Below, piece by piece: positions 1 to 64,000 of a stretch of 64,000 bases of DNA (positions are counted from its first letter, which is position 1; each line of letters starts with the position of its first letter). The position numbers and the translations under genes were made by a program. This DNA is from Siphonodentalium dalli (Eukaryota > Mollusca > Scaphopoda > Gadilida > Siphonodentaliidae), in the NCBI GenBank assembly GCA_032622095.1, contig CP136062.1, positions 141,068,351-141,132,350 of the forward strand. Direction: 5' to 3'. A model generated the notes under the pieces. That model made no database searches and was not told the DNA's origin. It worked only from the letters and a program-made list of their open reading frames with translations.

Positions 1-1149
1 AGCCATTACAAAAATCACATTTGATACGTCTTCTGATACATGGTGTATATTCGTATTTTGTTGACGAAGTGCTGCTAAGAACAGGCTTAGTTGGAACGAT
101 AAAACGGCTTCAGTCGGCCATTCTATTTTGTACGAGAAAAAGTAGCGCTCTTTCTTGGAGCGAATTTCTGCAACAATTTCACTGCGTGTTGGACCCATTT
201 GGACAAAATTACATTCCCTTTGTCTACATTTTGATATACTATACGCTCCATTATATGGAATATATCAGCTAAAATCGATCCTGTTATTGTAACCATGCAT
301 TGAGTCTATTTTTAGTTGTTTTCATCGGCGCGTGTTTGCGATTTCGCCATTACATTATTCGTACTAAAACAGCCATATTGTAGCTAAAAACGAATGCGCA
401 GTATTCCACTGTGTCATTTGGTACCTAACACTTGTTGTTTGCTAGCGTATTCATCGAGAAATCTAAATTCTAAACATTGACGTCGAACGCAGTTTTTCGT
501 GTTTCATGGCACCTTCTCATGGGTGGGTTAATCTGTCTCTTGCTGTGCAATAGATGATAAACTTCATTTTAATACCAAGTCTGCTTGTGGGCATAGTGTT
601 ATGGCTGTAAAAATACATTTCTACAGCTGTTCTACGGCCTTGAGTTCGACAATTTTATGTTGGGTCAGTTGTCGATCGAATAATGCAACTTCTGCTGTCC
701 GGTCAGTGGCGGGGTTAATATGTGCGAATGTGGGCCTTTCGTTAGACACCAAAAGTAGTCCTCTGCGTACTGTATTCCTCGAGATATCGGCCGTTCCACG
801 CAATTTGAAATTCTGTTCCGCAGATTGTCATTCTATTCCATATTCCATCCCATCCCGCAGATTGTCATGTCCGGCCGTTCGATTGCAGCGACGCCTTTCG
901 TTATAATTGTTACAGAAGTGCAGGCGTGTTATTAGTCTTGATTGACAGCCGTCTTGTTCTAAGTATGGTTGGAGTCAGGTGCGTCCTGGTTAGCGTGTTA
1001 TTAGGGTCACAACTACAACTTCTAGAATCCATTTTATGTTTTTTTAAATTTTTGCCTTTCAATTCTGAGATCCGTTTTATGCTCATTTCAATTCCAACTT
1101 TTTAAATATACTATTTTAATTCAAACATTACAACTTTTAGTAGATGATT
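1..1149. other. No gene recognised (intergenic)
   Basis: I see no convincing exon, RNA gene or transposon terminus here. The open frames at 21-272 (+) and 601-906 (+) have no recognisable domain and no supporting splice sites. The sequence becomes strongly AT-rich after about 1030. Confidence 0.5.
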
Positions 1150-1640
1150 TGTGTTTAGCTTCTTATTTTATAGATCATTAAATTAAAATATTAAAATAAA
1201 AATGTTAAGTTAGAATTAAAATATTATGTTGGAGTTGAAATAATAAGTTAGAATTGAAATACTAAGTTGAAATTAAAATCTTAAGTTAGAATTAAAATGT
1301 TAAGTTAGAGTACAGAGAATGTAAATAGAATGTAAATAGAATGTAAATAGAATGTAAATAGAATGTAAATAGAATGTAAATAGAATGTAAATAGAATGTA
1401 AATATAAGAATTAAAATGTAAAGTTATAACTAAAATGTAAAGTTAGAATGTACATAGAATGTAAATAGAATGTAAATAGAATGTAAATATAAGAATTAAA
1501 ATGTAAAGTTAGAATTAAAATGTAAAGTTAGAAATAAAATATAAGAATTAAAATGTTAAGTTGGAATTAAAATGTTAAGTTAGAATTAAAATATAAGAAT
1601 TAAAATGTTAAGTTAGAATTAAAATGTGAAGTTATGATTG
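1150..1640. repeat. AT-rich tandem repeats, including an 11-bp minisatellite
   Basis: The stretch is built from degenerate units of the form gaattaaaatgttaagtta. Inside it, the 11-mer aatgtaaatag is repeated about eight times at 1319-1402 and about four times at 1446-1490. It is non-coding simple or satellite-like sequence. Relatedness between the 11-mer and the longer unit suggests local slippage and expansion. Confidence 0.85.
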
Positions 1641-2027
1641 TGACCCTAATAACCCTCCATATAATTCAACCACAGTTATTATTCACAAGTCTAAGCAGTT
1701 ACGTACTGTACAGATACATGTAGTAAGTTAGTATATCTGGAGTTCCAGTTATTTGGCTTCCAATACATATGGTATTGTAATTATTAGTTGCTTGTTCATT
1801 ATTGGTTGCTTTGATATTCAATTTAGGATATAGCAGGATAGAGCAATGTAACTATAAAAGTAGCTTTTGGTATTAAATTCTCAACTTATTCCACATGCAA
1901 CATAAAGCTAGAATATAAACATGACTAATATGAACTTTGTTCTTGAAACTAATTATAAATCATACTATTAAACCTGGATCAAACTGCACAGGTAATCTAT
2001 GCAACTCTCTTCATGCGAACCTTCTCA

Positions 2028-2291
2028 CTAGTTCTCAGAGTCACATATCTTAACTAGACAGTCTGATCCAGGATGCTTGTTCTTATAATGGGTATCCATG
2101 TGATACGTCCAGTAAACCACATTGCACAGGGGGCACCCACATGTATACGGACGGTTTGTACAAGGTGACCGTGGCTTGGATATCTCCGCTGGCTTTAAAC
2201 TAAACTTTATACTCTGATAATAAGTTAATAATACTACCAATTCTTCACTAATATTGGTATATGTCAATCTGCACACCAACATGACATACAT
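2028..2291 (-). CDS. Possible C2H2 zinc-finger exon or fragment
   Basis: This 87-codon minus-strand frame ends in a stop. Near its end it contains a C-x2-C-x11-H-x4-H pattern (CPLC ... HMDTH YKNKH), spaced like a C2H2 zinc finger, followed by PGSD and a short basic/acidic tail. The first half looks much less protein-like, so the real coding part may begin at a splice acceptor near 2195 (AG at the end of AAAGCCAG on the minus strand) rather than at the ATG. It may be the terminal exon of a gene, a pseudogene, or part of an unrecognised mobile element. The finger spacing is what I see; any DNA-binding role is inferred from the C2H2 family. Confidence 0.3.
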   Translation of the reverse strand: MYVMLVCRLTYTNISEELVVLLTYYQSIKFSLKPAEISKPRSPCTNRPYTCGCPLCNVVYWTYHMDTHYKNKHPGSDCLVKICDSEN

Positions 2292-2427
2292 ACATGTATT
2301 TAGACTGTGAGCTGCTGTGAGTGTGACTTTCCTTGGGTCCCATCATACCCATGTGCAGATATATATCACAGAAATAGGGGAGATGAAATTTGTTCTACCC
2401 CTATTACTACAGTATTACTATTGGGCA

Positions 2428-3820
2428 TGATAATTGGCACCGAAACTTGGCTGAAACCACACACCACCAACTATGAAATATTCCCAGATGGTTACAGTAT
2501 AATAGCCAGGAAGGATAGGAAAGACGGATATGGCGGAGTGATCATTGCCACAAAGACATCAATCCCATGTCATGAATTAGCCATCAAGAAGAATGATGTG
2601 GAGATATCCGCAATTAAAGGTACTCAACCCGATAAAACTCCTCTCAATTACTATTTCAATGGCTTCGGGGGTCAAAAATATTTGATTCGAGTCGAGGAAG
2701 TCACCCATCAAAGCTCAGATTTGTTAGATATCGATTTTAGAAATCTATTATTTTTCATTATCGGGAATACTATCTGGCCCAGAACTCAGTCAAAATTGCG
2801 TTAAAATTACCACTTGATTTTAGAGTTATCCATCCTTGTCTGTTTGAATAGATTTGGAGTACACATCCAGAGCAGATTACGGCAGTTGTTAGTACTCATC
2901 TCGAGTTTATAACAAATTTCAAAAATCAATATCTAATAACTCTGAGCTTTGTTTGATGGGTTCCTCGACTCGAATCAAATATTTTTTACCCCCCAAAGCC
3001 AAAGAAATAGTAATATAGGACCCTCTGATCGGATTGTTGTTGTTGAAATCTGTTGAGATGGGGACCCTCTTTACGGGTTGAGTACCTTTAAACTGTGCTG
3101 CCAGCAGAACAAACAGGAATTGGTGATAGCCAGTATTTACCGACCAACCGACGACGACATAAACTACAATCAGGACTTGTGTGGTGCCATAGCTGACTTA
3201 GTGAATTCCATCCAACAGGCTGCTATATGGATTGGTGGAGACACAAACCTGCCAGATATCAACTGGGAGCAGATGTCTATAAATGGAAATAGGTACAACA
3301 AGAATATCAGCAACGAATTCATAAATACTATTGAAGATTGTGGACTCAAACAAGTGGTCACGTTTCCAACCAGGGGCAAGAACTTGCTGGACACATTCTT
3401 CACAAATAGACCATCACTTACCATCTTATGCAAACCAGTGCCAGGGCTTGGTGATCACGACATCATATTCATCTCATCAAGAGTGGCAGCTCCATACCGA
3501 AGACCAGTCAGGAGAAAGATCCACCTGTGGTCTCAGGCGGACATGTCAGAACTATCATTGGCAGCTAGAATACAAACAGAGCATTTCCGAACTCAAATTA
3601 AACCCGCTGACGACATCGACTTGCAGTGGACGACATTCAAGGACATATGTAATCAACTACTACAACTGATACCAACCAAAATGACTAGCACACGTTTCAA
3701 CCAACCATGGATAACAACTGAAATCAAGCTACTCTCAAAACGTAAGCACGGGCATACAACAGGGCGGGACAGACTGGAAAACATCAAGACTGGAAGTACT
3801 ATAAAAAGCTCAAGACGTTG
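2428..3820 (+). pseudogene. LINE ORF2: APE endonuclease domain, interrupted
   Basis: The N-terminal part reads GTETWLKP ... DGYSIIARKD ... GYGGVIIATK. After the inserted MITE it continues LCCQQNKQELVIASIYRP, GDTNLPDINW (from 3237) and GLGDHDIIF (GDHD at 3450-3461). These are the metal-binding/catalytic and DNA-binding blocks of exonuclease-endonuclease-phosphatase type nucleases in LINEs. Removing the MITE plus one TTAA copy (474 bp) leaves the reading frame continuous across the junction, so the insertion itself did not shift the frame. The frame is lost near 3800, just before the linker to the RT. Confidence 0.88.
2618..3087. mobile_element. TTAA-flanked foldback MITE inserted in the LINE
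   Basis: A 470-bp element with inverted ends AGGTACTCAACCCG / CGGGTTGAGTACCT is flanked by TTAA at 2614-2617 and 3088-3091. About 130 bp of each arm pair up, for example GATTCGAGTCGAGGAA against its reverse complement near 2965. The 3' arm carries about 40 extra bases. TTAA target duplication with AGG-type ends suggests mobilisation by a piggyBac-like transposase. This is inference, as the element encodes no enzyme. Confidence 0.88.
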
Positions 3821-4331
3821 AGTCAAAAAACGTGCCAAACAACAAAAACAAAGTACATTTCAAACATGGTCTCAGATAGCAGCGGAAACAAACCATCAAA
3901 CCGACTATGGTCCTACACCAAAAGCATGAAGAGTGATAGCTCAGGAGTATCACCACTGAAGAGAGATGGGTTTCTTCATAGTGACCCATTAACAAAGGCG
4001 GAAATCCTAAACAGACAATTCTCATCTGTCTTCACACAAGAGGATATCCAAAATATTCCAAACATCGCCGACATGGGTATCCCATCACTACCGAACATCA
4101 CAATGACAGAAAATGGAGTTGAAAAACTCCTAAAAAAACATCAACATCCACAAGGCCACTGGACCCGATGGCATACCTGGAAGGCTCCTCAAAGCAGTCG
4201 CAACCGAGATCACGCCGATGCTAACAAAGCTATTTCAGGCATCCATCGACCAGGGGAAGGTTCCATTAGAATGGAAACAGGCATACATCACGCCACTCCA
4301 CAAGAAAGGGGACAGGACAGCAGCATCAAAC
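3818..4331 (+). pseudogene. LINE ORF2: linker and start of reverse transcriptase
   Basis: After the frameshift the linker reads KYISNMVSDSS ... LWSYTKSMK ... LNRQFSSVFTQED, the standard stretch between endonuclease and RT in Jockey/CR1-type LINEs. A second shift at the A-run near 4130 moves coding into the frame giving ATGPDGIPGRLLKAV and WKQAYITPLHKKGD. The coding stops at AASN (codon N at 4329-4331), where the 2.2 kb insertion begins. Confidence 0.85.
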
Positions 4332-4549
4332 AAGAAAACCATAGTCAGAAATGGTAACGCCACCAAGATCATATTATTAGCCATAAATATAAATTATAAT
4401 ACAATTATTCTATAAACTAGCTTTCAAATTTTATGTGGGAAATTTGCATACTTCTATATTTCAAGTTTTCCCGTTTCTCGTGTTATACATTACTTTCTTC
4501 AAACTGTCTTCTTTATTACACAAGCTGATGGGCCCGACTTCGTCCGGGA

Positions 4550-5085
4550 TGTTTCCCATCTGATTTCCGGCGAAAGGCGCGATTTGACCTTCAATTGACT
4601 ATTTCGAAAGTCAAGGTCAGGTCAGGGTCATGATTTGACCCGTCCAAAACACCCCCACCCGGAGAAAAGTACCACTAGGTATCAAATTTCGTCGAAATCC
4701 GTCCGTTTTACCCCACTTGACCTTTAATTAACAAATTTGAAGGTCAAGGTAAGGTCGGAGTCATGATTTGACCCGTCCAAAACACTCCCCCGACAAAAGC
4801 ACCCATAGGTATCAAATTTCGTCGAAATCCATCCGTTTTACCCGATTTTACCTTTGATTGACCACATTGAAGGTCAAGGTCACGCCGATGTCACGATTTG
4901 ACCCGTTCAAAACACTCCCCGGACAAAAGTATCCCTAGGTATCAAATTTCGCCGAAATTTGTCCGTTTTACCCAAATTGACCTTGCATTGACAGTTTTAA
5001 AGGTCACGATTTGACCCGTCCAAAACACTTCCCGGACACAAATACCCATAAGTATCAAATTACGTTGAAATCTATGGAAAGCCGA
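4550..5085. repeat. Tandem array of ~130-bp units
   Basis: About four units share the blocks gatttgacccgtccaaaaca, ggtatcaaatttcgtcgaaa and aaggtcaaggtcacg. The first block recurs at about 4632, 4763, 4893 and 5007, giving periods of 131, 130 and about 115 bp. No coding potential is seen. Confidence 0.85.
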
Positions 5086-5537
5086 AGAGGACATGTTAGT
5101 TGCTAATTGCTAGATATACGACGCACGACTTGTCGCGGTATTTTAAAGGTGTTTCAAACTAGGAGATAGAAGGATTCTGCGTTTCAAATGGTGATGAATT
5201 ATAGTAATTTATTCAAATTTTATGGTATAAATTGTTATTAAAACTGTATATACTATAACAAAAATTAATGACTCGAAAATTAAGTGGGCCTTTAAACAAA
5301 GTCACAATTGCAGTTAGGCTCATCTCATACTCGTTTAATCAGCGATATTCTGCTGCGCAGTTTGTTATAGTTCCCAGTATTCATTGAGCGTTATAGCCCC
5401 ACTGTTATAATTCGCCTTTAGCAGGCGTACTCTTGCCTCAGATTATTGAGATATTAGGTCACACGTAATGACATTAAATCGCATGGAAACATAGCAATTG
5501 TGTGGGCTGCTTGGCGTGAATATTTAATGAGAAATAA

Positions 5538-6320
5538 AGTCATACGTAATGACATTAAACTCAAGAAAACCCGCGAAAACAAAACAAAATCACATTTAAT
5601 GTTTTAAGTTATTTCCTTCATAAAAAGAATCTTCGTGATAATGAACCCTCCCAATACTTTAGAATATAGAATTAACCTTAAAATAACAAAAACCTTCGGA
5701 ATACAGAACCTTCGGAATAACGAACCTTCTGATTGGTGAACCTTCGGAATAGCGAACATTTAGAGAAATTTCGGAACAGTGGACATTCTGGATAGTGAAC
5801 CTTCGGAATAGAGACATGCCCCCAATATTCATATTATATGCCCAGAGTTCAAAGGTATGGACCCATAAAATCCTAAATTTGGCCCTTAAAATATTGAACT
5901 CCAAATTGGAGCCCACACAGAACATCACTTAAGTCAACTGTACCTGTGTCATGTCCCAATGCGGGAGGGTCCACAATATACCACAACATTCATATTATAT
6001 GCCAAGAATTCAAAAGTATGGGCCCACGTAATGACATTAAATCTCAAGAAAACCCGCGAAAACAAAACAAAATCACATTTAATGTTCTAAGTTAAGTTAT
6101 TTCCTCCTGTATCTGTATCGGTATGCGCGCAGGATCAGTTCGGATGTGAGCACACACTCCGTAAAAAGAATCTTTGTGATAATGAACCCTCTCAAATTAG
6201 TCTCAATACTTTAGAATATAGAATTAACCTAAAAATAACAAAAACCTTCGGAATAGAGAATCTTCGGAATAGCGGACCTTCGGGATAGCGAACCTTCATA
6301 ATAGAAACATGCCCCCACAA
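5538..6320. repeat. ~490-bp tandem duplication with 'ccttcggaata' minirepeats
   Basis: The block beginning cgtaatgacattaaa and containing aaaacccgcgaaaacaaaac occurs at about 5540 and again at about 6028. It is followed in both cases by the aatactttagaatatagaat block and by short degenerate repeats of gaaccttcggaatagcg (5690-5810 and 6240-6300). The pattern indicates a direct duplication followed by small indels. Confidence 0.85.
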
Positions 6321-6484
6321 GTACACCGGTGACGTAAACACATGTGCTAATCTTTGTTGTACTATCGTGACTCTATCGGTACGATTTATACTCAGTACGA
6401 AATAACCATAATAATACAGTCGCCCAGTGGATTATCGATCGACCACAGAATATGAAAATCTGCGTACCAAGCAACACCACGGTG

Positions 6485-7755
6485 TGGCGTAATTATCGGC
6501 CAGTCTCTTTGACCTCCATCTGCTGCAAACTAATGGAGCATATACTACACAGCCGTATAATATCACATCTGGAGTCACATGACATTCTCACCAAGTATCA
6601 ACATGGCTTTAGGAAGAAACGCTCATGCGAGACACAACTTCTCTCAACTGTGGATGATTTCACCAGAGGTATCTTCGAGCAGGAACACTAGATTGACGCT
6701 GTATTGTTGGACTTTTCGAAGGCCTTCGACAAGGTGCCTCACCAACGGCTTCTGCTCAAATGTGAGAAATATGGCATCCGAGATAACACCTTAGACTGGA
6801 TAAGTGATTTCTTATCGGAAAAAAGTCAGAAAGTCGTCATTGAGGGTCAACACTCAAGCTCAGCAAATGTAACATCTGGAGTGCCCCAAGGAACTATGAT
6901 GGGATCATTGCTCTTCTTGATATATATCAATGACTTGGCCAAACACGTGACAGCGACACCTCGTCTATATGCTGATGACTGTTTGTTGTATAGATCCATC
7001 AAGTCGGAGAATGATGCCTTGGAACTTCAAAAAGATCTGGACCTACTGCAGAACTGGGAGCGAGAATGGCAAATGAAGTTCAATGAAGACAAATGCGAGG
7101 CTATAACTATCACCAACAAGAAGAAGAACATTATCAAAAGTCAATACTACATCCATGACAAACAGCTCAACTCTGTTACAACGGCAAAATACTTGGGGAT
7201 CACCTTCCAAAATGACATGAGTTGGAACACCCATATCAACCAAATGTGTGCAAAGGCAAACTCAACCACGGTCTTCATAAGAAGAAACTTATCAGGATGC
7301 ACACGGCTATCAGAGAGCGTTGCTACAAGGCGATGGTTCGATCCAGAGCAGAGTACGCATCGAACGTCTGGAGTCCACACACCGATGGAAACACCAAAAA
7401 GATAGAGAGGGTACAGGAAAGGGCAGCACGCATGGTTAATAACAACTACCACAGACGCAGTGGCGCACCAGCCATGGTACAATCGCTGGAATGGACACCA
7501 CTGAAGAAAAGAAGGGATATAACAAAATGCACCACCTTCTACAAATGTATCAACGAACTAGTATCGATTGATCACAAGACACTTCTCGAGAAGTACAAAT
7601 CATCATCACGTGGACATAACCAGAAATACCGACAACATCATACAAGGGTTGATATCTTTCCATCAGCGATAAGACTATGGAACTCCATGCCAAAAGAAGT
7701 AGTCAACTGCAACTCTCTAGAAGACCTGAATAGGGAGCTGCATAGCTGTGCCTGA
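6485..7755 (+). pseudogene. LINE ORF2: reverse transcriptase core and C-terminus
   Basis: Coding resumes at NYRPVSLTSICCKLMEHIL and continues through HGFRKKRSCETQL, LLDFSKAFDKVPH, GVPQGTMMGSLLFLIYINDL, the catalytic box YADD (6968-6979) and KYLGITF. A TAG replaces a sense codon just before the DFSKAFDK block. Near 7300 the frame shifts, and the C-terminal part (AEYASNVWSP, RVQERAARMV, FFPSAIRLWN-like block IFPSAIRLWN) runs to the stop at 7753-7755. All core RT motifs are still legible, so decay is moderate. No product can be made from this copy. Confidence 0.92.
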
Positions 7756-7937
7756 GGACAACAATGCATCTACATTTTACTGCAAGAAGTTTTAACCTGT
7801 ATATACAACATTGCGTTTAATCATCAATCTATTTTTAACAACTTCCTCACCCGCCGGCACACAATAGTGCGATATTGTCCCAACAGAAATACACCTCTGC
7901 CAGGACTTGCACTGTAACACGAAGAAGAAGAAGGGCC

Positions 7938-10494
7938 TTGGCTCTAAAACATCTTATACTATTGTTATATAAAAGAATATGGAGTTATTGAGGATATCAG
8001 GACATGACAGTATTACCTCATAATTATTATGTTTTATGGCATAATGCCCAATGTGTTTAAGTGCATGCATTCAGCATTTCCACATTTTATACTAATATAA
8101 TTATCTCCCTTTAGAGCAGTTTAGAGGTTTATTAAAATGCTGGGAATAGTATTAAATAATAAGAAACGGAACAATTCTTTGCTAGGCTTTTAGGGATGGG
8201 TCCCAAAAGATTGGGCGGAAAAAAAAGAAAAAAATTGCAGGTAGAGGGGTGGTGGGTCCCCGAGTGTGGCAAAAACATTTTTTTCGCCCTATATATGTAA
8301 ATGTTTTCCGCGACCCCCCCCCCCCTTGGCAGATACGGAAATAAACGTCATTTAGAACGATATTTAAAAACCTGTGTACCCTTCAGCACATTTTCAAAAC
8401 CTGTGTACCCTTCAGCACTTTTTTTGGTGAGAGTGACCCTTCAGCCATAGTATATATATAATAGTGATTGGGGGCGTAGGCGTACTATGCATGCATGGGC
8501 GGTTGTCATTAAAAGATGGGTATAACTTGGAAAGTGGATAGGACATATGTTTAGGCCTACTGTATAAATATATAATTAAATATTTATTGTTGTTTCGCGC
8601 AAGATCCGGTCTTAATATAATGTCGATTAATTGAATAGTTGTTCTAAGACATTCTACAATTTTGATCTTGAATAAATTTCTTGGGACACATTTTGTCGCC
8701 ATGCATATTATATAGGCCCGCCCAAGCAAAATTTTCAAGCTTGTTTTAAACAACTTTATATGGACATGGCACATGGCGCAAATGTTCCGTTGAGGGGCTG
8801 CATACATGCATGCATGAATGTCCTATCGTGACCCCATGGATGCGCTCGACGCAGGAGATGGTTGTATATTTTGTGTGGACTTATCTCAAATTGAGTCAAA
8901 CGCCAGATACATAACGGCTTTGACATACCAGGTCAGGTAGTATCGGTTTGTGATGGGGATCAAATAATAAATATCCAATACAATTTGGTTCTAAGGCAGT
9001 CGGAATGATTAACGCCCGCTGCTGAAAGTCAAGCGATATGCCCAAAATTGTTTATAATATAACAAAAACAAGTATCGAACATAATAGACGCATTGATTTG
9101 TTAACTCTAACGCGTGTTAACTCACTCTTGAGTTCATTAAATCATTCATCTAGGGACGTCGTGTGTTTGACAAGACTACATTTAAGTCCACCTTTGAATT
9201 GTATACATCCCTCTCGACTCGGACTTGATGTCCAAATTTTACAACTCTTTGAAACTTTAGTATATAGTATACCTTCATTTTCCATTTAAAAAACAAATCC
9301 AAAATTATTTGATTGGCAAATATTAGAATCTTGTCTTATATTTGGTATGGGGAATTGCTACAAGACCTATGTTCATATAGGGTCCCGTTTGAGTAAATTT
9401 TAGGGGTCACTAAGGTGCCGAAGATGGGGCTTTCATGGATTTCACCTCGAGAACAGAGATCATTAATTTTCTATATATGAAAATAATATATGGTAGAGCA
9501 TTTGGAAAAGGGCTATCTTCAATTTATCAAGTCAGGGGCTTCAGGGTGTCATATAGACATGTCATTGAGGTATGCTCAAACTTCGTAGGGGCGAAGCTAG
9601 AGTATAGAGCTTCGTGGTATTCCTGATATATGCATATATTATTTGTGACAGTTCCCAATACTCGGCATCAGACCGTTGGTCATAACCGCAGTTCGTCTGA
9701 ACCAATTTTAAAACGGCCGGCCGGGATACAGCAAATTGAAGAGTACTAAAATATCTTTCTTCCCATATATAATAGGGGCGTTTATATGTAAAAATTTTTA
9801 TTTTTGTGTAGTTTGTGGGCGTTAAAAATGGTAAAATTTCAAAGTTGGATATCATCTTTCTATAGGATTGAGTATTACTGGGGATGGGGTATATTTTTGT
9901 GCTGGGGACTGACCTGTGGATTTGAAGCAGCAAAGTTGAGGTGAACACCGAAGTACTTAATACAAGAAGAAACATTACATGTTTTGAGCCGCGTCTCCAG
10001 TGCGTATATCCTTCCTCGAAGCCATCTTGCACATTAATTTGGCTGTGTGCCTTAAGTTTAATACCACAATTAGTTCATTTGCCATTTGGCACTAAATTTC
10101 CAATAAATATTTTATGCAATTGGAATTCATAAATGCAAACATATATTGTAAAGGAACTAAAAACCGATTAATTATTCTTCATAAAAACTAAGTAGAAATA
10201 CCTTACATTATGTCGATATAACAGGGCTACCCTTTCTTATCTCTGCACCTTCATTATTCGATTTACTGAAGGTGCACCGAGCAACATCGAGTTACACCGA
10301 GCAGGAAAGAGTGAAATAGAGTACAAAGTGGAGCTAGATTTAAAGTGCAATTTATCAAATCGAGTACATCCACGTTTTTTCACGCAGACGACGGTTGGCT
10401 TAGTTCGGTATAGCTCAGGGGACCATCTGAGGTTACGATAGGTTACGAAACGTTTTCAAAATTGAAGACTTGATCATAAAGAATCGCTGATATT
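7938..10494. other. Intergenic, no firm gene
   Basis: This 2.5 kb contains a short direct repeat (aaacctgtgtacccttcagc at about 8370 and 8399), a C-homopolymer at 8316-8326, and a possible minus-strand first exon listed separately. A block at 10383-10430 (gttcggtatagctcagggga) recurs in reverse orientation near 33122, so part of it is a dispersed repeat. I see no other structure. Confidence 0.5.
9914..10032 (-). CDS. Possible first coding exon (N-terminal signal-anchor-like)
   Basis: On the minus strand an ATG at 10032 opens 39 codons that end at a consensus-like donor (CCACAG|GTCAGT, GT at 9913-9912). The peptide has a polar start followed by the hydrophobic run VMFLLVLSTSVFTSTLLL, resembling the short cytoplasmic tail and single membrane segment of a type II Golgi enzyme. 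No second exon was found downstream on the minus strand, and an overlapping out-of-frame ATG 5 bases downstream sits in a stronger context. It could be chance. Confidence 0.2.
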
Positions 10495-10959
10495 AGTCCA
10501 GGAGATATTGGTAGACCTCTGCACCCCCCCCCCCCCCAGGACTTAACTTCACCCCACTAATTTTCTTCCTTAAGGTCTCCTCTAATTTTTTTCACTTGTT
10601 AACAAGAACAAAAAGTGGCCGCAGAGACTCCAGACAAGATGGCGTCCATCATGGCGGCCATTTTTTTTATATGCACCAGGTTTCTTTGATCGCCGTTATA
10701 GTAAAGATGATGTCACATGCGGTCTTGTTTTCCGTTCGATTCGTTATGGTAATATACAACCCTTACAAATTAGCCAAAAATCCGACACAAAAATCCAATA
10801 TGGCGGCCAAGATGGCCGCCGAAATGTGAAAATTTGATATTTTTCGGACATTTCACCACCTTTCGTTTGTCTCTGTGGGAAAATATTGGCACCGTGACGC
10901 GATTTTATACATTTATCGTCTAGAATAGTCATTGGCGAACACACGAGGACCATAATATT

Positions 10960-12043
10960 TGTTACCCTCCTCTCTATTTCCCACCCTTCTGATTGGCCCA
11001 TGTCCTGTCACGTGCCGGGCGACAAATCACACTGTCGCCCGCTGAGCCGGGAGACATTGTTTTTGTCGCCCGCCTGATGTTATATTGCAAGAATATCTCC
11101 AAACACACACTGCAGTAACTCATCTATTTCACATCACTATACGTACTAAAAAATCATAGATCTTATATACCCCACGGATTCGTAATACACGCCAGTTGTG
11201 GTGTTTGCTAATTTGCATATATTTAGTGAACACTAATATTCGAACTTTTAAGTTGATATTTTTATCGGACAAGCGTTATTATTTACTTTTTACATCGAAA
11301 CATCTCGGTGAATCAATTTGTCCATGTCGACATTATGATGCAATATTGAAAGAGAGGATCCCTTGAGGTTGGTTGGTTATACATGTTTGCTGGTAGACAA
11401 CGTAATGCATACGTTTGTCGCGAATGAATGGTACTGTACGCTTATCCTCCGCGATGTCTGCAATGTGATCATAGAAGTATTTTATGTGAGGATCGCCATG
11501 GGCACCGACACATATGAATGTACATTAATGAAATTGACAACTTCCCAATAGCTTTTGGGGAAGACCGCTATGAAATGAACATCGCGAGTAAATTGCGCGC
11601 ACAAGACGACATTGAATATGCCACATTGCAGAAGACGAGAACATACCTATATGGCTTATTGGTTTACATTGCATGGACCGATATTGACGATTTAACCACC
11701 AAATTGATCGTAAATAAACGCGGATTATCAAACGCTTAACAGCTTGACTATCGTTTATGGAACAGAAATGCTATGGGACGATAAGTTTTACTGACAATAT
11801 ACATAATCGGGAAAGAAAGCACTCGTGACTCAGTGCAACATCGTGCGTGTGGATGGCAAGGATTTTATTCTGTGGTATAATCGGATAACAAAACAGTTGT
11901 TGCCCTTCTTCTCGGGAGACATTGAGATTTGTCACCCGCTCGAGAACGGAATGTTTCCCTCGGAGCTTCGCTCCTCGGGAGACATTCCGTTCTCGAGCGG
12001 GTGACAAATCTCAATGTCTCCCTCGACAACGGGCGACAACTGT
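10960..12043. mobile_element. 1.08 kb hairpin-ended element, copy A (nested)
   Basis: The undisturbed right arm of the host element reads ...accataatatatattcc, whereas the left arm has the same sequence split by 1084 bp flanked by ATAATATT (10952-10959 and 12044-12051). This is an 8-bp target duplication. The insert starts TGTTACCCTCCT and ends GGCGACAACTGT with no obvious long terminal inverted repeat. Its last 150 bp form a long hairpin centred on gagcttcgctc (about 11894-12039), with arms containing cccgctcgagaacggaatgt. A near-identical copy is at 26628-27716. Small frames at 11363-11739 are present in both copies but match nothing that I recognise. Confidence 0.85.
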
Positions 12044-12246
12044 ATAATATTCCTTGACGGATATTTTTGTCCGATATCACGTTTTCCCAAATGCCGGTAT
12101 AATCCGGTCAAAGCCAAAACGACGCTAATAACGCAATGTCTGTTTCGAATCAATGAGTGTTATTGCTATTATTACTCCAGCCATGATTATATATGTGCAG
12201 GAGATACTCGGGCTAGGATTCCTCTTATACCTGAGTTGAGGAATAT

Positions 12247-12810
12247 TCGCCCAAATCCAAGATGGCGGCCAAAATGGCCACCAGAAATAGAAAAATCACC
12301 GAAAATCGCTGATTTTAACATCAGTGAGAGTTATTGTCACGACAACTCCACACCTGCTTACTATTGTGGGTTGGGAACACTTAGTTGAATAACTTTCCTT
12401 ATATTGCATCCAAATAAAAGTCCCCCAAATCCAAAATGGCGCCCACAATGGCCGACAAATTTTGAAAAATCACCGAAATTCCCTCATGTTCACATCATTG
12501 GGCATTATTGTCGAGAAAACTCCACACATGCTGACAGTTGAGTTGTAAATACTGAGGTGAAGTAATTACCTTTCATCCCATGCAAGAAATGGTTTTCCAA
12601 ATCTAAGATGGCGGCCAAAATGGCGACCGATATTTGAAAACACGCCTACATTCCTTTACTTTCTTACGATGGGCGTAATGGTTTCGCGAATTCTACCCAC
12701 CATCACATGTTGATATGGAGTATTGGTATGAAGTATTCATTTGAGTTTGTCAATTGATACTCAAGGTCAGGATGGCAGCTAAACTGGAGGCCAGAAATTG
12801 AAAAGAAATC
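12247..12810. repeat. ~172-bp tandem repeat in the left arm (GGCGGCC cores)
   Basis: Four units each carry a core of the form aaatccaagatggcggccaa followed by an inverted partner (aaaatggccacc). The cores fall at about 12253, 12427, 12598 and 12770, giving periods of 174, 171 and 172 bp. The mirrored set lies at 15370-15950. AAGATGGCGGC matches the published YY1 consensus. Whether any protein binds here is inference. Confidence 0.85.
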
Positions 12811-13804
12811 GATATATTCACATACAAATTTCAACTTTTTGTCATAGTATCGATATGTATGGACGAAACTATACACAAACCATATATTAGTTCAACTTAA
12901 AACGTATCAAAACGTATAACATTGATCGGGTCCTTCTGGAAGTACGAAAACCCACACTTAATATAGCGATGTGTCATTTCGAAATCCATTTGATACTTCT
13001 AATGGCCGTAACCGTAAGTGCGCCGAATAACCACATTAGAACAATTACCTGGTTAAAGATTCTGATTTGCCACGTCCTTAATGATCTGGACCAGTTTCCA
13101 TTTCTTTGCCTGATAAATCTAGGTCGCTCACACCGACAAAGTATTCAACACTTCCTGTGAGAAGGGTCCCTTTAATCATAACGTTTCAAACAATTAATTT
13201 CCCGGTGTCTGGCTTAAGATTTTAGATGCTTGCTAAATATGGGATTTGTTCGTCATCTTGAACTAGAAAGGCATATGGTCGATAAGTATACAAGCTTACA
13301 GAAGGTCATCTCTATGTATGTCTTTCTCATACCCCGTGGGGATAATGATATGTATACATGGCGAACTTCCCAGTTAACTAGTCACTTCGCAATAGATGGT
13401 TCAACTCACAAACTTAGCGAACGTATTGGCATACGTGGACAACTTCGGCAGTGTTTCGGAGGTAGCTAGCTGTCTCATTCCCTTGGACAGATGCCTATCT
13501 GCTAAGGAGAAGACCATAATGTACCGACTACCCACACTTCTTGATCATGATCCTAAGCAAACTGTGTGACGTCCCGCAGTCGTATCGTCGAATAGCTCCC
13601 AGCAGAGAAGAACAATACTCGCGGTGCTAATTTGTGGACATGCGCCATGACAGTGGGAATGAAATGGGCCACGGTATACAACCCTACACCAGGTGCATGT
13701 TTCAATATAGAATGTCATGCGTGTTGGTCTTTTTGGTGTGGTAAGATTGTATTTCCACATCCGTTTCAAGGCCGTTCTGAATCAACATGACCAGACGTAT
13801 AATT

Positions 13805-14355
13805 TTGTCTGGATAATACTATCATAGCCAGTCGGATGGGCTAAAGGATAATGTCTTTATGGAATGAAGGTATGCATTGTTGTTATGATCTCTCAGGGTT
13901 AGTGTCAGATGTGGACGCTATTATTCAAGAAAATGTCAGGAACTGTGGTGCATTTATTTCACTGTGTGTTTAAAGAACAATTTATAGTCTCGATGGCATT
14001 GGATGTGGACGTTGGTGAACGTGACCTTTATGATCATATAGCTTTATATTATATAACTTTAGAATATAGTAGTTAAGATGTCTCATGCAGGACAATGGTT
14101 TTGAATGGTGATGTTACCAATAAATCACTTGTTGTACCCAACGTTGGTTAAACTGAATGCAAGATCTCATCAAAGTAACATTCCTCTAGATGTTCTTCGC
14201 GTTGAACATTTCACCCTTGTGTTGATGGCATTGTACTTTCTTGAACCATACCGACCACCGCCCAGCGTGAGTATGACATATTATCGGTAACTATCAAATG
14301 CATCGTCCTGAAGACTACATCCCAGTCTGGTGGGGCTTATATAGTAGTAGCCAAT
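13805..14355. other. Unique loop of giant foldback element, copy 1
   Basis: This is the only part of the element with no complementary partner in the same copy. It is shared, in reverse orientation, with copy 2 (about 43812-44950 less an insertion), so it belongs to the element. It gives the element an orientation. I see no intact open frame common to both copies. Confidence 0.75.
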
Positions 14356-15369
14356 GGTACACGTCTGGTTCGTTGATTAAGAACGGCTTCCAAGCGGATT
14401 GAAAGATACAATCTTAGCATACAAGGAAAGCAAAGCCACATGAGATCATGTCTGAATCTAAAACATACCCAAAGAAGGGGCGGTGCAGTCATGGTCCAAT
14501 TTCATTTCCACTATCATGACACATGCCCACAAACTAGCACAGCATGTATTGTTAGTATCTGCTTGGATCTGTACGGTGAGACGATTGATGGACGCCACCA
14601 GGACTGTTCTTATGGTCATGGTCAAGAAGTGTGGGTATATTATGCATTATGGTCTTCTACGCCATAGCAGAAAGGCATCCGTCAAATGTTAGGCTTTCAA
14701 CATTCGAAGCCATATACAGAAGTTGTCCGGCTACGTCAGTACGTGAATATGTGAATTGATGAACCATATATTGAGAAGTGGCTGGATGGGAAGATCACCA
14801 GATGTACAGTTTGTTATCCACATTAGATAACCAAATCTGAAAAATATCCCATATGTAGCATCTGAATTATACCATAAGCTACCACGAATGAAGCTCGCCA
14901 AGAATAAGGATAAGAATTCTCAGCTTTCGAGACAAACACGTGAGCTTGACACCGGCATATGTGTTGTTTGAAACATTCCGATTAGTGGGACCCTTCTACC
15001 AAGAAGTGTAGAAAACTGTGTTGGAGTGAGCGAGATAGATTAATGTGACGAGACGGATGCTGATCCAGATAATGCTGAATGTGGCAAATCAGAATAAGCT
15101 CAGGTACTGTTGTTTTGATTCTTGGAAGTCATAATATGACTATTCGGCGCACCCATATACGGTTACGACCATTATGGGCGCTTAGTGGAGAATGGATTTC
15201 TAAATGCCACATCGCGATTATTGTGGGTTTTCATCATTCCAGAAGGCGACGACCTATGTTGGAACTAATAGATGGCTTATGTACCGTTTCGTCCAATGCA
15301 TACATATTGATATTATGACAAAAAGTTGAAATTAGTATGTGACAATTTCGACTTCTTTTCAATTTCTGG

Positions 15370-15950
15370 CCGCCAGTTTGGCAGTCATCTTGATTGTGAG
15401 AGTTGGCCAAACTCAAATGAATACTTCATATCAATGTTCCATATGAATACTTCATATCAATGTTCCATATGGGTAGAATTCAAGTAACAATAACACCCAT
15501 AGTAAGAAAGTAAAGGAATGTAAGCTTGTTTTCAAAGTTCGGACACCATTTTGGCCGCCATCTTCGATTTGGAAAACAATTTCCTTCATCAGATGCAAGG
15601 TAATTACTTCACCTCAGTATTTACAACTTAACTGTCAGCATGTGTGGAGTTTTCTCGGCAATAATGCCCAATGATGTGAACATGAGGGAATTTCGGTGAT
15701 TTTTCAAAATTTGTCGGCCATTGTGGGCGCCATTTTGGATTTGGGGGACTTTTATTTGGATGCAATATAAGGACAGTTATTCGACTAAGTGTTCCCAACT
15801 CACAATAGTAAGCAGGTGTGGAGTTGTCGTGACAATAACTTTCACTGATGTTAAAATCAGCGATTTTCGGCGATTTTTCTATTTCTGGTGGCCATTTTGG
15901 CCGCCATCTTGGATTTGGGTGAATATTCCTCAACTCAGGTATAAGAGGAA
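15370..15950. repeat. ~172-bp tandem repeat in the right arm (mirror of 12247-12810)
   Basis: The same units appear in reverse complement (cores such as ggccgccatcttggatttgg near 15898 and ggcgccattttggatttggg near 15726). A short local duplication (catatgaatacttcatatca) at 15420-15470 is specific to this arm. Confidence 0.83.
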
Positions 15951-16584
15951 TCCTAGCCCGAGTATCTCCTGCACATATATAATCATGGCTGGAGTAATAA
16001 TAGCAATAACACTCATTGATTCGAAACAGACATTGCGTTATTAGCGTCGTTTTGGCTTTGACCGGATTATACCGGCATTTGGGAAAACGTGATATCGGAC
16101 CAAAATATCCGTCAAGGAATATATATTATGGTCCTCGTGCGTTCGCCAATGACTCTTCTAGACGATAAATGTATAAAATCGCGTCAAGGTGCCAATATTT
16201 TCCCACAGAGACAAACGAAAGGTGGTGAAATGTCCGAAAAATATCAAATTTTCACATTTCGGCGGCCATCTTGGCCGCCATATTGGATTTTTTGTGTCGG
16301 ATTTTTGGCTAATTTGTAAGGGTTGTATATTACCATAACGAATCGAACGGAAAACAAGACCGCATGTGACATCATCGTTACTATAACGGCGATCAAAGAA
16401 ACCTGGTGCATATAACAAAAATGGCCGCCATGATGGACGCCATCTTGTCTGGAGTCTCTGCGGCCACTTTTTTTTCTTGTTAACAAGTGAAAAAAATTAG
16501 AGGAGACCTTAAGGAAGAAAATTAGTGGGGTGAAGTTAAGTCCTGGGGGGGGGGGTGCAGAGGTCTACCAATATCTCCTGGACT

Positions 16585-16923
16585 ATATTGGCCACAAAAC
16601 GGAACAGAGTGCTTTTTTTAGATTGGTCATACATCAATGATGACCAATCTAATAAAACACTTGTAAATTTGACATATAATTAGAATCAATATATTATTAC
16701 TGCACATTTAATTAAATTTTAAGTTTTAACTGCAATATTTAAAAATGAGTTTACTAATAGTACTAGTAGGCCTAATAGTACTTTAACCTATTCACGGAAT
16801 TACAGAAGAGCAGGTGTATTACTGTATACAACTACTGAACTAATGGTTTATATGGTAGTTTTCAATGAGGAATTTGAGTCCGAATTTCATGGTGCATGCT
16901 GATTTTTTTTACAAAAGGGCCCA
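16585..16923. other. Spacer with a small hairpin
   Basis: AT-rich sequence between two transposons. It contains a short perfect hairpin, agattggtcat / atgaccaatct, at about 16619-16650. No gene is seen. Confidence 0.5.
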
Positions 16924-17342
16924 AGTTTATGGGAGGCCAAATTCACATTTAATAATGAATTGCGCTTAAAAGGCTTAAGCCTTAAGCGCAATTCATGGTT
17001 ATATGTAACTAAACACCCCTGGTGAATAAATAGGTTTATCCATAACTTAACCTTAACTCCTGTTGACATTTCGCCTCTTGGTTTCATTGATTTGGATGGG
17101 TAGGGAGCTAGCCCAACTTCTTTATCAAAATGACTGACTTGCAATAGTATCACCTTCTGTTTTAGTTGGAGCGACTCGTGATAGCATTATATTATCTTCG
17201 GTATATTATACTATATATTAGTTGGGGCTACTTGCAATAGCATTACTTTCTGTATTAGTCGGGGTGACTTTGATTTTCTTCAATTTTCAAGTATACAGGC
17301 ACACCATATGAGGGAAGCAACTTCAAGCAAGCCCTCGGTGAC

Positions 17343-18588
17343 GCTGAAATGGTCACTGTCACCCCCTTTCGTTCAGTTGGGTACCCAGCTTTTTGTCCCC
17401 CGACGTTTCCGTCGGAGGACTATAGAAATGACCCTCGTCCGTCCGTGCGTCCGTGCGTCCGTGTGTCCGTGCGTCCGAGATTGGGTACCTTCATGGTGTA
17501 ATCAACTCCTCCTACAGTTTTAAACGTAGAGATTTGAAACTCTGGGATATTGTTCCTAACATGTTGGTGATTTGCAACATCTATAAAGCTAATCAAAAAT
17601 ATAATTTTTTCCATATTTTTGGGGGGGTTTTCGACTTAGAAAATTTGGAACATTTTTGCCTTTTGGATGAGATTGGGTACCTTCATGGTGTAATCAACTC
17701 CTCCTACAGTTTTAAATGTAGAGATTTGAAACTCTGGGATATTGTTCCTAACATGTTGGTGATTTGCAACATCTATATAGCTAATCAAAAATATCATTTT
17801 TTCCATATTTTTGGGGGGTTTTCGACTTAGAAAATTTTGAACATTTTTGCCTTTTGGATGAGATTGGGTACCTTCATGGTGTAATCAACTCCTCCTACAG
17901 TTTTAAATGTAGAGATTTGAAACTCTGGGATATTGTTCCTAACATGTTGGTGATTTGCAACATCTATATAGCTAATACAAAAATATCATTTTTTTCGTGT
18001 TTGCATGCATTTGTTCATCGGGTTGTTTTGTCCAAGAAATTTTGCGGTGGTTTGCAACATCTATATACTGTATAACATTGTTGCAAATAGTATCCTACAA
18101 ACAAATCCAATCATGAAGTTTACCACTCGAGTCGGGGGACATGTGGTCTGCGACCTTTTATTAAAATTTACAGTTGGGTACCCAGCTTTTATAAAATTTA
18201 CAGTTGGGTACCCAGCTTTATGAAATCTCACACAGAACGTGATTTATTAATTATTTGATTGCCGTTTGTTTTTTTTCCAAATGAACCTGTTAAGTTTACG
18301 ATGCTTGAAATATATTAACAGCGGAAAAGAATTGTAGATCTTGCAGATCGACTACTGTACTGAAGTGTTCCCCTATCGTATTGCGATAATTGCCAACCAA
18401 CCCCTGGAGCACGGAAAAGCTACAAACGTTGTCGGCCATGTTGAATTAAAGGTCACGTGTAACATTGGCGAGATTTCATAAAGCTGGGTACCCAACTGTA
18501 AATTTTATAAAAGCTGGGTACCCAACTGTAAATTTTAAAAAGCTGGGTACCCAACTGAACGAAAGGGGGTGACAGTGACCATTTCAGC
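17343..18588. mobile_element. TIR element with 9-bp target duplication, MULE-like
   Basis: Inverted ends of about 50 bp (GCTGAAATGGTCACTGTCAC ... and its complement) are flanked by CTCGGTGAC at 17334-17342 and 18589-18597. Subterminal copies of AGCTGGGTACCCAACTG occur five times (one left, two at 18173-18220 in one orientation, the rest near 18480-18556). A 9-bp duplication and long TIRs suggest a Mutator-like non-autonomous element; this is inference from structure only. Confidence 0.82.
17395..18140. mobile_element. Innermost element with GTCCCCCGAC ends and ~191-bp tandem repeats
   Basis: It begins GTCCCCCGACGTTTCCGTCG and ends GTCGGGGGAC. It contains a CCGTCCGTGCGTCC microsatellite (17440-17476) and nearly three tandem units starting gagattgggtaccttcatgg at 17477, 17669 and 17860 (periods 192 and 191). 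The tandem units give repeated small open frames that I take to be fortuitous. No clean target duplication was found, so the right end may extend slightly beyond 18140. Confidence 0.7.
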
Positions 18589-19292
18589 CTCGGTGACACC
18601 ACATTCATACTATATGATATGACCATGGAAATACTATTGATTTGTGCAAGAGATGCTGATTTAATAAAAAAAACTAGAGCTCGAGGACTGAGACACCAAA
18701 GCTCCAGGAATGAGACACCAATTATTTTGCACAGGGATGCTGATAATATGAAAATAGGGGTTTTTTTTCCCCTGATTTAACTCAATAAGTAAACCATATG
18801 AGGTAAGCAAGCCCTCATGCAGTGACACCACATGCATGCTGTAGTATATGACCATAGTAAGGGCCCAAATCTGTGCAAAAATACATTAAAAAACAACATA
18901 CAAAAAATTACTAGAGTTCCGGGAAGGAGACATCAATTCTTTGGATATAGGGTTGCTGATAATATGTAATTAGGGATTATCATTGTTGAACACATACTCA
19001 CAGTTGGCTGTTGAGTACCCAGGCTAATTAAAACAGGTTAAAATTAGCCCATTGCTCCTCTTTTGTTGCTAGGTGATACACCAGGTCATGCCAATAGTTT
19101 ATGGGTAGGTTAGATAGTAGTCACAATTACGCTTAAGCGCAATTAATTGCGCTTAAGCGCAATTCATTACGCTTAAGTGTAAATGCCCTATTTGTGCTTT
19201 AAGCACAATATGTGGTATTTGCGCTTAAGCGCAATTATTTGCGCTTATTTGCAATTCATTATTAAATGTGAATTTGCCCTCTCATACAAGTT

Positions 19293-21957
19293 AGGGTTTT
19301 AAATTTTAGCCTTTAGTTTAGGGGATAAACCCCAAATTTCCAATTTGGGGATATACGGGTTTCAACCATTTGCACCCAGATTTCACCCAATTTTTTGGTT
19401 CAACCCTGTTTCCCAGATTGTACTCCCACAAACTCTTTTTTTTTCTCTCCCAAATAAGTTTAATTTACTATTCAATAATATTGATAATCATTGTTCCATT
19501 TAAAAACATTTTTAAGTGCTAAAATAAGGGTCTCACTCTCAGGGGCCTGAACCCCAATTTTGTGTTGAAAACCCTTTGGTCAAAATTAGACCTCCTAATT
19601 AAATAATTTTTCTCTCTCATTCACTTCAATTTAGTAGTAATTATCATTTATAGTATTTGTCTGATAGATTTTGGACAAATTGTCATAAAAATAGGGTTTA
19701 TTCAGAGTCAGAACCCCAATTTAATGAATAAACACATGTTTTGTTGATCAAAATCTGTAATAATATATCATATAATCACTCTTACGAATTTCGGGACAAC
19801 CCGCCCTCATTTATCGGGACAACCCGTCCCCAAAATAGCACATTGCTCCACCAGCGCAGTTCCCATCAAGAAATGGTTATATTATATATTCGAGTCTCCC
19901 AAGTCCTTCCAACTGCATGTTTTGTAGATTTTATTTTCCTGCTTTACAGAAGAAATTTAATCATTTACAAATTTCCAGGATTCACTAAAGATGGATTATC
20001 TCTTCCTCTAACATGTGTTGTATAGTTTACTGGTTATAAAATTATAAAAATAAGCCGGAGATACCATTAAAATACTGGAAATTGATTGTATACTATTATA
20101 ATACTAATTGATAGAAGTGTTTCCAGGCAAGGGTCTTCGATTCATATTTATTATGTTATACACAGGAAACTATAAAATAATTGTTACAGAAAGAGATAAT
20201 TATTAATCCATCTGTTAGAGTAAGGATTTTTCAAGTTGTGTGTTTTCAAGAATGGGAGTGTATCACACTGAGCCAAATTCAATATATGATGGTCAGATAT
20301 TTCAAAAACTAGAAATTTTTTGTACAGCCTTTTCATTGTTTTAGTAATTTTCTGACTACAATGTAGATTGTGTACAAAACATGATTTCTTTATTAGTCTA
20401 TGATGAAGACAAAACTATTTTTGAACAAATTGTGTGTTAGACTTACAAACTGAAGGGATTTCCAAACACCTTGCGATGCTATATTTTTACAATTTAAAGT
20501 GTTCTAAGAGGAAAGTTCAAATAATTTTGCACATTTCATGACTGGAGCTTCCTGAAATTTTGCAAAAACACTATACCAATGCATTCTCTTATATATGCCA
20601 GTCTCCCATTGGCAGACTCACATATTTAAGAGAATTCATTGACCTAACAACATTTATCTTGACTATGCAAGCCAGTGCATTCTTTTATATATACAAGGTG
20701 CCATATGGGAGACCATTATTTATGATTAATCCTTCCATAACTGGAGCTTCATGAATTTTTTTGAAAACCTGTGCCAATGCATTCTCTTATATATGCGAGT
20801 CTCCCATAGGATGCCTTGCATATATAAGAGAATGCATTAAGCTAACAATACTTGTATTGAACTTCTAAGCCAGTGCACTCTCTACTGATTGTTTTTTTCT
20901 ATTTATGCCCCAACATTTGTTAAACAGACAAAAATTCAAAAAAATGTCATTTTTGGAAAAGTATCATGACTGAAGGATTAATCTCAGTCATAAGTTAATT
21001 TTAATCACCAAAAACACCAAAACAAATGCCATGAGAAAAGCAGGGTATATGGATTTAAATTATTTCAATTTGCTCTGGAGGGGGGGGGGGGGGGTGTTAA
21101 TATATATTCAGACACGTATGTTACTTTTTTACCTTTGACCATTTCTGCAATTCACCCAGCCCCGCAACCAATTTCTTTCCCTCTTTACAACTGTTTTCCC
21201 CAAGCATTTTTCAACACCCCTCCTCATCTGTCTGTCTGAATATATATGTGGAGATTCTATGAGGAAAACAAATATTTTTTTCCTCACAGAAACCCCACTG
21301 TGAAAATATTTCAGTGAATTTTGTGTTAACTAAAGCTATTGTTCTTGTTTAATATTACAGTTTTCACCACTTTTACATGAAATATTGCTCGATTGGCTTA
21401 AAGATGGATCATCTCTTCCTAAATTGTTTTCTATAATTTCTAGGGTATAAAATAATAATGATAAGTCAAGTTGTCAAAGACACCAGTCCAGAAACGCTTC
21501 TATCATTTAATATTACAACTGATTGATAATCAGTTGGGACAATCTTTTTTTACTATTTTCCTGCTTGCTATGCTCCGAACGTTTTCTCAAGCAGTAAAAT
21601 GTCACAAATTATTTGTAGGTATACTAGTATATATACCAGAAAATTCAAAATAGAATGAACAGTAATTGATTGAAGCATTTCCGGACATTATTTTATACCC
21701 AGGAAAATATATAAAACTTGTAATAAGAATATATAGACCATCTTTAAACTGTAATCAAAATATGAAACAGAGATTATTCCTTAAGAAATAATTTCAAGAG
21801 AGGGCACTGATTTTCTAACCTTTCAACTCAATCAACCTATATAATTAGGAGGCACAAGTTTGAAGTCAGAATCACTGAGTGCATTCTATTTACAACCGAA
21901 GGGGTTCAGAAACTTTTTTTTTAAACTCAATATACATGTGATTGGTATATACACATG
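19293..21957. other. AT-rich intergenic DNA with MITE remnants
   Basis: No exon is recognised. The stretch 20530-20985 contains repeats of the actggagctt / gcattctcttatatatg type in both orientations, related to the MITE at 53976-54216. A G homopolymer lies at 21079-21094. The rest shows no structure that I can support. Confidence 0.5.
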
Positions 21958-21959
21958 TA

Positions 21960-22109
21960 CAGTAATGCTCTAATTAATCGACCTCTTAACCAAAGCAGAA
22001 TTATGGGTAACTTTTCAGGATTTAGTCGGAAATATATTTCCGACTAAATCCTGAAATGTTACCCATAATTCTGCTTTGGTTAAGAGGTCGATTAATTAGA
22101 GCATTACTG
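21960..22109. mobile_element. 150-bp palindromic MITE, TA-flanked
   Basis: A nearly perfect palindrome with ends CAGTAATGCTCTAATTAATC and its complement is flanked by TA at 21958-21959 and 22110-22111, centred near 22035 (gaaatatatttc). CAGTA-type ends and TA duplication fit a Tc1/mariner-pogo class MITE. It has no coding capacity. Confidence 0.88.
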
Positions 22110-22573
22110 TATGTACTGATAACCTATTTTAGTATGAAATTTTCTCCAGTCTTCATATATGCTATTACCATACGCTTGTGTATATATGCATTTTGTTATG
22201 AGAGGCCAAAAGTAACAATTATCGGTGAATCACTCATCCATAGAGAACCAGGTTCATTTTAACTTCAGACTGTCAGCGAGGTGGCGACGATGTCACAGTG
22301 GGGTTGTCTCCCCCCCCCATAAATGTTTCCTTCCAAGTGGCCAGTTTCATACCGGTATAATCTGGATGAATCGTATCATTTAGTATAAGGTATATTGCAG
22401 TCTGATAGATATCCAGACTCGTATTAAAGAAAGAAATGAAACACGGTCTAATTTTATTTAGACTGGGTCTATTGATATGTTTTTTTTTAAATAACGTGAA
22501 CTTTGTCACAATTTGGGATTTAAAAAAAAATAAAATGTGTCCAATTGGCGCGTTGTCATCAGATAACTTAATA

Positions 22574-22793
22574 CAGTAATGCCCAAAGTAATTAAGTAAT
22601 TGACTACTTAACCACAGCAGAATTATGGGTAATTTTTCAGGATTTAGTTGGAAATATGGATTGTTGCCATTCATCGGAAAGCTCTCGACGAGAGCTTTCC
22701 AACGAATAGCAACAAGCCATATTTCCAACTAAATCCTGAATTATTTTCCATAATCCTGGTGTGGTTAAGGGGTCATTACTTTGGGTATTACTG
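22574..22793. mobile_element. 220-bp palindromic MITE, same family as 21960-22109
   Basis: Its ends CAGTAATGCCCAAAGTAAT / ATTACTTTGGGTATTACTG are flanked by TA on both sides. It shares the internal block cagcagaattatgggtaat and atttagttggaaatat with its neighbour. It has a longer centre, gagagctttcc palindrome at about 22676-22702. Together the pair is one diverged family. Confidence 0.85.
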
Positions 22794-22930
22794 TATGTTC
22801 TTTTTCAAAGGATTTTTTTCAAAAGCAACGCATGACAGTTGTGGGAAACGACAAAACATGTGGTGAGAAATGGCCAAATATATGGTGCGAAACAACCAAA
22901 CACGTGGGGCAAAGTGTATGAAACAACAAT

Positions 22931-23370
22931 AGTACACATATGGGAGGCAAAATTCACATTTAATTGCCAATCACGCTTAAGTGTAATTCATTATGCTTAA
23001 GCATGAATTTAAGCTTAATTCGCAATGCCTAAGTGTAATTTAGATTTCCATTATACCATACTTAAGCGTATTACATTATGCTTATGCGTAATTCATTTAC
23101 GATCACACATAATGCATTCACGCTAAAGTAAAGCGTAATAGAATTGGAAAAACTCCCCTGAAGCTGAAATTGATGCAGTCAATTACGATGCTAGTAATCT
23201 TACCATCCGCCCAGAACATTAAACCTTACTAAGTTAGATACATGTAGGCCTACCATTACATATAACGTTGCAAGGCAATACAAACCAATTATGCTTAAGC
23301 GTATTAAATGGAGTTACGCTTAAGCGTTTAAATCAGCCATTAAATGTTAGATTAATCTCCCATATAGTAC
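22931..23370. mobile_element. 440-bp MITE with CTTAAGCG-type internal repeats
   Basis: The ends are inverted: AGTAC ACATATGGGAG and CTCCCATAT AGTAC. Inside are many variants of cgcttaagcgtaatt in both orientations. The sub-end aaattcacatttaat matches the termini of the larger element at 16924-19292, so the two are related. Confidence 0.75.
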
Positions 23371-23492
23371 TTAATATATGCAATGATAATGTTGTTGTTT
23401 GAGCCATCCAAAATTATTTTGGAGTATAAATATAAGCAGCAAGCGAAATAATTGAAAAATAATTTATTATATATGATAAACAAGCATAATTT

Positions 23493-24530
23493 TTAAATAT
23501 TTAAGCAATAGCTCCTTGTTAGCATTGTTGAAAACACTCCATACTGTTGTTCCCCTCGCAGAGCAGATAGAAAACCGTCAATATCACTGACATCAACAAC
23601 CGACTGAAGTCTGTTCCAGGTAGTTCAATTCCACAGTTGTTTTTAAATAACAAATAAGGAGTGTTCGTATTGTGAGCTGCTGGTACGCAGAAGTTGGAAC
23701 GATTCTGTGTTGTTACACACCTCCTTCTCCACCGGATTTTGACTGACACAGTCCTAAAATTTTGTTGGCTGTATTTCCCTTGTGTCTTTCTTCTCGTGTT
23801 CTAGATAATCAGGCTTTAGGCAGGGCTGAAACCAACCCCTTGACTATTTTGTGGTATTGAACCAGTCACTGTTCTTTCCTTCATTCTTCAAGGGGTGGTA
23901 GCTTTACCTCAAACAGCATGCCTGTGACTGATCCATCATCTCGTCTGTATTTGTTCTTTTCTGTATTTGTTCTTTAAGTCAACATGACCGCTTTCGCAGA
24001 TTGCTGCTTCCAGCAAGGAAGGATACGCACTACGTTGATCATGACTGAACTAGAGTTGCACATACTTCCGAGTGTGCCTTGATGTGGTATATTTGAAAAC
24101 AACAGGTATTTATCTGGCAGGTCCGATTGGAACTTGTATAGATGTTAGTGTATTTATTTTTGAATTTTATATTCAATATTGATATTTCAAATCTGACAAA
24201 TTAATATGTAGGTCAAGTGATGTAAATCCAGAAAAAAATTATCAAAAATATATTTATTGCAAAATTTTATAATTTACAAAGCGGACCCACCAGATAAATA
24301 CCTGCTGTTTCTATAGTACCGCATCAAGTCACACTCAGAAGACTGAGAAGTATGCAGGTATGTGCAACTCCGTAACTTTCAGAATTTTGCTCCGCAGATT
24401 TGCATGGAAATCCACTGACATTCGTGAACTTCCCAAAATCCATGGCGGAAGACACCCCATTCGCTGCTCTTTCCAATTTTTCGGCATCTTCGCGCTGACA
24501 AAAACGTCTTATTTGATCGCATTTTGCCAA
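23493..24530 (-). pseudogene. Coding-like minus-strand segments, unrecognised, probably a decayed gene
   Basis: Reading the minus strand downward, 24530-24375 gives a frame starting MAKCDQIRRFCQREDAEKLE. After the MITE at 24053-24370 come DQRSAYPSLLEAAICESG and DEMMDQSQACCL (the latter ends at a possible donor GTAAAG). Then come CVSQNPVEKEVCNNTESFQL and VVDVSDIDGFLSALRGEQQ with stops between. Composition resembles protein, but frames do not join without shifts or unproven splices. I recognise no family. It may be a pseudogene, or real exons of a minus-strand gene. Confidence 0.22.
24053..24370. mobile_element. ~318-bp foldback MITE
   Basis: Ends gagttgcacatac / gtatgtgcaactc are complementary. 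Complementarity continues for about 80 bp through cagataaatacctg and tgatgtggta. It interrupts the minus-strand coding-like stretch, with no clear target duplication. Confidence 0.75.
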
Positions 24531-24719
24531 TTTAAGCTCAATAAATATCGTCTTTTTCTAACGATATCCTGAAACCATGCTTGCTGTCACTGAAAACATA
24601 GGAATACCCCCAATCTATTTATAGAAATCAGGGGAGATAAACCATGCATGCAGTTTTCAGAAGCGTTAGGAACAGGCAGTGAACAGCTGTTTCAACAACA
24701 ACAACACGGTGGCGATGAT

Positions 24720-25890
24720 TGTTGAGTCCCTTTAAGCTTTGTATGCAGTTTTATAGCCGATATGTGTTTGTCATAAATATCAATACTTATTTGCTAATGA
24801 AAATGTAAGATCTTAAACAATTGTAAAAAAAAGTATGCATTTCTATGTTTAAATGTTCTTTTTATGTGATAATCTCGACCAACATCGTCCCTGCTAATCC
24901 GCTTTCATTTCAGTCATACCCATTTCACAGCAATAATTGTTTGTCAGAAAAAAATCAAAAGATGTTTGGTATCTTGCCAAATGTTCCTTTCGTATCGATC
25001 AAATCATTCATGTAACACTTGTCCAACCAATTAAACATATGTACATACCCATTAGACAACCATACTTATTTGTTACAAAATCTATACTTATTTTGCAAAC
25101 GAAAAAAAAATGTCATGTCAACGTTAGAAGCCTTAAAACAATTGTGAAATACGTATGCAGTTCTATTTCTAAATGTTCTTTTCGTATAAGAATCTCGACC
25201 AATACCACCCCTGCTAATCCGTTGTCCAACCATACCTATAAAGCTATTTGACAACCATACTTATTTGTCAAAAAATCAATACTTATTTTGCAATCGAAAA
25301 AATGTCATGTTACTGTCAGAAGCTTTAAAACAATTGTAAAATCGGTATGCATTTCTGCTTCCAGATGTTCTTTTAGTATGATAATCTTAAAAGATGACTC
25401 CCATCATCCCAGATAATCTGCTTTCCAGCCATACCGAGCTATTTGACAACCATACTTATTTGTCAGAAAAATCAATACTTATTTTACTTACAAATTAAAA
25501 AAAATATCGGGTCGCTGTTAAGCCTTAAAAAGATCTGTAAACTAAGTATGCAATTTCATTCCCATATAGTTTTCTTTTTGTGTGATCATTCCTGCTAACC
25601 CTTCTCCAGTCTCAAACCATGTCTATATACATATGTGACAACCATACTTATTTGTCAGAAAAATCAATACTTATTTTACTAACAAATTAAAAAAAACAGT
25701 AAAATAATTTGGGAATTTTATTGCAATATCTGACCTTTTTGTATGATTATCTAGATAAAAATAATTCCTGCTAATCCCTCTCCAGTCTCCAGCCATGTCA
25801 AAATACCTATGGGACAACCATACTTATTTGTCAGAAAAAAAATCAATACTTATTTTTTAAACGGAATGCTGTCAGGGAATTAACTACATA
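24720..25890. repeat. ~190-bp satellite array, first block
   Basis: About six units share accatacttatttgtcagaa, tcaatacttattttgcaaac, gccttaaaacaattgtaaa and cctgctaatccgctttcca. The first block recurs at about 25070, 25257, 25458, 25648 and 25828, giving periods of 180-201 bp. Small frames recur in each unit and are by-products of the repeat. Confidence 0.88.
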
Positions 25891-25934
25891 GAACGATTCA
25901 TATCATCATACCGATATATGATGCAGGGGATATG

Positions 25935-27752
25935 ATTATACCCCCTTTTTGAAAAAAGGGGGGTATACCGTTTTTTCACCTTTCCGTCCGTCCGTCAGAT
26001 GTCTGTTGATGTCATAACTTGAATAGTAGTGATCTGATCTCTATAAAATTAGGTATGATGCCATTAAATAGAGGGTTGCATCGTTTTGTTCGGATTTTCC
26101 ATTCTAGAGTTATTCATCTTCATTTCTCTGGAAATGTTGGCTTTTTTGTCAGTCTGGTGTCTGTTCATGTCATAACTTCAACAGTTGTGCTGGGGATCGA
26201 TCAATGAAATTCGGTTTGGCTGTTCATTTCCATTCTAGAGTTATTCATCTTTGTTTATTTAAAAATGTTGCCTTTTTGGTCTGTCCGTGTCATAACTGCA
26301 ACAATGAAATTTGGTATGGATGTGAACTACTATGAGAACAATCAATAGAGGGTTCCATTGTTTTGTTCGGCTTTTCCAACCTAGAGTTATGCATATATTT
26401 GTTTATCTGGAAATGTCTGTTCAGGTCATAACTTGAACAGGTAGTCCTCGGATCTCAATGAAAGTATGTATGGATGTTCACTATTATGGGGACATTCAAT
26501 AGAGGATTCAATCGTTTTGTTCGAGTTTCCGTTCTTTATATGCAAATGTTGGTTTTTTGGTCCATCCGATGTCTGTTTAGGCATGTTATAGGTATGCCCA
26601 CATTAGGTGGTATGCCACAAGGGGGTTTGTTATCCTCCTCCCTATTTTCCACCCTTCTGATTGGCCCATGTCCTGTCACGTGCCGGGCGACCAATCATAC
26701 TGTCGCCCGCTGAGCCGGGAGACATTGTTTTTGTCGCCAGCTTGATGTTATATTGCAAGAATATCTCCAAACACACACTGCAGTAACTCATCTATTTCAC
26801 ATCACTATACGTACTAAAAATCATAGATCTTATATACCCCACGGATTCGCAATACACGCCGGTTGTGGTGTTTGCTAATTTGCAAATATTTAGTGAACAC
26901 TAATATTCGAACTTTTAAGTTGATATTTTTTATCGGACAAGCGTTATTATTTACTTTTTACATCGAAACATCTCGGCGAATCAATTTGTTCATGTCGACA
27001 TTATGATGCAAGATTGAAAGAGAGGATCCCTTGAGGTTGGTTGGTTATAAATGTTTGCTGGTAGACAACGTAATGCATACGTTTGTCGCGAATGAATGGT
27101 ACTGTACGCTTATCCTCCGCAATGTCTGCAATGTGATCATAGAAGTATTTTATGTGAGGATCGACATGAGCACTGACACATATGAATGTACATTAATGAA
27201 ATTGACAACTTCCCAATAGCTTTTGGGGAAGACCGTTATGAAATGAAATGAACATCGCGAGTAAATTGCTCGCACAAGACGACATTGAATATGCCACATT
27301 GCAGAGGACGAGAACATACCTATATGGCTTATTGGTTTACATTACATGGACCGATATTGACGATTTAACCACCAAATTGATCGTAAATAAACGCGGATTA
27401 TCAAACGCTTAACAGCTTGACTATCGTTTATGGAACAGAAATGCTATGGGACGATAAGGTTTACTGACAATATACATAATCGGGAAAGAAAGCACTCGTG
27501 ACTCAGTGCAACATCGTGCGTGTGGATGGCAAGGATTTTATTCTGTGGTATAATCGGATAACAAAACAGTTGTTGCCCTTCTTCTCGGGAGACATTGAGA
27601 TTTGTCACCCGCTCGAGAACGGAATGTCTCCTTCGGAGCTTCGCTCCTCGGGAGACATTCCGTTCTCGAGCGGGTGACAAATCTCAATGTCTCCCTCGAC
27701 AACGGGCGACAACTGTATAATATATACCGGACGACAGTCCATCTTTTGTTAT
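25935..27752. mobile_element. 'Tatacccccttttt' element, copy 1, with a nested insertion
   Basis: It starts ttatacccccttttt followed by its own complement (aaaaaggggggtatac). It contains a CCGTCCGTCC microsatellite and three to four ~170-bp units (gttcatgtcataacttgaac, ttcggattttccattctaga). It ends ccggacgacagtccatct. The 1.09 kb element at 26628-27716 interrupts it just before its end. A second copy is at 41494-42364. Ends show no clear TIR beyond ATACCCCCT, so the class is unresolved. Confidence 0.75.
26628..27716. mobile_element. 1.08 kb hairpin-ended element, copy B (nested)
   Basis: Begins TGTTATCCTCCT and ends GGCGACAACTGT, nearly identical over its whole length to 10960-12043, including the terminal hairpin around gagcttcgctc (about 27567-27712). 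It splits the end of the 'tataccccc' element. An 8-bp duplication is not evident at this copy (AGGGGGTT on the left, ATAATATA on the right). Confidence 0.85.
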
Positions 27753-28052
27753 GCCCGACTTGTGAACGTGGACTAATAAACCAGGTAGAAAATAAGGATG
27801 CATGATTTTTTCCAAATGTTCCTTTCGGACTTATTTTGCGAACAAAAGGATGTCGAGTCAATATTAATAGCCTTAAAACAATTGTAAAAACTTGTAAATT
27901 AAGCTTACTATGCAGTTTTATTGCCCACATGTTATTGATTGCCAAACATACATTTTTGTCAGAAATATCAATACTTATTTTGCAAATGAAAATGTAATAT
28001 CTATGTTAGAAACCTTAAACAATTGTGAAACAAGTATGCATATCTATTCAAT

Positions 28053-29037
28053 GGCGCGTTCACATGACGGGCAAGAAAATATCAGGTATGCCCCATGTGA
28101 CTTACTTGACCAATAAAAACAAGTAATACACGAAAATATCCGATGGAGGCAGTGGACGGTTATGTTGTCGCCTGTGTGTGATATGTGTTCACCTTGATTG
28201 GTGGTCATCGGCATCCGTAAAATAATCTCTAAGGCATTCGCTGTAACCGTTCACGCACTCGAGTTATGTAACCGTTCACGCACTCGAGTTATGATCCACC
28301 AATAGTATCGTCTGTTTCAACAACTGATCTCGTAATTCCATTTTAGATGGGTCAACAGAATCGCTGAAGTATTGTATGAATATATAGAGGCGTATATCTA
28401 TAGAGTGTTTCCGTCAATCCACGTTTGCACCTCTCCCCATCGCCTTTGAATTTCCGACCTGGTATACCTCACATGCCTTGTGTTTTTTTTAACTTGAATG
28501 TTGACTGGACACCAGGGAGGGACTCAGGGAGGGACATAGAGGAAACGTCAAACCAATATTTTGACCAAAAGTAGGACGATCGAGATGCAAATGTTGGTCT
28601 AAACAACAAATTCGACATACATTACTGGTTGGAAATTCAGGCAACCAGAACAATTTCAACCCACTGTTGGTGTAATAGTGACAGAAATGAAATTTCCAAC
28701 TGCATGGTGAACACTTTCTCATTATATACAAGGTCTTTGTGCGTGAGAGCAACGTGGCTACAGGTGGGTGAGTGCCTCGTCCCACCGACTCTACGGTAAT
28801 ACACGTCAACAGTTGGAAATGCCATATTATGAATTGCCAATATGGACTATAGGTTGTTTACCAGACCCAATTCACTTAACCAGCACGACTAATATAGTGT
28901 TCTGATTGAGCTGAATCAATGCCATCAAAACCGCCGCGTTCTCACGGGCTTAATCTTTGCAGCAAGAAAATATAAGGGTACAATTGTATCTGATATTTTC
29001 TTGCAGATATTTTCTTGCAGGTACATGTGAACGCACC
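28053..29037. mobile_element. 985-bp TIR element inserted in the satellite
   Basis: Inverted ends GGCGCGTTCACATG / CATGTGAACGCACC, followed by gcaagaaaatatcag on the left and its complement (twice) on the right. A 22-bp direct duplication (gtaaccgttcacgcactcga) lies near 28240-28290. Flanking bases do not give a clear target duplication. No transposase frame was recognised; the minus frame near 28489-28809 has no family match. Confidence 0.75.
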
Positions 29038-30213
29038 ATAAATGTTATTTGTGTGTGATAATCTCGACCAACATCATCCCAAACCGCTCTCCATGGCAGT
29101 CATATCCATTTCACAGCCATATATACTTATTTGTCAGAAAAAGTCAAGACTTATTGTGTATGGTATCTTTCCAAATGTTATTTTCGTATCGATCAATTCA
29201 TTCATGTAACACTTGCCCAACCAGTTATACATATATATACATACATATTAGACAATCATACTTATTTGTTACAAAATCGATACTTATTTTGCAAACGAAA
29301 AAATGTCATGTCAATGTTAGAAGCCTTAAAACAATTGTGAAATACGTATGCAGTTCTATTTCGAAATGTTCTTTTCGGGTAAGAGTCTCGGCCAACATCA
29401 TCCCTGCTAATCCGCTTTCCAACCATACCTATATAGCTATTTGACAACCATACTTATTTGTCCAAAAAAAATCAATACTTATTTTACAATCGAAAAAATG
29501 TCATGTTTATAATGTTAGAAGCCTTAAAACAATTGTAAAATCGGTATGCATTTCTGCTGCAGATGTTCTTTTAGTATGATAATCTTAAAAGATGACTCCC
29601 ATCATCCCCGATAATCCGCTCTCCAACCATACGGAGCTATTTGACAACCATACTTATTGTCAGAAAAACCAATACTTATTTTACTTACAAATTAAAAAAC
29701 AAACCAACGACAAAGTCACGACATTCAGATTTGTAAGCCGTTCCATGTGTTGTTCGTGGGGCATTAATTAATAACTAAATTGGATTAACACAGAAATCAG
29801 ATGCAATTTGTGTATGGAATGATCTATTTTGAACTTCGAATAATACACAATAAAGACGAATAAAACACAATTCATTCCTGAAATTTGAAGCATAATATTG
29901 TTCATTTTCCATATATAATTCAATTTGTTGGATCTTGTGTTTTAGCGTCTCTGATCACATGTATATATCTTATGTCCCCAGCGTTGTATAAACTTCGTCT
30001 GGAAGGGAAGAAACATATAATTAAACATATAGATACATACACACCAAACCTAAAAAGTATACATAACGCGAGATTCCCAAATGTTATTTTTGTGTGATAA
30101 TCTTGACCAGCATCTTATCTGCTATTCCGCTCTCAAGTACGTCTACCCATTTGACAACCATACTTATTAGAAAAATCAATACAAAAAAATGTCGGGTCAA
30201 TATTTTAGCTTAA

Positions 30214-30796
30214 AGGGGTACTGTACGCCAAATGTTGTTGTTGGTTTCTATAGTCTCCGAGTCGGAGAATAAGGTAACAATTTTTCCATTATTTGAAAGT
30301 CTGTTGAGTACGAAGTCATGTTACGGATGACAAATTTACCGGAATGCAAAAATACAAATTGTTATTGTCGAGTAATTTTTGTAAAGTTTTCAACCAAATG
30401 AATCAAATGAAAGTTATATTATATGCATACTAGTCCCATATAATCATTTTAGTTATTGTATCGTCGCTAGTCAGTGAGTGGCTTGAGTGTTCTCCCCGTA
30501 TCATCATAATATTTTAAGCGATCGTGTGTGCGATCGGTTTAACAATCCAGTATCCCTCAATTACTGTTTTTGATTACGGTAATTCGTAATTTAATTGACG
30601 CCATTTTATGACTCCAGTCATAAATTCAATTTATATCAAATTATTAACTTTTAAATTATTAAATTTTAAGATAGCCTATTAACCTGAGCGTTTACAGAAT
30701 ACATCTTCGACTCAAATTAATTATGTTTCTATATATTATCGATATTAGATCGTTGTTGTCACCGGAAATTTAATGAAAATGGCGTACAGTACCCCT
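30214..30796. mobile_element. TTAA-flanked MITE (AGGGGTACTGTAC family), copy 1
   Basis: The element has ends AGGGGTACTGTACGCC / GGCGTACAGTACCCCT and TTAA at 30210-30213 and 30797-30800. It is 583 bp. This is the most diverged of the three copies in the window. TTAA duplication suggests a piggyBac-type transposase acting in trans; it has no coding capacity. Confidence 0.92.
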
Positions 30797-30859
30797 TTAA
30801 GCGCAATTATTTGAGATATGCAAAAATAGTTGTGTTTAAGCGCAGATATTTGTAATTAA

Positions 30860-31451
30860 AGGGGTACTGTACCCAAGATGTTGTTGTTGGTTTCTATAAT
30901 CCCCGAGTCGGAGAATAATGTAACAACTTTTCCATTTTTTGAAAGTTTGTTGAGTACGAAGTATTGTTACGGATAGCAAATTTACCGGAATGCAAAAATA
31001 CAAATTGTCGTTGTCGGGTAATTTTTGTAAAGTTTTCAACCAAATGAATCAAATAAACATTATATTATATGGTTAGTAGTCCCATATACTCATTTAAGTT
31101 AGTGTACCGTCACTAGTCAATGAGTGGCTTGGGTTTTCTCCACGTATAAGCATAATGTTTCAAACGATCGTGTGTGCAATTGTTTTCCTAATCCAATATC
31201 CCTCAATTATAATTTGATTACGTTTTGTACACGGAAATTCGAATTTTAAGAGACGCCATTTTATGGCTGGAGCCATAAAATCAATTTATATTAAATTATT
31301 AACTTTTAAATTATTAAATTTTAAGATAGCCTATTAACCTGAGCGTTTACAGAATACATCTTCGACTCAAATTACTTATATTTCTATATAGTATCGATAA
31401 TAGATCGTTGTTATCACCGGGAATTTATTGAAAATGGCGTACAGTACCCCT
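30860..31451. mobile_element. TTAA-flanked MITE (AGGGGTACTGTAC family), copy 2
   Basis: 592 bp, TTAA at 30856-30859 and 31452-31455. It lies only 63 bp after copy 1 in the same orientation. By eye it is nearly identical to copy 3 at 34431-35022, with the same length. Confidence 0.93.
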
Positions 31452-32439
31452 TTAAGCTAAAATATTTGTGCTTTAACTCATGTATATTTCATGCCCCATC
31501 AATATAGATCTTCCCTCAAAAATAAAATAGTCTTCCCCTGTGTGGTGGACTCTGCCAATATCAACAGGTGTGTCAGGTAATGCTTTTAAAAAAAATTAAT
31601 GTCCTTATTTGCGCTTTGGCTTCCCATAAATATTGTTACAAGCATTAAGACATTTGTAAAATAAGTATCCACTTCTATTCCCAAATATTATTTTTGCGTG
31701 GTAATTTCGACCAACATCATCCCTGCTAATCCGCTCTCGATCCATATAAAGGTACCTAGCTATTTGACAACCATACTTATTTGTCAATCAATACTTATTT
31801 TGCGAACGAAAGAATGTTGGGTCAATGTTACAAGCCTTGTGACATTTGTAAAATAGTATGCTGTTTTATTCCAAAATGTTCTTTTTGTGTGGTATTCTCG
31901 ACCGACATCATCCCTGCTAATTCGCTCTTCAGCCACATATATACATAGCTATTTTTACAACCATACTTATTTGTCAACCAATACTTATTTGTCAATCAAT
32001 AGGACTACTTATTTTGCGAACGAAAAGGATATGTCGGGTCAATGTTAAGCCTTAAGAATTGTAAAGTAAGCTACTAATGAGCAATTTTATTCCCAAATGT
32101 TTTGTTGTATAGGCCTACATGGTTATCTTTACCAACATCATGCATCACTGCTAATCCGCCCTACAATCATATCCATTTGACAACCATACTTATTTGTCAG
32201 AAAAATCAATACATGTTTTGCAACCGAAAAGATGTCGGTTAACGTATATCCTTAGTGGTATTTTTGTACGACCATTGATAAAAAAAATCACTAAACTGCT
32301 AACTGACATATGCAAACCATACTTATTTGTCAGAAAAAAATAAATATGTATTTTACGAACAGCCAAATTAAACAAATTTGTCGGGTCAATAGTATAGACG
32401 CACATGTATGTATATATCCGTATAAATATATTTATAAAT

Positions 32440-33430
32440 CAATGCGGACGCAGAGAGATTCTAATGTAGAATATAAAATAATTGTGGACAAGAATGCCAT
32501 AAATTCTTGTGTTGACACATTAATTTTTGTTGTGGAAATTAATATTTTCACTTGTTTGATGATCGGTGCTCAACACCCACTCTTTGGTGACACTGTTTCC
32601 CACCGAGGCGCGACCTACGGTTTGTGGGAGGAGTGAACATGCGCAGACGCAAAAACCATACTTATTTTACAACCATACTTATATTTTAGAACACCGTTCC
32701 CAAATCAATTAATTTTACTGAAAATAAACTCATAATTACTCATAAACAACATCAAAACCAAACTCAATTTCTCTAATACTAATAGGCATATTCTCAATTT
32801 CAACTTCAAATGACATCCATGATCCACTCACCAAGTGCTGATAACAAAATTTCATACATTCTATTATTTTTGGCCGTACACTACGGTACAGTGCTCTTTC
32901 TTCGTCGTTCTCAACTCTTATTAATTTCTTCGACCACTTATCCTTTCACTTATGTAAATATTGGTGTCATATTATCAATCAATTCCCCCGATTCAGTGAT
33001 TTATTTTTTTCGCTTTTTGAAAAAAGTTTGATCGAGAACAACCACCCACGTCATACGGTCGCAGGTCAATGCGTACATTCAAAGTGAAAAGCGACGTAAT
33101 CAAACCGAGTACGAAATGTTCCGGTGGTCCCCTGAGCTATACCGAACTACGCCAACCGCAGACAAAGGCATATTTAATAATTGTCGTGACAAAACAGGAG
33201 AATTACGATGTCGATGGCTTTCGTTCCCCAAAGCCAGAGGCCTAAAGGCCCTGGCATGAACACAGCAACCATTCAAAAAGTAATAACTAATATTTCAATA
33301 ATGTGACCACTATACACAATGCGTAACCGTGCGATCCACATGCGATACGGGATGTCGTCAGTCGTCGTTCAACTTCAACTTCAACTTCAAGCGTCGGCAA
33401 TGGCATTTTATAATATATACACATTATCAG
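32440..33430. other. Spacer without recognised gene
   Basis: AT-rich to 33050. At 33122-33160 a block (tcccctgagctataccgaac) repeats, inverted, the sequence near 10385-10425. A short polypyrimidine-like CTTCAACTTCAACTTCAA repeat lies near 33366. I see no exon. Confidence 0.5.
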
Positions 33431-33432
33431 TA

Positions 33433-33584
33433 CAGTGAAGTGATATGGGCTGCAGTATCACGCCGAGTTGACGATGTCAGATCGCCATATCAAACGAGCT
33501 GCCGCAGGCAGCGAGTTTGATGCGGCGATCTGACATCGTCAACGAGACGTGAATCGTGATACTGCAGCCCATATCACTTCACTG
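33433..33584. mobile_element. 152-bp palindromic MITE, TA-flanked
   Basis: Ends CAGTGAAGTGATATGGGCTG and complement, flanked by TA at 33431-33432 and 33585-33586, with arms pairing to a centre near 33500 (gctgccgcaggcagc). It is long enough to form a stable hairpin. Ends differ from the 21960 family. Confidence 0.87.
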
Positions 33585-33586
33585 TA

Positions 33587-34264
33587 TACCGATAAAGCGT
33601 TTATTATATGACACATTTTTGGTTCATCCCATGTCACAAAGGGCAAAACTACATCGTTACACCATCCCATGTCATCACCCGGGCAAAAGTACTCCATTGA
33701 ACATTCCCAGTCATCACCCGAAACTCCCAATTTCAACTTCCGGTTACCTAATTTCACGGGATACTGATACGGAATTCAAAGGATACTGATACGGAATTCA
33801 TAGAATACCGATACGGCTCACGACCAGACAAACGTTTTCCGACTGCTCGGAATTTATCGCCAATCAATAGTGGTATTTGTAAGGGATTAGTGGTAGTCAT
33901 ATAATAAATAATTATAACTTATAAGTAGGGGATGTACCCGCCGTTGCACAGGAACATTAAAGAGCGTTTATTGTCACCGTACTTTGTTCTAATAAGGTAG
34001 AAAATAAAACCGATGTCAAGCAGAGTCGAGACCCAGCCCGTGTTGCAACTTGCCAGGTCAGATGGCCGAAATACATGACCAGTTGACCACCTGCTCACCA
34101 AATTCAGCGGTTTCTGAGAATTATCATGATGCCCGTGCTGATATTAATGTCAAAACACGACGTCAGGAATAAGTCCATGTTACCCAAACGGCCGATATAC
34201 ATGACCATACCGCAAACGGACCATTTACGGTATACCAAATTTCAGTGTGAACAGCTAAGTACTG
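33587..34264. other. Spacer with short degenerate repeats
   Basis: Contains repeats of catcccatgtcatcaccc (33625-33725) and ggatactgatacggaattca (33758-33800). No gene is recognised. Confidence 0.5.
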
Positions 34265-35730
34265 AAGACAGTGAAGGGGTCACTATGAATACTGAACACA
34301 ACCGGACATAACCAAACACAACCGAAAATAAGGGTTAAAAGACGGAAATATAAGAACTAAATTGTGTAGGGCCCTAGGGGTGTGCGTGTATATATGTAAG
34401 CTACTTAGCTAGTGATATGTGAAGATTTAAAGGGGTACTGTACCCAAGATGTTGTTGTTGGTTTCTATAATCCCCGAGTCGGAGAATAAGGTAACAACTT
34501 TTCCATTTTTTGAAAGTCTGTTGAGTACGAAGTATTGTTACGGATGGCAAATTTACCGGAATGCAAAAATACAAATTGTCGTTGTCGAGTAATTTTTGTA
34601 AAGTTTTCAACCAAATGAATCAAATAAACATTATATTATATGCTTAGTAGTCCCATATACTCATTTAAGTTAGTGTACCGTCACAAGTCAATGAGTGGCT
34701 TGGGTTTTCTCCCCGTATAAGCATAATGTTTCAAACGATCGTGTGTGCAATTGTTTTCCGAATCCAGTATCCCTCAATTATAATTTGATTACGTTTTGTA
34801 CACGGAAATTCGAATTTTAAGAGACGCCATTTTATGGCTGGAGCCATAAAATCAATTTATATTAAATTATTAACTTTTAAATTATTAAATTTTAAGATAG
34901 CCTATTAACCTGAGCGTTTACAGAATACATCTTCGACTCAAATTACTTATATTTCTATATAGTATCGATAATAGATCGTTGTTATCACCGGGAATTTATT
35001 GAAAATGGCGTACAGTACCCCTTTAAGCAATTTGGTCGATTAAAAGTTACGTTAATAAAAGTTTTATGTAATTTTACGCCGTCGGCGCATAAGCCAGAGT
35101 CCGGTGAGATGGCGGTTAACTATATGAATACCGAACACAAGTTCAAATAAGGCGTAGGCCTATATAAGGGAAATATATAAAATAAAGTTTATAATGATGT
35201 ATATGTAAGTTAAATGTGAAGTTTGATGCAAATTGGGCGATTACAAGTTTCGTTATTGGTAGGTTTATGTACAATATTAGCTGTCGGCACGTAAACCAGA
35301 GTTCGGTGAGATGGCGGCTAACTATATGAATACCGAAGACAAGTCCAAATAAGGCGTATAAAAGGGGAATATATAAAATAAAGTCTATAGTGATACATGT
35401 GCATGTTAATGCAATTTAAATAGTGATATGTGAAGATTGATGCAATTTGGGCGATTAAAAGTTACGTTAGTGGTAGTGGTATGTACAATATTACACTGTC
35501 GGCGTAAACCAGAGTTCAGCGAGATGGCGGCTAACAATATGAATACCGAACACAAGTCCAAATAAGGCGTATACAGGAAAATATATGAAATAAAAGTTTA
35601 TTGTGATATGTATATATATGTTACTTATAGTGATATGTGAAGAAGTTTGATGCAATTTGGATGATTAAAAATTGTGTTATTGGCAGTTTTTATAATAATT
35701 TTACGCCGTGCACTCTTCTGTTCGGCATAC
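34265..35730. repeat. ~210-bp tandem array ('gaataccgaacacaag' units), interrupted by a MITE
   Basis: Units share atgaataccgaacacaagt, aagtttgatgcaatttggg and cggtgagatggcggctaac; the last block recurs at about 35103, 35305 and 35518 (period about 202-213). The 592-bp TTAA MITE sits inside one unit. Reverse-orientation relatives occur at 49795-50300. Confidence 0.85.
34431..35022. mobile_element. TTAA-flanked MITE (AGGGGTACTGTAC family), copy 3
   Basis: 592 bp with TTAA at 34427-34430 and 35023-35026. The neighbouring repeat unit provides an unoccupied site: gtgaagattgatgcaatttg near 35431 against gtgaagat-TTAA-gcaatttgg here. This confirms the insertion boundaries. Confidence 0.95.
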
Positions 35731-36024
35731 ATTCACCATTAAGTAATTAGCTTAGGCCAAAGGAAAAAAGTGTTGTGGTTCGGGTTTCCCGACCGACCCT
35801 ATTTTAAAGCTGCGACCCTAAAGATTTTGTTGGTAAATCATAAAAAAAAAAAAAATTACGACGATCTCCGTAGCGCAGCGCATCGCGTACGGAAACGAAG
35901 AACGGTACGATTTATAGTAGTACGTTTATTCCTCGTATCCGGTTTCTAATAATTCATGTCGCCAAAGTTTGAAACCGCATAATACAGAGAAAATGTCTTC
36001 TATAATAGCGATTATTGTCGAAAA

Positions 36025-36252
36025 ATGCGAACATATAGCCCAACAAAAATACTTAAGACTATATCTCACAATCTGACGTTTGAAGAGGTTTTTGCAGACA
36101 TTCATTCCACACAAAGTGACACATTTCGAGTTTTGTGTAGCGGTGAGATCGCCACCATCAATACTGTTGCCCCACCAGACATGTTCGACGTTGATGCTCA
36201 AACACAAATCGGAGAAGTTATAAACAGATTTAGCATAAAAACAATCCCATAA
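36025..36252 (+). CDS. Hypothetical 75-aa ORF
   Basis: ATG at 36025 opens 75 codons ending in TAA. Composition is balanced and protein-like (FEEVFADIHSTQSDTF, then APPDMFDVDAQTQIGEVINR), unlike the AT-rich noise around it. I recognise no family, no signal peptide and no membrane segment. An alternative ATG at 35993 in another frame stops quickly. It could be a single-exon small gene, the last exon of a longer gene, or a retrocopy fragment. Confidence 0.35.
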   Translation: MRTYSPTKILKTISHNLTFEEVFADIHSTQSDTFRVLCSGEIATINTVAPPDMFDVDAQTQIGEVINRFSIKTIP

Positions 36253-37825
36253 ATGTCACTGTCAAACCCACTCACCCCAGAATGCAGAACCAGTTTACTG
36301 TTCACCAATCAATATACGAACGTAATCATCAGCAATTAAAAAAATATAAGACCTTTGATGAATATTAACCTTGTGCGGCCCACAAGGAGCATGTCGGCAC
36401 ATGTTTATGATTCAGGACTATAGGGACATGTTCCAGCATGGAGTAAGTAGAGGGCCTCGTTAGTCACTGCCTGGAGCAAATCTTCCTAAAAGTGGGAGGA
36501 GCAATAAGTATATGCCTAGCCTGAACATATTTCTCCTCTTTCTTTTAAGTTTTATGTCACAATATAGAGCTTTAGTTGCTGAAAGTGACATTAAACACCA
36601 ATTAATCATTGATGAATATTATTCTAATATCACAGATTATATTTCACTTTTGCTCTACTGTATGATCTGCTCCATCCCCAGAATGCCCTAAATTACAAAA
36701 AAAAACACTGGCAATTTACTACATGTATTTAGTATTCGCTCTTAGTTGGTACTATGACAACCACCAGGACACATTCATATATTTGGTTGGTGAACACAAA
36801 CTAGTATATTACTGAAAATAGTATCACTTGCCATTGGCGACTGGCCCGCAACTCATCCAGATAATGAATTGGAGATCCAAATGGAGTATTGGATCCAAAC
36901 TTAAGTCGACATGCATTCATGCAGAATTTGAACCCTTCACTCAATTGCGCTTGGTGATGTGACAATTTGGTGTCATACACCCAATGAGCCATGAAAGCTG
37001 CCAGCCAACTTGTTACACCTCTCCCAATTTTCTCAGTGTATAGACCAGTCCATGTGTGTTTAATGAGTTGAACATCTATTGCACGAGTTTCTTATGGTGC
37101 ATGGACTAGGTGGCAGACTCATCTTATAACTTACACCATTACAAATGTTTGCAATAATTCTCAAATCATAACATGCTTGGATGGATCTACATATCCACAT
37201 TTTTCAATGCAGTATTTTCTATAACATAACATTTGAACACAACTCATACTTGATACACAGGGTAGATAATGTATATTTTAATATCTAGTGTCTGAATATC
37301 ATGGATACAAATATGTACATGTACATGTAAGATTCTGAAATGGTTAATACATTTTGTAAATAAGTGACCAACTGGCATAATTATACTCAAGGGACCATCC
37401 CTGTAAATAAAAAAAATAAAATAAAAATAAAAACCCTACCTACCTACCCTAATTTTTTTCTGACACGAAACCCGAACCACAACACATTTTTTATTTGGCC
37501 TTACAGGTATTCAGTTGGCTGGCTATCACCAACACAAGATGTTACGAGTATTATGATAATTTTTTAACATTAATATTTATGAAGTCAATGTTTTGCATTT
37601 TAATGCAATTACAATTTCCATCACCAATTTTCCCGGGCTTTGGACTGGCATGTCTGGCAACATGGCTGCATGGTTTAAAATTCTTTTTTGTTTTTTTTGT
37701 TTGTCTTTTTTTGACAAGTGTCTAAGTCTATTGACAGGACACATATATAAGTGTACTTTTGACACATTATTTTTTTGTTATTTGTTTATAGTGCAGCTTC
37801 AAACCAACCCTAGGATTGAACACCG
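36253..37825. other. Intergenic, no gene recognised
   Basis: AT-rich sequence with no clear exon or transposon terminus. An A-rich stretch (ataaaaaaaataaaataaaa) lies at about 37406-37430. Confidence 0.5.
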
Positions 37826-38055
37826 TACCGTAAACCGGGGTAACTTTGAACTCTTTTTGTGTTTCTCTGTCGATATTTTTAAAAAGCTAATATTATGTAA
37901 GATCTGTATGCTTCCAAAAACATGGGAAGAAGTAGTTCTCTCAAAACCAAAGTCTTTTTTAATGTGTACCCACATTGATGACACAGGAATATTAAAAACA
38001 CTGACCAGTGTTCAAAGTTTCCCTGACACTTGGGGTAACTTTGAACACCCAGGGA

Positions 38056-38652
38056 GCGATTCCATTCATTACGCTCGGCTACAATGAGTAAATTACCCTG
38101 GGTATAAGTGAATGGAATGATTTTTAGTGACCGGAGTAAGATAAAAATAGCAAACAAAACAGAATTTTTTATTCAGGAAATTTGACAAAACTCACACTGG
38201 GCATATCGAGCAGACGAAGACATAAGTAGATGAGCAAAAATATCTGATATTCACAATGAAACCAACGAGAATTTTGACTTTTATCAAACAAGCAAAATAC
38301 CTATTTTTAGAACAACCTTGACACTAAGTATCTAAAACTTTGGATAAATAATTTTAACTGTCATTCAATTGAATTATATATTTTTTAATTATATATTACA
38401 TATTTATGACAAATTATTAAAAATTAAATTCATTTAGTACATTACATAAATAGTTTCCATGTGCTTTCTCAGTTGACAACCGATCTTTTCGCGGAAAGTG
38501 ACGTCACATTAATGATTACAATACTCTAGAAATTACACCTCCTTGGCCGAAGGTGTAGCCAGTATTTTTTACGCTGAATTTACACTCTATCATTCCATTC
38601 ATTGCCCATTGTAATTTCATTACTCGTAGTACGCGAGCATAATGAAAGGAAT
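38056..38652. mobile_element. ~600-bp MITE with gattccattcattacgctcg ends
   Basis: GATTCCATTCATTACGCTCG near 38059 and the complement of GATTCCTTTCATTATGCTCG near 38650 form imperfect TIRs, with second-order inverted copies at 38110 and 38595. Exact boundaries are uncertain. It sits inside the TA-flanked element. Confidence 0.6.
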
Positions 38653-39994
38653 CACCCCCTTGTCTGTTTTCACGAATGTGTGATATGAAAGCATCATTTC
38701 CAACCTGTTATAAAGAGTATTCCTCATTTCTCAATGTGGTGACATTGCTTAAACAACTTGCACCAAATCATAAACATAAAACTATGGTATTTGATGTATA
38801 TGTATTGTTTTGCATGCTATGTAACCAATTACCAACACCATAGGTAAAATTCGCACATTGTTTCATACACACAACAATCACGATGAACATTTTGTTCTTC
38901 ATATTTTTCTTTAAACACATAATATATGGTCCCTCATTGCAAAAACTTTCCGCTGAAGGGGTTATAAGCTATGTTTTGGAAGCAGTCATCATTGTACTTG
39001 TGACACGTCATTGAGATGTTTCAACTGATTTATCATGCTGTTGAACTTATGGTTCTTATTGTATATGTACGGCGTCCCCACAATGAGAATACATTTTTGA
39101 GCTAAAACAGCAAGGTTCCAATAATGGCAAAATCACTGTGTCAATGCCTGACCAGTATGAAAAACGGAATTTAGACAAAAAAATCAACGTTGTTGGTACT
39201 CTCAGTGAAATGCACATATTCATCTTAGAACATTGCGAACATAATTCAAGATCATTAAATCTGACCACAGATAAACACGTTTTAATGATTTGTCAGGAAA
39301 CCTAAATTATTACAAATAGCCAGTAGTCCAGGAGATCATATTGGTCGACCTCTGCACCCCCCCCCCCCCCAGGACTCAACTTCACCCCACTTCCTTAAGG
39401 TCTCCTCTAATTTTTTTCACTTGTTAACAAGAAAAAAAAGTGGCCGCAGAGACTCCAGACAAGATGGCGTCCATCTTGGCGGCCATTTTTTTTAAATGCA
39501 CCATGTCTCTTTGATCGCCATTATAGTAAAGATGATATCACATGCGGTCTTGTTTTCCGCTCGATTCGTTATGCTAATATACAACCCTTACAAATTAGCC
39601 AAAAATCCGACACCAGAATCCAATATGGCGGCGAAAGATGGCCGCCGAAATGTGAAAATATGCTATTTTTCGGACATGTTACCACCTTTCGTTTGTCTCT
39701 GTGGGAAAATGTTGACATCTTTTCGTCATGTTATACATTTATCATATAGAGGAGTCATTTTCAACCACATGGGGACCATAATATACATTCATTGCGGGAT
39801 ATTTTTGTCCGATATCACGTTTTCCCAAATGCCGGTATAATAGGTCAAAGCTGAATCTACGTTAATAATGCGATGTAATGTTTCGAATCAATGAATGTTA
39901 TTGCTATTACAACAACACCCATGCATATATATGTGCAGGAGATACTCGAGCTATGATTCCTCTTATACCTGAGTTGAGGAATATTTACCTAAAT

Positions 39995-40535
39995 CCAAGA
40001 TGGCGGCCAAAATGGCCACCAGAAATAAAAAATCACCGAAAATCGCCGATTTTAACATCAGTGAGCATTATTGTCATGAAAACTCCACACCTGCTTACTA
40101 TTATGAGTTAGGAACACTTAGGCGAAGAACTTTCCTTGTACCATATCCAAATAAAAGTACCCCAAATCCAAAATGGCGCCCACACTGGCGGACAGATTTT
40201 GAAAAATCACCGAAATTCCCTCATATTCACATCATTGGGCATTATTGTCGAGACAACTCCATCCATGCGTACAGTTGAGTTGGAAATACTGAGGTAAAGT
40301 AATTACCTTACATCTCAAGCAAGAAATGGTTTTCCAAATCGAAGATGGTGGCCAAAATGGCGACCGAAATTTGAAAATACGCCTACATTCCTTTACTTTC
40401 TTAGGATGGGCATTATTGTTTCGCGATTTCTACCCACCATTACATGTTGATATGTATGAATTATTCATTAGGGTTTGGCAAGTGATACTCACAGTCAATA
40501 TGGCGGCCAAACTGGCGGCCAGAAATTGAAAAGAA
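39995..40535. repeat. ~172-bp arm repeats of giant foldback element, copy 2 left
   Basis: Cores at about 39995, 40165, 40340 and 40495 repeat the arrangement of copy 1. A 92-codon frame (starting MAAKMATRNKKSPK at 40000) spans two units and reappears in the mirrored arm at 47192-47470 (-). Confidence 0.8.
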
Positions 40536-41493
40536 GCCGATATTATCACATACTCATTTCAACTTTTTGTCATAATATCGATTTGTATAGACGAAACGGT
40601 ACATAATATAAGCCATATATTAGTTCCAATGTAAGTCGTAGCCTTTTGGAATGATGAAAACCCACAATCGCGATGTGGCATTTAAAAATCCATTCTCCAC
40701 TAAGGGCTCATACTGGCCGTAACCATATATAGGTGCGCCGAATGGTCATATTATGACTTCCAAGAATCAAAACAACAGTACCTGAGCTTATTCTGAATTG
40801 CCACATTCAGCATTATCTAGACCCGTTTCCGTCTCTTCGTCAGATTAATCTATCTCACTCACAACAACAGTTGACTACACTTCTTTGTAGAAGGGTGCCA
40901 CTAATCGGAATGTTTCAAACATTGAGAAACAATACATATGTTGGTGTCCAGCTCACGTGTTTGTTTCGAAAGCTTGGAATTCTTAGCGAGCTTAATTCGT
41001 GGTATAGCTTATGGTATAATTCAGATGCTACATATGGGGTATAGGCGTCATCTTGTGCGATACACTAGAAAGGTATTCGGTCGATGCGTATACTAGCTTT
41101 CAGAAGGACCTATCTATCTGCGTATTGTCAGCTTTGGTGACCCAATGGGGATAACAACGTGTACACCTGGTGATCTTCCCAAACAGCCACTTCCCAATAT
41201 ATGGTTCATCAATTCGCATACTCATCTAATGCACTGACGTACCCGGACAACTTCTGAATATGGCTTCGAATGTTGAAAGCCCGACATTTGACGGATGCAT
41301 TTCTGCTAAGGCGTAGAAGACCATAATGCATAATATACCCAAACTCCTTGAACATGATCATAAGAACAAGCTTGTTGGCGTCCAGCAATCGTCTCACCGA
41401 ACAGATCCAATCAGATGATAACAATACACACGGTGCTAGTTTGTGGGTATGTGTCATGATAGTGGAAATGAAATTGGACCATGACTGCACCGC

Positions 41494-42364
41494 CCCTTAT
41501 TATACCCCCTTTTTAAAAAAAAGGGGGGTAAAAAAAAGGGGGGTATACTGTTTTGCACCTGTCCGTCCGTCCGTACGCCCGTCCGATGTCTGTTCATGTC
41601 ATAACTTGAACAATAGTGCTCGGATCTCAATTAAATTAGGTATGGATGTTCACTACTATGAGGACATTAAATAGAGGGTTCCATCGTTTTGTTCGGATTT
41701 TCCATTCTAGAGTTATTCATCTTTGTTTATCTGGAAATGTTGGATTTTTGGTCCGTCTGGTGTCTGTTCATGTCATAACATGAACAGTAGTGTTCGAATC
41801 TCAATGAAATTTGGTATGGATGTTCACTACTACGAGGACATTAAAATGAGGGTTCCATCGTTTTGTTCGGATTTTCCATTCTAGAGTTATACATCTTTGT
41901 TTATCTGGAAATGTTGGCTTTTTGGTCCGTCTGGTGTCTGTTCATGTCGTAACTTCAACAGTTGTGCTGGGATCTCAATGAAATTTGGTATGGTTGTTCA
42001 CCACTGTGAGGACATTCAATAGAGGGTTCCATTGTTCTGTTTGGCTTTTCCATTCTAGAGTTATTCAAGTTCGTTTATCTGGACATGTTGGCTGTTTGGT
42101 CCATCTGATGTCTGTTCAGGTCATAACTTGAACAGTAATGCTCGGATCTCAATGAAATTTTGTATGGATTTTCACCACTATGAGGACATTTAATGGCATA
42201 TTCAACTGTTTTGTTTTTTGTGCTATAGTTATTCATCTTCGTTTATATGAAAATGCTGATTTTTGGGTCTATCTGTATGAGTATAGCAGTCATAAGTTAT
42301 AGATATGCCCACACTAGGCGGTATGCCACTAGGGGGTATGTACCGGACGACAGTCCATCTCTTG
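41494..42364. mobile_element. 'Tatacccccttttt' element, copy 2 (nested)
   Basis: Starts ttataccccctttttaaaaa with an immediate complement, contains CCGTCCGTCC and four tandem units of about 177 bp (41580-42290) carrying ttcggattttccattctaga, and ends accggacgacagtccatct. Comparison with copy 1 of the foldback element (cgccccttctttgggtatgttttag) locates the insertion. No clear target duplication is visible. Confidence 0.8.
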
Positions 42365-42476
42365 TTTTGTTATGTTTTAGATTCAAACAGGATCTCATGT
42401 GTGGCTTTGCTTTCCTTGTATGCTAAGATTGTATGTTCCCATCCGTTTGGAAGCCTTTCTTAAACAACTGGACCAG

Positions 42477-43802
42477 TAGTCCAAGTCTTCTCGTACTTTA
42501 GTCCGAGTTCCAGGCCCATGCATTCCTATGACACGACTTAAGCGTTAGTGACCCGCTCAAATAAAACCACAATTATATGAAATAAAATATCACAATTGCG
42601 ACAATAAACGGATATTTTCCGCAGAAGACATGCTATTTGATCTGAAACCCACATCAGTTGTGAATTGAAAGCGGTAATTTAATGCGAAAAGAGACATTTA
42701 CCGCAATGTTTAAAATTTTTTTAAAGTATGCGAACTCAGTTGACCTCGCGAACTGTGTTCGGCATTTTCCGTTGAAAATATTCCGTAGATTTTCGACTGA
42801 CAACGCAAATTACGATGAATTCTCCATTGTAATCGTAATTATGTGTGTCAATAAATAAAAAATAAATAGATTAATTAAACATTGAAGATATAAATGTAAT
42901 ACATTACATAAATTACGGGGAATTACAACCCTCTCAAAGTTTAAAACAGTGTAAACACAACGAGCATTAGAATAAATAATATGGTGCTACATTTCCCACA
43001 TTTGGTGGACTTCAGCGAAATTAAGATATATACTAAGCGAACAGAGCAATATACTGCTCTTGTTAAGCACACAAAAAATCAAACAAAATTTGTATAAATT
43101 TTTAACCTTAAGTTTGAAAAGTCCCACTGAAACGGAAGAACTATATTTCGAAACTGTGTGATTCGGTTCTCCGATTATTTTATCAACACAAAAGTCAAAA
43201 TGCACATGGATGAAAATCACACGCATGGCAAGTCAGACACAAGAGTTCTAATTTGCTCCAATATTGACAAGTTGCTTGCGAAAATTGTCAACAAAACTAC
43301 CTTTCTGATCCTCCATTATGTCATTAAGTTTTTAGTGCGGGAATTGTTCTCAAAGCACATTGGAAACTGGACTTTGCGGCGATCGGTTTTCACCATTTTG
43401 TTCGGAAAACCCCGCGCTATATATAGAAACGGAAACTAGAATACTCAGAACAAACACCGGACAATGCCGAAGTTCTTCGGAACCTGAGTTCGGCTTTCAG
43501 TTAAGTAAACAAACAGAAAAAACAACGATGTTTGTGGCAATCAACCGGAATATTCTATGTGTAATTTAACATTAAAGTTAGATTATTATACACCATTCTG
43601 ACCATAAGATGTCACTCTTTCCGACGTATATAGCATCATGTATTGCTTTGTTAGGTAAATCGAGTAAAATACACCACAGATTCCCGCCACAGATCCTGGG
43701 CGTAACTCGTGTCATAAGAAGGCTATGCGCGCGATCTCGGACAAAGTCCGGCACCTCCATCCCAATATCTTAGCCGGCTTTAGTACGAGAAGACTTGGAC
43801 TA
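42477..43802. mobile_element. 1.33 kb TIR element with 9-bp duplication, MULE-like (nested)
   Basis: Ends TAGTCCAAGTCTTCTCGTAC and complement are flanked by CTGGACCAG at 42468-42476 and 43803-43811. TIRs are about 21-25 bp with weaker similarity beyond. A 9-bp duplication suggests a Mutator-like element. No transposase recognised; the frame at 43158-43439 has no family match. Confidence 0.9.
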
Positions 43803-44153
43803 CTGGACCAGGTGTGTGCCATTGGCTACTGCTGTATAAGCCCCACCAAGACTGGAGTGTAGTCTTAAAGGCGATACCTTTGATAGTTGGTTGATATGTC
43901 ATACTCACGCTGGGTGGTATGGTTCAAGAAAGTACAAATGCCATCAACAAAAGGGTGAAATGTTCAACGCGAAGAACATCCAGAGGAATGTTACGTTGAT
44001 GAGCTCTTGCATTAAGTTCAACAAACGTTAGTACACCGAGTGATTTCTTGTTAACAGCACCATTGCGAACATTTTCCTGCATGAGACATTAACTACTATA
44101 TTCTAAAGTTATATATATAAAGCTATATGACCATAAAGGTCGCGTTCCCCAAC

Positions 44154-44747
44154 CAGGGATGGGGTAATTGTAATTTGTAATTGTAATTGTTTGTAATTAA
44201 TTACATTTTTTCAAGTAATTGCATGTATTTGGTAATTGAGTTTATTCTCAATTACATGTAATTGCAATTGTAATTGGTTAGGATGTAATTGTAATTAGGG
44301 TCTAATTTCAATTACTTCAAAATCACAGGTACTTGTTTTTTCTCAAAGTTCTCTTTCATGATTCATCCAATGGTTTCTTCAAATGTCAATGCCAATGCAA
44401 CACGCTGGAATTACCAGCTATAAATCATGATTCGCTCAGTTCTACGAACACCTATACTGGACTCAGTACATTGACTGCTCTGTACCAAGTGTGCTTCACT
44501 GTGTATTTCATCTTGCTTGTATTAAATTTATATTTTGTTATCAAATAGAGTTTATATAAATGAAAAGTGTTCCTACTTCAATGATGTGCTGAAATGTAAT
44601 TGTAATTGTAATTGAATTACACTTCAAAGTAATTGTAATTGTAATTAATTACATTGTGAAATAGATGTAATGGGAATTGTAATTGAAAAATGTTGAAGTA
44701 ATTGTAATTGTAATTAATTACATTCACAAGTAATTGCCCCAAGCCTG
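44154..44747. mobile_element. 594-bp hAT-like MITE with (ATTGTA)n (nested)
   Basis: Ends CAGGGATGGGG and complement of CAGGCTTGGGG are flanked by the 8-bp duplication TCCCCAAC (44146-44153 and 44748-44755). Just inside both ends is a gtaattgtaattgtaatta array, so the TIRs are extended by microsatellite. CAGG ends and 8-bp duplication are typical of hAT elements. Confidence 0.92.
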
Positions 44748-46170
44748 TCCCCAACGTCCACAGCCATTGCCATCGAGGCTGTAAATTGTTCTTTAAATAC
44801 ATAGTGAAATAAATGCACCACAGTTCCTGACATTTTCTTGAATAATAGCGCCAACATACTGACACTAACCCTGAGATAGGATAACAAAAAAACGCATACA
44901 TTCATGCTATAAAGACATTATCCTTCAGTCCATCCGACTGTTTTGAGGGAGGCTAGCATAGTGTTATCCAGACAAAAATGTACGTAGTTGAATCAGAAAG
45001 GCTTCGAAATACAATGTGGAAATACAATCTTACCACACCAAATAAAACCGACACGCATGACATTCTATATCTTAAACATGCACCAGGTGTAGGGTGGTGT
45101 ATACAGTGGCCCATTTCATTCCCACTATCATGGCACATGTCCATAAACTAGCACCGCAAGCATTGTTCCTCTCTGCTGGGAGATATTCGACGAGACAAAT
45201 GCGGGGCGTCACACAGTTTGCTTCGGATCATGGTCAAGAAGTGTGGGTAGTCTATACACTATGGTCTTCTCCTTAGCAGATAGACATCTGTCCAAGGGAC
45301 TGAGACAGCTAGCAACCTTCGAAACACTGTCGAAGTTGTCCACATATGACAATACATTAGCTGAGTTTGTGAGTTGACGAACCATCTATTGAGAAGTGAC
45401 TAGCTAACTGGTTCGCCAGGTGTACATGTCGTTATCCCCATGGGGTATGAGACACATACACAGAGATGACCTTCTGTAAGCTTGTATACTCATCGGTCAT
45501 ATGCCTTCATAGTTCAAGATGACGCACAAATATCATATTTAGCAAATATTTAAAATCGTAAGCTAGACACCGGAAAATGAATTGTTTGAAACGTTATGAT
45601 TAGAGGGACCCTACTCCCAGGAAGTGGTGAATACTTTGTCGGTGTGAGCTACCTAGGTTTATCAGACAAAGAAATGGAAGCTGGTCCAGATAATTATGGA
45701 CGTGACGTGGCAAATCAGAATCTGTTATCAGGTAATTGTTCTGATATAACTATTCGGCGCACCTACGCTTACGGCCATTATCGGTGCTAAGTGGAGAATG
45801 GATTTTGAAATGCCACATCGCGATATTAATTGTGGTTTTCATCTTTCCAGAAGGATACGAGCTATGTTATGCGTTTTGATACCTTCAAGTTGAACTAGTA
45901 GATGGTGTATGTACAGTTTCGTCCATACATACCGATATTATGACAAAAAGTTGAAATTAAGATGTGAAAATATCGATTTCTTTTCAATTTCTAGCCACCA
46001 ATTTAGCAGCGATCTTGGCTGTGAGTATCAATTGCCAAACCCTAATGAATACTTCATGTCACTATTCCATATCAACATGTAATGGTGGATAGAAATCGCG
46101 AAACAATAAAGCCCATCGTAAGAAAGTAAAGGAATGTAGACTTGTTTTCAAATTTCGGTCGCCATTTTGG

Positions 46171-47110
46171 TAGGGCTTCACGGTATTTCGGTATTTAGTC
46201 ATATCGCGATACTGTTTTTGACCCTGTGTAGTCGGTTTTACTTTATGCAAATAGTCGGTACATCGTAGCCGCCGGTGTGGATATTAATACCGACGATATC
46301 TCTATTGGTGTCAAGTATTTAGCAACCATCGACACCTCTAATGCTGAGACAAAGGCCATTGCTAACGGCTTCGGTTTAGCGTGGCGTACAAATTAATTAT
46401 TTCTCACTGCGTTTGTCAACACACTGCGGACAATCAAGTCGGCATGCCTTATTGCATGTGCGGCAATTGATTGTTCTCAGCTCAATATTACTGGAAGATT
46501 TCCTGGTCAAATACAATAAAAAATGTGTGGTGTTTTTATAATCTGGAGACACAATGACGCGCGTTCAACAGCGCCACAAAATATTATGCATTAGACGTAT
46601 AACTATAATGCCTAACCCATTAGATCATTATAACTACACGGCCATATATCAGTCCTATACATCGAAATGGATAAGTTAAAATAAGATACGTACGGACTTC
46701 TATTTTATGCTTGTCACATTAGTTATCTTGTTTTGTTTGTACAATATAAAATATGAAATCAATACATGTTTGCTGTTATTATTTACACGAGCAACTGTTA
46801 ATGTCATAAGCGACCCGCAGTTGGTAGGGAATTCCCGATTACGTCAGGCACTTATAAATATATCTATCCGTCGTATAAAGAACGAAACTCAGGACCATTT
46901 ATATTAATTATTTATGTTATATACCTGTCAAAGCAACATGTGTTCATAATTATCATTATCAAATCAATAATGCTATATTTTTGTCTGCTTGCTACTAGTA
47001 TTATTCTCAAACAGTTCTACTCAAATTTATTGGTGACGATATTTAGTCATATCGCGGTATCATTTTCAATACCGTAGTCGGTATTAAAATCCGGATACCG
47101 TGAAGCCCTA
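46171..47110. mobile_element. 940-bp hAT-like element (nested)
   Basis: Ends TAGGGCTTCACGGTAT / ATACCGTGAAGCCCTA are flanked by the 8-bp duplication CATTTTGG (46163-46170 and 47111-47118). Subterminal pairs such as tttagtcatatcgcg on both sides extend similarity in direct orientation. It splits one of the arm repeats. No intact transposase. Confidence 0.92.
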
Positions 47111-48802
47111 CATTTTGGCCGCCATCTACGATTTGGAAAACAATTTCTTGCATGAGATGTAAGGTAATTACTTCACCTCAGTATTTCCAACTCAACTGTA
47201 AGCATGGGTGGAGTTGTCTCGACAATAATGCCCAATGATGTGAATATGAGGGAATTTCGGTGATTTTTCAAAATCTGTCCGCCATTGTGGGCGCCATTTT
47301 GGATTTGGGGTACTTTTATTTGGATATGGTACAAGGAAAGTTCTTCGCCTAAGTGTTCCCAACTCACAATAGTAAGCAGATGTGGAGTTTTCATGACAAT
47401 AATGCTCACTGATGTTAAAATCGGCGATTTTCGGTGATTTTTTATTTCTGGTGGCCATTTTGGCCGCCATCTTGGATTTGGGTAAATATTCCTCAACTCA
47501 GGTATAAGAGGAATCATAGCTCGAGTATCTCCTGCACATATATATGCATGGGTGTTGTTATAATAGCAATAACATTCATTGATTCGAAACATTACATCGC
47601 GTTATTAACGTAGATTCGGCTTTGACCTATTATACCGGCATTTGGGGAAAACGTGATATCGGACAAAAATATCCCGCAATGAATGTATATTATGGTCCCC
47701 ATGTGGTCGAAAATGACTCCTCTATATGATAAATGTATAACATGACGCAAAGATGCCAACTTTTTCCCACAGAGACAAACGAAAGGTGGTAACATGTCCG
47801 AAAAATAGCATATTTTCACATATCGGTGGCCATCTTGGCCGCCATATTGGATTCTGGTGTCGGATTTTTGGCTAATTTGTAAGGGCTGTATATTAGCAAA
47901 ACGAATCGAGCGGAAAACAAGACCGCATGTGATATCATCTTTACTATAACGGCGATCATAGAGACATGGTGCATTTTTAAAAAATGGACGCCATCTTGTC
48001 TGGAGTCTCTGCGGCCACTTTATTTTCTTGTTAACAAGTGACAAAATTATAGGAGACCTTAAGGAAGAAAATTAGTGGGGTGAAGTTGAGTCCTGGGGGG
48101 GGGGGGGGTGCAGAGGTCGACCAATATGTCCTGGACGACAGGTTTATAATTACAAATTTAGGTGACAGCCATATTTCAGACTTTTTGCATGGCCATTGCA
48201 TCAGCACACATACACCGGGTTAAATCTGTCCACAGCATTTTTTATTCAATATATATTAGATTTCTGACCACAATGAGATGATGTAAACAGGAAAACACCA
48301 CCATGTCTCACAAAAGCAGTCACAATATTTAGAATGAGGAGAAACAGCAGTCAGTGTTCAAAGTTACCCCCAACTATTAAAGACTACACCATTTAAAAAA
48401 AAAAATGAAAATATTTTATAAGTAAGTTAATATATTGTAAAAAACAACATTTAGAGCGCTGTGGGAGCGCTATTTTTAAGGTCATTGTGTGAATGGAGAG
48501 TGACAGAAGCCATTAATTATCAACTGCCCACATAAAAGTTTCCAGGATATAACATTTTTCAAAAAGTTATCAAAAATCAAATTTTCCCTCAAAAGAAAAT
48601 ATTTTGGCCATATAATATACAATGAGAAATAAAAATATGAGAAATGAAACATTTCAATGGAGAACAAAAATATAAAAACATAACAAATGGACATACTATT
48701 TACTTTAAATATTTTTCATTTACCGGAACATATTGAAAACTTTATTTATAAAAAACATTCAATATTACCCCTGTGTTCAAAGTTACCCCAGTTTACGGTA
48801 TT

Positions 48803-49562
48803 TAAAATACCGATGCACTGGTCCCCAGCTACTCCAGTTGCCTTAGTCTGTTGTATTCCGGGCTTGTACTATGGGCTCAACGCTAGGAAGAGGGTGCAAT
48901 GCCAGCCGGTTGACTTAAGGTCTGTTGGGGCTCCTCAACTCTTGATGGTGCAATGACCGCCTTCCACTCCTGTGCGAGTGTCAGAACCTGTTGACCTTGT
49001 TGTGTAATGCGGTCGCGGACCGAGGAAGCAGCCGAGGCCAGACTGTGTTGGTTGGTGTGTCTCTGAAGGTTTGGAGTACCATTGTCCAAGTAGTGTTTTC
49101 GATTGTAATGATAAAGGCAACAACAAGTTTGGAGTTTGGGAATCTGAATTCCAGCGTTTTGGGCCCCCCCCCCCCCCTGTGGTCCAAAGGCCCAGATCAT
49201 CGGCGAATTGTGATATTTGTATGTTGTGTAGTGGATTGTTGGGTATGTCGTTGACGTATATTAAGAAAAGTAACGGACCCCTGGGGCGTACCAGCTTTAA
49301 GGTTGACGCTGTCTGAAATTTCTTGCCCGACCCTTACTTTGATAGTTCTTTGCATGAGAAATGAAGAGATGAGTCTTAACATTTTGGTGGGGATATCGGT
49401 TGTTGTTTTTAGTTTGTATCGAAGACCGTGGTGCCATACTGAGTCGAAGGTCTTTTCTACATCAAAGAATATGGCGGTCCCCTCCCAGCCCTGGCCCATT
49501 GCTGTGCGCATATCTTCTACTATTCTGTAAATATGTTCGGTTCCCTCTTTGCCCAATGATAA
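48803..49562 (-). pseudogene. Fragment of a second LINE (Jockey-type RT), internally deleted
   Basis: On the minus strand the frame from 49556 reads TEHIYRIVEDMRTAMGQG, FFDVEKTFDSVWHHGL, FLMQRTIKVRVGQE, and LKAGTPQGSV. A frameshift near 49270 then gives IYVNDIPNNPLHNIQISQF and the catalytic FADD (49197-49208). Immediately afterwards the sequence jumps to the C-terminal region (HSLASAASSVRDRITQQGQ) and a terminal stop, so roughly the thumb and connection region is deleted. It is unlike the LINE at 2.4-7.9 kb. Its 3' end abuts the TA-flanked element at 48800. Confidence 0.88.
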
Positions 49563-49594
49563 AGGAGTAGATATTATTTTGTTATATACTGATG

Positions 49595-49790
49595 ATACCC
49601 AGAGACATCAAACATTCATGTGTGTTTAACAATAATCCATTGAATCCAATGATAATCCTATACAACATGGATTATTACTGTCAAAACACACATGAACCCA
49701 AAGTATTTAAATCATAATCCATTGAAACCAATGATAATCCATACATCATGGATTAATACTGTCAAAATGCACAGAGCCCAAAGTAAGTCT
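49595..49790. repeat. Tandem duplication of a ~105-bp unit
   Basis: The block ataatccattgaatccaatg followed by acatggattattactgtcaa occurs at about 49630 and again at about 49710 with small changes. No gene. Confidence 0.75.
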
Positions 49791-49794
49791 CAAT

Positions 49795-50300
49795 GGTATC
49801 GCCGAGTAGTGTCAGATCGTTATACCAAACACAGCTAATTAATTAACGGCGACTAACTGCATGCCGAACACAAGAGTGTATAGATACTGCATTGCCGAGT
49901 TCTTGCTTCTATTATAAAAAACTGCCGATAAAATAACTTTTAATAGCTCAAATTGCACCAAACTTCTTAAATCACTAGCACACATCTACCTGCATATCCC
50001 TATAAACTTTTTTTCTTATATTTGTCTTAATCATCCCTTATTTCGACTTGTGTTCGGTATTCATAGAAATCCTCGCCGAACTCTCGCTTGCATGCCGACG
50101 GCGTAACATTATAAAACTGCCAATAATATAATATAACTTTTAATCGCCCACATTGTATCAAACTTCACATGTCGCTACCTTACATCAACATACACACCCC
50201 TATACACTTTATTTGTTACATTTCCCTTATATATTCCTTATTTTAACTTGTTTTCGGTTGTGTTCGGTTATGTTCGGTTGTGTTCGGTATTCATAGTGAC
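49795..50300. repeat. Inverted relatives of the ~210-bp repeat at 34265-35730
   Basis: Two to three units in reverse orientation carry cttgtgttcggtattcatag, aacttttaatcgcccacatt and tgccgacggcgtaac, matching the complement of the 34-35 kb array. The end has gttcggttgtgttcggttatg minirepeats, as does the array start near 34290. Confidence 0.8.
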
Positions 50301-52386
50301 CGCCCTGAAGTAGTTCCCAAGAAACCGTTTTGCCCATGTGAATATGACATACATGTATAAGGCCAAGGAAATAAATTGTCTTCATGGAACCCAACGGACC
50401 CTATTTTTTTGTGCTGATCCTTTTTTCTCAGATGGATGTTAAACATTTGTTTTTGACCAATGGAAAGCGCCGGTATAATATAATTAGCATCACCTCTACT
50501 GTACCCCCCAAACAGTACCTGGCCAGGTGCCCAAATTTTAAATGGAAACATACCCGACCACTATTCGAGGGGGCCTTAGAATTTACTATATGTGAAATAA
50601 GGTGAATATGGTATGGATAGGGCGATATACATGATGTAAAAAAATAAGAAGAAAAAATTATATTCCGACCGAACATATCTTTTTTAAACGCCCGTTTGAA
50701 AAAACAGTACGTATTATGTAATCAGTCTGTCTGACTGTCTGTCGGCAAAAATGTGCCTGCATTGCGGTTTACTCTGGCACTGTAGAGTGTCACATACAAT
50801 CATCAATATTGTCCAACTTAAATACAGCAAATTCCAATGTGAATGTAGATTAATTTTCTGAACTATATGTATGAATGGAATGATGATAACGTTGTCCAAA
50901 TTTATCTTGGAGCTGAAAACACAAAATTGAAGCATGGAACTTATTCTCACCATGCATCGAGCATTTCATCACTTTATGGAGTTTTATTGATCAAACTGTT
51001 GACAATTGGTTGAAACTGGGTTCATCAAGCACTTGGTGGACCCTGAGTTGTCAGAAGAAAAACAATTAATAACAAAATTTCCCTCCAAACAAACCTACCG
51101 TACCAATGTGGTTTACTCAATATTTGCCCGCAGCGGGGAGTATAGGATGACCAGCATGAGCATGAGACAGGAAACAGACGTATTTTGTTTTGGCATTACC
51201 GTCGAACATTCATCTATTGGATTTATTAGTTTAGGTGCTTTAAAGCAAGGAATGATCACACCATCATCGCAGTCATGTAAAATGACCAATTTTGCTAATT
51301 TGTGTTAAAGTTTAAAATTACAGATTGAATGACAGCATCACAGCATGCTATAAGAGCAAATTTGATTGACTATGATCAGGCCTTGAAATACGGGTAGTGT
51401 GTCTGACATTTGCAGAATGAGGTCCCCAAAGGGTGAATATAGTTATGCTACCATGCCAGCAGGCTAGCCTCATCAAATTCACCCTCTGATGATCTCATTC
51501 TGCTTAGGCTTCATCTTCTGGGAAGTATCTATGGTCTTAAATTAACATTGAGTTACTTTTTCCCTTCTGTTAAGTTTCTATGTCCCCTAATTTGCAGAAG
51601 ATAAAATTCATTAACAAGATGACTAATAGGTGAACATCACCAATTTCAATTGGGGAACTTCAATCTGATCTTAGGTCTCCCACACCAGTTGAGGCCTTAG
51701 CAGAATGTTTCCAGAGGGTGAATTTGGTGAAGCTAGCCCACCATGTGGGCAAATGTCACACACAATATATGAAGGCTTGACTGATGATAGGATTTTAAGT
51801 GACAGTAACACTTCAATTTTTTTAAGTGGCAGCAACCACTCCCATTGAGAACTGAGATGTTTAGAGACGAGAGGCAAAACACATCTTTGACTTTGCCTGA
51901 ATTTTTGCGTGCATTTAACAAAGGGAGATTTGACATTGTCAATTTTTTCATCACAATGTCATAACTATGTTTTCTCCATGATGTCTTAACAATGTTTCCT
52001 TGAAACTATCTCTTAGCATTGGCCAATAATTCTGTTTGCATAAACATCCAAGATCCACTTGAATTTATGACTAGAATGTTCACAGACTTTGTTTGGGTCT
52101 GTCAATCTGTCTGTCTAACCATCTTTTCATCTGGGCAGTTATCACATCTATGGGTTATTGCATTTCAATATACTTTGTTGTAATACTGCCACCAGGAATG
52201 CTTTCAAAGGAGTGTCCAATGTCATTATCATAGCTTCCATTCTAAATTTATCTTTGTGTGTTTTACATGTATGTCTTTGTATGTTATTCAGTTGAGTGCC
52301 GCTGGGGTATGGCACACATATGTATTGCACCTTTGGTTTTATCTTTTTTAATTGCAGCTTAACTAAGAAAGTTTGAAATATAACTA
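50301..52386. other. Probable upstream SS18 intron or intergenic DNA
   Basis: I found no exon encoding the SS18 N-terminus here. At 51415-51740 there is one copy of the ~370-bp repeat that is tandemly arrayed at 57190-58680. The remainder is AT-rich and unremarkable. Confidence 0.5.
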
Positions 52387-52390
52387 TTAA

Positions 52391-52645
52391 CCCTTTCAAA
52401 ACTAAATGGATTCTCCAATCAGTTATAAAAGTGCACATTGGGATGACCTATTATTCATTCGGAGGGGTGTTCAGGATAAATTAGCAGACAGTCAGACGAA
52501 GATATATGGTAATACAAGCGCTGAAGGATTGGTGAGAAATGTTCAGATAATAAGTTCAACAAATGACCTACATGTACTTATTATCTGAACATTTCCTAAG
52601 GGATACATGTAACTACTCATCAATGAGGGCTTAGTATAGAAAGGG
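52391..52645. mobile_element. 255-bp TTAA-flanked MITE in SS18 region
   Basis: Ends CCCTTTC / GAAAGGG are flanked by TTAA at 52387-52390 and 52646-52649. Internal hairpin parts include gaaatgttcagataataag / cttattatctgaacatttcc. A decayed relative is at about 54905-55133, in the third SS18 intron. Confidence 0.85.
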
Positions 52646-52714
52646 TTAAACAACCTTCTCATATTTTCAGACCTGTATATCGTGAATTAAATTCAAACTG
52701 TATTGTTTCTGCAG

Positions 52715-52791
52715 ATGCTTGACGAGAACAATCAGTTAATCCAGACAGTTCTGGAATATCAAAGTAAAGGCAAGACTCAAGAATGTGCACA
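52715..52791 (+). CDS. SS18: SS18 internal exon a (SNH domain, first half)
   Basis: Acceptor TTTCTGCAG| and donor A|GTAAGT border 77 bp: 25 codons plus two bases of the next. It encodes MLDENNQLIQTVLEYQSKGK followed by TQECA, the signature SNH helix. The ATG is an internal methionine, not the start: in known SS18 proteins this segment is preceded by a short N-terminal region ending in a QK-type motif. Confidence 0.94.
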
Positions 52792-54758
52792 GTAAGTTTG
52801 TACAGTTTTCTTATCTGAAAAAGGAAAAGTGTGCCAGAGTATGAAGTATCAGATAACAAGACTAACATGAATAATACAATAACTTAGTCTCTCTATTCAA
52901 AGAGAAAGCTTGAGTGGATATCACCTACTGGTATATGGTATAATTGAAATGGCATTGCATGGCCATTTTGAAAACGAAATGCAAACAAGAGGAACCCCAA
53001 TGTAGATGATGAAAATCCATAATTATGTTTTGATGCAGAAATCGCGATGCCTGCATCGCCTGATGATATGATTTATTCTCTGATCCAATGATTATATACA
53101 TAAATGGATATTGAGAAATTTAAAATGGAGAGAGTATACAGAAGATAGATAGATTGATACATGGAATATGCATGTATGTATAAATATACATCCAACTCTC
53201 CAGTTGACATACAGCCTGTTAGATCAATCTGACTGGGTATAAATGCTTATAGTGACTTGTGCAAAAATCTCCATTGTGTTCATGATCAGCAGAATTATCA
53301 TTTTCTACCACTACCATCCTCGTCGATCACCACTACCACTACTACTACTCTCATCATCTCAATCATCAATGTCATCATCAGTGATCATATATACATGTAC
53401 AATGCAACAGCAATGCTCACATCACCATCTGCATGAAATCTCTCCTAAGTGTTTATGCCTTGGAAAAAGAGTTTCATAGAGGCTTTCGTGTTGTTCACTT
53501 CATTCATTCTGTTATTACTTCATTTCATTCCGTATTACCTGGTTTCATATTCCATGAAATCGGAACAACCCAATCCTGCAGTTTTCATTTTGGTGAGGAA
53601 ATAATTTATTTTGCATGGTCAATACAACAAGAAGGAAACAGAATGTCTCTTGTATCAGGAACTAATTACCGTCATTCCAAAACAATTATCTTCCGGATAT
53701 CCTTGTTGAAACATGTATAGTTTGTATATGTGTACTATAGTCTATATACCTATATACATGTAGTAGTAGTAGATTTAAAATAAAAAATAAATGTTTCTGT
53801 CATTGCTAAGTCTAAGACTGTTGCATTTTGTCCATAAAATATTTTTTACCTTCACATATGTCGAGGAAAAAAGGTAAATAAAAAAACTAAATGGATTATT
53901 TTTATTTTGTTCCCAAAATAAAACTTTTTGGGTTGGTTGGGTCCGCTAACCAAGTTATTAAAGAAAATACCTTTACCCTTTCATGATGGAGCAGCATTAA
54001 ATATCCTATGGCAATTAATTCTCTTATATATGCGATTCTCCCATAGGGAGCCTCACATATATAAGAGAATGCACTGGCTTACAAGGTCAAGGTAAATATT
54101 GTTAGGCCAATGTATTCTCTTATAATGTGAGGCTCCCTATGGAGACTCGCATACATAAGAGAATACATTGGCACAGGGTTTTCACAAAATTTCAGGAAGC
54201 TCCAGTCATGGAAGGGTTAATCAGCATCAATTGGTAAAATTAGTTTTGTTTTGTTTTCAGATATCAGCAGGTACTGCACAAGAATTTGGTTTATTTGGCA
54301 ACGATAGCAGATTCGAATCAGAGCCAGCAGTCTTTACTACCTGTAAGTCTGTTATTCAGGACTGATTATTTGAGCAAGTACCAATGTCTTAGTTCTAGTT
54401 ATAAAAGTATATTGTTACTAGTACTGATATCTTCTTGCATTTTATTTGTTAATATTTGTCAAAATGTGCAAAATAATAGAGTTTAAAATTGAAAATGAGA
54501 ATGATCATCTTTCTGACCCACGGAGACAACTACACTTCTGTATGCAACTGACTTTAATATGAAATGCAGAAATGGTGTTTTCTACATCCAACTTGAAAGC
54601 CTTGATTTCAAAAGTGTCATAATCTTCAGTAGCTATGAATGTTCCTCACTTGTAATAACAATAATTTCAGGCATTAGGTCAACAGTCGAGTAACCCTCAT
54701 GGACAAATGAATCCACAAATGCGACCTGGTGCCCAGATGCCAAACCAAATGCCACCAG
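52715..54758 (+). CDS. SS18: SS18 (SYT) gene, three exons of the SNH domain and tail start
   Basis: SS18 is a nuclear subunit of BAF (SWI/SNF) chromatin remodelling complexes; its conserved SNH domain contacts the catalytic ATPase module, and its long Gln/Pro/Tyr-rich tail drives transcriptional co-activation. Exons at 52715-52791, 54261-54342 and 54671-54758 splice in frame to a continuous peptide with MLDENNQLIQTVLEYQSKGK, LVYLATIADSNQSQQSLLP and a Q/N/P/M-rich end. The exon carrying the protein N-terminus and the later tail exons are not recognised in the window. Introns of about 1.47 kb and 0.33 kb separate the exons, the first containing a MITE. An SS18L1-type paralogue cannot be excluded, but invertebrates usually have one gene. 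Confidence 0.92.
53320..53385. repeat. Degenerate trinucleotide repeat (CAC/TCA)
   Basis: Runs of caccactaccactactacta followed by ctcatcatctcaatcatcaa in the SS18 intron between exons a and b. Short and imperfect. Confidence 0.7.
53976..54216. mobile_element. 241-bp MITE in SS18 intron, ends CCCTTTCATGA
   Basis: Ends CCCTTTCATGATGGAGC and GCTCCAGTCATGGAAGGG are inverted; TTTA precedes and TTAA follows (54217-54220), a probable TTAA site with one mutation. Internal inverted segments (tctcttatatatgcgattct and complement) make it foldback. It ends only 45 bp before SS18 exon b. Relatives lie at 20530-20985. Confidence 0.82.
54261..54342 (+). CDS. SS18: SS18 internal exon b (SNH domain, second half)
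   Basis: Acceptor TTGTTTTCAG| and donor CCT|GTAAGT border 82 bp. The first base completes the codon split by the previous intron (CA|A, Gln), then the exon encodes YQQVLHKNLVYLATIADSNQ and SQQSLLP, ending in phase 0. LVYLATIADSNQ is the most conserved SS18 motif. Confidence 0.96.
54671..54758 (+). CDS. SS18: SS18 internal exon c (start of Q/P/M-rich tail)
   Basis: Acceptor AATTTCAG| and donor CCAG|GTAAAT border 88 bp: ALGQQSSNPHGQMNPQMRPG followed by AQMPNQMPP and one base of a Gly codon. Low-complexity Q/N/P/M composition is what is expected directly after the SNH domain. The next exon should start in phase 1 and was not found before 64 kb. Confidence 0.88.
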
Positions 54759-54904
54759 GTAAATTTAAAGTTAGATATCTCAAACATGTGAACAATCAAT
54801 TTCATAAAATTTGTCCCTCAGTTTTAGTGTGTAAAACAAAAATAGAATAAAAATTGATTTATAGTGGCAGTATTGCTGCTGGTGTGGTTGACTCCGGTTA
54901 TTTT

Positions 54905-55133
54905 ATCCCTTCATTTACAGAATGGATTCTCTCATTCAGTTATAAAAATATACATCAGAATTGACTATTATTCAACTGGAGGGGTGTTCAGTATTTGCAA
55001 GCAGATGACAGACAGACGAACAGATAATACAAGCGTGGGGAATGTCCCAATGATAAGTTAAACAAACAACTTATTGTCTGAACTTTTTCTAAGGGAACTA
55101 CTCATTATTGAGTATTTAGTAAATAAAGGGTAA
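54905..55133. mobile_element. Decayed relative of the 52391-52645 MITE
   Basis: Shares agaatggattctctcattca, ggaggggtgttcag and caagcgtgg with the TTAA MITE, and ends ctcattattgagtatttagt ... aaagggtaaaa. TTAA sites are no longer intact. Lies downstream of SS18 exon c. Confidence 0.75.
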
Positions 55134-55139
55134 AAGCAC

Positions 55140-55955
55140 AAATTCAATATAAAAAAGTGCAGATAAGATAGACCAAGTCATATTCTACTTTTATTATAGT
55201 GAATATATCAACTGATATCAAAGCAAGTACCGGCACCCAGACAGTTTGCCTACTTAATGAATGGGGCATTGAACTAATATTACTGAAATTTCCAACCACA
55301 CCGATCTTACCATTTCCGAAGACACAATGTCTGAACTATGTACAATTGTAAATAAATACTCCCTAATCTGGGACAATTTATCACCAATTATCTAATGGCA
55401 ATCATTCCATCGATGAGAGCAGCTACATATTATTCTTATATGAGAATAACTTTGAGAGATGCCAATCTGGAATGTTCCACATCACTATATTTACACTCAT
55501 ACATGCATTCACTCTGGAACTTAAATGAAGGACGTTGGTCGGTTGAAATCATGTCAAGTGATGTCACTCATAGGCCCTAACTTGTTTCCATATTGTATGA
55601 AAGCAACTTGTAGCGCGCTACCCGAATAACTTCTGAAATGGGGCACTGAACACTCTTTTAATTTGCCAGTTGAGTGTGAATATAAGAAATGGATGTTGAC
55701 TTTCTTGCATCCTATGGGTGGATGTAAGTTGATCTGACATCTTATATATCTTATGTTGAATGCTCTCATGTTCCTCACAAAATGTGTTAGAGGGTGTGTT
55801 GGTATGGCATGAGTGCTAGCACGAAGGATAGAATGAGAGGCAAGTGCCATATCGACAAAACCATTAACACACATTTCGTTCTGTGTTTATTACATGTCAC
55901 CCAACCGTGAATTAAAAAAACAGACTTACACAATTACTAACAAGGTTTATTGAGG
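55140..55955. other. Probable SS18 intron, no exon seen
   Basis: I searched for a Q/P/G-rich exon in phase 1 and found none. The frames at 55395-55580 (+) and 55554-55874 (-) have no recognisable content. Confidence 0.5.
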
Positions 55956-55959
55956 CACT

Positions 55960-56830
55960 TACAGGGCTTTTTAGCTCACCTGAGACGAAGTCTCCGGTGG
56001 AGCTATAGTCATCACTCCTCGGCCGTCGTCCGTCCGTCCGTCTGTCTGTCTGTCCGTCCGTCAACTTTTTTTTAATCATCTTCTCCTCTGAAACCATCAT
56101 ACCGAATTGGTTCATATTTGGTGTGGATGTTCCCTAGGTGACTCTCATTCAGATTTGTTCAAATGAGGTCACTGGGTCAAATAGTTGCGAAACCAGGACC
56201 ATAACTCTATTCCATGTTGTTGTAATTCTTACAACAACATCTTGTCCATAACCATTGTGCCTATTTAGTTAATATTTGGTATGGAGGGTCCTTGGGTGAC
56301 TGGTGTTCAGATTTGTTCAAATGAGGTCACCCGGTCAATTAGTTGAGAAACCAGGGCCATAACTCATAGTAATTCTTACAATGACTTCTTCTACAAAAAT
56401 ATTTGGCCGAATTAGCTTATATTTGGTACTGAGGGACCTTGGGTGACTGGGAATCAAATGTGTTCAAATTGGGTCACTGGGTCAATTAGGGGCAGAGCCA
56501 GGGACATAACTCTAAAAACCAAAAAATTACATTTTTGCATTTTGATCATATTTGGTGTGGATGTTCCCTAGGTGACTGTCATTAAGATTTGTTCAAATGA
56601 GGTCACTGTGTCAAACAGTTGCGAAACCAGGGCCATAACTATATTCCTCCTTGGTAATTCTTATAACGACTTCTTGTCAACAACCATTATGCCGATTTAG
56701 TTTATATTTGGTATGTGGGGTCATTGAATGACTGGGGTTCAGATTTGTTCAAATGGGGTCACTGGGTCAAATAGTGGTGGAGCCAGGGCCATAATTCCCC
56801 AAAAAATAATTTAAAAATCAGGAACTCCTT
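55960..56830. repeat. Mollusc-type tandem repeat with GTCCGTCC microsatellite
   Basis: Starts tagctcacctgagacgaagt, followed by tccgtccgtccgtctgtctg, then about four units of ~175 bp with tcagatttgttcaaatgagg, gtcactgggtcaaatag and accagggccataactc. From memory this repeat type is abundant in bivalve and gastropod genomes. Further isolated units occur at about 58680-58990 and 63540-63740. Confidence 0.75.
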
Positions 56831-57189
56831 GATCAATTTAACATACAAAAAAAAATATCACCCCCCCCCACATGACCCAGAACCCCACCCTGCCCCCAAC
56901 CAACAGCATTCCACCCTATCTCATATCCTAACTCACAGGTAAATATTTTATTATTTTTTTTAAATTCCCATTACAAGGCAACTCTTCTATGAACTGATAG
57001 ACACATGGCAAGGCAGATAGAGAGATAAAGAGAGCTTCTGCAGCCTTAGGCAGAGTCCCCAGGGAGTGTATTCATGTCATCCATAATTTAAATGAGATTA
57101 ATGGTGTTATCAATGAAGCACCCTTGTTGTTTACATTATCACTCAGTGGTCATTAAAATCAGATTAATTTCATTTTCTCAGAGTGCCTG

Positions 57190-58680
57190 GCATTTGTAGA
57201 ATGAGGTTCCCAGAGGGTGAATTTAGTGACGCTATCCTACACAGCAGGCTAGCATAACCAAATACACTCTCTGAGAACCTTATTCCGCTTAGGCCTCATC
57301 TTCTGGGAAGTATCTAGAGTCTCAAGATCTCATTCTGCTTAGGCCTCATCTTCTGGGAAGTATCTATAGTATCAAATTTACATTGTTGTTAGTTAAATTT
57401 CCCTTCTAGGAAGTTTCTGTATCCCTTAATTTGCAGAAGATAAAATTCATAATTGAGGTGCCCAATGGGTGAACATCACCAATTTCAACTGGGGAACTTC
57501 AATCTTATTCTAGGTCTTCCATAGCAGTTGAGGGCCTTATCAGAATGAGGTCCCCAGAGGGTGAATTTAGTGATACTAGCCCGCTGTGCAGGATACCCTC
57601 ACTAAATTCACCCTCTGGGTACCTCATTCTGCAAATAACAGACAGACTATTTCAAAGCTTGATTCAAGGCTAGCATCACCAAATTCACCATTTGGGGACC
57701 TCATTCTGCTTAGGCCTCATCTTCTGGGAAGTATCTATAGTATCAAATTTACATTGTTGTTAGTTAAATTTCCCTTCTAGGAAGTTTCTGTATCCCTTAA
57801 TTTGCAGAAGATAAAATTCATGATTGAGGTGCCCTATGGGTGAACATCACCAATTTCAACTGGGGAACTTCAATCTTATTCTAGGTCTTCAATAGCAGTT
57901 GAGGGCCTTATCAGAATGAGGTCCCCAGAGGGTGAATTTAGTGATACTAGCCCGCTGTGCAGGATAGCCTCACTAAATTCACCCTCTGGGTACCTCATTC
58001 TGCAAATAACAGACAGACTATTTAAAAGATTGAGTCAAGGCTAGCATCACCAAATTCCACCATTTGGGGACCTCATTCTGCTTAGGCCTCATCTTCTGGG
58101 AAGTATCTATAGTATCAAATTTACATTGTTGTTAGTTAAATTTCCCTTCTAGGAAGTTTCTATATCCCCTAATTTGCAGAAGATAAAATTCATAATTGAG
58201 GGGCCCAATGGGTGAACATCACCAACTTCAACTGAGGAAATTCAATTTTATTCTAGGTCTTCCATAGCAGTTGAGGACTTTATCAGAATGAGGTCCCCAG
58301 AGGGTGAATTTAGCGTCACTAAATTCACCCTCTGGGGACCTCACTCTGCAAATGACAGACACACTATCACACTATTTCAAGGCTTGTTGTATAATACATT
58401 GTGTTGCTTGAGGCCAGGCATACACAATGTAGGAACAGACACGCTTTTTGTGATGCTATCCGGCACAGCAGTCTAGTATCACCAAATTCACCCTCTGGCG
58501 ACCTCATTCTGCTTAGGCCTCATCTTCTGGGAAGTATCTATAGTATCAAATTTACATTGTTGTTAGTTAAATTTCCCTTCTAGGAAGTTTCTATATCCCC
58601 TAATTTGCAGAAGATAAAATTCATAAATGAGGTGCCCAATGGGTGAATATCACCAACTTCAACTGGGGAACTTAATTTTT
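57190..58680. repeat. Tandem array of ~370-bp units with internal inverted motif
   Basis: Four units share gaatgaggtccccagagggt, catcttctgggaagtatcta, ttgcagaagataaaattcat and ggtgaacatcaccaatttca. The first motif recurs at about 57200, 57547, 57914 and 58287. In each unit the motif is followed within about 70 bp by its complement (caccctctgggtacctcatt), giving a hairpin. A single diverged unit lies at 51415-51740. Confidence 0.88.
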
Positions 58681-58989
58681 ATCCTTATCAGATTTGTGAA
58701 AATGGGATCACAAAGTCAAATAAGGGCAGAGCAAGAGACTTAACTATTTCACTACATAGTAATTCTTAAAATATGTTTGCAAGAACTAGTTGGCTTATAT
58801 AGAATGGAATGTTCTTCCTTGACTGCAATTCAGATTTTTTTAATGGGGTCACCTGGTCAAATAGGGGCCAAGCGAAGGACAGTTTCCCTCTTAATATGCT
58901 TCCTTCACAAGGACCATCAGGTCTATTTGACTGATATTTATGATATGTATGAAGGGTTCTTTGGTGTCAGGGATTCAAATTTATTCAGA

Positions 58990-59380
58990 TAGTCTAGTCG
59001 TAATTCTCAGAAAAGACATTTCTAGAAGCATTTCCGCGGAAAAGTGTCAAACCAACTTTTTTACCATAATTTGAAGGTGCCGAACACGAATAGACTGCCT
59101 GTCGCCCGATTGGATGAACATATGGTTCAATAAAAGGCTTTTAAAATCTTCGTGTTTTCTTGGCTGGAGGGTTGTTGATACGGCACCGTACAACGTCATA
59201 TGAAATCACGTAACTGGCCTTGAACATACTCAAACTTATATACTCCTCGCGGAACGTTCAAAGCCGAGTTGTATCATTATACTATCATCACAGTAATAAT
59301 TCTGAAACATTAACATCATATTAATCAGACATTGCTGTTTTGTATATTTATCGACGATTCTCGTAAGAATTCGCTTATAG
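58990..59380. other. Spacer, no gene recognised
   Basis: No exon or terminus is recognised. It leads into the diverged foldback element. Confidence 0.4.
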
Positions 59381-59384
59381 TCAG

Positions 59385-62300
59385 GGAGCCAATAGGGGTA
59401 CCCTTGCACCCGCCCCATGTGACTTAACTTCACCCCACTCATTTTGTTCCTTATTATGTCCTTCAACTTTTAAGCAATGTTAATAAGAAAAAAAAGTGGC
59501 CGTGTAGACTTCAGACAAGATGGCGTCCATCCTGGCCGCCATTTTTCAGATCAGACCCTAAGTCAGTTTTATGCAAATTATAGCGGGAAAATCTAGTAAA
59601 ATGTATACAAATGTATATATTTTCGTGAAGCTAAGACATAATGACACTTTTTTGGCGCAAAATTGAAACTCACCCTCCAAGATGGCCGCCAAAATGGCCG
59701 CCGGAAGTTGAAAATATGACGTTTGTTTTTCCACAAATATCTTCTAGATCAGTTCATATTGTTTGGAACTGGTTGAGTAATATGACTTTATTTTGTGTTT
59801 TGTATATTAACTGATAATTGGAGCGGCGTGTATGAATACAGTATACAGCTAATTGCTGAATTGTCATGTGTGAGGTGTATATGCAAGTACGGAAGGTATA
59901 AGTGGCCGTGTGTGTGGGTATTCGTATATCTGGAAGGGCTCACCATTGGTGAGGTGTATATGTATACCTGGATTGACCCTATGGTCATGGGTATGGCGAA
60001 TATGTATACATGTAGTGGCTGTATGGTCCATAGTGAGATGAATATGTATGCACTGAGTGAATGTATGATCGTGAATGTGGTGCATATGTATACATAGAGT
60101 GACTATATGGTCATGTGCCAGGTGTAGGAGTACACCTGGTGTTCATGCATGTTGAATCATGGCTGTATCGTCATTTGTGGTATGTATGGGTATAACCAAG
60201 TATGGCTGTATGGTCAGGTGTACGTGTATAAAGTGGGTGACTATATTGTCATTTGTGTGGTGTTTATGTACATATGGAGTGACTGAGGTAATGGGTGGGT
60301 TGTACATGTGTACCTTGGGTGGCTATCGCTTTCCACAATAACTCAATTATATGTTAATCAATAGAGAGGTCATGTCAGAGAGTTCTCCATCTTTATGGTG
60401 TTTATGCACATGGAGGAAACGTTAAACGTGGAAAGCGTTAGCCACCCATTATCACACAGTCATTCCATATATACATAAACACCACATACACAACAATATA
60501 GTGACCCAATGTTTAAATGTACACCTGACCCATTACCACGGATGACCATACATCCATGAGTCACAATGGAGGCCCACCGGGTATACTCCTCAACATGACC
60601 CATAACCATATAGTCACTCCGTGTATACCCATGCATTCACCTCACGATTGGCCATACGATAATCCCCTGTATACCTATTCTCCACACAGATGGTCAAATA
60701 GACATTCAGTATATACATCAACACCACAACAATGACCATAGAGTCACTCCAGGTATACATATGCACCTCACCAATGGCCATATAGCCACTCGCTTCATAC
60801 ACATACCCTCACCCATGCCATCTGGTATACTCCTTCACCTGACATATGTCCATATAGTCACCCCGTGTGTACCTATTCAAAACATTCATACATGATCATG
60901 GTCAATCCTTGTATACATATTCACCTCATTATTGGCCATGTCACTCCATGTATCCCTATGTGTCGCACCATAGCCGAATAGCGACACAAGATATACTAAT
61001 ACACCCCAGCTATGTCAGAAAAATCACTCCATGTATGCATATGCACCTCACACATGGCCATATAGCCACTCGCTATATACACATACCCCTCGCCCATGAC
61101 CATATAGCAACACGTGTGTATGCCCGTATAACTTACACATGACCATACCGCCACGAGTCACCAAGCAGGAACACCAGGTATACTCATACACCTGACACAT
61201 GACCGTTTAGTCACTCCATGTATAGATATTCATTACATTTATGATCATACAGTCATTCCTTGTATACCTATATGTACTCATATCACCATTGACCATACAG
61301 TCACTACATGTATACCTATTCCACACACATAGTCATATAACCACTCGATATATACATATGCAGCCCACCCTAGACCATAGTCACTCCATGTATACATATA
61401 CACCTCACCAACAGCTATTCAGCCCTTCCAGATATACAAAAAACCTGCACACACGACCACCCATACCTTCCATACTTGCTTATACACCTCACACATGACA
61501 ATTCAGCAACTCACTGTATAATCATACACGTCATCCATGATCATACAGCTAATCCCTATACACCCACCAATGATAATACATCCACGAGATATATAAATAT
61601 ATACCACAAGGACACTCCTATATACCCACACGCTCGATAATGTCCACCCAGCTTACTCCATGTATGCATATACACTTCAATCATGACAGTCATTCTATGT
61701 ATACCTATACATATTACCCGTAACCATAAAATAACTCCCTATTTATCCACACACCCCACCCATGATCATACAGACAACACATGTACATCCAACCCATGAC
61801 CCTACAGTCACTCCATATATACATAATCAACACACAGATGACCATGTAACTATATTCATTATTTCATACATCACATCAATGTCCATACAGGCACATCGGG
61901 TGCACCCGTACTGGATATACACAACCATACAACATACAGTCACTCCATTCATACCGATTCACCTCACACATGACCATGACCTCTCCCTGTATACCTATAC
62001 ATCTTACAATGGACAACCCACAAATAACCATATAGTCACTCCTTGTGTACCTATTCACATCATTCATGACATACAATAACTCCCTGTATACCTATTCACC
62101 TCAACTATGATCATAGAGTAACCCACTGACTACCATTTTGGCATCCACCCTGCATCCAGTTGATATTTTTTGTTACCATAATGGACCAGAATAGCCAAAG
62201 ATTATGGTTCATCTCGGTTCCGTCTCAACGTTCCGCCCATTTCCATTCAATAATATGGCCAGAATCACAAAAGAGCTTCTCGGCAAAATTTCATACTTTA

Positions 62301-63150
62301 AAATGAATTTGTCATGCCCCATACGGAACTGGGACAACCAGAATAGAACATATAGTTGTCAGTTAATTAACTAACACGTATAATAACCAAGTGAGTCACA
62401 ATTTACTACCTTTTCGGATAACACAGAGAATAATGTTCAGGATATATGTAAAACAAAACTTTTTACAAATTTGGTTGCCATTTTGGAAGCCATCTTGAGT
62501 AATTTGGTCTATAGATACCTTAGTGTGACACATTTAAGATAGACCAAAACAATAAACACATTTGAATCCAGAGACAGTTACATTTTACCAATGATAGTTG
62601 CATTTTACTTGAAAAAATGGTCTATACCTGAAAAGTTAATTTTTGCCGATATTTATGTCCAGTTTTTGAGAGAAAAGTCCAATATTTTTGGTGATGTCAG
62701 TGGTAACAATAGTAACAATTAACCATGGTGCATCAGATATGTCAGTATTCAATGTATAGGAGGCAGTTTTATACATCAACCACAACTTGTAAGCGATTGC
62801 AGGACACGCTGGGGCAATATTTACCATTTTCCATATTTTGGCGGTCATTTTGGCAGCCATTTTGAGCCAAAGTAAGAATTTTGGTTCCAATGAGTTGGAA
62901 TATTCATAGGTAATGATATGCCTCACTTACATTACAAAGTTCTGTTCATTTCTTGTTGAAATATGACTAAAATCCCAATTGTGATTTTTTTGTGAAATTT
63001 TATGACGTGTTCCAATAATTGCATATTTAATTGCTCCAATGATCAGTTAATATACAAAACACAATATAAAGTCACATTACTCAAGCAGTTCCAAACGGCA
63101 TGAACTGGTCTAGAAGATATTTGTGAAAAAACGTCATATTTTCAACTTAA
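59385..63150. mobile_element. Diverged relative of the giant foldback element with minisatellite core
   Basis: 59425-59545 (acttaacttcaccccactca, aaagtggccg, agacaagatggcgtccatc) matches the outer arm of the giant element at about 10540-10640. Then 59690-59815 (gttgaaaatatgacgtttg, atatcttctagatcagttca, ttgtatattaactgat) is mirrored at 63010-63148. Between the inner arms lie the 43-bp minisatellite (59816-62115) and further ggcggtcattttggcagcc-type cores (62460-62875). The outer right arm is missing, so the copy is truncated or rearranged on that side. Confidence 0.72.
59816..62115. repeat. Head-to-head ~43-bp minisatellite array
   Basis: From 59816 to about 60340 units read gaggtgtatatgtatacctg gagtgac-tatggtcatg; tgtata-c blocks recur at about 59961, 60003, 60046 and 60089 (period about 43). 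From about 60440 to 62115 the units are the reverse complement (catgaccatatagtcactcc, atgtatacatatacacctca). The switch lies at about 60340-60440, where a short unrelated stretch occurs. Roughly 50 degenerate units in total. Frames across it are repeat artefacts. Confidence 0.9.
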
Positions 63151-64000
63151 TCCTGATTCACAGAACTTTCAACCGGGTGTGATTTCATGAAGAGCGTTCA
63201 TTTATTAAATAACATACTTGTCCATATATGTATAGCAGATGATGAGATAGTTATGACAGAAAGGTCACGAGGGGTGATTCAAATAACAAAGTATTCCCAT
63301 GTTCATGAGATATGTATAACGAGTGTGATATATGTCTCGATATTGACTTTCTGTATTTTCGCGGCAATAAAAACAGTATGTGACTTTAAGTTGATTTTAT
63401 GGGTGAAATATGGGTCACAGGCAGCGACAGGCACCCTCATTGGATTCAGCATACTTGAATTATGCTAGAAAACTTAGTTTCATGCTTTTCCCCAAAAATG
63501 CCTCTAGGTTTCTAGTATTCCACAAATGTAGCTTTTCCGACCAGACTAAGATGGGGTCACCCGGTTAAATAGGGTGGGACCAGGGACATAACTATATGTC
63601 TCTTATAGTAATTCTTAAAATGTCTTCTCAAGGGATTTTGGACTATTTAGCTTACATATAGTATGGAGGAATCAGGAAGATCCTTTAGTGACTGAGATAC
63701 AGATTTGTTAAAATGAGGTCAACCTGTCAAGAAATGGCAGTCTATGGGGAGTTAACACTTTTGTGTCCAATAAAATCATAGAAATACCAAATTCATTAAA
63801 ACATCTACCTTGGAACCACCTGACTGATTGGTCTGACATACATGTATTGTGTTTTGGGTCCATGGATAATTGGGCTTCAAACATGTTTAAATGGTTTTAG
63901 AAAAAGGCGCTTGTGAGATTGGAAATTTCCAACAATTGAGAAAGTTTGAGGTGTCGGTTGTGAAATTCCAACCTAAGACTTGGGAGTCTGGATCCCGGTC
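63151..64000. other. No gene recognised; repeat fragment at 63540-63740
   Basis: 63540-63740 carries diverged units of the repeat seen at 55960-56830 (ggtcacccggttaaataggg, accagggacataacta). A frame at 63187-63468 (+) has a hydrophobic stretch but no recognised family. The rest shows nothing I can support. Confidence 0.45.

Follow-up and report, generated by a model that had tools for sequence, protein, structure and literature searches.

A non-autonomous foldback transposon of the scaphopod Siphonodentalium dalli and its probable mobilisation by a larger element with matching tips

Results

A foldback family with a probable partner in trans

The genome of Siphonodentalium dalli contains, in many copies, a non-autonomous foldback transposon of about 5.08 kb that is likely to be served in trans by the transposase of larger elements with the same tips. 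In this model, tips are exchanged between elements and copied from one end to the other, and the partner is most likely of the AcademX type. We call the two branches of the family subfamilies A and B. Judging from the terminal sequences, the young branch B carries at both ends the tips of a larger gene-carrying element and is probably mobilised in trans by it. The element was first noticed in the window, by which we mean the whole 64,000-nucleotide stretch that was analysed; that preliminary description is confirmed in part and its interpretation is supported.

Structure of the element

Self-comparison of the window sequence revealed a palindrome with about 2.2 kb on each side of a loop of about 0.55 kb. 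These dimensions agree with those described earlier, and either end extends one base further (a T and an A). Copy 1 consists of the following parts.

10494..16585, unstranded: foldback element copy 1, subfamily A, with ends TAGTCCAGGAG...CTCCTGGACTA
10494..10958, plus strand: first part of the outer left arm, 97.9% identical to 16123-16585 in inverted pairing
10959..12050, unstranded: foreign insert nested within the left arm, with ATAATAT at each side
12051..13801, plus strand: remainder of the left arm, nearly identical to the right arm until about 12600, with a diverged inner part
13802..14357, unstranded: loop separating the arms; 40 scored genome matches to 13805-14355 at 97-100% identity
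14358..16585, minus strand: right arm, with about 82 bp missing near 14843

The insert at 10959-12050 is foreign to the foldback family, and a further copy of it lies at 26626-27723 (97%). Inverted pairing of 12047-13801 with 16122-14358 gave 77% identity over 1834 columns. The arms pair across about 2.2 kb, as had been proposed, but not uniformly, and only the outer 1 kb or so is nearly identical. The roughly 82 bp absent from copy 1 were present at that place in all 20 copies fetched from the genome (74-84 bp by alignment). The arms contain subrepeats of about 174 bp that are about 73% alike (12247-12482 with 12421-12654), and the tips of the family read TAGTCC...GGACTA. By structure the element is a foldback, with long arms around a short middle, subrepeats within the arms and a target duplication on either side. 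The 64-kb window gave no match in Rfam or tRNA scans.

The longest stop-free stretch in the consensus was 165 aa, which is within the range of 100 shuffles (mean 106, maximum 175), and no transposase was found inside the foldback, as had been noted from the window alone. The foldback is non-autonomous and apparently encodes no protein.

A second complete copy, previously placed at 39325-48137, has the same arms and loop and is also one base longer at each end. It contains four nested inserts, and the tip of a third element lies further along the window.

39324..48138, opposite orientation to copy 1: foldback element copy 2, 89.2% identical to copy 1, with 3-bp duplication CAG
41502..42367, unstranded: nested insert in copy 2 with a 174-bp tandem array inside and no clear target duplication
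42477..43811, unstranded: nested insert in copy 2 with TIR TAGTCCAAGTCTTCTCGTAC and 9-bp duplication CTGGACCAG
44154..44755, unstranded: nested insert in copy 2 with ends CAGG...CCTG and 8-bp duplication TCCCCAAC
46171..47118, unstranded: nested insert in copy 2 with ends TAGGGCTTCACGGTAT and 8-bp duplication CATTTTGG
59378..59545, plus strand: terminal tip of a third element, 85.7% identical to the tip of the 8.8-kb partner described below, with a different body

With nested inserts excised, copies 1 and 2 are 4998 and 4980 bp long and the identity of 89.2% holds across 4903 aligned bases; one base of the right tip of copy 2 is changed. The insert at 42477-43811 is presumably MULE-like, judged by the length of its duplication, and we take the insert at 44154-44755 to be hAT-like. 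The right end of the 59378 element was not found within the window. Apart from copy 1, the window held no TAGTCC...GGACTA pair with equal 3-bp flanks, the tip of copy 2 being changed; across 171 kb of loci L009-L028 such pairs belonged to the foldback alone (15 rows).

The foldback moves as a unit

Copy 1 is flanked by TAT at 10491-10493 and 16586-16588, which is a 3-bp target duplication. A 5-bp duplication, ATATT, had been suggested and is rejected, as it consists of TAT plus the element's own terminal T and A. Searching the genome with the loop (13805-14355), we scored the best 40 matches, all of which were 97-100% identical, and fetched 20 copies. Tips were located by pattern near their expected places, and four of the 20 copies had no recognisable tip and were excluded from the count. 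The element boundary was chosen after inspecting the ends and before duplications were counted. Duplications do flank the other copies, at a length of 3 bp rather than 5: both sides were identical in 16/16 two-ended copies, as in both window copies. The resulting 18 insertion sites lie on six contigs and have 12 different 3-bp duplication sequences. The copies studied are those with loops most like that of copy 1, which skews ages and counts towards young copies.

Because identical 3-bp duplications occur at fixed ends in all 16 of the two-ended fetched copies, the foldback moves as a unit, as had been claimed, and makes 3-bp target duplications. An origin of the window copies by segmental duplication, as a local inverted repeat made without transposition, or as an assembly palindrome, would suit two oppositely oriented copies within one 64-kb window but is refuted by these fixed ends and duplications on six contigs, and we give it practically no credence. 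The flanks of copy 2 also prompted us to consider a preference for palindromic targets, which was rejected over the 18 sites (54/234 paired positions, null mean 62); the only target preference over these sites was a weak C-AWA-G.

Subfamily B shares its tips with an 8.8-kb element

Subfamily B has an A-type body and a different terminal 110 bp or so at both ends. Mean pairwise divergence was 0.56% in B (6 copies) and 1.8% in A (10 copies), and B is the younger of the two. Among 30 loci of 40 matches, the sole non-foldback element with B tips was one of 8783 bp, hereafter the partner, with a 3-bp duplication (ATA/ATA), TIRs of 1.1 kb at 96.7% identity and an uninterrupted 1562-aa frame. Over columns 1-120 of the left tip, the B consensus equals the partner at 110/110 aligned positions, whereas A equals B at 79/110. 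Further in, at columns 120-269, B matches A at 143/146 positions and the partner at 85/149. Across the stretch compared, the right tips of the partner and B differ at a single base and in the length of a C-run, by one C. The sequences show that B unites the foldback body with partner-like tips, that the junction lies within a block shared by both and that the new tip occupies both B ends. Mobilisation in trans, as first proposed, is thus supported, although unproven, by a candidate autonomous element with B-type tips and an open frame.

The partner protein has 39 further matches in the genome (32-70%), 28 of which contain internal stops. Pfam and NCBIfam searches returned no domain, the best PHROGs and PDB hits had E values of 0.23 and 0.26, hhalign of the C-terminal part with archaeal FEN-1 gave nothing, and no relative was found in viral contigs. 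Academ transposons encode a large protein. In its size and in a series of motifs picked out by eye (EETDTR, SPDSD, TGED), the partner protein is reminiscent of those Academ proteins that carry an XPG-like nuclease, and we take this likeness to speak against an enzyme from outside Academ. Since the domain searches and the FEN-1 comparison were empty, both the transposase core and the XPG-like nuclease are unconfirmed. We consider the partner probably Academ-like, most likely of the AcademX type, which the 3-bp duplications fit.

It is possible, but somewhat improbable, that the mobilising enzyme belongs instead to a different superfamily that makes 3-bp duplications (PIF/Harbinger, Zator, CACTA) or to an undescribed one. 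The partner protein has no recognised domain, and Harbinger and Zator also fit 3-bp duplications (PMC12730594, PMC10045372). However, that protein matched no Pfam model, Harbinger-type nucleases included, leaving the duplication length as the point of agreement with PIF/Harbinger, and CACTA/EnSpm elements end in CAC...GTG (PMC12730594), whereas the termini here are TAGTCC...GGACTA.

The exchange could also have run in reverse, with the 8.8-kb element acquiring its tips from subfamily B, and the block identical in both left tips (110/110) is by itself without direction. We regard this as unlikely. Copy 2 is the most diverged of the copies seen and has an A-type body and A-type tips (99/106 to A), and the 59378 element has partner-like tips (98/110 to the partner) without a body of the foldback family. 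Because copy 2 has A-type tips, A looks ancestral from the sequences compared.

Arm identity and a proposed mechanism

Left-right identity of consensus A in successive 200-column blocks was 1.000, 1.000,.985,.985,.975,.843,.831 and.728. The outer 1 kb or so of the arms is 97.5-100% identical, the inner part about 69-84% and the last short block 58%. The outer arms are homogenised, whereas the divergence of the inner arms is old. Between A and B, 33 sites group by subfamily, with left and right ends agreeing (32 among the first 200 columns and one among the next 200), 283 group by side, left with left and right with right (the first 600 columns contain none), and none are crossed. Comparison of A with copy 2 gave 73 sites at which the two ends of a copy agree, chiefly in the outer 1 kb, 136 that group by side and 6 that are crossed.

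Arm-to-arm copying is hardly visible within inserted copies. Over 16 copies, with L015 and e2 omitted, private variants of single copies numbered 136 in one arm and two in both, against 0.3 of the latter expected by chance (P 0.03), so that arm conversion after insertion is unsupported as the main force. Copy L015 has a tandem duplication of about 375 bp that occupies matching positions in its two arms. Two separate origins of this duplication are conceivable, because its breakpoints lie within about 43 bp over which the two repeats are similar.

We propose that larger elements with matching tips of about 110-130 bp would supply transposase in trans, and that this enzyme would recognise the tips and cut and paste the whole palindrome. 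A partner-type tip may have been captured by recombination at the shared block and copied to the opposite end through the palindrome, probably during repair of the excision gap, since arm identity peaks at the tips and falls inward. The chimeric subfamily B would then have spread recently.

More tentatively, and with rather less than even confidence, we suggest that the terminal 110-130 bp may be exchangeable mobility cassettes. A palindromic body could switch enzyme via a foreign tip captured at a short shared block, the palindrome would let that tip copy to the other end, and one recombination might re-launch an old family. If so, B would represent such a re-launch seen at no more than about 0.6% divergence, while the likely donor is still present and its frame open. 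One genome holds an apparently ancestral form, a tip-swapped form, a possible donor with matching tips and a copy with a change mirrored in both arms, which makes arm-to-arm copying and transposase change directly testable.

Comparison with known systems

MULE target duplications are usually 9 bp, and the 3-bp duplications found here separate this element from MULE-related foldbacks and from Mutator. It shares palindromic architecture and little coding capacity with Foldback/FB, Tetris and Tm1 (Mutator-related or foldback). Its resemblance to Galileo (P superfamily, Drosophila) includes long internally repeated TIRs, tandem repeats inside TIRs and many copies without transposase (PMC3573991, PMC4168063). 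The same sources report transfer of TE pieces between TIRs, and a subfamily that is 98% like another in its centre but 77% like it over the terminal 570 bp of either TIR (PMC3573991, PMC4168063). Such arms and a tip swap at both ends (PMC3573991) would suit a classic foldback of MULE or P/Galileo type, mobilised by the corresponding transposase (MULE or P). We consider this very improbable: the 7-8 bp duplications of P superfamily/Galileo elements, given as 7 bp for Galileo in D. mojavensis (PMC3573991), stand against 3 bp in 18/18 cases here, and neither domain was found in the partner protein. By its 3-bp duplications the foldback is outside the MULE and P groups. Galileo encodes a P-type transposase with a THAP domain (PMC3688188), whereas the 1562-aa frame here has no match.

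In the literature searched, we found no foldback of the Academ superfamily. Academ is described as abundant in bivalves, with a mean element length of 5.6 kb (PMC10294476) compared with 8.8 kb for the partner. AcademX makes target duplications of 3-4 bp, a range that includes the 3-bp duplications of the foldback (PMC10045372).

The foldback element is a mobile family with 3-bp target duplications

Two copies of the foldback element lie in the window, in opposite sense and each interrupted by other sequence:

10494-16585, copy 1, foldback element
10959-12050, foreign insert in copy 1 (1.09 kb), ATAATAT on both flanks
39324-48138, copy 2, foldback element, opposite sense to copy 1

The arms of copy 1 are 97.9% identical where the outer left arm (10494-10958) folds back on 16585-16123 and 77% identical between 12047-13801 and 16122-14358; they enclose a loop of about 0.55 kb. 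Copy 2 holds four nested inserts, three of which have clear duplications (9, 8 and 8 bp). With inserts removed, copy 1 (4998 bp) and copy 2 (4980 bp) are 89.2% identical. About 82 bp (74-84 by alignment) are absent from copy 1 and present in all 20 copies fetched from elsewhere in the genome.

These copies came from a search of the assembly (2.23 Gb, nine contigs) with the loop, which gave 1668 first-look candidates and 97-100% identity for the 40 that were scored. We fetched 20 of the 39 places outside the window, those with loops closest to copy 1, a choice that biases the sample to young copies. Each of the 20 aligned with the element, in segments 92.7-99.1% identical to it, and both ends were visible in 16; L014, L017, L023 and L026 were without one end in the fetched stretch. 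Identical 3-bp target duplications flanked every two-ended copy (ATA, ATA, AAT, CGT, AAA, ATA, ATA, CTG, GTA, AAG, ACA, AAC, CAT, ACA, ATA and AAA), and the window copies are flanked by TAT (copy 1) and CAG (copy 2). The foldback is a transposon family that moves as a unit, as the preliminary description had proposed, and makes 3-bp duplications. The 5-bp ATATT duplication described there as probable for copy 1 is really TAT plus the terminal T and A of the element.

A repeat of about 1.1 kb, which has a long hairpin close to one of its ends, occurs at 10959-12050 and 26626-27723 (97% identity); the latter adjoins a stretch of a 174-bp tandem family and is without a matching flank. The 174-bp array, common to 41579-42275 and 25952-26630, lies within an inserted unit and resembles satellite-carrying elements of bivalves. 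Pieces of non-LTR retrotransposons (endonuclease, reverse transcriptase) are found at 3057-3821 (+), 6692-7405 (+) and 49197-49607 (-), the last scoring just below the Pfam cut-off.

No protein of the foldback's own was found among consensus stop-free stretches or by Pfam searches of window stretches. The longest stop-free stretch of the consensus (16 copies, 5085 bp) is 165 aa; 100 mononucleotide shuffles average 106 and reach 175 at most. Ten window stop-free stretches, five of which belong to the two elements, were searched against Pfam; the only hits were pieces of endonuclease and reverse transcriptase, all lying outside the elements. The motif AA[GA]ATGGC[CGA][GAC]C, which we take to be the YY1 motif, has 14 matches on both strands of the consensus and 0.03 in shuffles.

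Both tips differ between two subfamilies

Two subfamilies were distinguished by their terminal ~110 bp: A tips occur in ten copies (nine fetched plus copy 1) and B tips in six. Mean pairwise divergence is 1.8% in A and 0.56% in B. The B-tipped L015 was kept out of the consensus on account of additional repeats, and the four copies with a single visible end were set aside as well. Between subfamilies, the arms are 82.8% alike in the first 200 columns at both ends and 97-100% alike per 200 columns beyond. Thirty-three informative sites unite both ends of one subfamily, 32 of them within the first 200 columns; another 283 unite the two left arms with each other and likewise the two right arms, and all of these lie beyond the first 600 columns; no site shows the crossed pattern. 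This grouping indicates that the tips changed together and that the inner arms retained separate old histories. Subfamily B is a chimera in which the tips at both ends have been swapped.

Comparison of A with copy 2 gave 73 sites uniting ends within a copy, 136 keeping left and right apart and 6 crossed, and here the joint change of both ends extends over the entire outer kilobase. Left-right identity of consensus A per 200 columns, inward, is 1.000, 1.000,.985,.985,.975,.843,.831 and.728. Private variants among 16 copies lie in one arm in 136 cases and in both arms in 2, suggesting that the arms are copied during the mobile phase or in few source elements, not by continuous conversion in place.

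L015 has a tandem duplication of about 375 bp at equal arm positions on both sides; because the breakpoints fall in a stretch of similar sequence about 43 bp long, it may have arisen in two independent events. At another B-tipped locus, L048 (G000:C9:27061293), the foldback match runs for 991 bp and stops close to where homogenisation of the outer arm ends.

An 8.8-kb element shares the B tips

Searching the genome with the 108-bp B tip yielded 1120 candidates; 40 matches were scored, and loci were obtained for 30 of them. At 28 of the 30 the match continues into a foldback arm. The other two, L030 and L049, match the foldback for only about 166 bp and are the ends of a single 8783-bp element (C8:165397155-165405937) that has TIRs about 1.1 kb long (96.7%), one uninterrupted 1562-aa frame and the duplicated target ATA on either side. 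Over the first 120 columns of the left-tip alignment, the B consensus matches this partner element at 110/110 positions and A matches B at only 79/110; across columns 120-269, B agrees with A at 143/146 and with the partner at 85/149. In the first of these stretches, the right tip of the partner departs from B by a single base and by one C within a C-run. The change-over falls within TGTTAACAAGAAAAAAAAGTGGCCGC, a block common to the partner, copy 2 and both subfamilies. The tips of copy 2, which is the most diverged copy, are A-type (99/106 to A), an indication that the foldback captured partner-type tips.

A third element at 59378-63148 starts with a tip of this type (TAGTCAGGGAGCC...; 85.7% to that of the partner). 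Inverted minisatellite blocks come next, of which 59705-59824 and 63033-63148 pair at 89%. No right end of this element was found in the window, and it may be another foldback of the same group. On contig C6 (G000:C6:110465742-110487875), two B tips with foldback arms after each lie 22 kb apart, perhaps as a single copy split by a very large nested insert.

The 1562-aa protein had no notable match in Pfam, NCBIfam, PHROGs or PDB. In a search of its own genome, 31 of 4373 candidates were scored and 40 matches obtained. One is the protein itself (100%); the other 39 lie at 32-70%, 11 of them free of internal stops and 28 interrupted by stops. Such a pattern would be expected of a mobile gene of several families. 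We read a row of C-terminal motifs as that of a putative XPG-like nuclease of the kind present in Academ proteins. An hhalign comparison with four archaeal FEN-1 chains did not detect it, although with one sequence alone this test is weak.

A putative mechanism and known systems

We suggest that the partner enzyme would recognise the tips and cut and paste the foldback. A foreign tip may have been captured by recombination at the shared block and then copied to the opposite end via the palindrome during gap repair; such copying would explain the inward gradient of arm identity.

AcademX elements are described with target duplications of 3-4 bp (PMC10045372), and Academ is described as amplified in bivalves (PMC10294476). 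The repeats of the present genome may point to a molluscan host. No foldback of the Academ group was found in the literature searched, and one may still be in print. As far as we have seen, a foldback in the 3-bp duplication class is new, as is a tip-matching element with an open frame in the foldback's own genome. The tip swap is no new kind of event, given Galileo. In the account of Galileo in Drosophila mojavensis, the centre of one subfamily is 98% like that of another and the terminal 570 bp differ at each end (PMC3573991); for D. willistoni, TE pieces are described in both TIRs (PMC4168063). Galileo and subfamily B are alike in having a terminal swap at both ends with the centre kept.
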